Shown here: positions 1 to 64,000 of the stretch, in pieces
How positions within the stretch are numbered: the stretch's first letter is position 1
How the letters are laid out: each line of letters starts with the position of its first letter
NCBI GenBank assembly: GCA_032622095.1
Contig: CP136065.1
Location: forward strand, 217,290,151 to 217,354,150
Length of the DNA: 64,000 nt
Source of the DNA: Siphonodentalium dalli
Taxonomy: Eukaryota > Mollusca > Scaphopoda > Gadilida > Siphonodentaliidae
Reading direction: 5' to 3'
The notes under the pieces: model-generated
What the model saw: the letters and a program-made list of their open reading frames with translations, nothing else
Database searches by the model: none
Told to the model about the DNA's origin: nothing
Position numbers and translations under genes: made by a program

Positions 1-686
1 GCACAGTGTTTTCCCACGATAGCTCTATAAATCAACGTTATTCTTGGAAACTCATTAATGATGCTCCGTCTTTTCCCGGCAACATTTCCTACAAACAACT
101 CGAAGAATCCTCTTTGTACAGACCAGTTTGCATTAGTATTCCCCAAGATCACAGCGGATGCATCATCAGTCTTATTGACCAGACGATGTTATAATATCGT
201 CCAGCGGCCAGATGCTGGTAGACTGTGTATTTTACACATTGTTATATGCCAGATATATACACAAGCAAATCAAGCTCCCTGTTTTTTATCGACAAGACAT
301 GCGCTGTGTATTCTGGTGTCGCAAATTTGGAAGATATGTCGTCCGTATCAGTTCGACAACACAATTATCTACATGTATTGCCTAAGAGCTACGCGAACCT
401 ACAGTGTGATCGGCACCGGAAGCGTTTTTATTTTATTTAACTTTTATCTGTCCGACCTTTGATGGCAATGACCTCCGGTAATTTGATGGTTTTTAGCAAG
501 TTCTTCAAATCAGCTGGTGGCTTTGAACAAAGTTCGTCGCGGAATTATTGCATTTGCTTACTAACTAATTGATATAATTTATTCGACACCTTAAAGTCTT
601 CCGACCCATCAAGTGCATTGAGGATAAAATTTATTTTTAGTCCTTCAACAGTTTCCAAACTCAAATATTTCCAACTTTTATGAAGC
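1..686. other. no gene recognised
   Basis: This stretch contains short open frames on the plus strand but none shows a domain, a codon pattern or splice-site support that I trust. It may be intron or intergenic sequence upstream of the candidate exon at 717-951. Confidence 0.4.
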
Positions 687-716
687 ATGCTCATCATGTC
701 ATCCCTACTTGCGCAG

Positions 717-951
717 GATTCTTTCGCAGCTGGTTTAACATCAGGTCACTCACTAACTCCATCTGTGAAGCCTGGAAAGGTTCATATAGCTGCCGGTGAA
801 GTGCACAGTTTCTCCAGCAAACACAAGGACTCGAAGGACACCCCAGAAACATCGACACTGCAAGATATAACAACCGCTGATCACATTGTCAATGTAACAA
901 CCCCAGTAAAACATGAATCAGACGGTATTCTCCAATCGCCGGAGGTGTCCG
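717..951 (+). CDS. candidate internal exon, Ser/Thr-rich protein
   Basis: An open frame is bounded by a plausible acceptor (pyrimidine-rich tract ending GCGCAG before 717) and a plausible donor (TCCG followed by GTATGA at 951). It would encode about 78 residues rich in Ser, Thr, His and Lys, with no recognised domain, starting in phase 0 and ending in phase 1. Nearby frames show no partner exon. The frame stays open about 40 bases past the donor, so the exon is inferred only from splice-site fit. I cannot assign a function, and it may be a chance open frame. Confidence 0.25.
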
Positions 952-1197
952 GTATGACAGAGTATATTTATATTAATAGATCGTGCATATGTAAATAATG
1001 GGACAACAATCGTGTACACTTGCGGATGGGTTGGGGTGGGTGGATTTGAGGTTAGGTGTGTAGGGGACTAACATTGGGTCTGGCATAAATCACTGGTGTG
1101 TGTTGAAAATCGTGTTGATCACATTTGCCTCCCGTATTTCGCTGTATATGGAGGTACGTTGTGGGATATGGATGAGGGTGTTTCAATGTTCACGTGG

Positions 1198-1449
1198 TTA
1201 TGCCACAGGGGGCTCCATTAAGTGAAGAGCGTCTCGGATGAACATGCTAAGTTTGGTGAGTACTCTTTTATTTGTGCATGTGAAGAGGGCATTGAGATTG
1301 TGGACATTGGGCCGTGTGTGATAGTATGATTTAAGATAGTTTCGTCTCAAATCGAGTTTTTCACATTTGAGTTTTATATGGTACTCATCACCAAGTTCAA
1401 CGTTGCATAGCGTGCACATTCGATCGGAGAAGTCTTTTTTTTTTATCAC
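1198..1449 (-). pseudogene. C-terminal fragment of a non-LTR retrotransposon RT protein
   Basis: The 83-residue minus-strand frame contains CTLC, then a DEYH-type His and a further Cys, forming a C-x2-C...H...C finger. It continues into RRNYLKSYY, RPN and LNALF. This resembles the tail after the reverse transcriptase domain of many animal non-LTR elements. RT and endonuclease domains are absent upstream, where the frame runs into an A-rich tract and stops, so this is a truncated remnant. Family-level assignment is from memory of the motif; the exact clade is not determined. Confidence 0.5.
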
Positions 1450-1631
1450 GATCCGGATTCGATCCGTAAGTTATGGTTTCTTGTACGAAATTTAATCAGA
1501 CGCGATGCTACTGTTTGGTTTTCTAAAGATAGGTATATTTCCTTTGAAAAATGAGGCTTGGTGAATATGCAGAAGGCACATTTATTAGATTTTACTATAT
1601 CACCATGCCATGATTGTACAAGGTTTGTGAT

Positions 1632-1812
1632 TATGGAGTCTTAAATTCATTTTCATTATATTTACCATGTTGTTTGCATCGTTCGTAGAGCACATGAGTG
1701 TATTTTGCACTAATACATGGCTCAAATTCATTCATGTGTTGCATATATTCTGTTGATTATAAAAGGAGATGGTCCCATAAATGGCCGGATTTAGTGTACA
1801 GTACCCATTTAA
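1632..1812 (+). mobile_element. right arm of a TTAA foldback element (family F)
   Basis: The sequence matches the right half of the complete elements at 18893-19228 and 26159-26504. Shared landmarks are the TTACCATGTTGTTTGCATCG-like core, the AGATGGTCCCATAAATGGCC block and the terminal GTACCC-x-TTTAA. The left arm is missing or too diverged to see. It ends on TTAA at 1809-1812. Confidence 0.7.
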
Positions 1813-2098
1813 ACTGCGTTTATTACAATAATAAATGGTGTTGATTATTCTCTGGGCCAATGTTCCCACTTACCGACGTTTCTCGTTTGGACCACAAGCC
1901 ATGTCTTCAATATGCAGTCTGTTTAAAACCTATTCGAGAAAACACCATGAAGTATATATGCACAATGTTCCAGTACATACTTCATGTATTATTTTGGCCA
2001 CAATTATGGTTTTCTGTGAATCCTAAAATCATTTAAATAATTTGAAATTAGTATTTACTTAGAAACAATATACATTGACAACCTGTAGGTTTCTCTAG

Positions 2099-2706
2099 TC
2101 CGAAGGTTCTCTATTACGAAGGTTCTTTTTTCGAAGGTTCTCTATTACGAAGGTTCTCTGTTCCGAATGTTCGCTATTCCGAAGGATCTCTATTTCGAAG
2201 GGGTGTTCTATTCTGAGCATATTATTCAGAAATGCATGAACATGTACATGCCCCACACCCAAAAACAAAAAAAACAGACATGGAATAAAACAAAACTGTT
2301 ACACTAGTATTCCCGTAGTACGTGTACATTTAATACATATACACCACATTCTAATGTCCAAATTGTTCCAGATGTCGGTTATTAAGAGCAGGAAAACAGT
2401 TATTTTACTGTTTATAATGGAAACATGGTGACTGAAACAAAATAAGGGATAATTTCTGACCGAACTGGCATCCTGCCTTTGGAAGAAACGTCAGATGTCA
2501 ATGCAATACCACAATCACATGTGGATTCATCGCCCGTCTAGTCAGCGATATTCCGCAATAGCGAACATTCGGAATAGCGAACATTCGGAATAGCGAACCT
2601 TCGAAATAGAGAACCATCGGAATGGCGAACCTTCGGATTAGAGAACCTTCGTAATAGAGAACACTCGGAATGGCGAACCTTCGGATTAGAGAACCTTCGT
2701 AATAGA
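2099..2706. repeat. inverted pair of minisatellite arrays
   Basis: At 2099-2212 a unit of about 20 bases built on CGAAGGTTCTCTATTACGAA repeats with substitutions. At 2553-2706 the reverse complement of the same unit repeats. The roughly 340-base spacer is not repetitive. The arrangement can fold into an array-length stem. The frames read from these arrays are low-complexity shadows. Confidence 0.85.
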
Positions 2707-3198
2707 GACATGACCGCATTGACGATAGTTCTGGATTTGAAAGCCTTGCATTTCTCCAAACTTCAGTTCAGATCATGGAAACCTCAACGCTATTCCGTCT
2801 TGACTTTCGTGAACTAAACCCTAACCCGTGACAAAGAAATCATAATTATACCCAAATTAACCTCAAAACAGAGACGATATGAGATGACTAAATTAGCTTT
2901 TTCACATTATTAACTATCACACGATCTATCGTGAGAAGATTGAAACTGGTCTCCACGGAACGCATTAAATAATACATACAATTCGTTCCCAATTTATCTC
3001 TGAATTGTAATTCTCTGGATCATAGCGCGTAAAAGAAACTCCCCGCTGCCATCGGTATAGAACAAGAGAACACGTTAACGTATATCGATAACATACCCAT
3101 TTGGGATTCCAGGACAATCACCCCGCTCAGCTTAAATCATGTTGCTATTCGCATTGATCAAGAAGTATGTTATACAGCAACGCATCCTAGTGCAAATG

Positions 3199-3595
3199 TG
3201 ACCCGCCATATCAAATCCAGTCGTAAGTCGGGAATTTTTTAATAGAATAGAATGCATTGGCCTAACAATTTGTTATCATTTTTTTTAAATAAATGTTTCT
3301 TACAATTTTTAGGACATAAAATAAAAAACATCCATTACCATGCAGGGAGCTCCACCACACATATATAGAAGCATATAGAAGAGTGTCGTCTGCTCATGTT
3401 TGTCTGGGGCTCTGTATGGGTGAAATTATAAAATTGTTAAAGAATACAAGAAAAAATTATTAAAATTGTAAAAAATTGTTAGGCCAATGCATTCTCTTAT
3501 ATATGCGAGGCGACCTATGGTCGACTCGCATATATAAGAGAATGCATTGGCACAGGGTAAAAAAAAATCCCGACTGGATTTGATATGGCGGGTCA
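3199..3595. mobile_element. hairpin-bearing foldback element, copy A1
   Basis: The element starts TGACCCGCCATATCAAATCC and ends with its reverse complement at 3595. The right arm carries the family hairpin (CCAATGCATTCTCTTATATA stem). In the left arm most of that hairpin is deleted, leaving only TAGAATGCATTGG. The interior includes GCAGGGAGC and the CATGTTTGTCTGGGGCTCTG block. There is no coding capacity. Confidence 0.85.
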
Positions 3596-3839
3596 TAAAT
3601 AGGTTCATATTGGATTGATTTGATTCTGAAATAAGTCCATAGTGAGCGTATAACCGTTATTACGTTGAATGGCGCGGACCGCAGTGAAAATACATTATAA
3701 AGAGCGTGAATCTGGTAAGTCATGTCGATGCAAAAAGGTAGACTAAATAATGCCAACATGGGCGTATTTCACATGGAAATAGTCCTATATTGGACTGTTT
3801 AAAAAAAACGCGTTTTACGTCCATTTATAAATTATTGTG
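3596..3839. other. AT-rich spacer, no gene seen
   Basis: Ordinary AT-rich sequence lies between the foldback copy and the palindrome array. Nothing recognisable was found. Confidence 0.4.
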
Positions 3840-3842
3840 GTG

Positions 3843-4112
3843 GATTGACTTGTTTAAACAGGTTAACTAATTTGTTTAACCAAGTTAGCTAACTTGTGTA
3901 CACACGTTATTAAATTGTTTAAACAAGTTAACTAACTTGTGTATACAAGTTTCCAACTTGTTTAACCCTTTCATGACTGGTGTCCAACTTGTTTAAACAA
4001 GTTTGTAATAGAAGAGGAGGCGGTGGCCCTACGCTGTCGCAGAATATGGCTATCTGTGATTGGTCAGATGCTAACTTGTTTAATCAAGTTAGCTAAATTG
4101 TCCAAACAAGTT
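3843..4112. repeat. array of degenerate 18-bp palindromes
   Basis: At least eight near-copies of the palindrome AACTTGTTTAAACAAGTT occur at irregular spacing, with half-sites and variants such as AACTTGTGTACACACGTT and AACTTGTGTATACAAGTT. The pieces between include AGAGGAGGCGGTGG-type blocks that occur twice. Each unit is self-complementary, unlike a usual minisatellite. Confidence 0.8.
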
Positions 4113-4935
4113 AGTAACAAAAGAGGATGTGGCGGTTCTACGCTGCCGTACATAGGAAAGTGATTATGTTCTTATATAAACACACACATGCATTGTGGTA
4201 TATATCAGAGCAGCATTATGAAAATAAAAATAATAACTTGAAGCTTATTGAATTAACTGTTCTAAATATGACCATCGTTGTATGAATTGATTGTATCTAC
4301 AATGGTTATAGTAAGCTATTCTGCCTGAAAGTATGCATTTAATTATCGTTTAAGGCCATTAATGTTTGGTTTATTGTTATTCCACTTTGATCAATAAATA
4401 TGGTATCTGACAATAGTAAGATGAATCGTACACATGGGGAGAGCTCTTTGTCAGAGGAAGTGATACATATTGCCATTTCTACGGTCAGATTCATTCCGAA
4501 GCTTAGTTTAAACAGTATTTATTCCATTCAGTTTCATTATATATACAGTAACGTGATGGCACGTATTATATCAGGTTCGTTATTTCAAATAAAACCAAAC
4601 ATTGTTTTATTCAAATCTTTAATAAATTGGTCCAGGGGAGGGGGTTGGTAACGCTAATAAAATGTGCACTAGTGTTGAAATAGCGTTTTATTTTAGTACT
4701 GTTATTCTGCATACCCAGTACAGTAAGGTTGCGTTAACTCCACGCCACAAGAGTGTTTTTCAATTGAATCATGCAGACTTTTTGAGAAATTAATGTCATT
4801 CATACATTCAGTGACATGTGAAATTATATGCCGATAATTTGAAATGACTCTTGATTCCAGTTTAGTTTCCACCTGTCACATAATTATATAGTTTTGTTAT
4901 AATTTATCTTCAGAGCCGAAACGTGCCTGGATCAT
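4113..4935. other. no gene recognised
   Basis: The interval is AT-rich. One 83-residue open frame (4400-4651) has no recognisable features, and I treat it as chance. Confidence 0.4.
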
Positions 4936-5271
4936 TCAAGTACACGCATTGCTGATTCCAGGCACTCCGGTGACCGTCATGAAATTTTTATTTCCCACGT
5001 CAGTCCCGTTAATATTCTTCGAGTGTCGCACCATAATTCCGAGGATTGCAGAACTTAGTAAACACATATCGGGGATATGGGATCGCCTTACATGTCTACA
5101 GCCCCTGTATAGCTTGAAGAGGTTTGATATCTGCCCATTAATGTTTATACACGAGGATTCGATGTACCTAGTTGTTATATAATTAATAAATGTTTCACTA
5201 AAGGTAAAGTATTTCATAGCAGCAAATATGAATTTCCATATCGAGTCAAATACTTTCTCAAAATATATCAT
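4936..5271 (-). pseudogene. L1-like non-LTR reverse transcriptase remnant
   Basis: The minus-strand frame begins YFEKVFDSIWKFIFAAMKYF, which matches the RT block usually read as DFEKAFDS plus a following W. It continues through FINYI and GQISNLFKLYRGCR. The next conserved block (GDPISP) is present only in another frame near 5080-5100, so at least one indel has broken it. A further frame change returns to the first frame (LLSSAILGIMVRHS). The A/YADD catalytic block is not intact. This is an old dead fragment. Confidence 0.65.
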
Positions 5272-5274
5272 TAA

Positions 5275-6325
5275 CTAGCAGGGTGAACCGACTTCGTCCG
5301 GGCTGTTTCCCCTCTGCTTTCATCCGGACTTCATATACCAATTTTCAAATAGCTGGTTTTGAAAACCTCCGTGGATCTAACATTGAAATCCGTCGAAAGG
5401 TGAGATTTGACCTTGAACTGACCATTTTTAAGGTCAATGTCAGGTAGGGGTCACGATTTGACCCGTCCAAAACACTCCCCGGACAAAAGTACCCCTAGGT
5501 ATAAAATTTCGTCGAAAGGCGCGATTTGACCTTGAATTGACCATTTTAAGGTCAAGGTCAGGTCGGGGTCACTATTTGATCCGTCTAAAACACTCCCCGG
5601 TACACCTAGGTATCAAATTTCGTCGAAATCCGTCCGGCAGTTTTCCCGGCCATTGCTAACAAACAGACAGACAGAAGTCCCAAAATATATAGTAGACTAG
5701 CAGGTGACCCGACATTGTCCGGGATTTGACCTTGAATTGACCATTTTGAAGGTCCAGGTCAGGTCGGAGTCACGATTTGAGCCGTCCAAAACACTCCCCG
5801 GACAAAATTAGCCTTAGGTATCAAATTTCGTCGAAATCTGTCATGAAGTTTTCCCGGCCATAGCTATTCGTTAGCCAAACGCGATCACTGCGTATCCGTT
5901 TCAAGGTGAAGATCACCTCGGGCGGGAAAACTTACCCGATGAAAATCTCCCCCGTTCCTTGGAACCCCTAAGTACGAAGACAGAGATAAGCATCATACAA
6001 CACGCTAATGTCTGGATACAGACACACTCACGTCTGGCCCCAGACATAAGAATCACACTACACGCATACGCTCTTTATCAACGACACTGCGGATACGAAC
6101 GCTCTTTAACTATCAACGCGATTAACCCCACAGTGCCAAGGACGGTCATTTTATTGAATGGGAGTGGAAAAGGGGTGATAGGAGCTTCTCCAAAACGGCA
6201 GTAAACACTGCCCGTGGATTTTTAACCTTAGATTGGAAGTTTGAGCTCAATCGGTCCAGCCGTTTTCTCGGCCATAGCTAACAGACAAACAGACAGAAGT
6301 CCCAAAATATATATTAGATAAGAAA
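5275..6325 (+). repeat. tandem RTE/SINE-like repeat tails
   Basis: Two related units run head to tail, about 5275-5695 and 5696-6325. Each opens with CTAGCAGG(G)TGA-CCGAC and ends with a CAGACAGACAGAAGTCCCAA tail plus AATATAT. Internal blocks such as GATTTGACCTTGAA, CCATTTT-AAGGTCA and AAAACACTCCCCGG recur several times. The layout is typical of short retroelements with a microsatellite tail mobilised by RTE-type machinery; that link is inference. The second unit holds unrelated sequence around 5870-6190. Confidence 0.65.
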
Positions 6326-6859
6326 AATGGCATCTTGTTTTTCTTTGTAAATTGCATCATGTCCATCATCAATCTTATGTTTTCACCCATATACCTTCAT
6401 ATATAACGCTAGTTTGGTCTGAGTGTATTAAGTAAGGAAGAACTTGTTTTATTCTTTCTGATAAAACTCCAGTGGGAAGTTTATAAGTTCCATTTAATTA
6501 CAGTCAAATTTACTAGTGGACATGTGAACACGGGCATAACTATACATAACTATACACTCCATGTCCGCTATACATACATGTATATACGGATTCCTGGTCT
6601 CTTGCAAATAAATTATTTCTGATCCACTCACTATCACCCCCTGATAGTGTAACGATATATTGGTGGATTCTGCTGATTTGCTAAAATGTTGGTGGACTCC
6701 AGTTGTGTTTTCGCTGCGTTTGGCATAATCTGAACGAATCTAGAACAAATCAATATCTGCATAACAAAATCAAGAACGAATGTGTTGTAATATGTTAGCA
6801 AATGCTGTGTTTATTGTTACACACCTATCATAATCAATATGGATATTTTTGTCGTTTTG
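6326..6859. other. no gene recognised
   Basis: This is AT-rich sequence without a supported gene or clear repeat. Confidence 0.4.
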
Positions 6860-6865
6860 GGGGCT

Positions 6866-6945
6866 TCGATGGCTTAATATGATAGGGGTACAACTCCAAG
6901 CCGTTTCGCCCTCCAGCGCTGGAGATAAGGGTTCAAATATACATG
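6866..6945 (+). repeat. possible tRNA-like SINE head
   Basis: CTTCGATGGCTTAATATGAT resembles a polymerase III A box, and GGGTTCAAATAT about 50 bases later resembles a B box. The flanks do not pair as a tRNA acceptor stem, so a tRNA-derived SINE head is more likely than a tRNA gene. Confidence 0.35.
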
Positions 6946-7149
6946 CTAATTAAATATTTAAAAATATGTATGTTCTTAAATGTCTAAGGCCACATAATAT
7001 TATTCGCTTTTTAATTGTTATCAGTGTTTGAATAGGTCGATACATATCTGGACTAACTTTCTACGAGCATTATGTAACCCAAAAAGACGCATTGAAGTAA
7101 TGCAAAAATACAACTGTGAATACGGTGTTTGGGTCACAAACACAAAACA

Positions 7150-7410
7150 GCCATTTACACGACATGGAACAGAAAAGAGCGTTTCGTGGTAGTCTATTCC
7201 TTATATGGTAGCAATAAAGAGTGTTTGTCTGATTTCTGGCGAAAAGTTGAAAACGTCTGAAATATGGCTGTGACTGTGGCAATTGTTATTCAGAGCATAT
7301 GAAGCCAACATATCAATAGTTCGTTTATTTATCGACCTATCGTATCCGTCGCTCCAAATTATGGGGGTTCGAATGGGCCATGTCTGTTTAATACATAAAC
7401 TGCATGATTT
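7150..7410 (+). repeat. dispersed repeat family E, copy 1
   Basis: This segment matches the reverse complement of 8985-9195 and, more weakly, 36290-36580. Shared blocks are GGTAGCAATAA-AG-GTTT, TGGCGAAAAG, ATGGCTGTGACT, CAGAGCAT, TATTTATCGACC and CGTATCCGTCGCTCCAAATT. No coding capacity is visible. Confidence 0.75.
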
Positions 7411-7860
7411 TTCTCATGTCGCTCGCATTAGAGAAACACTGTGAAAAAGATAACTTTAGAACATATAACGGTACTGTTTTAACAGTATCATCTTACGCCC
7501 AGTCATCCCGTGTTTATGGGTGGATTTACGATACGTAATTTCTGCATTGCCATAGAGTCACGCATACGTGTAAATCTCTGAAAAGGGACAATTGTCACAG
7601 TATCATGTGACATTTACCTACATATATAGAACACCAGTCAATGTGAACCCTGACTATCTATAACATTCGTCTGGAACAAATATCAGGAAGTCCATTACAT
7701 TATGTGGTTTCAAAAACATGACGCAAGTGTAAACGACCACAAATTGCATGTAGCTATTTGTCGATTGTTCCCGACCAGACTGTGTAGTGATTTGTGGCTG
7801 GCAAATGACCTTGCTAATTGCCACCATTAGAACGGTCGAAGCTTGTTTCTAAATTATTGT

Positions 7861-7960
7861 CTTAAGGGAGCTCGGTAGCCGAGTGATTACAGCCTTCGAG
7901 GCGTAAACACAGCGGTATGAGTTCGATGCTAGCCGACCGACTGCTGAGCTTCCTAACAGC
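7861..7960 (+). repeat. tRNA-like SINE head
   Basis: GGTAGCCGAGTGATTAC matches a polymerase III A box and GAGTTCGATGCTAG a B box at tRNA-like spacing. No matching acceptor stem brackets them, so I call this a tRNA-derived SINE fragment. Confidence 0.45.
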
Positions 7961-8984
7961 TAGCGGCTAGTTTTTAAGTTAAAGACACGAGCGGTGTTCG
8001 TTGCAGAAATATTCATATTTGTTCAAATCGCCATCAACAGAAGGAATATTAAAATATATCTAGTTTTGTTCATATGCCAAACATGATCAGCGCGTAAATA
8101 GTATATTGTCGTCAAGACGTACGATGATGTACGCAAACAAGACTCGGAGCCTGCTCGTGTTACAGAAGTGTTGCTTCTGTTTACATAACACAGCTCAATT
8201 ATATTGGTTAATCACACACAAATGATATAAACGCTCTTTATTATTTCCATATCAGGAAAATAGTAGCAAATAACGCTCTTTATGTTTACCATATCCGGAT
8301 CCAAGCAATGTATTTTCTGACTTTCTCGGTGATTTTTCAATAACATTATAATCACTTGGTATCGACACGTCCCCAAGCAGACATGTACTTTCGCCCTTGT
8401 TTTTGACGATATTGAGGTTGTCACAGTGGATAATGCGATATGTGTGGAATTGTGGATCTCAAATGACTCAAAATTGATTTTACTGTTGATAAATAACACG
8501 TTTTGGGCTATTTATACTATAGTTGACTGTGGTTAGCATTATTTTTGGGCAATTAATTGATTCTGATAACTGACGCGGCATTTTAAAAATGTTGTTGTTG
8601 GAATCTGATGACCATCGAATCGGATTGAGTATCTTTAAGTATAGCAAGACTCAAATTGCATCTCTTATATAATTATACGTTTACACACAAGACGTGCTAC
8701 GTGCGGGACAAGACGGATGAGCTGAATCAGGCGTACACTGTACTCTCGATAAAACTATTGAAATAAGAGCCCCCGGAAGGGAGCTCACAACTGTTCTCCT
8801 AAGTAAAGCCAAGAAGTGTCTTTTTGTTTGTCCTGTGCCATACATCAACACTGTACAGAGTGATTGTGTTTGAATAAATCTAATACTGCTAGCTCCTTAT
8901 ACTGAGATATTGGATTTCAATACTCAAATAATCTGAAGCGGTCGTGCTGTTTCGTAATTAACTTACTGGTTGCATCGTGGTTAA

Positions 8985-9195
8985 ACGGACATGACTCAAT
9001 CGAACCTCCATTTTTGTTCTACATATAATTTGGAGCGACGGATACGAATGGTCGATAAATAAATTAACTAATGATATACCGGCTTTACATGCTCTGAAAA
9101 ACACTGGCCAAAGTCACAGCCATTTTTCTGCCGTTTTAAGCTTTTCGCCAGAAGTCAGATAAACGCTGCTTATTGCTACCATACTCTTAAAAAGA
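8985..9195 (-). repeat. dispersed repeat family E, copy 2 (inverted)
   Basis: This is the reverse complement of the family E blocks at 7200-7410, including AATTTGGAGCGACGGATACG and AGTCACAGCCAT. With copy 1 it forms a long-range inverted repeat about 1.6 kb apart. Confidence 0.75.
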
Positions 9196-9432
9196 ACACA
9201 TAGAAACACAAATTATTAAGCCATTAAGCCAATATTGGAATTGTGCATTACTCAAAAATAAATCCTATATAGAAATTTTATTATACCAAATCCTATATAG
9301 TTGGATATTTTATAGTCTCACCCCACCCATCGTTGGAATCCCATAGCAACGTTCCTGCAATGCTATAACAAATTTCTAAACGTGTAATTTACAAGACGGT
9401 TAAATTTTGAGGACAATATATTGTCGTTAGCC

Positions 9433-9590
9433 ATTCCATGACTGGAGCTTCCTGTGCCAATATATTCTCTGACCTTGTAACCCAGCATTCTCTTATATAT
9501 TCGAGGCTCCCTATATATGAGACTTGCATATACAAGATCATGCACTGACACAGGCTCTTTAATGATGCACCAGCGCAGGTTACATATTTT
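9433..9590. mobile_element. degenerate hairpin element related to family B
   Basis: The segment starts CCATTCCATGACTGGAGCTT, followed at once by CCTGTGCCAATATATTCTCT, and ends near ACTGACACAGGCTCTTTAAT. These match diverged forms of the ends and hairpin of family B (15479-15727). A stem is still visible around GAGGCTCCCTATATATGAGA. Confidence 0.55.
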
Positions 9591-9711
9591 ATGACTAGCT
9601 TATGATTCGACACGACACGATGCCTTTTTACTCATCCTGTTCTCCTGAAAATAAGCTCATATTGAACTTATTTGTAAGACACAAATAAGCCCCAAGTCGG
9701 CATTATTATAA

Positions 9712-9865
9712 TGTAATCATACAATGTTGTGTACAGTATGTGTTTTCCTTGTTCGAGTCCAGGTCGTGGTGAAAAATCATATTGGACAAGACACGCATTG
9801 TCGAGTCCAATATGACGTTTCACCACAACCTGGACGAGTACTGTGCACACAACATTGTTAAATGA
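9712..9865. repeat. long hairpin, ~60-bp arms
   Basis: The left arm runs from ACAATGTTGTGTACAGTATG through TCGAGTCCAGGTCGTGGTGA to CATATTGGAC. The right arm is its imperfect reverse complement, GTCCAATATGACGTTTCACC through CTGGACGAGTACTGTGCACA to CAACATTG. The loop is short (about 20 bases). A second small palindrome sharing the GTCATATTGGAC core lies at 10118-10149. Confidence 0.8.
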
Positions 9866-10117
9866 CATTTTTATTATCCATCTGTAAGTTTATCCAAATT
9901 TTGGGAATAAAACCTTTGTTGTTATTTTGATATTTGTCGGCACTTGATTCTCTATAACAGCCTGTATTTGATCATCAGAAAGCATGAATTGGACAGTAAA
10001 CACGGAAGTGAAAAACAAAACACAATGCGGAAGCGAAACGTATGCTAAATCCACCAGAGTATTGCGCGCGCATCACAATTCCACTGATTCATTTGGGAGT
10101 CCAGATATTTAAACAAA

Positions 10118-10149
10118 ATGTCATATTGGACTCGATTGAGTCCAATATG
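10118..10149. repeat. short perfect palindrome sharing the hairpin core
   Basis: GTCATATTGGACTC, a short centre and GAGTCCAATATGAC form a nearly perfect stem. The core is the inner part of the 9712-9865 hairpin, and a third half-site (GGTCCAATATTA) follows at about 10160. Confidence 0.75.
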
Positions 10150-10244
10150 ACTTTCGGGGGTCCAATATTATAAGCTACGGGACGTCCCGTAACGTATTTA
10201 TTATGTCAGTGGACAAAATCCAGAATATCGCTTTAATTAATCGT

Positions 10245-10425
10245 CGCTGTAATTTATATAGGAGATAAACGTACCCTGTTTCGTTGTACTTCTGGGATTC
10301 GAGCATGAAAACAGTTTGTGAAAGAGCCGGTTGCCGGCGAGTTCACAAACCTTTTTCATGCTCGAATCCCAGAATGTACAACGAAACAGGGTACGTTTAT
10401 CTCCATTGTAATTCAATCTAGCAAG
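10245..10425. repeat. foldback element with ~75-bp arms
   Basis: AGGAGATAAACGTACCCTGT leads into TTCGTTGTACTTCTGGGATT and CGAGCATGAAAACAGTTTGT. After a short centre (GCCGGTTGCCGGC) the reverse complement follows and ends at TTTATCTCC. The ORFs crossing it on both strands are mirror images and not genes. A partial relative, with GAATGAAAACAGTTTGTGAA and GTTTATCTCCTAA, sits at about 17790-17880 and again in duplicate copy 2. Confidence 0.85.
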
Positions 10426-11099
10426 GAATTTGCAAAAAAACTGTATAAAAAGTATCATTTAGTCATTTTCATGACACGAATCCAGACTTTCATTTTGCCG
10501 TTGTCACCGTGCACAAATCGAGGGTTTGTTCATTGCGTTACTCGGAACACGGCTCCGTGACAATTTCCTGTGGGGCGGGTTGGCCCATAGCGGGGTGGAC
10601 GGGTACGCTATGGGCCGAATTCGATTCTATTGTAGTCCATGGACATGCGCATTGGAAACCCAGTTGCAGTCGAAAAAATTCTTGTTATGTTTGTCGAAAC
10701 GTTATACATATTTTCAATAAATAGACGACATTGTCCACAAGAAGGACAGTACAACGCAATTAAAAATCACAAGAATAAAAAGAAGGAAACTGATAACGTT
10801 GTAAAGTGTGGGATATTTGACGGTAATTTCAACAGAACTTGAATTTTGAAAGTGAAACTTCCATTTTTTTTTTCGGTGATGTATTTGAATCTTGAAGAAA
10901 CAATACAAATTACAATACACGTTCCAAGATTCCTATATTTGAAACCAATTGATATCGTGTGGCCATGGTGAGTACTCTTTACCATAACTTCATAAATTGG
11001 AATGACGAATAGTTTTATTTAATTTCAGTCACATAGATTCCATTGACAATGATTCAAATGCACATAGCTGCTGGCAGTGATCTGGCTAGAAAATTTGAG
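10426..11099. other. no gene recognised
   Basis: Several overlapping open frames of 60-80 residues occur on both strands. None shows a domain or splice support. Confidence 0.4.
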
Positions 11100-13791
11100 C
11101 TAGTATTCATTGTCCTGGTGGCCATAATAGTTGTAAATGGCAACTTCACAATTATTGAAAGAAAACTGGCCAGCTTGTTTGGTACTGGGTCTGGGAGTTG
11201 ATTCAACTGTTATAGTTCTACTGCTAGTAGCGCATGTAGTGTTATTTATTTGTATGTTGCTTCTTCTCACTGGCACTATCTGTGAACTTCCCGTACTAGA
11301 GGTAACAATCTGTGAACTTACATGCTGCGTCTGATTGACCCTGGGGACATCGGTTGCCACAATTGGGACTTATGTTCATTTTGTAGATTTTCATCTATTC
11401 TCTGCAAAACTCTTGAGTATTGTTGTTTTTGTACATCCGAACTGTCAGCATTGTAGCTTTTGATAGAAGCTTCATTACGATGACCGGACACTTTCATGAT
11501 CTCGCGTGTTTCGACACCCACATGCGACAACAGTGTTATTGCTGTTGCCCTGACCGAGTGATTAGTATATCTGGTCAATAAATTGGCTTCTTTGGATATT
11601 CTCGGCATTATTTCAGAAATTTTGTTCACTCCAACTGCCTTATTTTCAAACCATACTTCACTATCCATGCTGACTGATGCTTTGGGTTTCTGAAATAACA
11701 TTGCACTTCAGGATGTAGCTTTGATAGATAAAGTTTGAAAGATTTCACTGGTCATAGCTCATTACCTGAGGCATACATTTTGGGTTTCGGCGTGGAATTC
11801 TCCCGAGATGATGTTTCAGGGTGGTTTTTAGTGAATTCATTAAAAGTCAATTCATAATACTCTCGTCCGGTGCCATCTGATTTCAATTGAAAAGAATCCT
11901 TCAGGATCAGCCGCATGTTCTCTCGTCCTCTCCTAGCAAAATTGAGTGCGACATCAAACCAAACTTTATTAAATAGACCCCTCGGATTGTTCAGATCAAA
12001 CACTCCATTTCGCATGATGGCTGATTCTGAGAATAATAAACTCAGGTCATTCTCTGCTATTGGAGGATAATGCTTGGACTGATCTTGACCATCGCGCTTC
12101 AACTTCCTTATAATACTTATAAACATGTTATTTGCTCTCCTGAATGTTATGTCCTGGGAAATATTTATTTTCCGTTCATATGGAGGATTTTGGAGATGTC
12201 TATTTATGGAAGATCTAATGCCAATGAAGGCTGATTTGCTATAGCTGTCGCCTTTATTGGTTCTCGCTTCAGCGTAGAATCTCCGGAGACAGTCGTCGAG
12301 TTGATCATCGTCAAGAGCTTCAAAGTATTTGTCCATTCCTCTGTCGGATAACCAGCCTGAAAAAAATGGAATAATAATACATTTCATTATTATATATATA
12401 TCTGTTGGAACACGTAGTACCTCTTATTTTAGACACAAATTGAGTGTTCATATCTCAAATTATTTTCCATAATGATTACTAATATATGTGATTTATTTGT
12501 CTAAATTAGTTTGTATTGAATTACCAAGTCGATATTTGAAATAAGTTCCAATTTTCAAATAACATTCAGACATTAGATACCCAATAATTTAGGGATTCTC
12601 AAATAAATGAATGGGAATAACAGCATTTTAAGGTACTACATATAGCGACCAATAATACTGATAATTTAAAAAAAAATTTGACTCAACATATTTTCAATTT
12701 ATAAATTACTTACGTTTGAAGAGATCAACACCCCCCATTTGGTGTTTTTCTTCGTGTTTTTGGAGTCTTTGTTATCTGGCAGCGAATCAATTTCTCGCTC
12801 CGATAACCTGGCAAATCTATCATCACTACTGCCATCAGCCTCGGGCATGTCTTCATTTTCATCTACATGTACACCCTAAAATGAATGAGCCATGGTATTT
12901 TACTGGTATTTAATTATTCTTCAATACGCTATTTAGTGAAAAATGTAAAATTCACCATCGTCATATGCCAGAATAATCTAATAAACTACCACCAAAGTAT
13001 CCATCAACTGATAACCTAGATAAATATATTTTACAGATTATGACATAATCCTCCTCCCACATCAAGACATTAATATTAATAAATTCTGCATGTACCTCAA
13101 GAAATGGATCTAGAATGGACCCATTGACATCAATATCATCTGTTTGCTCTTCCTCTGGGAATGTTGTACCAGTAGCTGCTTCACTGCCTTCACTGGCTTC
13201 AGTGCCTTCATTGCCTTCAAGTTCCAGTTCAACTTCACTAGTGCTAGTAGTAATAGGGTCAGCATCAATCAGTTCATCGCTTAACTCAATGACATGTTGA
13301 TCAAGGAAGCTTGTTATTGATGGGTCCAGTAAATCCAAATTAACATCTTGAACCTGGGAATTACGTAAGTTCACATAATAATTAGTACTTCTACTTCGTT
13401 TTGTCAAAGTTTGTGTATTACTATTAGTTATTTTGAATGGAAAAGCTAAATGGATATAATATCACAACTTTGTGTATTTAATTTTAGCTATACTATATTA
13501 CGAAAACAATCTAGCTCTAAACGTAAAATATTTTTCTGATCACAATAAAAAATCAGAATGGAGTTAGGCCTATTTGTGTTCAACTTCAAACTAGGTTACC
13601 TACTGACCTATAAAAGTTTAAAACTAGGTGGTCGCACCTGCTCTTCCGATAGGAAGTACATATGTAAACATTGCTATTGCAATAAACTTACCATCACCTC
13701 TATCTGTATGGGACGCAAAATCAATCATCGCATCGCCTGATATTAGATCATTATCGCTAGTTGACTCTTCGATTATTCTAAACGACGCCAT
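11100..13791 (-). pseudogene. Crypton-type tyrosine recombinase, degraded
   Basis: Four exons fit by splice sites and phase: exon 1 13692-13791 (ATG at 13791, donor GATG|GTAAGT), exon 2 13096-13346, exon 3 12714-12875 and exon 4 from 12356 down to about 11340. The protein carries the N-terminal NKDSKNTKKNTKW block, then RRFYAEAR and YSKSAFIGIRSSINRHL (core-binding domain). The catalytic residues follow: Arg in FARRGREN, NHSVRATAI (HxxR), SGHRNEAS, and the nucleophile Tyr in IKSYN. This matches the DUF3504 recombinase family of Cryptons, mobile elements that integrate through a tyrosine recombinase. Lesions: a C6 run (12731-12736) makes exon 3 two bases too long for the phases on either side; TGA at 11752-11754 replaces a conserved Cys before PVKSFKLYLSKL; a frame change follows near 11703-11712. 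A tail in another frame (11100-11360, ending FNNCEVAIYNYYG) may belong to it. A host-domesticated relative is the alternative, but the lesions argue against function. Confidence 0.75.
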
Positions 13792-14143
13792 CGTTGCAAT
13801 TAGAAGGTATGCAACGGAATTTTCGCAGGTGAAATTCAAAGATGCCGCCGATGGCAACGGTATCTATAGACAACAACGCGCGGGTGTGCTCGTTTTGCTA
13901 CTCCGTTCTGCGGCGATGAAATGTTACCATGCTACATTCAGATTTGATGCACGCTGAAGCGGCCGATGTCGGTGAATCGAAAACTGAAGTTAGCCGCTCT
14001 CGGCCAATCAGATTGCTTGTTTTTAGTGACAAATACTCAATTGAATTACAGCGCCAAAATACACCAAAAATATTCCCGAGGCGACTGAGTTTCTGAAGAA
14101 AACAAGATGGCGGATAAGCACCTAATATTGATTTCATATTAGG
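13792..14143. other. region upstream of the recombinase and left of the duplication
   Basis: The sequence contains the 5' flank of the recombinase start codon and no further gene. A promoter cannot be defined from sequence alone. Confidence 0.35.
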
Positions 14144-14718
14144 CCACCGACCAAAATGGGTTCATATACCGTTACTATATATCGACGCTGATTGGCTAAT
14201 CGCAAGAGCTGACATAATAATACTTTTTCCCGGATTATCATGTGACGGCTTTTGCCCAATCAGAAATGGTGTTAGTTGAGGGATGGATATTATTTTGAAT
14301 TATTTACGTTCCATGTGAACGTTATTACACGCTTGTTCCTAGAAGTACAGTGTTTATATTGTTCCATTTTTTCAAATCCGTATGGAATGTACGTTCCATA
14401 CGCATCTCGTTGACTTCAAATGACGTTCGCCTCAACCACGAAACCGGAACTATAAAATAAAAGCATCATCACACATCAAAAACACGCCCCACATGTATGT
14501 GCCTAAATAAACCTTGTAAGTCTGTATTTTTAATGGACAGTTTCTAGGACGGGTGACGTGTAATAAAAACAGAACAACACAATGGGTGTGTTGATACGGC
14601 ACTTGTGTCATTGCAGAAGGATATAACTCTGGGCCGCGCCTCTCGTTCTATCCCATCAACAAACTCATTAACACATGCACTCGTGCCGTTCTGAGTATAA
14701 ATAGACTAACCAGATGCG

Positions 14719-15175
14719 TGACCCGCCATATCAAATCCAGTCGTAAGTCGGGATTTGTTTTACCCTGTGCCAATGCATTCTCGTATATATGCGAGTCGAC
14801 CATAGGTCGCCTCGCATATATAAGAGAATGCATTGGCCTAACAATATTTTATCATTTTTTTTAAATAAATGTTTCTTACAATTTTTAGGACATAAAATAA
14901 AAAAACATCCATTACCCTGCAGGGAGCCCCACACATATATAGAAGCATATACAAGAGTGTCGTCTGCTCATGTTTGTCTGGGGCTCTGTATGGGTGAAAT
15001 TATAAAATTGTTAAAAGAATACAAGAAAAAATTATTAAAATTGTAAAAAATGGTTAGGCCAATGCATTCTCTTATATATGTGAGGCGACCTATGGTCGAC
15101 TCGCATATATAAGAGAATGCATTGGCACAGGGTAAACAAATCCCGACTTACGACTGGATTTGATATGGCGGGTCA
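14719..15175. mobile_element. hairpin-bearing foldback element, copy A2
   Basis: The outer inverted termini TGACCCGCCATATCAAATCC are followed in each arm by a nested hairpin. Its stem reads CCAATGCATTCTC-TATATATGCGAG-CGACC around a 3-base ATA loop, with one mismatch near the loop. The interior (CCTGCAGGGAGCCCC through GGGGCTCTGTATGGGTGAAA) is non-coding. Apparent ORFs here are shadows of the symmetry. Confidence 0.9.
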
Positions 15176-15478
15176 CATGTAGGCTCTTTGTAATGTGTTT
15201 TCATTGTGGCCTGTGTCACAAAACGGAATAACGGGTATGCATCCACTATGAACTTATTTCAGAATCAAATAAGTCCAATATTAACAAATGTGAATATTTT
15301 GCTCCAATATGAACCTATTTGCACGAGGATATGTTACAGCCAATACTATGAAATTATAATATAAAATCGAGATTAATAATTATAATTACACCCGTGTGAA
15401 AACTGTCGGTTTTAAAATGCATTTTGAGTTGCCGTGACGAAATTCCTAAACTCAACATTCAATTCTAGCCTACAGTAA

Positions 15479-15727
15479 AACGTTTCATGACTGGAGTTGC
15501 GCTGGAGCAGCATTAAAGATCCTGTGCCAGTGCATTATCTTATATATGCGAGTCTCCCATTGGGAGCCTCACATATAAAAGAGAATACAATGGCTTACAG
15601 AGTCAATGAATATTTTGTTACGACAATGTATTCTCATATATGGGAGACCCGCATAAATAAGAGAATGCATTGGCACAGGATTTTCGCAAAAAATTGCCGG
15701 AAGCTCCAGTCACGGAATGGTTAAAAC
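15479..15727. mobile_element. hairpin element family B, copy 1
   Basis: The ends are AAAACGTTTCATGACTGGAG and, inverted, AAGCTCCAGTCACGGAATGG with TTAAAACG. The interior carries two hairpins related to those of family A (GCCAGTGCATTATCTTATAT and GAATGCATTGGCACAGG) with a different loop (CTCCCATTGGGAG). The outer termini are unrelated to those of family A. Confidence 0.8.
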
Positions 15728-15955
15728 GTTGTATTTTCTGAATTGCTGTAACGGACATGGTTCGATCGATTTAATTTTTCTTGCTGATCATTGAAGTGCG
15801 CTGTTATCCGGTTAAGTCACTGTAAGAAGAGCATGCACCATATGTCTTTAAGTATTGAGCGGCACAACGATGTCTTGGGGCTCATCACAACACATCTTCC
15901 TGTGGGTGGTTATTAATGCCCAGAAGGGCTATAATTGTGTTACTAAACACATATG

Positions 15956-16375
15956 TGACCCGCCATATCAAATCCAGTCGTAAGTCGGGATTTTTTTTAC
16001 CCTGTGCCAATGCGTTCTCTTATATATGCGAGTCGACCATAGGTCGCCTCGCATATATAAGAGAATGCATTGGCCTAACAAATTTTTACAATTTTAATAA
16101 TTTTTTCTTGTATTCTTTAACAATTTTATAATTTCACCCATACAGAGCCCCAGACAAACATGAGCGGGGCTCCCTGCAGGGTAATGGATGTTTTTTTATT
16201 TTATGTCCTAAAAATTGTAAGAAACATTTATTTAAAATAAATGATAAAAAATTGTTAGGCCAATGCATTCTCTTATATGCGAGGCGACCTATGGTCGACT
16301 CGCATATACAAGAGAACGCATTGGCACAGGATAAAAAAAATCCCGACTTACGACTGGATTTGATATGGCGGGTCA
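15956..16375. mobile_element. hairpin-bearing foldback element, copy A3
   Basis: The termini and both hairpins are as in A2, but the interior runs in the opposite direction: the ATACAGAGCCCCAGACAAAC block comes first and CCTGCAGGGTAATGG follows. The flanks are TA-rich (CACATA before and CATATA after), compatible with a TA target site. It lacks the AGAAGCATATACAAGAGTGT segment of A2. Confidence 0.88.
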
Positions 16376-16739
16376 CATATATATTAACATCACACATAGT
16401 ATATGGTGGAGATTTAATGACCGTATTCGTCGATATGCAATTGATCTTAATACCAATTAAGGTTTCCTTCCAGGAAATTGAACATGTAAGATCAATATTC
16501 TATAGGAAGAGACGTGCTTCACTGTCCATTTAAAATATTGGCCCGTGGTGGTTTTATTGCGACTTGAAAACTGATCAGATCACATAATAGTTGATATAAG
16601 CCTGGATATTTCGCTTACATCGAACACATAAGATACAGAGACAGCCAGACTGATGACAAGCATACCGTATGTGTGCGGAATATGGCTTAAGCTAGAGGGT
16701 TGAATCATGAGTCACACTTAACATTGACATATACCATAT

Positions 16740-17015
16740 GTTGGGAAAATCTGCTGTAATAATTTCAAAAACTTTCAAAAACATATTTATTCCGAAATAT
16801 TTTTAATATTGATTGTATTAGTTGTTGAAAATCGATTATAATCAAGATGGTTATTGGCGTCGTTTTAGAAACATCAGCGCAGGCATTATTATATTTTTCA
16901 AAAATATATATGTTCTGAATGCTTCATTCACACACTGTTTTTTTCTAAAATCACCAAATAGCCAAACCACCAGCATCATAGCATATTAACAGGACTACAT
17001 GAACAGGGGTGAGCC
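16740..17015. mobile_element. family C element, partial, copy 1
   Basis: The block GATTGTATTAGTTGTTGAAA, ATCAAGATGG and the end ACCAGCATCATAGCATATTA match, in reverse complement, the fuller element at 38364-38885. Only the right terminal repeat is evident. The 66-residue frame after it (16999-17199) has no recognised domain. Confidence 0.65.
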
Positions 17016-18892
17016 TGTGTGTTTATGTATGAACGTAATCCAATATTTTGATGTTTGGATTCCATATAGGATCGTACAGTATCTAAGCTCCTGCTATACA
17101 TTGGGAGCAGGGACTATAATGGTTGCAGTCCACTGTTTGTACACGACGGGCGCGATGAATGTCTTCCTGGAGTCATGGACCCTGTTCTTCAATATATAGA
17201 GCAACAGAGCGTCTCTGTTCACCATAAGTTCTTATTTATAAGCAATTGACTTCTTGTCAACTCTTTGATGGAGTTTGGTGGGTTCAATCTAAAGCCGCGT
17301 GATATGATATTTAAACGCGGTCGATCGATTTAAATTTCCTTGCAGTCGCCCGGCCACATGCTGGTGACGTCCGGCTTCGCGCACATTAGTTTAGTGTACT
17401 CACTGACTTTTGTACAATCTGTTCGCGGGAATTCCGTGAATAATGAAACTACATAATGATACATACGCAATTAACTCGCAATCTGTTTGGGTGATTTATC
17501 TGACGGTTGCGATGTCAAACTATTTACCGGGTTCAGACATAGTCAGCGAATCTGTAATAGCATGGTGCGAAAACCACGAGGTATATTACGACCACGTACG
17601 GGAGAAGCAGAGATGTCAATGTCATATTATTTATATTTAACACTATAATTCGTGTTGAACATTTGTCTCTGAAACACGCATTCTGATTGGTCGAGAGCTG
17701 CTAACTTTAGTTTTCGATTCACCAGCATCGGCCGCTGATTGGAGGACAACTATTGAATTGAGCACGTTGTCTTTGTTACCATGTTGATTAGGATATTCGG
17801 GAATGAAAACAGTTTGTGAACTCGCCTGCGCCGAATATCCAACCCAATAGAGTAAGTTTATCTCCTAAATGACGATCTCCAAATCCACTGTTGAGAAGTT
17901 TATCATATATGTATAGTCTCGAAGTCGACGCACCCATGATGTTTGTGGGTTTTGTTGAGATGAGATTAGGAACTTATAATTGACAGTTTAAGCACAACGT
18001 ACCTGTAACTTGTAACTTGTGTTGCCATTGCCAGCGACAGTCACCTGACTCGTGCGACCATTTAGACTACACATACACGATCATTCCGTTAAAAGGTTTG
18101 TGTCCAACGTGTAGCACAGCGAACTTGCAGCAAAGAGGACAAATCCAATGTTCTATTATATTAACCGAATGAGCGACCACCGATATGCAGCCAGTGGAAC
18201 AATGGGATTTGCTTGAGCGGGGAAAAAATCTTATTTTGATTGCAGAATATTAAGCTTATTAGTTCAGTGTTGATAGCATATTGTTACCAGGTGACTATTT
18301 CTTACACACGATTCTGTAAGTTGGGCCGCTGTCTATAGGAATAAGGGAGCTAAATGTGTTCTAGAGTCGGGGAGCGAGTACACCGTGGAATGCTAAAGGT
18401 GAATGTAACTGAAGAATGACCTTCACCTGATACATGCGACACGTTATTAAAGGATGGCATCGCGTTTATTTGATTTGTACATCATATCTAAATAATTTAA
18501 ACTGGTGAATGAATGGGGGAATGGATTTATGTGAGCGGGAAATTTATTTAACTAGCTGCTGTAGTTCTGGGTTTTTCCAGATCAAATTTCACTTGGGGAT
18601 TTATTTTAAAAAGTAAACACATGACCTATGATTGTTCTTGAATTTTCGTGATCAACTGGTGTCAATCTAGCTGGGTAAACATCACTGGTATGGCCTCTCA
18701 GTGAATTTGGCCGAAACGTTAACACTGTCGCCTATGGGAAACCATTTAGTTCAGTGATTCCTATAAGCGTGTATGTTTGGCGCTGTAGTGTTCTCGTCAT
18801 GTGCAGCTACATAGCAATACCTTTTTAACACACGTTACAAGTTACACGTAAGTGTTGCTACACCTGGCTAATATTTCCACCCTTAAAGGGGG
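17016..18892. other. non-coding part of duplicated unit
   Basis: No supported gene. Short frames at 16999-17199 and 17443-17640 are conserved in copy 2 only because the block is duplicated. A remnant of the 10245-10425 foldback family lies at about 17790-17880. Confidence 0.45.
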
Positions 18893-19228
18893 ACTGTACA
18901 ATAAATCCGGCCATTTATGGAACCAACTCCTTTTATACTCAACATAATATATTCAACAAATGAATGAATCTGGGCCATGGATTAGTGCAAAATACACTCA
19001 TTGCTCTATGAACTATGCAAACAACTTGGTAATTATAATGAAATGAATTTGTGAGTCATAAACTCATTTTCTTTATAATTACCATGTTGTTTGTATCGGT
19101 CACAGAGCATTGAGTGTAATTTGCTCCAATCCAAAGCTAAAATTCATTCATTTGTTGCACATATTATGTCGAGTATAAAAAGAGATGGTCCCATAAATGG
19201 CCGGATCTAGTCTATAGTACCCCTTTAA
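18893..19228. mobile_element. TTAA-flanked foldback element (family F), complete
   Basis: The element starts TTAAAGGGGGACTGTACAAT and ends GTACCCCTTTAA. The left arm (GGCCATTTATGGAACCAACT, TGGGCCATGGATTAGTGCAA, ATAATGAAATGAATTTG) is mirrored by the right arm over about 150 bases. TTAA at both edges fits piggyBac-type target duplication, although the transposase family is inference only. Confidence 0.85.
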
Positions 19229-19552
19229 CAAAATATTGTCATATAAAGAACATAGAATGCGACGGTGAACCTGGTTCGAATCCCAATAAGCTCGGTTTTG
19301 TGATCCACGCGCAGGGGAGATAACTTGATTCGTGTATCTCTATAAGTTTGTCAGTTGCTTCCGGTGGTTTGTGTTCCGGGGTTCCGGAGTGCAGTGGAGT
19401 TATTTTCTAGTACAATTACCCCCACCCCCCCCCCATCCCGTGACATTTTTAGTCAACCCGTAAAACTGACAACTTGAAAGTCGTGATATGGTCAAACGAT
19501 TAAAACGATGACAAATCACAATAAACCAGGGCTTCCCTTTTAAGGATGTCCC

Positions 19553-19690
19553 CGTAGCCGGGGTGGTTAGGTCGTGGATAAGATTATCACAGTCTGGGCT
19601 AGACGAGGTTGGCGCGGGTTCGAACACCGGCATGTATGAAAATCGGGACCGGTTTTCAAGCTTGGTTTGGTTTTAGGGACATCTCGATGT
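19553..19690 (+). repeat. tRNA-derived SINE, copy 1
   Basis: GTCCCCGTAGCCGGGGTGGT (A box) and GCGCGGGTTCGAACACCGGC (B box) are spaced as in a tRNA with a long variable region. The acceptor ends do not pair, and the tail GAAAATCGGGACCGGTTTTC is shared with the other copies. Confidence 0.7.
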
Positions 19691-19972
19691 ACATTTCCGA
19701 TCGACACATGGCCATTTCGATAATAAATGAGAATTTGTTCACGCTCACTGAGTTAAGCAAATATGAAGCAATACACACTAATACTGAATCCCTGCCTCCA
19801 TAAATCCGACATATATATACGCCAGTACCAGCAATCGTTTGGCCACAGATGCAATTTCGGTTGAAGTGCATTGACATGTTTCCAGAATGGCAGATCAAGA
19901 ATTTCGAAGGTAGTGGGTTCGAACCTAAGTTCAGACACCCCCTTCCTAACTCTCGGTGAAAAGGCTTCTTTT

Positions 19973-20110
19973 TCAGTATGTCCCCGTAGCCGAGGTGGTT
20001 TGACCGTGGATAAGATTATTACTGACTGGGCTAGACGAGGTTGGCGCGGGTTCGAACCCCGGCATGGATGAGAATCGGGACCGGTTTTCAAGCTTGATGC
20101 AAATATGAAG
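19973..20110 (+). repeat. tRNA-derived SINE, copy 2
   Basis: This is the same head and tail as at 19553, with GTAGCCGAGGTGGTTTGACC and GGGTTCGAACCCCGGCATGG. It is preceded by CCTAACTCTCGGTGAAAAGG, also shared. The head is the best tRNA match in the window, but it still lacks an acceptor stem. Confidence 0.7.
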
Positions 20111-20784
20111 CAATAAACACTCATACCGAGTCCGTGCCTCCATAACTCTGACATATATATAATATAACGTAGTCGCATCGTTGACCCGACATATGTGTGT
20201 AATTTGATCAACGACCACCCCACGCATGGGACAGAATGAGATCTTATTAACAATAGACAGACTCGATCGCCCCAATCCGTCTGTTCCCATGTTCTGATTA
20301 TGGAATTCGTGACTCCACGTCTACTGAATAAATCATCTGATAAACAGACCGTTACTTAATTTGACGTAAACATGACAATGCTCTATTAGGCAAACTCAGA
20401 TGAGTTCCCTCTTCAACGCATGATCTTATTAAATCATGATTGATTTTCGTTTCGTTTGATGTGAGTTCCGACTATTTGTTTTCGATGCTTCCGGCGTGCT
20501 AATTCATCTCGCATGTGATATAATTTCTCGCGAGATCAGACCAGCGTATCATTGATCATACGACAGATTTACTAAGGCTGTCTATAATGTTGAAGATATT
20601 TTCGATAATGTCTACAGTTCAGCAATATACAATGTACAATGCATAGGATCCGCGGTCGGAATATATTGATGATGTTTTTCTCTTCTTATCTAAATACAAA
20701 TTTAAACATTAATTTAATTTGAAAAATAAAGTGATATAGTTAAATTATTTACGTAGCCATTATTGATGAAATTTTGCCACATTC
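20111..20784. other. non-coding, duplicated
   Basis: No gene or repeat structure is seen beyond the fact that this stretch recurs in copy 2. Confidence 0.4.
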
Positions 20785-20915
20785 AGGGGTGCCGGGTAGA
20801 CGGCGGTCATTGGCCATGGCACTCCACGCAATACTTGTATGAATATAATTTATATTATCATGTACATATTGTATTGTGAAATAAAGTTATTCTATCAATA
20901 TTATCCTATATCTCT
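20785..20915 (+). mobile_element. 3' end of a non-LTR retrotransposon
   Basis: AGGGGTGCCGGGTAGACGGC, TCATTGGCCATGGCACTCCA and GTGAAATAAAGTTATTCTAT match the 3' untranslated end of the intact non-LTR insertion at 45201-47266 (reverse strand). The match includes the polyadenylation-like AATAAA and the final ATTATCCTAT. It is a sister copy, mostly 3' end. Confidence 0.7.
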
Positions 20916-21757
20916 TCTCGGGCCCCACTTACAACAAAAAGGAGAAAAATTTGTCTATATATGTCATGACACGTTTGTATTATTTCCAAATAAACAAAAC
21001 GGAAAGCCTGGTCTTATTTTGACTAAAATATTTTTAAAAGTTAATTAGGAGTTTCAATTAAAAATTTAGTAATGTTCTAAAACGAGCCACATTTTCTGTC
21101 TCAGTCCGTAAAAAATGAAATAATAAATATATTTCTGATTTTAAATTTATTTTACACCGCCAAATTTATACAGAAAGTTCAGGGAGACACACCGACCTAA
21201 TATGGGTTCATATACCGTCACTATATATCGACGCTGATTGGCTAATCGCAAGAGCTGACATAATAATACTTTTTCCCGGATTATCACGTGACGGCTTTTG
21301 CCCAATCAGAAATGGTGTTAGTTGAGGGATGGATAATATTTTGAATTATTTACGCTCCACGTGAACGTTATTACACGCTTGTTCCTAGAAGTACAGTGTT
21401 ATTGTTCCATATTTTCAAATCCGTATGGAATGTACGTTCCATACGCATCTCGTTGACTTCAAACGACGTTCGCCTCAACCACGAAATCGGAACTATAAAA
21501 TAAAAGCATCATCATACATCAAAAACAAGCCCCACATGTATGTGCCTAAATAAACCTTGTAAGCCTGTATTTTTAATGGACAGTTTCTAGGACGGGTAAC
21601 GTGTAATAAACACAGAACAACACAATGGGTGTGTTGATACGGCACTTGTGTCATTGCGGAAGGATATAACTCTGGGCCGCGCCTCTCGTTCTATCCTATC
21701 AAAAAACTCATTAACACACTCGTGCCGTTCTGAGTATAAATAGACTAACCAGATGTG

Positions 21758-22213
21758 TGATCCGCCATATCAAATCCAGTCGTAAGTCGGGATTTATTTT
21801 ACCCTGTGCCAATCCATTCTCTTAAATATGCGAGTCGACCATAGGTCGCCTCGCATATATAAGAGAATGCATTGGCCTAACAATTTTTTATCATTTTTTT
21901 TAACATAAATGTTTCTTACAATTTTTAGGACATAAAATAAAAAACACCCATTACCCTGCAGGGAGCCCCACACATATATAGAAGCATATAGAAGAGTGTC
22001 GTCTGCTCATGTTTGTCTGGGGCTCTGTATGGGTGAAATTATAAAATTGTTAAAGAATACAAGAAAAAATTATTAAAATTGTAAAAAATTGTGAGGCCAA
22101 TGCATTCTCTTATATATATGAGGCGACCTATGGTCGACTCGCATATATAAGAGAATGCATTGGCACAGGGTAAACAAATCCCGACTTACGACTGGATTTG
22201 ATATGGCGGGTCA
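21758..22213. mobile_element. hairpin-bearing foldback element, copy A4
   Basis: Duplicate of A2 with point differences (first terminus TGATCCGCC, and TTAAATATGCGAG in the first hairpin). The symmetry is otherwise preserved. Confidence 0.88.
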
Positions 22214-22508
22214 GATGTAGGCTCTTTGTAATGTATTTTCATTGTGGCCTGCGCCACAATAACGGGTATACATCCACTATGTGCTTATTTCAGAATCAGA
22301 AATAAGTCCAATATTAACAAATGTGAATATTTTGCTCCAATATGAACCTATTTGCACGAGGATATGTTACAGCCAATACTATGAAATTATAATAGAAAAT
22401 CGAGATTATTAATTATAATTACACCCGTGTGAAAACTATCGGTTTTAAAATGCATTTTGAGTTGCCGTGACGAAATTCCTAAACTCAGCATTCAATTCTA
22501 GCCTATAG

Positions 22509-22759
22509 TAAAACGTTTCATGACTGGAGTTGCGCTGGAGCAGCATTAAAGATCCCGTGCCAGTGCAGTATCTTATATATGCGAGTCTCCCATTGGGAGC
22601 CTCATATATAAAAGAGAATACAATGGCTTACAGAGTCAATGAATATTTTGTTACGACAATGTATTCTCATATATGGGAGACCCGCATAAATAAGAGAATG
22701 CATTGGCACAGGATTTTCGCAAAATTGCCGGAAGCTCCAGTCACGGAATGGTTAACACG
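22509..22759. mobile_element. hairpin element family B, copy 2
   Basis: Duplicate of 15479-15727 with the same termini (CGTTTCATGACTGGAGTTGC and GCTCCAGTCACGGAATGG) and the same two internal hairpins. Confidence 0.8.
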
Positions 22760-22982
22760 TTGTATTTTCTGAATTGCTGTAACGGACATGGTTCGATCGA
22801 TTTAATTTTTCTTGCTGATCATTGAAGTGCGCTTTTATCCGGTTAAGTCACTGTAAGAAGAGCACCATATGTCTTTAAGTATTGAGCGGCACAACGATGT
22901 CTTGGGGCTCATTACAACACATCTTCCTGTGGGTGGTTATTAATGCTCAGAAGGGCTATAATTGTGTTACTAAACACATATG

Positions 22983-23398
22983 TGACCCGCCATATCAAAT
23001 CCAGTCGGGATTTTTTTTTACCCTGTGCCAATGCGTTCTCTTATATATATGCGAGTCGACCATAGGTCGCCTCGCATATATAAGAGAATGCATTGGCCTA
23101 ACAATTTTTTACAATTTTAATAATTTTTTCTTGTATTCTTTAACAATTTTATAATTTCACCCATACAGAGCCCCAGACAAACATGAGCGGGGCTCCCTGC
23201 AGGGTAATGGATGTTTTTTTATTTTATGTCCTAAAAATTGTAAGAAACATTTATTTAAAAAAAATTGAAAAAAAATGTTAGGCCAATGCATTCTCTTATA
23301 TGCGAGGCGACCTATGGTCGACTCGCATATATAAGAGAATGCATTGGCACAGGGTAAACAAAATCCCGACTTACGACTGGATTTGATGTGGCGGGTCA
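22983..23398. mobile_element. hairpin-bearing foldback element, copy A5
   Basis: Duplicate of A3, again with the inverted interior relative to A2/A4. The left terminus lost CGTAAGTC, reading CCAGTCGGGA. Confidence 0.88.
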
Positions 23399-23757
23399 CA
23401 TATATATTAACATCACACATAGTATATGGTGGAGATTTAATGACCGTATTCGTCGATATGCAATTGATCTTAATACCAATTAAGGTTTCCTTCCAGGAAA
23501 TTGAACATGTAAGATCAATTTTCTATAGGAAGAGACGTGCTTCACTGTTCATTTTAAATATTGGCCTGTGGTGGTTTTATTGCGACTTGAAAACTGATCA
23601 GATCACATAATAGTTGATATAAGCCTGGATATTTCGCTTACATCGAACACATAAGATACAGAGACAGTCAGACTGATGACAAACATACCGTATGTGTGCG
23701 GAATATGGCTTAAGTTAGAGGGTTGAATTATGAGTCACACTTAACATTGACATAAAC

Positions 23758-24036
23758 CATAGGTTGGGAAAATCTGCTGTAAACATTTCAAAAACTTTCA
23801 AAAACATATTTATTCCGAAATATTTTTAATACTGATTGTATTAGTTGTTGAAAATCGACTATAATCAAGATGGTTATTGGCGTCGTTTTAGAAACATCAG
23901 CGCAGGCATTATTATATTTTTCAAAAATATATATGTTCTGAATGTTTCATTCACACACTGTTTTTTCTAAAATCACCAAATAGCCAAACCACCAGCATCA
24001 TAGCATATTAACAGGACTACATGAACAGGGGTGAGC
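23758..24036. mobile_element. family C element, partial, copy 2
   Basis: Duplicate of 16740-17015 with few substitutions, ending at the ACCAGCATCATAGCATATTA terminus. Confidence 0.65.
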
Positions 24037-24991
24037 CTGTGTGTTTATGTATGAACGTAATCCAATATTTTGATGTTTGGATTCCATATAGGATCGTACA
24101 GTATCTAAGCTCCTGCTATACATTGGGAGCAGGGACTATAATGGTTGCAGTCCACTGTTTGTACACGACGGGCGCGATGAATGTCTTCCTGGAGTCATGG
24201 ACCCTGTTCTTCAATATATAGAGCAACAGAGCGTCTCTGTTCACCATAAGTTCTTATTTATAAGCAATTGACTTCTTGTCAACTCCTTGATGGAGTTTGG
24301 TGGGTTCAATCTAAAGTCGCGTGATATGATATTTAAACGCGGTCGATCGATTTAAATTTCCCTGCAGTCGCCCGACCACACGCTGGTGACGTCCGGCTTC
24401 GCGCACATTAGTTTAGTGTACTCACTGACTTTTGTACAATCTGTTCGCGGGAATTCCGTGAATAATGAAACTACATAATGATACATACGCAATTAACTCG
24501 CAATCTGTTTGGGTGATTTATCTGACGGTTGCGATGTCAAACTATTTACCGGGTTCAGACATAGTCAGCGAATCTGTAATAGCATGGTGCGAAAACCACG
24601 AGGTATATATCATGTCAACGTACGGGAGAAGCAGAGATGTCAATGTCATATTATTTATATTTGACATTATAATTCGTGTTGAATATTTGTCTCTGAAACA
24701 CGCATTCTGATTGGTCGAGAGCTGCTAACTTTAGTTTTCGATTCACCAGCATCGGCCGCTGATTGGAGGACAACTATTGAATTGAGCACGTTGTCTTTGT
24801 TACCATGTTGATTAGGATATTCGGGAATGAAAACAGTTTGTGAACTCGCCTGCGCCGAATATCCAACCCAATAGAGTAAGTTTATCTCCTAAATGACGAT
24901 CTCCAAATCCACTGTTGAGAAGTTTATCATATATGTATAGTCTCGAAGTCGACGCACCCATGATGTTTGTGGGTTTTGTTGAGATGAGATT

Positions 24992-25150
<159 letters not shown>

Positions 25151-26158
25151 TGACGAGGAACGGAACATTGACACCTTTCGCATAATGAACTACTATACTG
25201 ATAAGAATTGCGAAGTTATGGAACTTATAATAGACAGTTTAAGCACAACGTACGTGTAACTTGTAACTTGTGTTGCCATTGCCAGCGACAGTCACCTGAC
25301 TCGTGCGACCATTTATACTACACATACACGATCATTCCGTTAAAAGGTTTGTGTCCAACGTGTAGCACAGCGAACTTGCAGCAAAGAGGACAAATCCAAT
25401 GTTCTATTTTAATAACCGAATGAGCGACCACCGATATGCAGCCAGTGGCACAATGGGATTTGCTTCAGCGGGGAAAAAATCTTATTTTGATTGCAGAATA
25501 TTAAGCTTATTAGTTCAGTGTTGATAGCATATTGTTACCAGGAGACTATTTCTTACACACGATTCTGTAAGTTGGGCCGCTGTCTATAGGAATCGGGAGC
25601 TAAATGTGTTCTAGAGTCGGGGAGCGAGTACACCGTGGAATGCTAAAGGTGAAGGTAACTGAAGAATGACCTTCACCTGATACATGCGACGCGTTATTAA
25701 AGGATGACATCGCGTTTATTTGATTTGTACATCATATCTAAATAATTTAAACTGGTGAATGAATGGAGGAATGGATTTTTGTGAGCGGGAAATTTATTTA
25801 ACTAGCTGCTGTAGTTCTGGGTTTTTCCAGATCAAATTTGGCTGTGGGATAGCCCTGTCGTACACTTGGGGATTTATTTAAAAAAGTAAACACATGACCT
25901 ATCATTTTTCTTGAATTTTCGTGATCAAATGGTGTCAATCTAGCTGGGTAAACATCACTGGTATGGCCTGCAGGCTTCAATTCAGTGAATTTGGCCGAAA
26001 CGTTAACACATGGGAAACCATTTAGTTCAGTGATTCCTATAAGCGTGTATGTTTGGCTCTGAAGTGTTCTCGCCATGTGCAGCTACATATCAATACATTT
26101 TTAACACACGTTACAAGTTACACGTAAGTGTTGCTACACCTGGCTAATATGTCCTCCC

Positions 26159-26504
26159 TTAAAGGGGGACTGTACAATAAATCCGGCCATTTATGGGACC
26201 AACTCATTTTATACTCAACATAATATATTCAACAAATGAATGAATCTGGGCCATGGATTAGTGCAAAATACACTCATTGCTCTATGAACTATGCAAACAA
26301 CTTGGTAATTATAATGAAATGAATTTATGAGTCATAAACTCATTTTCTTTATAATTACCATGTTGTTTGTATCGGTCACAGAGCATTGAGTGTAATTTGC
26401 TCCAATCCAAAGCTAAAATTCATTCATTTGTTGCATATATTATGTTGAGTATAAAACGAGATGGTCCCATAAATGGCCGGATCTAGTATTTAGTACCCCT
26501 TTAA
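26159..26504. mobile_element. TTAA-flanked foldback element (family F), complete, copy 2
   Basis: Duplicate of 18893-19228, with TTAA at both edges and two complementary arms. Confidence 0.85.
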
Positions 26505-26811
26505 CAAACTATTGTCATATACAGAACATAGAATGCGACGGTGAACCTGGTTCTAATCCAAATAAGCTCGGTTTTGTGATCCACGCGCAGGGGAGATAAC
26601 CTGATTCGTGTATCTCTATAAGTTTGTCAGTTGCTTCCGGTGGTTTGTGTTCCGGGGTTCCGGAGTGCAGTGGAGTTATTTTCTAGTACAATTACCGCCA
26701 CCCCACATCCCGTGACATTTTTAGTCAATCCGTAAAACTGACAACTTGAAAGTCGTGATAAGGTCAAACGATTAAAACGATGACAAATCACAATAAACCA
26801 GGCAGATAATG

Positions 26812-27190
26812 TAAGTAAGTAATGCTTTATTATTCTCAGCCATTATACATGAGAAAACGTATATACACTATATACAAATTAGACTTTTCAGGGTTTGTTC
26901 CGAATATTGAAACTTACTGTAATTACAAGTATACATAAATAAAATACCATGGAAACAATAATCAGTTACGATCCAATATTGCATTATCATATCCGGAATA
27001 GAAAAATATAATTTCGACAGACATATCTAAAGATTCTAAGCGAACCAAAAAGGAAATTACATTAGGTAGACATCATGGCCAATATATATATATATAGTTG
27101 AAGCCAAGATGTTATAAATAACCATAATTTGTACATCAATTACGTTAAACTATTAATTCATGTGTGACGATGTAATAATATTACATGATG
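26812..27190 (-). mobile_element. 3' end of a second non-LTR/SINE family, insert in copy 2
   Basis: GTAAGTAAGTAATGCTTTAT and CTCAGCCATTATA with ACGTATATACACTATATACA match the start of a related segment at 30567-30735. Read on the minus strand this is a 3' end closing in AATAAAGCATTACTTACTTA, a tandem tail. It is absent from the matching site in copy 1 (after AATAAACCAGG), although a local deletion in copy 1 could also contribute. Confidence 0.6.
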
Positions 27191-27227
27191 CGCTTCCTAA
27201 CTCTCGGTGAAAGGGCTTCCTTTTTAA

Positions 27228-27370
27228 GGATGTCCCCGTAGCCGAGGTGGTTAGGTCGTGGATAAGATTATCACAGTCTGGGCTAGACGAGGTTGGCGCG
27301 GGTTCGAACACCGGCATGTATGAAAATCTGGACCGGTTTTCAAGCTTGGTTTGGTTTTAGGGACATCTCG
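27228..27370 (+). repeat. tRNA-derived SINE, copy 3
   Basis: Duplicate of the 19553 SINE with the A box GTAGCCGAGGTGGTTAGG and the B box GGGTTCGAACACC. Confidence 0.7.
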
Positions 27371-27546
27371 ATGTACCTTTCCGATCGACACATGGCCATT
27401 TCGATAATAAATGAGAATTTGTTCACGCTCACTGAGTTAAGGAAATATGAAGCAATAAACACTGATACTGAATCCCTGCCTCCATAACTCCAACATATAT
27501 ATACGCCAGTACCAGCAATCGTTTGGCCACAGATGCAATTTCGGTT

Positions 27547-27776
27547 ACTTTACTTTAAACATATTTTATTGTGAATTATTCAATTTACAAAGGGATTGGG
27601 GTACAAGTTACAGAAACTTACAAGACACCCCTCTCCCGATACAAAGTTGAAATTACAGTATTTGTTTACAAGATGACAGAGTGTTTACAATTGTGGTGTA
27701 ATACATAGAGTAACTGAAAATAAAGAAGATAAAGGTTATAATGGTAAGAGTGTGGACTGAGTGTGTTAATTTCGGT
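27547..27776. mobile_element. short insertion with target duplication
   Basis: Compared with copy 1 (GCAATTTCGGTTGAAGTGCA), copy 2 is split after AATTTCGGTT by about 230 bases, and AATTTCGGTT recurs at the far end. This is a clear 10-base duplication. The insert opens ACTTTACTTTAAACATATTT and contains TTGTGAATTATTCAATTTAC; it resembles a reversed retroelement tail. There is no coding potential. Confidence 0.8.
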
Positions 27777-27887
27777 TGAAGTGCATTGACATGTTTCCAG
27801 AATGGCAGATCAAGAATTTCGAAGGTAGTGGGTTCGAACCTAAGTTCAGACGCCCCCTTCCTAACTCTCGGTGAAAAGGCTTCCTTT

Positions 27888-28030
27888 TCAGTATGTCCCC
27901 GTAGCCGAAGTGGTTTGACCGTGGATAAGATTATTACTGTCTGGGCTAGACGAGGTTGGCGCGGGTTCGAACCCCGACATGGATGAGAATAGGGACCGGT
28001 TTTCAAGCTTGATGCAATTATGAAGCAATA
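27888..28030 (+). repeat. tRNA-derived SINE, copy 4
   Basis: Duplicate of the 19973 SINE: GTAGCCGAAGTGGTTTGACC and GGGTTCGAACCCCGACATGG. Confidence 0.7.
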
Positions 28031-28698
28031 AACACTCATACTGAGTCCGTGCCTCCATAACTCTGACATATATATAATATAACGTAGTCGTATCGTTGAC
28101 CCGACATATGTGTGTAATTTGATCAACGACCACCCCACGCATGGGACAGAATGAGATCTTATTAATAATAGACAGACTCGATCGCCCCAATCCGTCTGTT
28201 CCCATGTTCTGATTATGGAATTCGTGACTCCACGTCTACTGAATAAATCATCTGATAAACAGACCGTTACTTAATTTGACGTAAACATGACAATGCTCTA
28301 TTAGGCAAACTCAGATGAGTTCCCTCTTCAACGCATGAACTTATTAAGTCATGATTGATTTTCGTTTCGTTTGATGTGAGTTCCGACTATTTGTTTTCGA
28401 TGCTTCCGGCGTGCTAATTCATCTCCCATGTGATATAATTTCTCGCGAGATCAGACCAGCGTATCATTGATCATACGACAGATTTACTAAGGCTGTCTAT
28501 AATGTTGAAGATATTTTCGATAATGTCTACAGTTCAGCAATATACAATGTACAGTGCATAGGATCCGCGGTCGGAATATATTGATGATGTTTTTCTCTTC
28601 TTATCTAACTACAAATTTAAACATTAATTTAATTTGAAAAATAAAGTGATATAGTTAAATTATTTACGTAGCCATTATTGATGAAATTTTGCCACATT

Positions 28699-28830
28699 CA
28701 GGGGTGCCGGGTAGACGGCGGTCATTGGCCATGGCACTCCACGCAATACTTATATGAATATAATTTATATTATCATGTACATATTGTATTGTGAAATAAA
28801 GTTATTCTATCAATATTATCCTATATCTCT
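28699..28830 (+). mobile_element. 3' end of a non-LTR retrotransposon, copy 2
   Basis: Duplicate of 20785-20915, with the same relationship to the 3' end of the insertion at 45201-47266. Confidence 0.7.
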
Positions 28831-29107
28831 TCTCGGGCCCCACTTACAACAAAAAGGAGAAAAATTTGTCTATATATGTCATGACACGTTTGTATTATTT
28901 CCAAATAAACAAAACGGAAAGCCTGGTCTTATTTTGACTAAAATATTTTTAAAAGATAATTAGGAGTTTCAATTAAAAATTTAGTAATGTTCTAAAACGA
29001 GCCACATTTTCTGTCTCAGTCCGTAAAAAATGAAATAATAAATATATTTCTGATTTTAAATTTATTTTACATCGCCAAATTTATACAGAAAGTTCAGGGA
29101 GACACAC

Positions 29108-29830
29108 CCCACCTCTATTATATATGTCCGCGCATTGCTTATTTTCACGTACATCTCGTTGTAATGAACACTAGTTCAGTTGTAAACTATGCTGGTGCTT
29201 GCGGTTTCTACTAATCTGGTGAAACAATATAGTGAGTAACTGCGAAAAGTACAAGTGAGCTGTTATATATCCCACGTCATCGGTGTTAAAGATCAAAACA
29301 ATAGGTAATAAAGTTGTCCATCTATTGTTACCAACAACACCCGGAGACAAATTCAGTCTCATTCTTAGCACATCCGCATAATCATGTCTGGCACATTGAC
29401 ACGGTAGGACTGGAAAATCATTTACCTTATTTCCCAGCTATTTTATCGCCGAAACATCAATTGCGTTGTGAGATCCAATTTAGCATAACAAGTGTTGTAA
29501 CAGAGAACGAGATCTGACCGCAACTCCTGGTTCGTGCGGGTACTAAAGTACGAAGTATGTTCGTGACGTATGCACTCAGACGGTACCGATGAACGTTTTT
29601 GTATCTGCCCCCACATGGCGGACGATGTCGAGTGGTCAAACAACTTTCAAGTGAACTATGTTCTGCAATATTATTATTTCTATCTGATCAGCAAAGAGCT
29701 TGAAAATGAAAACGAAATATATTTGACGAAAAACAAATAAGAAGAAGAGAATCTGTCATTTATTTATCCGTTTGGCAAGCGGTTATCATTGTGAAACGAC
29801 CACCAGATATATCCACCGTTATATCGACTA
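29108..29830. other. no gene recognised
   Basis: Sequence to the right of the duplication. Short frames on both strands have no domains. Nothing else is seen. Confidence 0.4.
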
Positions 29831-29834
29831 GTGT

Positions 29835-30470
29835 TGATCATGCAACTCAGTGCCGATCCACACAGCGGTGGCAGGTGTTTAGTGTAAGTGATGCAACTCA
29901 CAAGTGCTGATCTACACGGCGGAGGGCGGTGTTAGTGTTGGTGATGCAACTCGCAACTGCCGATCGACACAGCGATGGACGGTGTTTAATATAAGTCATG
30001 CAACGCTGAACTGCCAATCTACACACTCATGCAACTCACAACTGCCGATCGACACAGCAGTGGACGGTCTTTAGTGTTAGTCATGCAAGTCACAACTGCC
30101 GATATACACAGCGATGGACGGTGTTTAATATAAGTCATGCAACTCTGAACTGCCAATCTACACACTAATGCAACTCACAACTGCCGATCGACACAGCGAT
30201 GGACGGTGTTTAATATAAGTCATGCAACTCTGAACTGCCAATCTACACACTAATGCAACTCACAACTGCCGATCTACACAGCGGTGGGCGGTGTTTATCA
30301 TTAGTGATGCAACTCATAACTACTGCTCTACACAGCAGTGGCCGGTGCTTGGTGGTGATAATGAAACTCACAACTGCTGATTTACACAGCGGTGGACAAT
30401 GATAAGTGGTATTCACGCAACTCACTCAAGCTGATCTACACATCAGTGGACGGTGTTCAGTGGTAGTCAT
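29835..30470. repeat. imperfect minisatellite
   Basis: Units built on ATGCAACTCACAACTGCCGA, TC-ACACAGCG-TGGACGGTGT and TTA-T-TAAGTC recur about eight times with variable length (roughly 60-120 bases). Some adjacent units are nearly identical (around 30000 and 30120-30240), which indicates recent slippage or exchange. Confidence 0.85.
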
Positions 30471-30566
30471 TGAACTGTTGAGCTGACATATTATATTTAT
30501 AGTCGATTTTCGATGATTAACAGTTCGAACTGATTTGTAGAAAATATTTCATTTATCGTAGTTGCG

Positions 30567-30735
30567 TTGTAAGTAAGTAAGTAGTAAGTGATGCTTTATT
30601 CTCAGCCATTATAATACATGGTACATGAGAAAACATATATACACTATATACAAATTAGAACTTTCCGGGGTATACATAGACAGAATACAATGCAGATAAT
30701 GCCACATTGACCTTCGTGGCTCATTTGTTGTATAT
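30567..30735 (-). mobile_element. 3' end of the second non-LTR/SINE family
   Basis: It shares GTAAGTAAGTA, TGCTTTATTCTCAGCCATTA and CATATATACACTATATACAA with 26812-27190. The tail is a GTAA tandem. Confidence 0.6.
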
Positions 30736-30744
30736 CATCATATG

Positions 30745-31200
30745 TGACCCGCCATATCAAATCCAGTCGTAAGTCGGGATTGTTTTTACTCTGTGCCAAT
30801 GCATTCTCTTATATATGCGAGTCGACCATAGGTCGCCTCGCATATATAAGAGAATGCATTGGCCTAACAATTTTTTATCATTTTTTTTAAATAAATGTTT
30901 CTTACAATTTTTAGGACATAAAATAAAAAACATCCATTACCCTGCAGGGAGCCCCAAACATATATAGAAGCATATACAAGAGTGTCGTCTGCTGATGTTT
31001 GTCTGGGGCTCTGTATGGGTGAAATTATAAAATTGTTAAAGAATACAAGAAAAAATTTATTAAAATTGTAAAAATTTGTTAGGCCAATACATTTTCTTAT
31101 ATATGCGAGGCGACCTATGGTCGACTCGCATATATAAAAGAATGCATTGGCACAGGGTAAAAAAATGCCGACTTACGACTGGATTTGATATGGCGGGCAC
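30745..31200. mobile_element. hairpin-bearing foldback element, copy A6
   Basis: Full-length copy in the A2 orientation with both hairpins. The right terminus is slightly eroded (GGCGGGCACATA). Flanks CATATG and CACATATTC fit a TA-rich target. Confidence 0.88.
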
Positions 31201-31849
31201 ATATTCATTTTATCTTCAGTATGATTCGCTTGAGAACGTAATTTGATGTAAAATGAGCACATTATATAGCTTTAATAATCAACATGACTTTTACAGTAAA
31301 ATGCCCTATCTCTTTCCGGCAGAACTACCATATAATCTGTACTACTTCCTTTAGGCCAAAGAAAACAAAATTGGTTCGGGTTTTCCTACCCAACATATTT
31401 TAAGCCCCTAACTTAAAATGTTTTCACGATTGTTTTTCTCAATTTATTTTATAAAAAAACAATCAATGTGTCAGAATGGGCTGTTATCTGTCATAACATT
31501 GTGTCGTTTTCAGTTTATACAAATATAATCAAAATTGATGTAATCGATATCTTGCAGAAGACCTACTTTTACCTACTTGTACCGACCGCAATTTTTTTCT
31601 GACATGTAAGCCGAACTAGACAATATTTGTCTTTGGACTTATGAAGACTCTTTTTGAGGCAAGTTTACCAGAGAAACACATGCTACAATGATACTGTCTT
31701 ATTGGAGCGATTATTAATGTGAATTTTTTTTATTTTCTAAAAAATAGTAATATTTCCTGTTCGCGTAATAACGTTTGGCAAAAATATATCCCAGTGATAG
31801 AAGCTCGTGTTTACTGATATCCCTGACTATAGGAAGAGTTCCACACTGT
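31201..31849. other. AT-rich spacer
   Basis: No gene or repeat recognised. Confidence 0.4.
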
Positions 31850-32022
31850 TTAAAGGGGTACTGTACACTGAATCAGGCCATCTATGGGACCATCTCCTTT
31901 TATTCTCAACATAATATAGGCAGCAAATGGATGAATTTGATCCATGGATCAGTGCAAAATACACTCGTGTGCTCTATGAATGATGTAAACAACATGGTAA
32001 TTATAATGAAAATATGTTTATG
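31850..32022 (+). mobile_element. left arm of a family F element, cut by element A7
   Basis: TTTAAAGGGGTACTGTACAC begins the left arm of the TTAA foldback family and runs to GGTAATTATAATGAAAATA. Element A7 starts right where the right arm should follow, so A7 either inserted here or removed it. Confidence 0.75.
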
Positions 32023-32443
32023 ATTTTTTTTACCCTGTGCCAATGCGTTCCCTTATATATGCGAGTCGACCATAAGTCGCCTCGCATATATAAGAAAATG
32101 CATTGGCCTAACAATTTTTTATAATTTTTTTAAAATAAATGTTTCTTACAATTTTTAGGACATAAAATAAAAAACATCCATTACCCTGCAGGGAGCCCCA
32201 CACATATATAGAAGCATATAAAAGAGTGTCGTCTGCTCATGTTTGTCTGGGGCTCTGTATGGGTGAAATTATAAAATTGTTAAAGAATACAAGAAAAAAT
32301 TATTAAAATTGTAAAAAATTGTTTGGCCATGCATTCTCTTATATATGCGAGGCGACCTATGGTCGACTCGCATATATAAGAGAATGCATTGGCACAGGGT
32401 AAAAATTTCCTGACTTACGACTGGATTTGATATGGCGGGTAAC
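32023..32443. mobile_element. hairpin-bearing foldback element, copy A7
   Basis: The left terminus lacks TGACCCGCC and begins at the T-run before ACCCTGTGCCAATGCG. Both hairpins and the right terminus (GATATGGCGGGTAACA) are present. A trailing fragment at 32470-32525, GCATTGGCACAAGG followed by GGAAGCTCCAGTCATGGAAG, is a family B end. Confidence 0.85.
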
Positions 32444-32525
32444 ATATTCGTTTTATCTTCAGTATGATTCGCTTGCATTGGCACAAGGTTTTCGCAAAAT
32501 GTCTGGAAGCTCCAGTCATGGAAGG

Positions 32526-33764
32526 GTTAAGTTTAGTAGATATTTGCGTTTTAAGCATCGTGATAGATATATTCTTAAATAAACCTATACGATCAATGTC
32601 GACAATTAACGATATATAACATATCCTCTTTGAGATCTTGAAAAGAACCATACAATATAACATCCTAGTCAATTAATTTACCAATGGAGACTGACTTCAA
32701 AGACGCTAAATTAATGTTGGTGGAATAAGCCCCAGCAACGGATATGGGATATCGCTTTCATGGCCATCCCTCGTATAATTTCTTATCGTTCCCACGCCAG
32801 CGGACATTGAACCAACTATAATCACTGTTTTTTGCCGGGATCAATTTCATATGTGTGGAGTCCCTCTACAGTACCAGATACATGGAAATTGTCTGACTGA
32901 CATCAATCTAGCTAGGACTAATTTGGTAAATATAGATGGGATTTGTCAAATGAAGATGCCCCACATAATCACGATGCTCTGGCTCTGGGAGCTGTGTCTT
33001 CGTATATTAATATAACTTTCATTGACGTTTGGTGTATAAGGGTGTGTTTACATTGCTGTATACAGTTCTACACGCACACAAGTGTAAACGGGTTGATATA
33101 GAAATGCACACAGAAAGAAAACGGTATTCGTTCGTGTGAGCAAAAATCATGTCCGTTATAATTCACGGTCAACACCGAGGCATTGCGACAGTCAAATCTG
33201 ATTAATAGTTACTGGGGCTTAGCGAATGTGCACACTTAATCTTTCTTTGTCATTTCAACCCATGTATTTCACACTGTGTAAGCGAGAACCTGTGTACTGG
33301 TAGATGAAGTGGACATGTACACTGTTGTTTATTGTGTATTCATATGTAATTTGTTCTCATGCGCCTTTCATTCTTTCTTCGAACCATTATAACTGGTGTA
33401 AGAATAAACTGCTTTGGTCTGCTGATAGTTGATTAATTTTTTGTCTGGCCTAAACTGACACGACTCATAGTGAATTGTCAATTACCAAAGTACTGATGAG
33501 CGCGCGTTCATTATCAGTAATCATGGTGTGATCACAGTAATCTGCGACACGTCACTTCACACATATCTGTATACAGATCTACAGCAATGTAAATGCACCC
33601 TAACCGACGTGGTTTCGCTGGATGAGCCTAATGGCTGTATCAATGGTATAGCTTGAAGCGAGTTAGAGTATATATATGGTTCAATGTTAACATTATAAAG
33701 GCGACTCATAATTATAAGTCACAATCATAAGACAAGTGTATGTTAATAACAGGCAATTCTTCAA
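32526..33764. other. no gene recognised
   Basis: Mixed-composition sequence without a supported ORF, RNA or clear repeat. Confidence 0.4.
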
Positions 33765-33769
33765 GGATT

Positions 33770-34025
33770 GTCCACTTATAAATGGACAATCGGTACCTAA
33801 AATGGTCATTAATAAATGGACAATCCAACCACGCGTGGCACGCGAGCCCGCGGGATTGTCCACTAAATGAAGACATGTTTTGTTAATCCTGCATGATAAA
33901 TAATGTTAATTTGCTAAATAACAGTGATTTGTATGAGAAGAAGTGTTTTTGACGAAATAACGGAGATATTTGAAGAAGAGTTTTTGACGAAATAACGGAA
34001 ATGTTCGAAGAAGTGTTTTTAAAGC
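33770..34025. repeat. inverted GGATTGTCCA motifs and a short direct repeat
   Basis: AGGATTGTCCACTTATAAAT with ATGGACAATC forms a stem. Two more copies (ATGGACAATCCAACC and GGGATTGTCCACTAAATGA) follow within 100 bases. At 33935-34020 the unit GTTTTTGACGAAATAACGGA occurs twice, flanked by GAAGAAG. Confidence 0.6.
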
Positions 34026-34950
34026 TACCAGGCGGGGATGGCTATCTCTGAGCTATTTAAGTAAAACATATTATATTGTACCTTCTTTCCCAGATTATTC
34101 CGATCGATACATTCAACTAAGTCCCTTAGCGATTTGAAGCTTTCGAGACCCCACGCCAAACAAGCATCATGGTCGAACATGTTCTATATCGAGCCTGTAT
34201 ATGCCAGACGTGTCGCTTCTGGTGTTCGTGCATTAATAAAATGCCAGATATCACACAGACTTGACTAATTTCCGCATCCGTAAGAGAAGACATGTTTTGG
34301 ACTGGCCTTAAGTGTCCTGAAAGCAGACAGTTTGACTGCGCTTATCACTACTCACTTGTCTGGCCCGTTAACAATGAACCGCTCGCGCGCAGGTGATTAA
34401 TGTTGTCAATTATTGGTGTGGCCATGTAAATACATGTATTTTACATACAGAAATTACATGCATGTGTGTATCCACCCTTACGCTTGTTTAATATCGTATA
34501 TATGCTAGCTGTATAGCTTGATGAAGAATTATTACCTTAATGGTCAAATGGGTGTTTTTGGGCGAGACCATGTAAAACCAGATACCGGGGCGGTTCAGAT
34601 TGTCAAAACTAAATTCGATCTTCAAGCATAACAGACTTCTCTTGCCCTAGGCGACCCCACCTATTTGTAAATGGTCAATTATTGAATATGTAATGTACTC
34701 TGCGTGTAATGGAGGACAATAACGGTATATAATTGTTTTCTAAGTGTATACATAAAGCACAAACACTTAAAACAACATGGAAATCAGGTCGAATTTATGA
34801 GCAACGAAAGTTGCCCCATAATATAGTCAGCATGAAATAAGTTTGCTACTCGTGTGTAGCATCCACACTCGGTGTTGTACAGAGTTTATCAACAATCTAT
34901 ATAGTTGTTTACGAACAGTCACGATTTTCCACCACACCAGGACGAACAGC
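34026..34950. other. no gene recognised
   Basis: No supported features in this interval. Confidence 0.4.
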
Positions 34951-35452
34951 ATATATCACGGTGGGGAATAACGTGATTTCGAGTTGAAGAGTATCACGCA
35001 TTCAAATTGGCCGAGCTATCTAGGCGATCGCAAACGCCACCAGAAACTAGGAAAATGTAATAATCTAGGGCAATGATATATTAAATAATAATTTTAGTAA
35101 CCAAACAGGCTGATACCCCATTTCTGTCAAAACTCACAGTTGTATTCCCTAACATTATGACCAATGTAGTCAGTCGAAGGATTTTCCTGGATGAATGGAC
35201 TGATGTATTACACGAACCTCCGACTGGTAACTTTGGTCAGAATGTTATAGCAAACTACTGAGTATTTCCGAACAAATAAGGTATCAACTTGTTTTAAAAA
35301 TAAACTAGCATATGCTCGTAACAATCAAAATGCTATATTTTGTGTCAGTTCCTCATATACTATGTTTTTGTGCATTTGCAGTCGCTTCGCCCATTTTGAA
35401 TGCGTGGTACTCACCAACATCGAAACCACGTGATTCCCCACCGTATATATAT
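34951..35452. mobile_element. inverted-repeat element, family D
   Basis: The left end ATATATCACGGTGGGGAATA continues ACGTGATTTCGAGTTGA-GAGTA-CACGCATTCAAA. The right end is its reverse complement, from TTTGAATGCGTGGTACTCAC to TGATTCCCCACCGTATATAT. An inner inverted pair (ACATTATGACCAA with TTGGTCAGAATGTTA) makes it largely symmetrical. There is no coding capacity; it is MITE-like. Confidence 0.75.
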
Positions 35453-35506
35453 AGTCTGATAGTTTTCGACGGGCAAAGCTAGCAGTTATAAATCTAAACC
35501 TCCGTC

Positions 35507-35625
35507 ACTCACTCCCTCACTCATTCCCTCACTCCCTCACACACTCACTATCTTACTCACTCACTCACTCACTCCATCACTCCATCACTCAATCCCCCAC
35601 TCCCTCTCTCACTCATGAACATCAG
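35507..35625. repeat. CACTCCCT/ACTC-rich low-complexity tract
   Basis: Degenerate CACTCACTC and CACTCCCTC units form a simple-sequence tract. Confidence 0.8.
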
Positions 35626-36279
35626 GCATGGACAGTTCAGCTATATTATCTTGTATGTACTGTGCTGAAATGTTTTGTCTTGAAAAGATTTGATATTTGT
35701 TATTAACATTAGTAGCAGACCCCTCAATAAAACGGCCACATCGGCGCGACTGAAATATTTGGTCTCGATAATATATGTAAATTTAAACGAGGTACATGTA
35801 ACACACTACTAAATTAAAAGTTCACTCGTCAGCTGACACATGCTTTCATTCTTACTATTTTAAAAGACTCGAGGTTACGGGAGAATGAAAATTCAAAGAT
35901 AACTTATCGACCTTCTCTGAACTATCCGGCTGCATGCTCATTCATTGCAGTAGTTGTATAGAAGTTTCTGAAAAGATTTGCTCATTTATCTCCAAAAACG
36001 ACACCCACGCAGTAAATATTTGCCCGACCAGAGCATAAATCGAACCAATGATCCCATTCATGGTTGGTCTATTGAGAAAGTACTTTATAGTGAGCAGTGT
36101 TATTATCAGGTTTCGATTTTGGTTGGGCCCCAGAAAACGTATGAATATCACGTAAGATAAAGATTAAAGCCACGTGGTGGTTTGAAGGTCCACACTATTC
36201 TCGCTTTTGTTACATCGTGGTCCGGTTCCAAGGACCGACATAGGTCGATATACATGTTAAATACTCCTATACTGACTCT
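35626..36279. other. no gene recognised
   Basis: Overlapping 60-70 residue frames on both strands, none with features I trust. Confidence 0.4.
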
Positions 36280-36600
36280 TTATGCCATCGCAAGACTTAA
36301 TTCAAGTGATCGAATTCAGAACGTTTTTCGGCATGGAACAAAAGAGCGTTCATTGTTAGTCTATTCCTGATATAGAAATAAAGAGTGTTTATTTAAATTG
36401 GTGCAAACAATTTAAAACAGCTGGAACATTGCTGTGACCTTGGCAAGTATTTTGCAGAGCATATGAAGGCCGCGTATGAATATTTCTTGTACTTGTCTAC
36501 CTACTTTATATCTCCATCCAAATGACGTTGACATAATGAGGATGTTTGATTGAGCCATGTCCGTTCAACGCATTAACGGAGATATAACAAAAAAAGCTTC
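36280..36600 (+). repeat. dispersed repeat family E, copy 3
   Basis: CATGGAACAAAAGAGCGTT, TAGTCTATTCCT-ATAT and AATAAAGAGTGTTTAT match 7160-7230. GCTGTGAC, CAGAGCATATGAAG and GAGCCATGTCCGTT match later family E blocks. It is more diverged than copies 1 and 2. Confidence 0.6.
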
Positions 36601-37390
36601 TTAAAACGACTTTCTGTTTATCCTCGTTGTATTATCATATATTTTCTTGCGCATCCGTGTTACCCGGGTCCGAATGAGGTCATTTACAATCAGCATGATG
36701 CTAACCTGGAACATGTTTCCAACTTGGTGTCAAATCGGTATTTTAAACCGGCTGTAACCTGGACACTCCGCAAATTGAGATGTTTTTCGCGATATCAGAC
36801 TCGTGTGTACCCACGTTGCGATTTCGTTGCACTTTAAACATCTTTGCATATAATCTTTTGATATGCAAGTGTACATGTCCTCGTTTATGCTTTCACAGTA
36901 TATATAGTCATGCAATCTCCTTATGCGTTTAGTCGTCTTGAATCTGAATCTGAAAATGGCATGCTAATATCGATCAGTACAGTGCGTTACCCATACTAAA
37001 TATTGTTATCTTCTAAGGATACGGCTGCACCCATCATATCACAAAGTTACGACTTACACATTTTAGCTCTTCTGGTGATAAATCTGCATACTCACGTATA
37101 TTTTGTGAGGGTCGAATATTCTGGCTCTCGTATAACATAATCGAAGTTAAAGTCACTAAGAAAGCGCAATTGAAGATAATAGTTTTCTGTTGGAGAGCGC
37201 TAAAATCAGCAACGAATAGAACGATAATTCACAACTTGAGAAATTAATGAATTATATAATTTCTACGAAGTAATATCACATTAATTATAAACCGGGTACT
37301 TTATATTGGATGGGACCCAATAGCCATGGTTATCGATCAGAGACGTCACCGTCGTATAGATTTATAATCAAATTTATTTAGATTCTAATG
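36601..37390. other. no gene recognised
   Basis: No supported ORF or repeat. Confidence 0.4.
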
Positions 37391-37850
37391 TTTAACCCTT
37401 TACCCAACAAACCGGCCAAAAACGCCCAAATAAAGCTTCAACAGCCTAAAATATCTTCGGTCTGTCTCAATAACACCATACAAATATGGATATCATTGGA
37501 ACCGGTTCATTGACCACATTGTGATGGTTACAGTTATGCCCTGTGCCAATGCATTCTCTTATATATGCGAGTCGACCATAGGTCGCCTCGCATATATAAG
37601 AGAATGCATTGGCCTAAAAAAATTCTTTTTACCATTTTTCTTACATTCTTTAACAATTTTATAATTTTTTCTTACATTTTTTAACAATTTTTATAATTTT
37701 GTTCTACAATCTTTGAACAATTTTATCATTTTTAATATGTGTTAAGCCAATGCATTCTCTTATATATGCGAGGCGACCTATGGTCGACTCGCATATATAA
37801 GAGAATGCATTGGCACAGGGCCGTTCTGTTGGGTAAAGGGTTAAAGTGGC
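37391..37850. mobile_element. inverted-repeat element enclosing two family A hairpins (A8)
   Basis: Outer arms TTTAACCCTTTACCCAACA (left) and TGTTGGGTAAAGGGTTAAA (right) bracket the region. Inside, 37538-37821 holds two complete hairpins (GCCCTGTGCCAATGCATTCT to GCATTGGCACAGGGC) joined by an AT-rich spacer of degenerate TTTTACAATTTT repeats. The outer termini differ from those of A1-A7, yet the hairpin sequence is the same. Confidence 0.8.
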
Positions 37851-38363
37851 TTATTTGAGTAACTCAACCTGAAACATTGTCTCATTTTTGGGGCACTTGT
37901 GCTCTACCATTAATTATTTCTTTTAAAAAATGATGACAATCTTTGATTTAGTCTAAATGCTCTTTATTTGTAGATATGCTGCATTATAGTTTGTTTGTTG
38001 AAGTTTTAACTTGATATATGGACAATGCATGCATCTCCGCGCTTAACCACTCTAGTTACAGATCACAAAATCATAATCGAACTATATAAACAACGTAGAC
38101 ACACACGAAGCACCATATCATATACTATATCATATAGATCGAAAACATGGTTTAAACCCGACCCAGTATGCCGGATTTGTGCTAACTTGTAAAACTTTGT
38201 GTATTTCCATATTTTTCTCCATATTTTCCGTTCCCAAACAACGGGAAGATGACCATATGGTCATGCCGCCACCATATGCAATATTATCGTTTATTATTTG
38301 ATTTGATATGTATTACAAAGTTGTATGATGATATTGCCATGAACAAATATTTACTTACGTACT
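37851..38363. other. no gene recognised
   Basis: AT-rich sequence with no supported feature. Confidence 0.4.
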
Positions 38364-38885
38364 ACATCACCCCTGGTCAGGTGATCCTGCTAATATGCTA
38401 TGATGCTGGTGGTCCTGCTGAATTGCTATGATGATGTTAGGGCAAACTGATGCCGTTACGAAAAACTACCGTTATTTTTGTAAAGTTGTCATTTTCGCGG
38501 TGTTTGGCTAATCCGAGCGATTTGAGAAAAAAAAAACAGTGTCTTTATGAATAATTCAAGAACATATACATTTTTGAAATAATTAATAATGGCTGGTGTT
38601 TGCATATAGATGTGAATAGCCATCTTGATTATCGTCGATTTGCAACAACTAATACAACCAGTATTAAAATATTTTTCAATATATATGTTTTGAGTGTTTG
38701 ATATACATAATGGCTTTTCCTGGATATGTTCAGAATATCCGAACATCGCGAAAAATAACAACCTTAGAAAAATAACGGTACTTTTTCTTAACAGAATCAG
38801 TTTGCCCTAACAGCATCATATCATTCAGCAGGACCCACCAGCATCATAGCATATCAGCAGGACCACTTGACCATGGGTGGGTATA
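38364..38885. mobile_element. inverted-repeat element family C, near complete
   Basis: The left arm CCTGGTCAGGTGATCCTGCT, ATATGCTATGATGCTGGTGG, TTAGGGCAAACTGA is matched in reverse complement by the right arm ending at GGTCCTGC/GTCAAGTGGTCC. Arms are about 80 bases. The interior (CATCTTGATTATCGTCGATT, CAACTAATACAACCAGTATT) is shared with 16740-17015 and 23758-24036 in reverse orientation. No ORF of note. Confidence 0.8.
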
Positions 38886-39042
38886 GGGTTATCTGATCGA
38901 GGGGGTTGACACGTTGTTGCACTGTAAATGATAGAGATGTTCGCAGACACCCTGTGCATTGAGTCGATCGCTATACGAATTAAACCGTTTGGTTTATAAG
39001 ATAAACCAGGTTGGTGAATGCGACTACATATGTCATAACTGG

Positions 39043-39660
39043 TTCTAGTTTGTCCCACGGTTCCCAAATTAGATCCGCTTCAAAATTGTTCTGTCTCGGT
39101 CTGTCCCAGACCTTTCTATTGGGACAGGAAATATCAAAGGTAAATAATATATTTAATATGAAAACATTAGGAATGTGTTTGTCTCGGTCTGTACCAGTCA
39201 TATCAGTTTGTCCCACGGTTCCCAGATAAGATCCACTTCAAAATTATTCTGTCCCGGTCTGTCCCAGACCTTTCTATTGGGACAGGAAATATCAAAGGTA
39301 AATAATATATTTAATATGAAAACATTAGAAATGTGTTTGTCTCGGTCTGTACCAGTCATATCAGTTTGTACCATGGTTCCCAAATAAGATCCTCTTCGAA
39401 AAGAATTCTGTCTCGGTCTGTCCCAGACATTTCTATTGGGACAGGAAATATCAAAGGTAAATAATATATTTAATATGAAAACAGTAGAAATGTGTTTGTC
39501 TCAGGCTGTACCAGTCATATCAGTTTGTCCCATGGTTCCCAAATAAGATCCTCTTCAATTTTTTTTTTCTGTCTCGGTCTGTCCCAGACCTTTATATTGG
39601 GACAGGAAATATCAAAGATAAATAATTTAATATGAAAACATTAGGACAAACAGTGTGTCC
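39043..39660 (+). repeat. ~162-bp satellite-like tandem array
   Basis: About four units contain GTTTGTCCCACGGTTCCCAA, CTGTCTCGGTCTGTCCCAGA and TCTATTGGGACAGGAAATAT, then GTAAATAATATATTTAATAT and CGGTCTGTACCAGTCATATC. Each unit includes a small stem, CTGTCCCAG with CTATTGGGACAG. Frames of 60-80 residues on both strands repeat with the array and are not genes. Confidence 0.9.
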
Positions 39661-39714
39661 CGTGGTTCCCAAATAAGAACTGCTTGAAAATTAATCTGTC
39701 GCAGTCAGAAAAAA

Positions 39715-40000
39715 AAGAAGCGGATAGTTTTACTTAGAGAACAGGTCCAAACTGATTCTACTGGGACAGGAGCGAGACACAACAAAACAGCGAGTAGTTT
39801 CACTCAGAGAACAGGGACCAAACTGATTCTACTGGGACAGGAGCGAGACAAAAAAAAACAGCGGGTGGTTTCACTCAGAGAACAGGGACAAAACTGATTC
39901 TACTGGGACAGGAGCGAGACAAAAAAAAACAACGGGTAGTTTTACTCAGAGAACAGGGACCAAACTGATTCTAGTGGGACAGGAGCGAGACAGACTATAT
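39715..40000 (+). repeat. ~67-bp tandem array
   Basis: Four units contain AGTTTCACTCAGAGAACAGG, CAAACTGATTCTACTGGGAC and AGGAGCGAGACAAAAAAA. The unit shares the CTGGGACAGG element with the preceding array, so both may derive from one ancestral motif. Confidence 0.9.
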
Positions 40001-40061
40001 ACTTTATTTTGTTCTGTCTCGCTTGTCTCGGCTTGTCCCAGGACTTATCACTGGGACAAAA

Positions 40062-40648
40062 ATGCCGATGTATTTTCTGTTGGCCACGTTTCTTGCCATA
40101 TATGTATCATTGGGCACACTGTATGCATGTAGTGGTAAATCCAACACCCCACAACGGAGACCCTCTAGCTACGATCCTAGATACGATCCTGCATCAATAT
40201 CCACGTGGTGCAGGGATGTACATTGTACATATGGTTCCGAGCGCCGAATTATAGGAGAGAATAAATTGGACACTCGGCTCTGATTTGTCAATAACTCTTT
40301 TTTATAACATTGAAATACAGCAGATCTCTTTAACATAAATTCCCATAATTAGCAATTGGCACAGATGTTAGCCCTTTGTAGTGAAATGTGAATTTTGTGT
40401 GTGCTGTAACAAGTTACGAAAACACAAGATTTTAAGTCGGATTCCATGCTAGACGTACTTGATTGTTTGCATTACATGTTACCCCAAATAACAATCCTTT
40501 AAATGTTTTCACAGAGTCCGATGGAATGTATTTACCCCAGTGTAGCCCGAACGAATTTCTACAACCCTTTGAGCAAATGGGAATTTTCCAATTTTTCCAC
40601 ATGTATAGTGGGTTGAAATCTTGGATATACAATAGCCTTTGTTGGTGA
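40062..40648 (+). CDS. candidate two-exon small secreted peptide (thyroglobulin-1-like?)
   Basis: Exon 1 (40062-40134) starts MPMYFLLATFLAIYVSLG, a good signal peptide, and ends at a donor-like GTG|GTAAAT in phase 1. Exon 2 (40515-40648) follows a good acceptor (GTTTTCACAG) in the matching phase and encodes ESDGMYLPQCSPNEFLQPFE up to NSLCW before a TGA. The G-x-Y-x-P-Q-C ... F-x-P ... CW pattern recalls a thyroglobulin type-1 domain. The second QC is missing, and the stop falls where the CWC cysteine would be. Without splicing, exon 1 reads on to a 70-residue secreted peptide with two further Cys (to 40283). Function unknown; it could be a pseudogene. Confidence 0.3.
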
Positions 40649-41741
40649 AAATCTGAGATTCTTCTCTTGATTGCCAGCTGCCATAGTGGAATGATTATCA
40701 GAATAAACTAAAAGTCAATGGACTCAGCAATTTATGGCCAAAGACAATTCAATCGACTGCCTAATTGTGAAGATGACCAGCGGACGCTATCGAGTTCTCC
40801 CGAGGCGTGTTGTCCACAATGCTTTCGCCATCACGCTGTTCGTCGCGGAGGACCGCAATTAAATCAACTGCCACAAAGATCATGATAAAGATCGCAGACA
40901 ATGTCCAGTCTGGGATCCTAATGTTATTCTATCATTATTCCCATATCATACGGTCTTTTGACAAATCAGAGCTGACATTTCATACGGGTTTAGTCAATTT
41001 CTTTAACCATTTGATGCCGATACTGAATCAGCGATTAGACAAGGTGATCATGTGTACTCTATAGTGGGACGAAAAGTACTCTTTCAACGTAATGAGTGCG
41101 CCCACGCGTCGTGGAACGTACGTATAATGTGCATGATTCGGCGCGGGAGCGAGTCAGTTGATACATAAACCAAATGATACCCACCAAAAGTTAACTGATA
41201 CTTAAATTTGAGTCAAGTTATACCGTCTTCTTGGGTCAAATTATACCTTCCTGATTTAAATGATACCTTTTCAAAATAAAGTATTAAATGTTTATTGTTT
41301 TCAACTGGAAGTGTCCCCTTGTCCATGCTTGTCCGGCGTGATCAATTTTATTTATGATTCCACTTCAGGCAGGCAAATAACATTATATAATTTGGTCCCA
41401 ATCGAGACAGCCTGGTCATAGAAACAATTGAATCCGTGTTACCACATACAATCCCATGGTGTTGACATGATTGTGTACATGATGTAAATATGTTTTTGCT
41501 TGTTTCGCAATGTTTTGTGAGAGCAATACACCTGCATTTAGTAGTAATACACGCACACAAAACCAAGTTCATATTCTGCCACTAAATATCATTGTGTTTG
41601 ACGTTTGTCGTCCTTCCACAGGATCTAACATTTTGACTGAATTATATTTATTGAGTAACTGAAAATATCGATAAACAACAATCCTGACTGATATGATCAC
41701 TAATATAGTCAGTGGTGTTACCTGTTTCCCTATCTTTATAG
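40649..41741. other. presumed intron or intergenic sequence before the GPCR exon
   Basis: I searched the plus-strand frames for the TM1-TM3 exon expected for this receptor type and did not see it. No other gene is supported. Confidence 0.4.
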
Positions 41742-42107
41742 GTGTGTCTGTGTCAGTGAGCTGCTTCACTCTCGTCGCCATGTCGTTGGAACGTTACTTC
41801 GCCATCTGTCGACCACTGACATCTCGTAGTTGGCAAACGAGATCTCACTCCTACAAGACAATTATCGTCTGCTGGGCGCTCGCGGTTGTTGTCGTCATTC
41901 CCATTGCCATCTACACCCGCCACGTGCAGCTCAGGAACGGAAACCACTCGTGCAAGGAGGACTGGCCAAATCCAGAGTGGGAGATCGCGTACGCCGTGAT
42001 TGTAGATCTCGTTCTTCTCGTGATTCCGATTGGAATTTTGACATTCTCGTACGGCCAGATTTCATTCACACTGTGGATAAGTCTCAAGATGGAAGAAAAG
42101 TCCAATG
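41742..42107 (+). CDS. internal exon of a cholecystokinin/sulfakinin-type GPCR
   Basis: The exon is bounded by acceptor CTTTATAG (41741) and donor AATG|GTAAGC (42107), phase 1 on both sides, 366 bases. It encodes SVSVSCFTLVAMSLERYFAI (end of TM3 with an ERY motif), CRPLTSRSWQTRSHSYK (second intracellular loop) and TM4 (TIIVCWALAVVVVIPIAIYT). ECL2 follows with the conserved Cys (NHSCKEDWPNP), then TM5 (VIVDLVLLVIPIGILTFSYG). The CRPLTSRSWQT loop is close to that of cholecystokinin receptors, class A peptide receptors that couple to G proteins at the plasma membrane. TM1-3 and TM6-7 exons are not visible in the window. GC content and codon use are clearly more gene-like than the surroundings. 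The sulfakinin/CCK assignment is by motif memory; another peptide GPCR is possible. Confidence 0.8.
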
Positions 42108-43101
42108 GTAAGCTTAAATCAACTGCATGGTCGTCAATGTCACAGTAGACTGACGCATTACAGGCCCCTGGGGAAATTACCAAATACACCAATATATATC
42201 ACACAAGAAATATGGTTCACAAGTCAGATTTTTGGCGAAAGAGCACCATCTATATAGGACATGACACTCTGCGGAATGGTATGAAATGTTGAACAGAATG
42301 ACAATCTGTGGAACATCATTTGAAATTGCGTCGGACGGCCGATATATCGAGGAATATGGCATGCAGAGGGCTCGTTTTTGGTATCTGGCGAAAGGCCGAT
42401 ATTCGCCCCAGCCAGAATATTTTAACCCCGTGCTGACTTGACATCAGCAGTTTCGTTATTCGATCGACGCCTGACCTGCCATAATACTGTCGAAATCAAG
42501 GCTGCGAAACAGCTGTATAATTCTATTTTCACAGCGATAAAGCTAGATTTCTCGATGAATACGCTAGAAAACAAGTATTAGGTATCAAATGACGCATTGG
42601 AATGTTACGGATTCATGTTTCTGTATCTGTGTACTACAAGAAAAGGATGTTAGATCCATCACTCAATGTCTAACTTTGGTGATGACATCATCCAATGGTG
42701 CAATTCAAAACAGTTTTACACTGTGCAGTTTAAAATTTTCTTGTCAGTATAAGGTAGAGAGAAATGGGAGACTACGTTTCTCTTTAAAAATTAAATGTCG
42801 ACGAATCCAAGTGGTAAATTAATCCAGTCTCTGACGGTTCATGAGGAAAAGTTGTATTTATATTGGTTGTCATCTGGTGCTATTGTTTTTAAGAGTAGGT
42901 GGTAGTTCCTCGTTTCTTTTCTGCAGTGTTGGATACATGTTGGAATTGGAATGGTAGTTCTGCGGAAAATTAGTAATCAGGATATTGTTCTGGAGTTGCT
43001 GGAGTGGTGGTAAATTTAGTTGCTTTAGAAGAGTGGTGACAGTATTTGGCTTTCTGGAGTATATACATATGGTAGCCCGCCTCTATTTTATATCTTATTT
43101 A
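42108..43101. other. presumed GPCR intron; no exon seen
   Basis: No open frame resembles TM6-TM7. A block at 42440-42540 (GTCGAAATCAAGGCTG...AACAGCTGTATAATTCTATT) recurs inverted at about 57800-57900, just outside the LTR element, and marks another dispersed repeat. Confidence 0.45.
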
Positions 43102-43604
43102 TATACGATGTGGTTGTTGTTGTGGTAAAACGACTACTGACTCGGCGAACATGCAAACATTATATATCGACTCCGACGAAATAAGCGAGAATAGCTCAAA
43201 ATAAACTCGGCGTTTACAATAACACTATCGATTTCAGCTGACAATAGGTGAGAATTGAAACAATTCAAGAGCGCATGGAAGTGCTGCTAAGAACGGCTTA
43301 GTTGGAACGATAGAACGGCTTCAGCCGACCAGTGTATTTTTACGAGAAAAACGGAGCGCTCGTTATGGAGAGAAGTTTTGCCACAATTCGCTGCATAGTG
43401 GAATTATTTGGAAACAATTATATTCTCTGTGTCTAATCCTACATTTTAATACAATAGACGCTCCATTATATTGAATAAATCAGCCGAAATCTATATTGTT
43501 ATTGTGAACAGCGAGTCTAATTTTAGTTTTTTGTATCGGCGTCGATATAAAGTTTGCATGTTCGCCGAGTCAGTTGTCCTTTTACCACAGCCATATCGTA
43601 TATA
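43102..43604. mobile_element. inverted-repeat element, ~500 bp
   Basis: The left end TATACGATGTGGTTGTTGTT, TGTGGTAAAACGACTACTGA, CTCGGCGAACATGCAAAC is matched in reverse by GTTTGCATGTTCGCCGAGTC to CCATATCGTATA. The arms continue inward (ATATCGACTCCGACG with CGGCGTCGATATAAA). Non-coding, MITE-like. Confidence 0.75.
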
Positions 43605-43689
43605 AAATGAATGAATGTGTAGTATTCCACTGCGTCATTTGTTACCGAATACTTGTTGTTTGCTAGCGTATTCATCGAGAAATAGAGGA

Positions 43690-43835
43690 TCTCACATGAG
43701 TTTCTAGTTTATACGGAATTTATCAACCGAGTTCACTAAATTCGATTTGAGCCGAGGTTTACCGAGGCTCAAATAGAATTTAGAGGACGAGGTTGATAAA
43801 TTACGTATAAAATAGGACGAGTGTGAGATACCTTT
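43690..43835. repeat. imperfect hairpin, ~65-bp arms
   Basis: CTCACATGAG, TTTATACGGAATTTATCAAC and TAAATTCGATTTGAGCC are mirrored by GGCTCAAATAGAATTTAGA, GTTGATAAATTACGTATAAA and CGAGTGTGAG around a short TACCGA loop. Confidence 0.75.
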
Positions 43836-44068
43836 TATCACATGATCAAATAAACCCGAAGCAACGCGAAATATTCATCGAAAACAACAATCATAAACTA
43901 CAGCGATCGCAAGTTATTTGAAGAACGCCGTGACGTCATCGCACGCGCTGATATTAAACGTGTCTATTACCGATAATTATGAAACTGCTTTTATGGCCAA
44001 ATTATGTGATAAACCTAAATTCCAAACATTGATGTGGAACGCAGTTTTCGATGTTTCGGGGCACCTTC

Positions 44069-44073
44069 GTATT
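44069..44073. repeat. target site duplication of LTR element (left)
   Basis: GTATT here and GTATT at 57708-57712 flank the two LTRs directly, the 5-base duplication expected for a Ty3/gypsy integration. Confidence 0.8.
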
Positions 44074-44337
44074 ATTATAAAAATTGGCTGTATATAATAA
44101 CCAGTTACAATATAATATATAATAATGAACATACTTACTATTAATACATCTTGACACAAACGAGGATTACAAAGGATATAAACTGTAGAATTATACGTCT
44201 GGATTGTTTGGTTTCTTTATTGTTCTGATTTCTCCGGTTGCTGGTCCACTCGATTTCGACTCCGGATCCTCAGTATAATTTCCGGTCTAATAAGACTTTC
44301 TGCACCATATTTCCGGTTTAATCCCAATTTCACAACA
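44074..44337 (-). repeat. 3' LTR
   Basis: This 264-base repeat matches 57447-57707 with one internal substitution (44247 against 57617). Read on the minus strand it begins TGTTGTGAAATTGGG; its outer end reads CCAATTTTTATAAT where the other LTR has CCAATTTTTACAAT. The LTR is short for the family. Confidence 0.9.
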
Positions 44338-44352
44338 CTATTCCCTTTTCTT
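44338..44352 (-). promoter_or_regulatory. polypurine tract
   Basis: On the minus strand AAGAAAAGGGAATAG directly precedes the TGTTGTG start of the 3' LTR, as expected for the plus-strand cDNA primer. Confidence 0.75.
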
Positions 44353-44394
44353 AATAAAATGCTGTTTCCCCCCGTGACGAAATGAATCCCAATT

Positions 44395-44520
44395 TCTGAA
44401 TGATGAATCCAAAGTTTCTTATTGATAAATGGCGAATCCAAAGTTGTTGAAGAATAACAAATCCAAAGTTGTTGAAGAATAACCAATCCAAAGTTGTTGA
44501 AGAATGATGAATCCAAAGTG
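44395..44520. repeat. ~29-bp minisatellite in the element's 3' region
   Basis: AATCCAAAGTTGTTGAAGAA recurs four times with small variants between the TatD stop and the polypurine tract. Confidence 0.8.
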
Positions 44521-44903
44521 TTTTACACAGAACTTTACACAATCACAGAAGTTCACAACACAATAAAATAAAAAATAACACTGCACCTACTGGCGTACAG
44601 CGTCGGAATGAAACAGTATGTCATGATCATACAAAATGTCAGTCATGGCAGTTTACAAATCCCTGGTGGTATATAATCAGTCCTGTACGGGTTATCGGAC
44701 TGACTCCAAGGATGTGTATAATCAGCTTTACTGACTTGGTTTCAAGTTGGCGGTATTGTTAATCAGAATGAGCACTCTCTAAATTTTGGAAAGTAGTAGT
44801 AATGAGCAGAAATTTGAGCATGAGAGTGTCTCCTATGAGCCGAAAAGCCAAAAAATAATTTGGAACACCTGATCAACTGACATAAGTAGGGTGAATATGG
44901 AGT

Positions 44904-45200
44904 TTAAGGGTTGATCGGCTGGATGCCATACAGTCTTTGGGCATTTTCCTGTGTCCGAGCTAACACATCCTCCGGGGATGTTCCCAGGACCCGTGCTAAG
45001 GAGACAGCAACCTCCCCAATGACTGCAGGGGTGGTAAAAGGACGTCCCTGCGAACCGAAATGGGGTGCGTCAGACTCTAAGAGTAACCTGCCTGGCTTGA
45101 TGCTTCGAATAGCATCTTTCTGGACTTCATTAAAGCCGGAACAGGCTGTGGTGACCCCGAAATAAGTGTTAGGTCTGAGATACGACCACCGGTCAACCAT
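44904..45200 (-). pseudogene. ORF3 C-terminal part, TatD DNase domain (downstream piece)
   Basis: 98 residues in line with the ORF3 piece at 47251-49665, separated from it by the non-LTR insertion. It carries the last catalytic element of TatD nucleases, LLLESDAPHF (metal-binding Asp at about residue 44), then PAVIGEVAVSLARVLG and a closing LYGIQP block. The stop at 44904 is the natural end of a TatD domain. The DNase reaction is known for TatD proteins; its role in this element is inference. Confidence 0.75.
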
Positions 45201-45736
45201 ATAGGATAGGATAATATTTTATTCCACAATACAATACATTATACATTATAATACATGTCAATTTGTATATGTATTGTGTGGAGTGCCGTGGCCAATGATG
45301 GCCGTCTACCCGGCACCCCTGACTGACAGAATACAAGCAGTAATGGCTATATAAAGACTTGAAGTATTTCACTATAGTTTCCTGATTATATTAATATTTA
45401 TATTGAATTTAATTATAGATATTGATACCAGTGAATAAACAGATATTTTGAGTTGTTTGGATATAAATGGATATGAATGAATATGCAACGGTCAAACGTT
45501 CTAAAATATTTGGAGTTTGTTTGGCTGTATATACTAAGGGAATTTATTAAGATTTGCTCACACACTGTGTTTATAACTGTTACAGTTAAATTTCCTTAGT
45601 ATATATAGCCATGCGTTGGACGAGATTTTGCAGGATACAAGTCGTAGTACTCTGGTAATTTAATGTGAGACAATTTTTGCATTTAGGGTAAGTAGCCAAT
45701 AGACTAAATATATTCGGAACATTTTTATCATTTTTA
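45201..45736 (-). other. 3' untranslated region of the non-LTR element
   Basis: It contains the block GCCGGGTAGACGGCCATCAT and GGCCACGGCACTCCACACAA shared with the 3' tails at 20785-20915 and 28699-28830. Those two are therefore members of the same or a closely related family. Confidence 0.7.
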
Positions 45737-47254
45737 TCATTTGTGTGTGCAATCAGGGCAAAATTTGTTTTTGCATTCAATTTTGTTGGAATACTGGTTG
45801 ATCAATTCTACACTCATCAGTTTTTTATAGTTATCTCGATTCCTATTAGTTTTTTGTTTTTTATTAACTGAGTTCCATATATTCGAATATGAATGTTCTG
45901 GGAGATTTTCTGAAAATTTTGTTCTTGGTGTTGCTTTTGGTCTAATGTTTCCTGCGGCTGCCTGTCTACTGCTGGTTCCTAGTTTAACACCGAATGAGTC
46001 TTTGAAGGTCCCTGGCAGTCTATTATAAGCCCAGTCATGCATGAATACTGACGTTTGGTATGTATAAATGTCACAGAATTTTAGAATGTTCATTTTTTTG
46101 AAAATTGGTTCTGTGTGACTGTTGTATCTAGCATTGGTTATTGTTCTAATCGCCCTTTTTTGCAATAAAAATATCTTGTTAGTGGTCGCCACATGACCCC
46201 ATAACCGAATGCCGTATACCATATGACTGTTGATAAGTGCGTAATATAGAGTTCGCAGTGCGTCACCTGGAAAGAACTTTTTAACTTTGTTGATACAATA
46301 AATAGCTCGAGCCATCTTAGAGCATACAGTTGAAATATGCTTTTTAAACGTGAGATTCTCGTCGATATTAATGCCCAAAAATTTCAAGGATGTTTCTTCA
46401 TATATATTCCCAACTCTGTTTAGTTCAGCTGTGTTTATATATAATTTCAAATCTTTCCATTTTTGATCATTATTTTCTGGATGAATTAGCATATAGTTAC
46501 ATTTATTTTTGTTTATGGAGAGCTTATTACAACAACACCAGTCGTGAATATTTTTTAGTTCTAAGTTTACCCTATCTTCGACAACGCTTTTGTCACAGCC
46601 TGATGTATATAGGGTTGTATCATCCGCGAATGATAATAAATTTAAGGATGTGGATACTGACATATCGTTGACATAAATTAAAAAAATTGTTGGTCCGAGT
46701 ATGGATCCTTGAGGGACACCACATGAAACTTTGGATAGACTGGAGATGTTTCCACTATAATCTGTATATTGTCGCCTCTCATATAGGTAGTCTCTAAACC
46801 AATTATTAGCAGTCCCCCTAATACCATAGTGTTCCATCTTATTTAGTAGGATTTCATGACTTATTGTGTCGAATGCTTTTGAAAGGTCAATGAATATTGC
46901 TAAGGTTGAATCTTTGGTTTTTTTGTCATTCTGTTCAACAACATGGTTTAAAAGATGCATTACTGGATGTATGGTGGAGTGCCCCTTCCTAAATCCATAT
47001 TGATGTTTATAGAAACGTGCATGTTCATCAAAGAAATCTACAATTCGCTTTTGCATAATTTTTTCGAGTATTTTTGAAAAACATGGTAATATGCTGATAG
47101 GTCGATAGTTTGAAAAGTTTTCTTTTTGCCCACCCTTGAAAATCGGTATTACTCTTGATATTTTCATTTTCTTTGGAAAAACTCCTTCTTTGAACGATTG
47201 ATTAAATATATGCTTAAGAGCTTTGGCTGTTTCATAAATAGATGATTTCATCAA
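45737..47254 (-). CDS. non-LTR reverse transcriptase, 5'-truncated but open
   Basis: 505 open residues. RT blocks in order: ENFSNYRPISILPCFSKILE (about 45-64), QYGFRKGHST (85-94), FIDLSKAFDTISHEIL (121-136), GVPQGSILGP (179-188) and LSFADDTTLY with the FADD catalytic pair (207-216). Then LKFLGINIDENLTFKKHI and a Cys-containing end (KNKFCPDC). The protein would copy its RNA at a nicked target, but the nicking endonuclease domain is absent, so this copy is not autonomous. No stop or frameshift interrupts the retained part, suggesting recent arrival. It sits in the TatD frame of ORF3 and follows on from its ATGGT site. Confidence 0.85.
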   Translation of the reverse strand: MMKSSIYETAKALKHIFNQSFKEGVFPKKMKISRVIPIFKGGQKENFSNYRPISILPCFSKILEKIMQKRIVDFFDEHARFYKHQYGFRKGHSTIHPVMHLLNHVVEQNDKKTKDSTLAIFIDLSKAFDTISHEILLNKMEHYGIRGTANNWFRDYLYERRQYTDYSGNISSLSKVSCGVPQGSILGPTIFLIYVNDMSVSTSLNLLSFADDTTLYTSGCDKSVVEDRVNLELKNIHDWCCCNKLSINKNKCNYMLIHPENNDQKWKDLKLYINTAELNRVGNIYEETSLKFLGINIDENLTFKKHISTVCSKMARAIYCINKVKKFFPGDALRTLYYALINSHMVYGIRLWGHVATTNKIFLLQKRAIRTITNARYNSHTEPIFKKMNILKFCDIYTYQTSVFMHDWAYNRLPGTFKDSFGVKLGTSSRQAAAGNIRPKATPRTKFSENLPEHSYSNIWNSVNKKQKTNRNRDNYKKLMSVELINQYSNKIECKNKFCPDCTHK

Positions 47255-49665
47255 TTGATTTGATAGACCATTTCTCTACATCCAGTGAAACAGTGGAAAT
47301 GAATCACTTGATGTTCGCGAGTTTCGGTTCTGACTTTATCCAGGGCGTTGTAGCTGACATCCTGACCCATATGCTGGCCAGGCCCCCCTCTTAAATGCAT
47401 AATTAGGGGTTTGCCCCACAAACGCACCATCTCCAAAATTTGCCGGAAGAGATTATACTGAATCAGTTGATCGCTATCCGGTAAAATAATGGAACGATCA
47501 AGACCAATTTCGCCGATAGCCACGACAGCCGGGTGTGCTATTAAAGCCTTGAATTTATTCATTGTGGCTGGAACCAGTAACTGCCTGATTTTTTTCGGAT
47601 GACACCCGACAGCGACCTTCCACTGAGAATCACAGGATAAGGTGTTGATATCTGGGTAATTATCGGGGTCGCAATAAATCTGTACGCCACCGATGACAGT
47701 GACGGGAAAGGACACCGAAATGTTAGTTGCCCGAATGGCTTCCAGTGCTGTGAATCTAGCATTCAGTTTGTGACTTTGACACATTCGATCAAGATGAAAA
47801 TGAGAATCGATTCCCGTTAACTTCCGTTTTGGAATGCCAGACTGGCGAGCTAGTGATTTTGTCATTGAGGTTAACACAGCTTTATAAGTCGGCTTTGGAA
47901 CAGTAATGGGAGCCGACTTTGATGATGATGATGATCTAACAGTTTTCACGCTGCTGGTAGCCTTAGTCGGCCCTGTGGTTGAGGGTTCGACTGGTAATGT
48001 GTTGGTGCCTGTCTGAGATAAACAAGCTTTCTTTGTTTCGGATGTAACAGAAACCGGATGGGTACGTTTCCGCTCGATAGGCAGGGGATTATTCGCCCTG
48101 TACTGTTGTCTGGCTTCATACGTGTTGTGTTGCCGGGCGTCGCATATTTGCCTATACCGTTCCTTCCTCCTCTGCTTCCGGGTCAGACCGCTCAAAGGGT
48201 TGGTCGGAACCGGAGTAGATTTGGGCGGTTGTACAGGTGAGGTTGATGATATAAGGGGTTTCACCGTTACGGCCGAATTGACCGCGTGTTCGACTGTATA
48301 AAAATCATGGATGATGCAGGCCGCTGCTATAGCCGTGGGAGCTCGCTCGGGTTTGAAAATGCCAGAGGCTGAAATGATGGACCGAGCTTCATTTAACTCA
48401 TCGACTGGGATTCGATTTTTGACAATGCGATCCCTCAGAATATCCATCAACCAAAAGTGGGAATTCGACTTTTGGAATTTCTGTATTTCACTGTCGGGCA
48501 GTTTATTTAGAATGGCTGCCAAGACCCGCCAATGGGTCAAACATGCGTTCGAATTGATCCGCGGTGCTATGCTGAACCCACTTGCTGGAGGGGTCACTCC
48601 CATATCAGAGCCAAATGTTCGGATAAGGTTGAGTGCCATTACTCCCAAGAAACAGGGCGTAGGAATTGCCTTTAAGTCCCAGTGTTCGTTAAGTAAATAT
48701 CTTAGCTTGGTGAGACGAGCTTGCTCATCCAGCTCACGAACATCTGGGCACAAAACTGCAGCGAAATGAGTTAAGTCGTCCCTAACTTGTTGACGAAATA
48801 TTTTGGGCACAGCCCCATAAATGTTGTCAAATTGCCACCAGCATGGTTTAACATGCTGCGTGTAAAAGTGATGCCGTTGCTGGCCTTTAATAGGACGGTC
48901 ACAGTCCTTAAACACACAATAGTCTGGTAGTTGTGTGTCTCGACCGCCTGTACTAACTTCCTTTGACCCCGAAAAGGAAGAGCTTTGTGAGGCTATGGTT
49001 ACAGTTGGAATTACCGGCGACACTGGGGAATTAGCTTTTGGTGGGCCCACTTGGTTACTTCCAGTGTCGTCCAATTTAGCATGACATATATATCTCACGC
49101 ACTGTTCGTCCACTATGCAAGCTGGTGGATGGAAGGCTTCCTCAATCAACTTGCATAGAGGGTTAACGTTGGCAACCGCTTGAGTCTGTATTGGCTCGCT
49201 AACGGCTAGTGTTTGCTGTGATAAGTTTTCTTCAGAGTCCACCTGCATAGACTCGACCGCTTGAGTTTGAATGGACTCAGTCACGGGAACCTCAGGCAGA
49301 TTCGTCAGGAAACTTGGATAGAACAGGTCTATTATAGATTTGCCTTCCGTGGGGGATACGTTAATTTCCTCCTTTGCCGAGGCCGAATTAGCCTCACTCA
49401 CTTCGACACCAATCAAGTTATCGATAGACTTTAAAATGTCTGATACTGGCAAAGGGGATAACATAGGTTTGGAAGAATTATCCAATTGAATATTAGGCAA
49501 ATTCATACCTGCTGCATCCATAATTTCAACCCGCTCCCCACTGGACGAATTGTCCTCTGGCGGCTGGCTGTGCTCCTCATCAGAATCGATGTGCAGAGCC
49601 TCTGTGTCGACAGCAGTATTGTGCTCCTCATCAGAATCGATGTGCAGAGCCTCTGCGTCGCTCAT
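47251..49665 (-). pseudogene. ORF3 of the LTR element: acidic region, C2H2-like finger, TatD DNase domain (split)
   Basis: 804 residues from ATG at 49665. The N-terminus has a duplicated EALHIDSDEEH acidic repeat (5-15 and 22-32), then low-complexity sequence. A C2H2-like finger follows (Cys250, Cys255, His265/266, His271), then a Lys/Arg-rich stretch (LTRKQRRKERYRQI). From about 618 comes a TatD domain: DSHFHLD (His622, His624), VGCHP, AIGEIGLD (Glu719), PLIMHLRG (His757) and HFHCFTG (His791). The remaining Asp motif lies at 44904-45200, after the inserted element. Six TatD metal ligands are thus visible across the two pieces. TatD proteins are Mg/Mn-dependent nucleases of the amidohydrolase fold. 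The ORF lies between the PHD end of Pol and the 3' LTR, where retroviruses have env, but shows no membrane segment. It is probably expressed from a spliced RNA; no signal proves this. Confidence 0.8.
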
Positions 49666-49765
49666 TCTGTAATCTTACTCGTACTCATGCTGAAATATAG
49701 AAAGAGGCCTTACAGACTGATTTATGGCTGAGCATGAGGGTACGAGTAGGAGCTTATAAAACATA
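49666..49765 (-). other. spacer between Pol and ORF3
   Basis: About 100 bases between the Pol stop and the ORF3 ATG. AT-rich, no feature identified. Confidence 0.5.
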
Positions 49766-50380
49766 TTAACATCTCGGGCATCGATAGGTGTCTAATTGAT
49801 CAGCTTCTTCCTGTGTAATATTAACACATTCACCATGGTACCAATCATTGCAATAATCACACTGGAGCATCAATTTTCCACCCCATTTTTTCTGACATAC
49901 GCAAAAAAGGCCAGTGGATCTCTCAAGTGTGACTTCTCCCGTCTCATGGAAGCGTTTTAAACATTTAGTTAGCCATGGCGGAATGGTTCGATCGTGACAC
50001 TTTTTCAGTCGATCGTGATTTACCACATTGGTGGCACTTTTAAAAAATATTTTAAAAAGGTATGGCGTGTATACTTTAGCAATTATGCCTGGACCTTTCC
50101 AAAAAGAAGAAAGTTTTCGGGCTCTCCCTTTCTTTGTTGCGGTGTCCAACAAGTATACTAAATCACCAAGCTTATATTCAAATTTGTTAATTTTAACATC
50201 ATAATCTCGTTTCATTTTTTTACAAGCAGCCTTCAAGTGCTCACGCGCGAGTTCATGACAATCTTTATACTCTTTCACCAGCGTTTGCACATATTCGGCC
50301 GCGTTTTCATATTCTGGTATTTTTGAATTAAAATTAAAAACGAGATCTGACGGGTGATTTACCTCACGTCCCAGCATCAT
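49766..50380 (-). CDS. integrase C-terminus with PHD finger (end of Pol)
   Basis: 204 residues in the same frame as the preceding Pol ORF, separated from it only by TGA at 50381-50383. It opens with MMLGREVNHPSDL, the normal integrase continuation, then a helical region and a GPY/F-type module (FWKGPGIIAKVY). Residues 159-204 form a PHD finger: Cys160, Cys162, Cys174, Cys177, His182, Cys185, Cys201, Cys204 (C4HC3). Phe159, Met171 and Trp180 lie where H3K4me3-reading PHD fingers have cage residues. Chromoviral integrases carry a chromodomain here. A PHD would be an alternative chromatin tether; histone binding is inferred, not shown. A TGA within the integrase is probably a mutation. Confidence 0.8.
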   Translation of the reverse strand: MMLGREVNHPSDLVFNFNSKIPEYENAAEYVQTLVKEYKDCHELAREHLKAACKKMKRDYDVKINKFEYKLGDLVYLLDTATKKGRARKLSSFWKGPGIIAKVYTPYLFKIFFKSATNVVNHDRLKKCHDRTIPPWLTKCLKRFHETGEVTLERSTGLFCVCQKKWGGKLMLQCDYCNDWYHGECVNITQEEADQLDTYRCPRC

Positions 50381-52696
50381 TCAATTTGGTGTAAAACCCG
50401 TAAGACGGTGTACCGATGATCGCATGGCCCCGGCGAGCTGTGAAAGATACATATCCCAGGATTTCTGGTTTTTATCAATATAACACCGGACGGCATTCAT
50501 CAATGTCCGATTCTGGCGTTCTGCGGCACCATTCGAGGAAGGTCGATATGGCGTGGTACGTGCCTTATGGATCTGAAGCGCTTCACACATTGCTGTGAAC
50601 AGCTTTGATTCAAAACACGACCCTTGATCAGAGAAAATTTGGAATGGACATCCAAATCTCGAAAAGAATTCTTTAACAGCTGTGTATGCTGCTGTTTCGG
50701 CAGTCTGGTCGGGTAATGCTATAAATTCGACCCATTTGGTGAACTGACAGGTCATAACCAAAATATATTTATTTCCCTTCTGGCTGAGTGGCAACGGTCC
50801 CAAAAAATCGATATGTACACGTTCCATTGGGGCCCCAGCGTGGAAAGAAACCTGCTCCCATTTAGCATGTCGAACCGGTTTCTTGCCTTGATTACACTGG
50901 GGGCAGGCCGCCACGAATGTTTCAATATCTTCGCTAACCCCATACCAATAGTAATTTTGCCGTATCCGTTCTCGGGTACGGGTTACGCCCTGATGGCCTG
51001 ATGCCGGAATATCATGGGCGAGGGTCAGAATTTCAGTGGCAAACTTTCGTGGAATAACCAAGACTTGTTGGGAATCCCGCTTGATTTTGTACAACAATTT
51101 ATTTTTTATGAGGAAACGTTGCCGGTTTATCCAAATATACTTAGTAGCTTGGCTACTAATAAAAAGTTCACCTTCCCTGGGGTATTTTCCAGTTTCTAAC
51201 CACCCAATCACAGGGGCTAAGTCAGGGTCATAACGCTGAAATTCAGCGAGTTCGTCCAGAGTACATACATCCGCTAGGAGGGCATTATCCTTGGGGGTAG
51301 TGGTCTGTCGCACCCTGACTTCAGGTTTTAATCCCGATGATATTTCTAGGTCAACCTGGGAATGGGTCCAACCCGTGTTCGAACAGACGGAGTCTGTTGG
51401 TTCGTAGGGATCTTCCCACTCATCCGCGGAAAAACCTAGGGGAGGGTTTGGCTGACTATCTGTCTGGCGAATTGCCGGACTGGCGCTCTCAGATAGTTCG
51501 GCAAACGTAATGGAACCTTTGGTTAGGGGAACCACATCGTCCACAGCATTTTCGAATCTGGTCCAGCTATTAAACACCCGAGTGCAATATTTACACCCAC
51601 CACAAGGGAGATCAGAGAGTTTACACCCTGTGAAATACTCTTCACATGAGCCGTCCGCAGGAATTCTGGACAGCGCATCGGCATTTACGTGCAATGTTCC
51701 CTTGCGATGCTCAATAACCATATTATACTCACCGAGTTTCTCTAACCACCTTGCAAGTTGTCCCTGAGGTTCCTTAAAGTTCATGAACCACCTTAGGCTA
51801 CTATGATCAGTCCTTACCAAGAATTTCCGACCTAGCAGATAGTGGCGAAATTGACGTATGAATCGTACTACTGCAAGAAGTTCTCGCCGTGTAGTACAAT
51901 AACGCCGTTGTTGTGGGGACAGCACAAAACTACCAAAGGCGATAGCTTTCTCATTACCATCTTGGACTTGAATTAATTCCCCACCGATGGCAAAATTACT
52001 ACTATCACAGTCCAGAATAAAAAGGTCAGTTGAATTTGGTAGGCTCAGCACAGGTGGCGAGGTCAGCGCATCCTTGAGCCTATCAAATGCAACCTGCTGT
52101 TCTGGGTTCCATTTAAATTTATGTTTACCGGTGATGTCATATAGAGGTCGTGCTAACTCTGCATAATTTTTTATGAATAACCGATGATAATTAACTAGCC
52201 CACAGAAACTTTCTACCTCTCTAGTACTCTGGGGTACAGGCCAGCTTTGGACAACCTCTATAGATGATTCCATCATTTTCACACCTTGCTCACTCACAAT
52301 TCTGCCCAGAAATTCAATACTTTTCTGAAAAAACTCACATTTACTGGGCTTGAGTTTAAGATTATATTTTCGGAACCGAGAGAGTACTTTTTCGATGTTT
52401 TCCAAATGATTTTGAATCGAATTGCCCATCAGAACTACGTCGTCCAAGTACCCTAAACAGATATCCCAGTTCAGACCGTGCAATACCAAATTGATAACCC
52501 TACACCAAGTAAACGGGCTTCCAGTTAGGCCGAACGGCATTTTAATGAAATTGAAAATCCCGTATTTGGTAAGAAAGGCTGTTTTAGCACGGTCTTCGTC
52601 ACGTACGGTAACCTGATGGTACGCAGCCAAATAGTCTGCCTTTCCGAACCACGAATTTCCACTAAGTGTGTCAAGACACTCATCAATTCGAGGCAA
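50381..52696 (-). CDS. Pol: reverse transcriptase (C-terminal part), RNase H, integrase core
   Basis: 771 residues. RT continues from the preceding frame: MPRIDECLDTLSG, KMPFGLTGSPFTW, LGYLDDVVLM (catalytic Asp pair at 85-86), then the thumb. RNase H: ILDCDSSNFAIGG (Asp231), RRELLAV (Glu272), VRTDHSSLRW (Asp297), NADALSR (Asp340). A Cys-rich linker (351-371) precedes integrase with an HHCC finger (His561, His568, Cys598, Cys601). The core has VHIDFLGP (Asp630), FSDQGSCFES (Asp690) and NGAAERQNR (Glu726). Domain order RT-RH-IN marks Ty3/gypsy. It ends at an in-frame TGA; the integrase tail follows at once. The start is not a true initiator; it joins the upstream RT frame by a shift. Confidence 0.92.
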   Translation of the reverse strand: MPRIDECLDTLSGNSWFGKADYLAAYHQVTVRDEDRAKTAFLTKYGIFNFIKMPFGLTGSPFTWCRVINLVLHGLNWDICLGYLDDVVLMGNSIQNHLENIEKVLSRFRKYNLKLKPSKCEFFQKSIEFLGRIVSEQGVKMMESSIEVVQSWPVPQSTREVESFCGLVNYHRLFIKNYAELARPLYDITGKHKFKWNPEQQVAFDRLKDALTSPPVLSLPNSTDLFILDCDSSNFAIGGELIQVQDGNEKAIAFGSFVLSPQQRRYCTTRRELLAVVRFIRQFRHYLLGRKFLVRTDHSSLRWFMNFKEPQGQLARWLEKLGEYNMVIEHRKGTLHVNADALSRIPADGSCEEYFTGCKLSDLPCGGCKYCTRVFNSWTRFENAVDDVVPLTKGSITFAELSESASPAIRQTDSQPNPPLGFSADEWEDPYEPTDSVCSNTGWTHSQVDLEISSGLKPEVRVRQTTTPKDNALLADVCTLDELAEFQRYDPDLAPVIGWLETGKYPREGELFISSQATKYIWINRQRFLIKNKLLYKIKRDSQQVLVIPRKFATEILTLAHDIPASGHQGVTRTRERIRQNYYWYGVSEDIETFVAACPQCNQGKKPVRHAKWEQVSFHAGAPMERVHIDFLGPLPLSQKGNKYILVMTCQFTKWVEFIALPDQTAETAAYTAVKEFFSRFGCPFQIFSDQGSCFESKLFTAMCEALQIHKARTTPYRPSSNGAAERQNRTLMNAVRCYIDKNQKSWDMYLSQLAGAMRSSVHRLTGFTPN

Positions 52697-53201
52697 GTGG
52701 TAGACGTCTTTTGCGGGTCACGGAGTTTATGACGCGATAGTCTATGCACCAGCGAATAGAGCCGTCCCGCTTTTTAACAAGGACAGGGGCTGATGCCCAT
52801 TCCGACACAGAGGGCTCGATGACCTTGGCCATCAAAAGCTTTTTCAAATGAGTTTCCTCTTGGTCGGCAAAGCATGCTGGGGTGCGCCTCATAGGCTGCT
52901 TAATTGGACGAGCTCCCTCTAAAAGAGGAATACTATGCTCGATTTGGGAGAATGTACCCAAATCAAACTCGTCTTTTGCAAACACGTCTTGAAATTCCAG
53001 AAGTAGTTTTTCAAGGCGGGCGATGTCAGGCCCTGGCAATAATCTCGACGAGCGCTCAAATAGACTCTGTAAATATCCTGGAAGGGTGGAATTACCCACC
53101 AGGCGATCTCCAGCGCTATTATTTGGGGAGCTCCCCGGAGATAAGTCGTCCGGAGCAGATTCCGGCTTGGGCGCGCATGACTTGACGGAGTGTTCAATCA
53201 C
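52683..53201 (-). pseudogene. Pol: N-terminal reverse transcriptase part, frameshifted at both ends
   Basis: 172 residues with a Pol linker, LLEFQDVFAKDEFDLGTF, IKQPMRRTP, the region before the palm (MAKVIEPSVSEWASAPVLVK) and KRDGSIRWCIDYRVIN. This is the first half of the RT domain. It is entered from the protease frame by a -1 step near 53200. It is left near 52695, where an extra base in an A-run puts the following palm in another frame. The first step could be programmed; the second interrupts a conserved block and looks like a mutation or an assembly error. Confidence 0.8.
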
Positions 53202-53940
53202 CTCATCAACTTCATAAGTTCACCCACACATTGTAATTTATCTAAGATTATCTCTGAATGTTGAGAATTTATAAAACATACTTTTGGGGGGCTATACCCC
53301 GAGTGCAAAGTAGGCAAAAGATACTCACCAAGTTGTTCATTGGGTTCAATAGTAAAATCAGCTAATCGTGGAACCGTTTCACACTGCAGTAACACAACTG
53401 ACTGAGGGGGTATAACTGTTCGCTGATTGACTATAATTCTAGAAATTTTAGCCACTTTTGGTTTTACCTTGGGAATTGTAGGAATCCGACGCTTTCCCAA
53501 AAAGATAGAACCTTTATTTGCCCCAATTTTTGCATCATATTTAGTGAGAAAATCCACCCCAAGAAGCATGGGATCTTCAATGGGTGCCACATATATATTT
53601 TCACTACACTCGAGTTCCCCAATGGTAATGTCTATGGGTCCCACCAACATACCTTCCATGTGACCATCACGAGCCGCCGTATTAAAGTGTAGAGATTTAA
53701 TTAAGGGTGGCTCAGGGCTGAGTTGGTGAAACAATTTGTCAGAGATAATCGTAACGTCGGCGGCTGTGTCTACTACTGCTTGGGTAACATGACCAGCTAT
53801 TTTGACCGGAACCTCGATGGCGGAGGCTGATTTAATTTGTTTAATAGTTAATTCCGGTTTGATTTCACCAGACGTTACATTTTTACCAGTTACGAGGTCA
53901 TTAATTATAATTGGGATCGGGCTCAGACCTCGGAAGTCGC
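53198..53940 (-). CDS. retroviral-type aspartic protease and linker (Pro)
   Basis: The frame overlaps the end of Gag and is entered by a -1 step near 53930. It reads GLSPIPIIINDLV, then the active site AVVDTAADVTIIS (Asp-Thr-Ala), a mid-domain, and VAPIEDPMLLGVDFLTKYD (the conserved ILGxDFL region). Proline- and lysine-rich linker sequence follows to the stop at 53198. The enzyme would cleave Gag-Pol after assembly and works as a dimer. The -1 relation to Gag is common for LTR elements, but no slippery heptamer has been confirmed. Confidence 0.82.
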
Positions 53941-56349
53941 CCCGTTCCCGTTTAAATCCTCCTTAAATTTAACTTTATTATCCCGGTTAGGGCGATTTTC
54001 AGGATTCCGTGAAGGGCAGTCTCTTTGAAAATGCCCCACCCCCTGACAGGCATAGCAAATGACCTTGGCCTTGGGAGAGGGTGACCTTGACCTACTTTTG
54101 AAATCTGACTCTTTTTTATCAAAGTGAGAAATTGTGCCAGACTGTGGCTTATTGGTCGCCATCTTTTCTAAAACAGTTGTTAATTTCTCCACTGTCTTTT
54201 GGAGAGTTTCCATATTAGTTTCCAAGGCGAGCATACGTGCCTTGGAATTTGAATTATCGCTCGAAGTTTTCCAACTTGGAGCGCGGGGCGAAAATCTACG
54301 AGGGCCTGGTGAATCACCGGTCTCCGAATCGGAACCCTCGCGCTTGCCTCGGAAGTGGTATCCTCGCTGCTTTGGTCTACCACGACCAGTCTGTCTTACA
54401 GACCTAACAGGAGAGGTTTCATCATCAGTATCCGATGAAACATGGCGCACGTCTTTGCGAGACACTTTGCTGCCATGAATAGCAGCATAATTGTGTTGAT
54501 GCCATCGGATTCTGTTGATGGCTTGTTCCATGGACTGAGGTGTTTCCATGGTAACAAGTTCGGCCGCCCTGGTGTCAGAACAGCCTTGACAGAAGCGCAA
54601 GACCGCTTGCTTGAAGGTAAAATTGGCCGGACATTCTTTAAAGGCTCGTGTGGCCAATGAGAGAACGGTCTCGGCCCATTCTTCCAGCGACTGACCAGGG
54701 ACTTGCTTTGCTTGTTGGAATCGAAGTTGGGTCGTTTCGGGCAAGTCTTTAAATCCGAAACGATTTTCCAACCCGCCAAGCAACTGAACAACTGTCAGAT
54801 AGGGATCACGCTCGGTAAGCAGCGTGAAATACTCGCTCGCTTTTCCTTTTAAACACCAGCAGAGAGCCTGCTGCTGGTCGTCCCATCCCCAACGTTGCGA
54901 CTGGGCATACAAAGTGAATTTCACCCTGAAGGCTTGCCATGAGTCGATACCATCATACGAAAACCCTTTTGGAATATGAGGCAGTCGATAATCGCCCTGC
55001 CTGCCGTGAGGAGCGACTTGTTGATTGTATGGAGGATTATATGGTTGGTAACCTCCCGGCCCTGAACCAATTTGATTCATCCCGGGGTTTGCCATCCCCT
55101 GATTTCCCGGATTCTGTATCCATTGATTTCCCGGGGGCGGTTGGTTATACCCAGGGTTCTGCATCCCTTGATTTCCCGGGGGCGGTTGGTTGTAACCAAG
55201 GTTCTGCATCCCTTGATTTCCCGGGGGCGGTTGGTTGTAACCAAGGTTCTGCATCCCTTGATTTCCCGGGGGCGGTTGATTGTAACCCATTCCCGATACA
55301 TTGGGTCCCGGCTGAACCTGGGCATGAGAGCCTGGGTTTCTATAACCCGACATATCTGGATTAAACTGACCGAAGCCAGCTTGAGTGGTACCAGACCCTG
55401 GACCCCATGGATTGAAGGGCCCGGTTGGCGTTGGATCGGGTGGCGGATTTAACTGTGCGAAACTAGTTTGACCCATGCCAGATTGAGTAGTTCCATAGCC
55501 TTGATGCCCGGTTGTGGCATATCCAGAATTTGGATTTAAATAGGAGTGTTGGCTACTCTGTGGTTGTGATCCGGCATAACCCCGATTAGGTTGGTTGTAA
55601 CCTGGCTGAGCGGGTTGACTCCATTGATATGATTTTCCATATGAGGAGGTGTATGTACTGGCTATGGTCTGACCATATGTACCAGACGTGGTGGCCTGGG
55701 TATAGACAGGACTATTTTGCATAGGCGGCACTCGCCCGTCACCTGCATATGCACCCTGCTGAGCGGCAGCATAGCTGCTCATTGGCGTAGACGTAGCAGG
55801 GGGTACAAAGCGTGACGATACCACTGTCGAATTGGCAGTTACGGTAGCTGCTGACGCTTGGCCATGATGAAAAAATGATGCAGCGGGGGCTACCACTGTT
55901 GAATAGGCAGGCATGGTAGTCGACGCTTGGCCACAGAATGAATAGGCCGATGAAAATGATGCAGCCTGTGGTGCCCCAACTGTAGAACTAGCAGTTACAG
56001 CTGCCGGCTGTTGGCCAAAAAGACCATAGGATGGTATAACAGGTAGTGTCGGGCGAAACCCTGGAAACGGTTCGCCCGCACTTCGTGCTGGGTTGGTAGA
56101 AACCATGGGGCTAAACCAAGCAACGGGTTGTGAAACTGTAACAGCCGCAGCTGCTTGTGACACATCGGCTTGGGCTCCAGGTGTGATGTCACCCTGAATC
56201 TGGGATTCAGACAAGCGACGTCTTATGAATTCTGGATTGGTCCTCGGATTTGCGATGGGAGAATAACCTTTCGCAAATAAGGCCGCCATTTCCTGACTAC
56301 TTGGGGGAGAAGGGGGGTGTGTTAGCTTACGCCTCACACTCTCCGGCAT
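53923..56349 (-). CDS. Gag with CCHC zinc knuckle
   Basis: 808 residues. The N-terminal half is Ser/Thr/Gln/Pro/Gly-rich low complexity, with tandem copies of YNQPPPGNQGMQN in its middle. The capsid-like core follows (IPKGFSYDGIDSWQAFRVKF, LCWCLKGKASEYF, LEEWAETVLSLATRAF), typical of gypsy Gag (retrotrans_gag type). A coiled segment and basic region precede a CCHC knuckle near 764-777 (CYACQGVGHFQRDC). It would form the particle and bind the RNA. The upstream frame at 56334-56750 overlaps its start by a few codons in another frame, so the true initiator may be there. Confidence 0.85.
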   Translation of the reverse strand: MPESVRRKLTHPPSPPSSQEMAALFAKGYSPIANPRTNPEFIRRRLSESQIQGDITPGAQADVSQAAAAVTVSQPVAWFSPMVSTNPARSAGEPFPGFRPTLPVIPSYGLFGQQPAAVTASSTVGAPQAASFSSAYSFCGQASTTMPAYSTVVAPAASFFHHGQASAATVTANSTVVSSRFVPPATSTPMSSYAAAQQGAYAGDGRVPPMQNSPVYTQATTSGTYGQTIASTYTSSYGKSYQWSQPAQPGYNQPNRGYAGSQPQSSQHSYLNPNSGYATTGHQGYGTTQSGMGQTSFAQLNPPPDPTPTGPFNPWGPGSGTTQAGFGQFNPDMSGYRNPGSHAQVQPGPNVSGMGYNQPPPGNQGMQNLGYNQPPPGNQGMQNLGYNQPPPGNQGMQNPGYNQPPPGNQWIQNPGNQGMANPGMNQIGSGPGGYQPYNPPYNQQVAPHGRQGDYRLPHIPKGFSYDGIDSWQAFRVKFTLYAQSQRWGWDDQQQALCWCLKGKASEYFTLLTERDPYLTVVQLLGGLENRFGFKDLPETTQLRFQQAKQVPGQSLEEWAETVLSLATRAFKECPANFTFKQAVLRFCQGCSDTRAAELVTMETPQSMEQAINRIRWHQHNYAAIHGSKVSRKDVRHVSSDTDDETSPVRSVRQTGRGRPKQRGYHFRGKREGSDSETGDSPGPRRFSPRAPSWKTSSDNSNSKARMLALETNMETLQKTVEKLTTVLEKMATNKPQSGTISHFDKKESDFKSRSRSPSPKAKVICYACQGVGHFQRDCPSRNPENRPNRDNKVKFKEDLNGNGATSEV

Positions 56350-56750
56350 CTGCTCACCCCGGCATCATGGAGAACCATTTTCTCGGGGGTTGTTAAACCA
56401 GATGGCGGCTTCTTCTCTGTCTGGGGAGGGGTCAAGGGTAACTGGCTTCTTGCGTAATCCTCCCTTCCCTCACCATCAGACTCAGACTGATAGTTGTTGG
56501 GGTCCGCATGAGCCCTCGGTACCCAGTTATCAGCTTGGGACTTTGAAGTTGGGTGACTAAAGTCAATCACACTCAACTGATCCCTTGAACTTCTGAACCG
56601 GGGTACGAGACTGAGATCCCTTTGTGATATTAGAGTTACCTGCCGGCGTAACTGAATTATATCGGCGGCAATTTGGGGACCAACCTGAGGAATTTGTTGC
56701 AACTCTTTCCAATTAGCTGTATTTATGAAAATCTTCATGTTGACCAACAA
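56334..56750 (-). CDS. Gag leader region with helix-hairpin-helix motif
   Basis: 138 residues starting at ATG 56750. Residues about 7-36 read FINTANWKELQQIPQVGPQI and AADIIQLRRQ. This is the ComEA-like helix-hairpin-helix pattern: I-N-T-A, hydrophobic helix, L/I-P-x-V-G-P hairpin, A-x-x-I-I helix. HhH motifs bind DNA backbone non-specifically. The rest is polar and charged. The frame ends just inside the Gag start; either one mutation separates the two or this is a short independent leader ORF. Confidence 0.6.
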   Translation of the reverse strand: MLVNMKIFINTANWKELQQIPQVGPQIAADIIQLRRQVTLISQRDLSLVPRFRSSRDQLSVIDFSHPTSKSQADNWVPRAHADPNNYQSESDGEGREDYARSQLPLTPPQTEKKPPSGLTTPEKMVLHDAGVSRCRRV

Positions 56751-57423
56751 ATCACTAAATATTAACCACTATGAAACCTTGCACTATCTAGACGCTAAGT
56801 AAAATATAATTACAACCAATTTCCCATATAATCTAGGAAAACTACTCTATATTTTACCAACATCTATTTTTATTTCCCAATATATCCAATAATAAAATAG
56901 TACATCTTCCGTCTTCTCCTGTCCAATATCAAAAACCTCAATAAATGGATCTTTAATAATTCACGTACAGTGATGTCGATTATGAAATTAAACCTACTGG
57001 AAATCTGTGCGAATTGGACAATGAATTTCCAGCAATAACATATTTTGAAAGTGGCGAGAAACAACAATTGCTGCAGAATCACGTTAATAAATTTGATTTA
57101 TGGGGAACCATGCACAACACAGGAATTCCGGATGTACAAGTGATGTGATGAAAAATATTAATCAGAATTGAAGCAAAAATTTCCCTGTGGAATTCACCGG
57201 AAAAAATTCAAAGTTTTTTCAACACTCTTTTCCCACAAAAAAAAAAAAAAAAAAACCCACCATGCGTAAAAAGCAAGGAGAATCCATTGAAATAAGCATG
57301 GAAGGCTAAATTACAAGTAAAGTGAAACAAGCAATAGAAGGCAATAGAACAAAACCACGCAGGAATCACGTGGAAATTGGGGTAGAAAAAATACAAGAAA
57401 TTATGCCGCAAAAAACATCAAAT
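56751..57423 (-). other. untranslated leader of the LTR element
   Basis: AT-rich sequence between the primer-binding region and the first ORF, with a poly(A) run at about 57238-57255 on the plus strand. No further feature recognised. Confidence 0.5.
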
Positions 57424-57441
57424 AATTGACGACTAACGCCA
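57424..57441 (-). promoter_or_regulatory. candidate primer-binding site
   Basis: On the minus strand TGGCGTTAGTCGTCAATT begins within five bases of the inner edge of the 5' LTR. TGG at its start would pair with the CCA end of a tRNA. The tRNA species is not identified. Confidence 0.55.
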
Positions 57442-57446
57442 GTATT

Positions 57447-57707
57447 GTAAAAATTGGCTGTATATAATAACCAGTTACAATATAATATATAATAATGAAC
57501 ATACTTACTATTAATACATCTTGACACAAACGAGGATTACAAAGGATATAAACTGTAGAATTATACGTCTGGATTGTTTGGTTTCTTTATTGTTCTGATT
57601 TCTCCGGTTGCTGGTCAACTCGATTTCGACTCCGGATCCTCAGTATAATTTCCGGTCTAATAAGACTTTCTGCACCATATTTCCGGTTTAATCCCAATTT
57701 CACAACA
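57447..57707 (-). repeat. 5' LTR
   Basis: It begins TGTTGTGAAATTGGG on the minus strand and ends CCAATTTTTACA next to the primer-binding region. Apart from one internal base and one base at the inner edge it equals the 3' LTR, which suggests recent insertion. It should hold the promoter for the element; no TATA box was singled out. Confidence 0.9.
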
Positions 57708-57712
57708 GTATT
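57708..57712. repeat. target site duplication of LTR element (right)
   Basis: GTATT, the partner of 44069-44073. Confidence 0.8.
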
Positions 57713-58589
57713 TGTGGTTAATTGGTCTCTATATGTACAAACACAATCCTTTCTGGGCGAATGAATACATTTTTATTGTGCAATAGATGCTAAAGTTCAT
57801 TTAAAAACAATACCAAATTTGCTTGTGGGCATAGCTCTATCGCTGTAAAAATACAATTCTACAGCTGTTCCACAGCCTTGATTTCGACAATTTGATGGTA
57901 GGTTAGTCGTTGACCGAATAATCATACATCTGGTGTCCGGCCAGTGGTGTGGTTAATAAATTTGGCTGGGTCGTTTATTGGCCATTGGTTAGAAACCAAA
58001 CCGAGACATATCCATGCCATATTCCTATATATAATCGTCGTCCCACGCAATTTCAAATTATGTTCCGCAGATTGTCAATCTGTTCAGCATTCCATCCAAT
58101 TCCACAGATTGTCATGTCACACCATCTATCATATTCGTCAGAAATTCACAAAATTGGATGTCGGTCATAATAAATGTACACAAAATATCAATTTAATTAT
58201 TACGATCACGAATGGTGAACTTGCAAATTCCCGGTGCGATCTGTCGACGTCGATTCGATTGATACCATCATGCACGTTATATATCATACAAAAGGTAAGT
58301 ACATGGCCGATAAGATACACTGGGGATATGTTGACTGACGTGAGCAATTTAAAGAATAAATGAGGCTATTAGGCCGACGCCTAAGACACGACCAGTTTCC
58401 GGTATATTTTGTAACTTTTCGGTAAGATATCCCGAGTTCGTTTCCTTTGATTCTGTCGGGTTATAATTATGTCAAACGATAGAAGATGTACTGGCAAATA
58501 ATCAAATTGGGTGATAATATATATTATTTATAATGGATATGGTGATACGACCTATTATGTAGGGCGTGACTAAATACCACCCAGAGCGA
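57713..58589. other. no gene; fragment of a repeat shared with 42440-42540
   Basis: The block at about 57800-57900 (TACAATTCTACAGCTGTTCC, GCCTTGATTTCGACA) is the reverse complement of 42440-42540. The 139-residue frame at 57944-58363 has no recognisable features. Confidence 0.45.
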
Positions 58590-59235
58590 CCCTGTGGTGT
58601 CCAGGGGTGATTTTAGTGGCAACAGTGTCATGCAAACCCACACATGCACTGAACGGGGGTCACTGCCACACATAAGTGCCACCATTAACTCTCAAAATGC
58701 CGCAATTGCTGAATGTTTGCCGCGAATTAAGCTAATAGCCCAGATCGCCCTGTGTGTTTAGGTGTAATTTTAGTAGCCAGAACAGTGCGGGGGTGTCATA
58801 GAATCACACACACGCACGGGTGGTAGTCGCGGCCACACAGCAGCCACTAACCCATACCTTGCCAAAACTGCAACAACGCGGCACTGCTATGGCTACTAAA
58901 ATCACCCATTGACACAACAGGAGCTGTCCGGGATGGTCCTTGTTGGCCAGGGCGGTGTTTATCCAATATTGCAAGTCTGGCAAGTAAAGGTTAGCGGCCG
59001 CACTTCTGTGTTGCCGCGACTCAACCCCCGTCCGTGCGCGGGTTGTCTGTTGCTGCATGACCCCCCGCACTGTTATGGCCACTAAATTTACAGCTAGGCA
59101 CCACAGGGGCTGTCCGGGCTGTAGCTTCATTCGCGGCAAACATATTCGGCGATGGCCGCATTTCGACGGTTAATAGCTGCACTTCTGTGTGGCCGCGACA
59201 CCCACCCGTGCCTGATTGTGTTACATGCACGTATG
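58590..59235. repeat. cluster of GC-rich degenerate repeats
   Basis: Blocks related to TAGTGGC-ACAGTG, CACAGGGGCTGTCCGGGC, GTGGCCGCGAC and CACCCGTGC recur in both orientations at about 100-150 base spacing. Local GC is clearly higher than in the flanks. Minus-strand frames through it are low-complexity shadows. Confidence 0.55.
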
Positions 59236-59650
59236 ACATTCTTGGACCCTGGTTCTAAAACAACATATTTTACACCGAATAATGGTTGGATTATTAAATT
59301 AGCGTAATTGTATATTTGTGCTATCATAACATATTTTCTCAGTCAGAAAATTCCATCTCTTCTAGACGAAACTCGAACGGTCTGGGAAATTATTTATGAA
59401 AGCCAGTTATTGAAAATGTTACCAAAATGAGTCAAAGAAAGACGCCACCCCTTCCACTTTCGCCTCGTCCCTGGTGAATGCAAATCATTATCCACGCAGA
59501 TGTCCATCATATAACCATACCAGCAAGTATAACGTCGGCCAAGAAAGCAAATGCGTATAACAATTTCTCTATATCATATATCAATTGTGTTGCAATTGGC
59601 TCACCATACATTACCCGTCGATATGCTTAATTCTACCCGTAAAATAGTTT
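59236..59650. other. no gene recognised
   Basis: No supported feature. Confidence 0.4.
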
Positions 59651-59752
59651 GCGATTTCAAAACGTGTACCGGTACGGGTAGCTACCAGTACCGGTACGGG
59701 TAGCTACCAGTACCCGTATCGGTACCCGTTTGAAATCGCAAACTCGCTATTA
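59651..59752. repeat. palindrome rich in CGGTACGGGTAGCTACC
   Basis: GTTTGCGATTTCAAAACG, GTACCGGTACGGGTAGCTAC (twice) and then AGTACCCGTATCGGTACCCG with TTTGAAATCGCAAAC form an imperfect stem of about 45 bases per side, with smaller palindromes nested inside. Confidence 0.8.
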
Positions 59753-60671
59753 CTATACACGCCGATGCGCAGTGTATTTATTTCTTAATTGAAATCACTA
59801 TTAGATTAGCCGTTAGTGTCGGATTTCCCCCACCAGTAAAACTGGCAATGTGGTGATATGTCCTTAGTTTCTGCGACATTAATTCCCAATCAATCAATCA
59901 TACATTCGTAATGTTAGGTGATTAATATAATACTCTTGACTGAAATGGCCACAACAGGAAAACGTATATTCCTTTAACTCTTTTTATACTAAATACTCAT
60001 TAAGTAGTTCCCTTAGGAAGCATTCAAATAATAAGTTCAACAAACGACCATTATGAATCCTTTTGCACCTGTATTATCTTTTCGGCATACTGTAGTCTGC
60101 TAATTAATCCTGAACACCCCTCCAAATGAATACTAAGCCATTCCAATGTATACCTTTATAAATGAATGGGGAAATCCATTTAGTACAAAAAGTGTTAATT
60201 GGGCACTGTAGTCAACTGGAGGACGGGCGGGACAATGAAATCGAAAACACTACTCAACACTCCAAACCTTCAGAAAACACACACAGCAACCCAGTCCGGG
60301 CTCAGCTGCTTCCTCGGTCCGCGACCGCATCACACAACCAGGTCAACGGGTTCTGACACTCACACAGGAGTGAAAGACGGGCATTGCACCATCAAGAGTT
60401 GAGGCGCCCCAACCGACCTTAAGTCAAAAGGCTGGCATTGCACCCTCTTCCAAGCGTTGAGCCAGTAGCACAAGCCCGGAATACAACAGACTAAGGTAAC
60501 TGGAGTCCATGCAAGCACTAAATATAGGACAATAAATTACAACTATTCACAACTCAAAATTATATATATATCAACGCACAAAACACACAGAGTAACAAGG
60601 TAAGTCTTCTCCGCCGGTCCTGGTTCGGAATCGGGGTGGGGCTTTGCTTCTTGCTTTGGTGACATCCACCC
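59753..60671. other. no gene recognised
   Basis: Mixed composition, with overlapping short frames only. Confidence 0.4.
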
Positions 60672-61424
60672 ATGCACAATAGGCAAACACCTACTGTGCA
60701 TGGGTATATATCTCTATTTACAAACCACACAAACGCTCTTCAGCGGAATTTCAGCATTCAAAAGTGGGTAGTAGGAGAGAGCCGACGGCCCTTTCAAAAT
60801 CTTCCCGGGAATCATTCCAAACTCACAACCGTGGCTGTAGTCACCATTTTACAGTACATACGTGACAAATATAGCATAGATCGAGAATGGTTCCCCCAAA
60901 TACAGGACAGTATTCCCATGACTAATTGTGGCTACTAGAAATTCAGACAATTGGCTAGCCAAAAACTGCCACAAGTGATCAATGGCATTGCAAATTACAT
61001 AGATATATCATTGGGGGACAGTAATGCTGATCCCATTCCTAATGTTACTGCGACACAGAATACCCCCTGGGAATTACCAAAAATGCGCTCTCCACACTGT
61101 AAGCCACTCAGACTACTATATGTTATATGCTACAAGCCTAACATCCGCACCTCAAGTGGTGGACTGATTGGTGTCTTATTCCAGGCCGTATTATCAAAGG
61201 ACTGGCTTGTTAATAACACCACTCTATATACTTGGACGTTGATTGAATTTGCTGGGAGTCATAATTTTTATGATATCTCATTCACAGTTTATGACAATTT
61301 CATGACTCTGACGAGGCTTCGGACATTAAACGTTGCTTATTTGACTTCTTTTATTTATTCTGACATCAGAGGTACAAATAACCACTTACTATCTATGAAC
61401 TTGTGGTATTTATTCCAAGCATGA
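60672..61424 (+). other. two consecutive unassigned open frames
   Basis: Frames of 88 residues (60672-60938) and 157 residues (60951-61424) follow each other on the plus strand in the same reading frame, with a TAG at 60936-60938 between them. They read VVTILQYIRDKYSIDREWF and LPQVINGIANYIDISLGD. I recognise no domain. They could be a fragment of a decayed mobile-element protein, or chance. Confidence 0.25.
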
Positions 61425-62659
61425 TGGTCGTACCAACTTACAGCTGATTTACAATATCTAGTGGCCATAGTATATATTTGTGAGCGATTATACAAAATCA
61501 GCATATTTATTATCTGCTTCCCCATTAAATGGTGGGAATTTTCCGTGACGTAAACTGGTCTATAAATCGCATGGATCGAGGGATTGATAACACTGACCGA
61601 AGCGACACATGACACACAACACTGTCGAAGGTTTTCAACAATGTTCATTGAACTGTAGAACACGACTATAGCAGTTTTGAGAATTTTATAACATAGCGCA
61701 TGTAGTGAAAAGGTTGAATATCCGTTTTATCTCATTCATGGCTGCAAGAAAATACATGATTTCCACTCGCGGGTATTCAACCACAACCCATAGCTAACCT
61801 CTATTTATATTGCCTTTGGTGGGTACATATTGTACCGAGTCCGACTGCATATATTGTATCCTTTAGTTATTTGGGACGCGATCAAATAGTCTCTATCTTC
61901 TATTTATGGTTATGTCACAATAACCTCGATGATAAAGATTTCTAAATAAATGATTGTAGAAACCTTAATCTGAAAGACATTTATTGGGCCACCACGTCCG
62001 ATATATAAATATAGTATTATATACATCATATGCTATGCAATGCACACCAGGGCGTGAAATTAATGTTCGTCATGCATGCATGCACGTAGACTATATATAT
62101 ATACGCAACGAACCAAAAATATACGCTTGGTGTCTAGAACGGGATTTTATATCTTCTCCATAAGATTTGAAACAATAACACTGTTATCTGTACCTTGATT
62201 GTATGTTTCAGAAAACAATGCTATTGAAGTCATGGCACACTTTATGAGAAGTTCATTGCCCAAATAATGACTTGAAAACGAGGCAGTTTTGTCAGTTTTA
62301 AAACATGGTCGAGACCCTAAAATTCAAGCAATGTGCGCTACTGCATGCATGGTATATATCCTTGCCAATTACAGAGAATATTAAAGGCGTTAAGGGGTTA
62401 TAAGAAGCGCTTATACGAAATGGATTCACCTATATATTAAAGGTTAAAACGTAAATATGTTAGGTTAACCCTTTCTATACTAAATGGATTCGTCAATTCA
62501 GCTATAACCGTATACATCGGAATTGTCTATTATTGATTTGGAGGAATGTTAAGGTGATAAAATCAGACGACAGATAAATACAAGTGCATAATGAGCTCTA
62601 TTAATTGAGGGAAATGTTTAGGTAATCAGTTCAACAAACGAACTATGGTCGTTTATTGA
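61425..62659. other. no gene recognised
   Basis: AT-rich, no supported feature. Confidence 0.4.
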
Positions 62660-62674
62660 ACAAGCAGCCTTGTC

Positions 62675-63060
62675 GTCCGCTACGCTACCGACATGTCATA
62701 TTCAGCTAATAACGCTAATAATAACTCTAACTTTTGTTGCTCAGAAATGTTTATTTTAAATGTTGATCCAGACATGCGTCTATTTGTGTTGACCCTATCT
62801 AGAATGCACGTTTTTCCGTAAAAGTGACGCTTCCCAAAGACATTTTCACCCGCCTGCATCGTAACCACCCATGCACAGGCTATATTTATTGTCAACATAT
62901 AGAAATGTGTCTCTTTCTTAAGTCCACATCTATATATGCCCGTTACGCTGTAAAGGTAACATGTAGGAAAATAACACAGTTAGAGTTATTGTCCATTTTG
63001 TTATTGTTAGCGCTATTAGCTGTATATGGTCTGACCGTACGGACATACTGGATGCCCTTT
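62675..63060. mobile_element. foldback element, ~390 bp
   Basis: GTCATATTCAGCTAATAACG, CTAATAATAACTCTAACTTT on the left are mirrored by TTAGAGTTATTGTCC, GTTATTGTTAGCGCTATTAG and CTGTATATGGTC on the right. The two opposing frames across it (62680-62898 minus, 62824-63090 plus) follow from the symmetry. Confidence 0.6.
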
Positions 63061-63090
63061 TTATCGATACAATGCTTCGTGTTAGCCTAG

Positions 63091-64000
63091 CAGATTTCGC
63101 TTAAACCAATAACAGACGGTTCTTCGTCATACGCCGACATAAATCAGTATGATGTTACATGTACATACAATTCTGTCATCGCGCTTTACCGAGCTATTAG
63201 AGAAGTATACCTTCTAAACGTTTAAATTAGCCCACTAAGCAATATCAGACTACGTTATTACTCATGGTGTGGTGGTAGATATAGTGGTTAATTGTAGAAC
63301 TGTAGAACGTCGATAAACCCCGCATAACACGGAGTGTGGAATGTTATTTTATTTGTTTTCATTGTACTTTATTTCAGACTCGATGTCCATATAGCGCCCT
63401 TATTTAACGTTTACTTTAATACGGCATGTTTCGGTTATCATTGACGGCTAACGTTATGTTACACGAACTTCGTTTGGAAATAGAACTTAGATGTCTGAGT
63501 ACTGGATCATAGTTCCCCGCCTCCGCCACGTGCAGCGAATGATAGCCTTTTATGCCTGATGGGCGAAGTCAGTATAGTGTTTAATCTAAACCTCCTTATT
63601 ATGAGTTAAATGTCCATGAAGGAATCCACCAGCCTGTCTGTATCAATCAACTGGTCCGCATCAAAAACAAGATAGTACGATCGGTATGTCTGTCGTCGCC
63701 CAGGCTATCTGAGTAGTTGGATCATGTACTTACTTTCACTGCTTCGCGTCACAGATAAGACAATTAAAGAGGCTAGTCTGAGACGAGCAAAATACTATTC
63801 TGCGACAACAATTGGCGAGCAATGAAATGAAGCTGTATCACGTTGATACATCGATGTCATGAATGCGAAATGGGGTTCTATTTGGATTGATTATTCACAT
63901 TGCTGTGGTAAACACATACTCGGTGAGAGGGTGATTGAGTATTAAATTCATCTTCTGTATAATTTCCTCGTCATAGTTTGTCTGTACTGAAATTCGCAGA
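63091..64000. other. no gene recognised
   Basis: No supported gene, RNA or repeat to the end of the window. Confidence 0.4.

Follow-up and report, generated by a model that had tools for sequence, protein, structure and literature searches.

The window analysed here, a 64,000-nucleotide stretch of the Siphonodentalium dalli genome (contig CP136065.1, forward-strand positions 217,290,151 to 217,354,150), holds a single Ty3/gypsy-type LTR retrotransposon on its minus strand, from 57707 to 44074. Between the end of its integrase and its 3' LTR lies a third open reading frame, ORF3, interrupted in this copy by a LINE fragment. The features, in the order in which the element is read and all on the minus strand, are as follows.

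57444..57707, minus: 5' LTR, 264 nt, starting TGTTG, with an AATAC flank at 57708-57712
57431..57441, minus: stretch TGGCGTTAGTC, resembling a primer-binding site (TGG), two bases past the 5' LTR, placed by sequence
56334..56768, minus: first open frame of Gag, with a helix-hairpin-helix motif (HHH_3, E 2.8e-7)
53923..56364, minus: body of Gag, with Pro/Gln/Gly-rich repeats, a PNMA match (E 4.7e-6) and a CCHC knuckle (E 5.7e-6)
53198..53962, minus: aspartic protease (gag-asp_proteas, E 1.5e-8)
52683..53219, minus: start of the reverse transcriptase, assigned by position and sequence with no Pfam match of its own; the frame changes at both ends
50381..52717, minus: reverse transcriptase, RNase H, integrase zinc-binding and core domains (Pfam; nearest solved relative Ty3 Gag-Pol)
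49766..50380, minus: C-terminal part of the integrase with a PHD finger at its end, divided from the core in this copy by a preceding in-frame stop
49690..49707, minus: splice-acceptor-like site CCTCTTTCTATATTTCAG
47254..49665, minus: ORF3 piece 1, 804 aa in the open frame 49665-47251, with an acidic N-terminus, a finger-like motif, a basic stretch and TatD profile positions 1-164
45201..47266 (about), minus: LINE fragment
44904..45200, minus: ORF3 piece 2, with TatD profile positions 169-253, ESDAPHF and the stop codon
44338..44352, minus: polypurine-like tract AAGAAAAGGGAATAG, immediately upstream of the 3' LTR, placed by sequence
44074..44337, minus: 3' LTR, 264 nt, with an AATAC flank at 44069-44073

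The LTRs, delimited by self-BLAST and pairwise alignment, are identical at 262 of 264 positions (two differences), and the 5-nt target duplication AATAC adjoins both of their outer sides; if the LTR is instead read as ending in ACA, the boundary shifts by 2 nt, which leaves the duplication detached from it. The assignment to the Ty3/gypsy type, proposed in an earlier sequence-only reading of this DNA, is borne out by a PDB sequence search, in which the best solved relative is Ty3 Gag-Pol (Ty3-G, E 3.1e-81). The order reverse transcriptase, RNase H, integrase is that of a Ty3-type Pol, as judged by Pfam and by this nearest solved relative. The first frame of Gag is shifted relative to the remainder of Gag, the change falling within the overlap at 56334-56364. 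ARAGORN found no tRNA genes in the window.

The integrase PHD finger occupies residues 160-204 of the C-terminal part (Pfam, E 1.5e-10) and by sequence comparison is nearest to those of PHF2, BPTF and PHF8. It has F, W, M and W at positions that we take to be those of the PHF2 aromatic cage; reading of H3K4me3 is a putative function. The sequence-only reading had mentioned neither this finger nor the helix-hairpin-helix motif in Gag.

A TatD domain in the env position

ORF3 is a gene inside the LTRs, in the position that env takes elsewhere. Its place inside the element had been claimed before. It starts past the integrase stop, its own stop codon lies about 550 nt ahead of the purine-rich tract at the 3' LTR, and the LTR pair, the AATAC flanks, the TGG stretch and the tract AAGAAAAGGGAATAG all surround it. 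Its extent (49665-44904) and content had likewise been given correctly; the coding strand is minus. An open run of 804 codons is much longer than chance would give: in 500 mononucleotide shuffles of the stretch the longest run averaged 101 codons and reached at most 245. Piece 2 sits in the open frame 45218-44904.

The TatD domain, for which the earlier reading had proposed a profile search, is recovered by Pfam TatD_DNase (PF01026) in both pieces. Residues 619-802 of piece 1 match profile positions 1-164 (E 2.6e-18, 66.8 bits) and residues 17-98 of piece 2 match positions 169-253 (E 7.6e-10, 39 bits); both exceed the curated cut-off of 27 bits, and the two complementary matches cover nearly the full profile of 253 positions. 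Motifs were located in piece 1 as HFH (622-624), GCHP (687-690), GEIGLD (718-723), MHLR (756-759) and HFHCFTG (789-795), and in piece 2 as ESDAPHF; every one that had been named is among them. The metal-site residues (HxH, E, H, H, D) are all present, including the class II HxH; the position of the first HxH follows from its motif and from where the profile match begins, and for the others alignment to solved TatD proteins gave further support. Judged by its sequence, ORF3 encodes a class II (HxH) TatD domain with metal-site motifs. A PDB search with the TatD pieces gave weak matches to bacterial TatD and YcfH, and among the human paralogs only to TATDN3 (E 0.06).

A long amino-terminal extension precedes the domain. 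The C2H2-like finger reported in it stands as a pattern, C-x4-C followed by H-x4-H within residues 250-271, but not as a recognised domain, since residues 1-488 have no Pfam match at E values up to 10. No envelope family is found among the ORF3 Pfam matches at E up to 0.1, and ORF3 does not qualify as a membrane fusion glycoprotein of the kind that marks env-bearing, errantivirus-like elements. The predicted fold of piece 1 alone had a mean pLDDT of 38.1, too low to use.

The fragment that splits ORF3 in this copy is a LINE, with RVT_1 matched at E 1.9e-40 in the frame 47254-45740, and is probably 5'-truncated. ATGGT is found on both sides of it, a 5-nt duplication that is weak evidence for its exact ends.

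Candidate expression signals, codon use and search for relatives

The acceptor-like site CCTCTTTCTATATTTCAG lies 24 nt ahead of the ORF3 ATG and ranks 4th among the 769 AG sites of the element, scored with a weight table. Many of the 728 GT sites scored are strong donor-like sites, so that no single donor was picked. A short ORF upstream (49688-49662) runs into the ORF3 ATG. An RNA hairpin between pol and ORF3 was considered as a control element and is not supported (z -0.44; 61 of 200 shuffles fold as well or better).

Synonymous codon use in the whole of ORF3 piece 1 correlates at 0.81 with the summed pol frames and at 0.70 with the LINE. Correlations with pol are 0.93 for gag, 0.75 for the N-terminal part of ORF3, 0.73 for the LINE and 0.70 for the TatD part. 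GC3 is 0.47 in ORF3 piece 1, 0.34 to 0.49 in the pol frames and 0.32 in the LINE. Codon use is therefore thin evidence and does not clearly link ORF3 to pol.

Searching with ORF3 piece 1 and the region from reverse transcriptase to integrase (tblastn) revealed no relatives of the element in viral and prokaryotic contigs, collections that hold little animal DNA. Degenerate patterns in viral contigs returned either no stretches or four contigs, and these four had no match to the element proteins in tblastn at E up to 1; their sole match was to the LINE (E 0.57), which was judged chance. Among 50,697 phage records, three matched ORF3 piece 1 in tblastn, in the TatD region only and at 28-32% identity, and were set aside as ordinary TatD-like proteins. 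The QatD defence system was rejected on similar grounds: the PADLOC QatD match to piece 2 (E 0.00022) and the weak NCBIfam QatD matches to both pieces reflect general TatD similarity.

Discussion

TatD-type nucleases are normally encoded by cellular genes. The reading that we favour, at close to an even chance, is that the present element is a Ty3/gypsy retrotransposon with its own accessory TatD nuclease, encoded in the env position, expressed from a spliced RNA and acting around reverse transcription. ORF3 would be translated from a spliced subgenomic RNA, much like retroviral env, using the acceptor 24 nt before its ATG. The N-terminal extension may then bring the protein into the nucleus or onto nucleic acid, where it could degrade RNA in RNA-DNA hybrids in the manner of TATDN2 or, alternatively, trim 3' ends and cut abasic sites as TATDN1 and TATDN3 do. 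Its action, also on damaged ends, would coincide with reverse transcription and integration or follow them closely, while the integrase PHD finger could separately direct insertion to H3K4-methylated chromatin. Against the accessory-nuclease reading we count that the element's Pol already includes an RNase H domain (Pfam) and that the analysis covers one copy, which is damaged.

It is doubtful, if quite conceivable, that this copy or a small subfamily took up a host TATDN2-like cDNA in a one-off transduction with no role in the life cycle. Such an event would fit the single copy, the absence of relatives from the viral, prokaryotic and phage collections (with their little animal DNA) and the lack of a clear tie to pol in codon use. 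It would also fit a 10-nt word, CTCATGCTCA, that flanks ORF3 at 44815-44824 and 49729-49738 as a possible insertion scar, expected 0.06 times in the window although chosen after being noticed. Against it, ORF3 has a start of its own and a good acceptor-like site and is placed after the integrase stop and ahead of the purine tract; as a further counterpoint, no intron was seen in it. It is highly improbable that ORF3 instead belongs to the host, as a TatD gene neighbouring or underlying the element, or that its internal position is an artefact of an assembly join: matching LTRs, matching AATAC flanks and, at the 3' LTR, a purine tract enclose it, and six protein pieces compared with the window matched only themselves. 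What speaks for such a reading are the several frame breaks in Pol and Gag despite LTRs with no more than two differences in 264 nt, a possible sign of errors in sequencing or assembly.

A stable accessory gene might also have a task outside the replication cycle proper, such as cleaving the nucleic acid of the host or of competitors, or weakening a host defence; if, for example, the cDNA is deaminated and its uracil removed, the protein could cut at the abasic sites that result. The available text of PMC10085689 lends this some weight, with AP endonuclease activity reported there for the human proteins TATDN1 and TATDN3 and for the three E. coli paralogs; nothing here points directly to any one substrate, and we regard such a task as unlikely.

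The accessory-nuclease reading can be carried further, to an animal Ty3/gypsy lineage with TatD as a standing third gene and a PHD-guided integrase, serving removal of hybrid RNA or repair of cDNA, and with copies that would make up a share of the genes annotated as TATDN2-like in invertebrates. This broader proposal is tentative, and we put it somewhat short of even. If the arrangement is stable, a cellular nuclease of the R-loop or DNA-repair type would have been recruited into the replication kit, in a slot used elsewhere for an envelope, and the need for extra processing of hybrid RNA or ends in retrotransposition would become directly testable. Caution would also be due with invertebrate annotations, where TATDN2-like genes may be transposon genes.

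Comparison with known systems

Chromoviruses are Ty3/gypsy elements with a chromodomain on the integrase. The present element is alike in placing a module of histone-reading type at the integrase C-terminus, but here it is a PHD finger nearest to PHF2 and BPTF. The accessible portions of PMC3286476 and PMC4120745 describe no gypsy integrase with a PHD finger. Ty3/gypsy elements with an additional or env-like ORF past pol share the LTRs, the order gag, protease, reverse transcriptase, RNase H, integrase and an extra ORF between integrase and 3' LTR; in the excerpted text of PMC8220671, additional ORFs in sense orientation are described as env-like. Unlike in those elements, the extra ORF here is a TatD nuclease and not a membrane glycoprotein.

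TATDN2, the animal class II TatD nuclease, combines the class II motif with an N-terminal extension (PMC10085689, in part), and an RNA activity on R-loops is stated in the sections available of PMC10707325 and PMC12709183. ORF3 is similar in its HxH, its C-terminal TatD domain and a long N-terminal extension with basic stretches, and differs in lying within a retrotransposon and in its acidic N-terminus and finger-like motif. Since HxH occurs in TATDN3 as well, it does not by itself settle TATDN2 membership; the resemblance of ORF3 to TATDN2 is one of motif and layout. In the literature on TatD or TATDN2 and mobile elements, as far as its accessible text goes, we found no description of a TatD gene inside an LTR retrotransposon; a retrocopy is mentioned in such text of PMC5408686. 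The giant squid Hox cluster includes an ORF annotated as TATDN2, in a figure whose legend also lists POGK and ZMYM1 (PMC6962438, from the portion available). That portion does not mention whether the ORF belongs to an LTR element; here too, a TatD gene of an invertebrate has transposon-related genes close by.

Element structure and coding content

A single LTR retrotransposon lies in the window, on its minus strand. Its LTRs are 264 nt each and differ at two positions, both outer ends are flanked by AATAC, a PBS-like TGGCG stretch sits downstream of the 5' LTR, and a purine-rich tract just upstream of the 3' LTR. Profile matches in the internal part identify Gag (matching PNMA and bearing a CCHC knuckle), aspartic protease, RT, RNase H and integrase, and the closest of all solved proteins to the RT-IN frame is Ty3 Gag-Pol (E 3.1e-81). 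Given these features, the sequence-only reading was right to call this a Ty3/gypsy-type element. Its parts discussed below are:

57707-44074, minus strand, the LTR retrotransposon
49766-50380, minus strand, Pol C-terminal part with a PHD finger
49688-49662, minus strand, a short upstream ORF
49665-44904, minus strand, ORF3, the extra ORF between integrase and the 3' LTR

The Gag frame changes within the overlap 56334-56364, the protease-to-RT frames within 53198-53219 and 52683-52717, and between the integrase core and its C-terminal part there is an in-frame stop. The overlap 53923-53962 may be the normal gag-pol frameshift. The number of lesions in gag and pol is odd beside LTRs that are 99% identical, and sequencing error could be the cause. 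The Gag start (56334-56768) also contains a helix-hairpin-helix motif (HHH_3, E 2.8e-7), apparently an unusual feature for a Gag protein.

ORF3 and its TatD domain

ORF3 starts at 49665, about 100 nt downstream of the Pol stop, and its open run of 804 codons compares with at most 245 across 500 shuffles of the same stretch. In a profile search, residues 619-802 matched TatD_DNase positions 1-164, and a second open stretch inside 45218-44904 matched positions 169-253. Separating the two pieces is a LINE fragment that includes a reverse transcriptase domain and has ATGGT at each border; the 3' end of the fragment has matches at two further places in the window. This insertion is the only damage to ORF3 in this copy. 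Because the motifs HFH, GCHP, GEIGLD, MHLR, HFHCFTG and ESDAPHF are all there, the TatD domain was probably a working enzyme before the LINE arrived. With both profile matches, these motifs and the enclosing LTRs, the claim of a real TatD gene inside the element is secure. Of the C2H2-like finger also proposed for ORF3, a finger-like motif can be seen, which is suggestive only.

The top-scoring acceptor-like site of the gap before ORF3, CCTCTTTCTATATTTCAG, ends at 49690, 24 nt upstream of the ORF3 ATG, and ranks fourth among the element's 769 AG sites on a simple weight table. Judged from sequence, a spliced RNA could use this site for ORF3 expression; no single candidate splice donor for ORF3 is prominent. 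The upstream ORF (nine codons including the stop) overlaps the ORF3 start as ATGA, which would fit reinitiation there. An imperfect inverted repeat in the gap (49673-49751), spanning the acceptor-like site, folds no better than shuffles.

Other features of the window

14145-29108, two tandem copies of about 7 kb (14145-21193 and 21190-29108) whose pieces are 94-99% identical
3242-32475, repeat reaching about 460 nt, at seven places in both orientations (e.g. 14718-15178, 15951-16380, 30740-31204) and self-similar when inverted; the palindromic units at 37539-37820 are related to it
11318-12423, tyrosine-recombinase-like ORFs (Phage_integrase E 1.2e-7; weak DUF3504, QRICH1), which we take to be perhaps a Crypton-type remnant
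39047-39992, two tandem arrays with units of about 158 nt and 71 nt
41675-42148, ORF resembling an exon of a rhodopsin-type GPCR (7tm_1, E 2e-26)
42258-42545 and 57832-58118, 289-nt inverted pair beyond both ends of the LTR element, 79% identical, probably a dispersed repeat

Standing accessory gene or single capture

We tentatively prefer, at close to an even chance, that ORF3 encodes an accessory TatD nuclease in the env position. Such a nuclease would clear RNA from hybrids, or process abasic sites or 3' ends, activities that would suit reverse transcription and integration; its added value is not obvious in an element that has an RNase H of its own. The alternative, about which we are more doubtful, is that this copy or a small subfamily captured a TatD gene once. 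Synonymous codon use bears on both: piece 1 of ORF3 as a whole correlates at 0.81 with the summed pol frames and at 0.70 with the LINE, and the correlations with pol are 0.93 for gag, 0.73 for the LINE, 0.75 for the N-terminal part of ORF3 and 0.70 for its TatD part. Codon use thus does not date the arrival of ORF3 in the element; these values make the accessory nuclease slightly less likely and a one-off capture slightly more. A standing accessory gene of a lineage is still somewhat more likely than a single capture.

The word CTCATGCTCA flanks ORF3 on the minus strand, at 44815-44824 and 49729-49738, and has no third occurrence within the window; its expected count there is 0.06, for a word picked after being noticed. 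No relatives of the element were found in viral, prokaryotic and phage collections, which says almost nothing because these hold little animal DNA. The parts covered of the open-access literature on TatD/TATDN2 and mobile elements, a scope that leaves aside Repbase-type reports and most subscription journals, nowhere described an LTR retrotransposon that carries a TatD gene.

Comparison with known systems

PMC10085689 divides TatD proteins into class I, with (G/A)xN, and class II, with HxH, the latter including TATDN2 and TATDN3; it describes an extended N-terminus in TATDN2 of higher eukaryotes, and for TATDN1 and TATDN3 a 3' exonuclease activity on ssDNA and an AP endonuclease activity on dsDNA. 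For TATDN2, PMC10707325 and PMC12709183 describe degradation of RNA in R-loops. TATDN2 resembles ORF3 in its class II motif and its layout, and the ORF3 product is likely a TATDN2-like class II nuclease. A giant squid Hox-cluster legend (PMC6962438) names a TATDN2 ORF together with genes such as POGK and ZMYM1, a hint that TATDN2-type genes may travel with mobile elements.

The PHD finger at the integrase end (profile E 1.5e-10) has PHF2, BPTF and PHF8 as its closest solved proteins. Its residues F, W, M and W would, by position, form an H3K4me3-reading cage, as in PHF2. The finger suggests integration aimed at active promoters and is possibly an H3K4me3-guided integration module. Chromoviral integrases carry a chromodomain, to which the PHD finger of this element's integrase offers a parallel.
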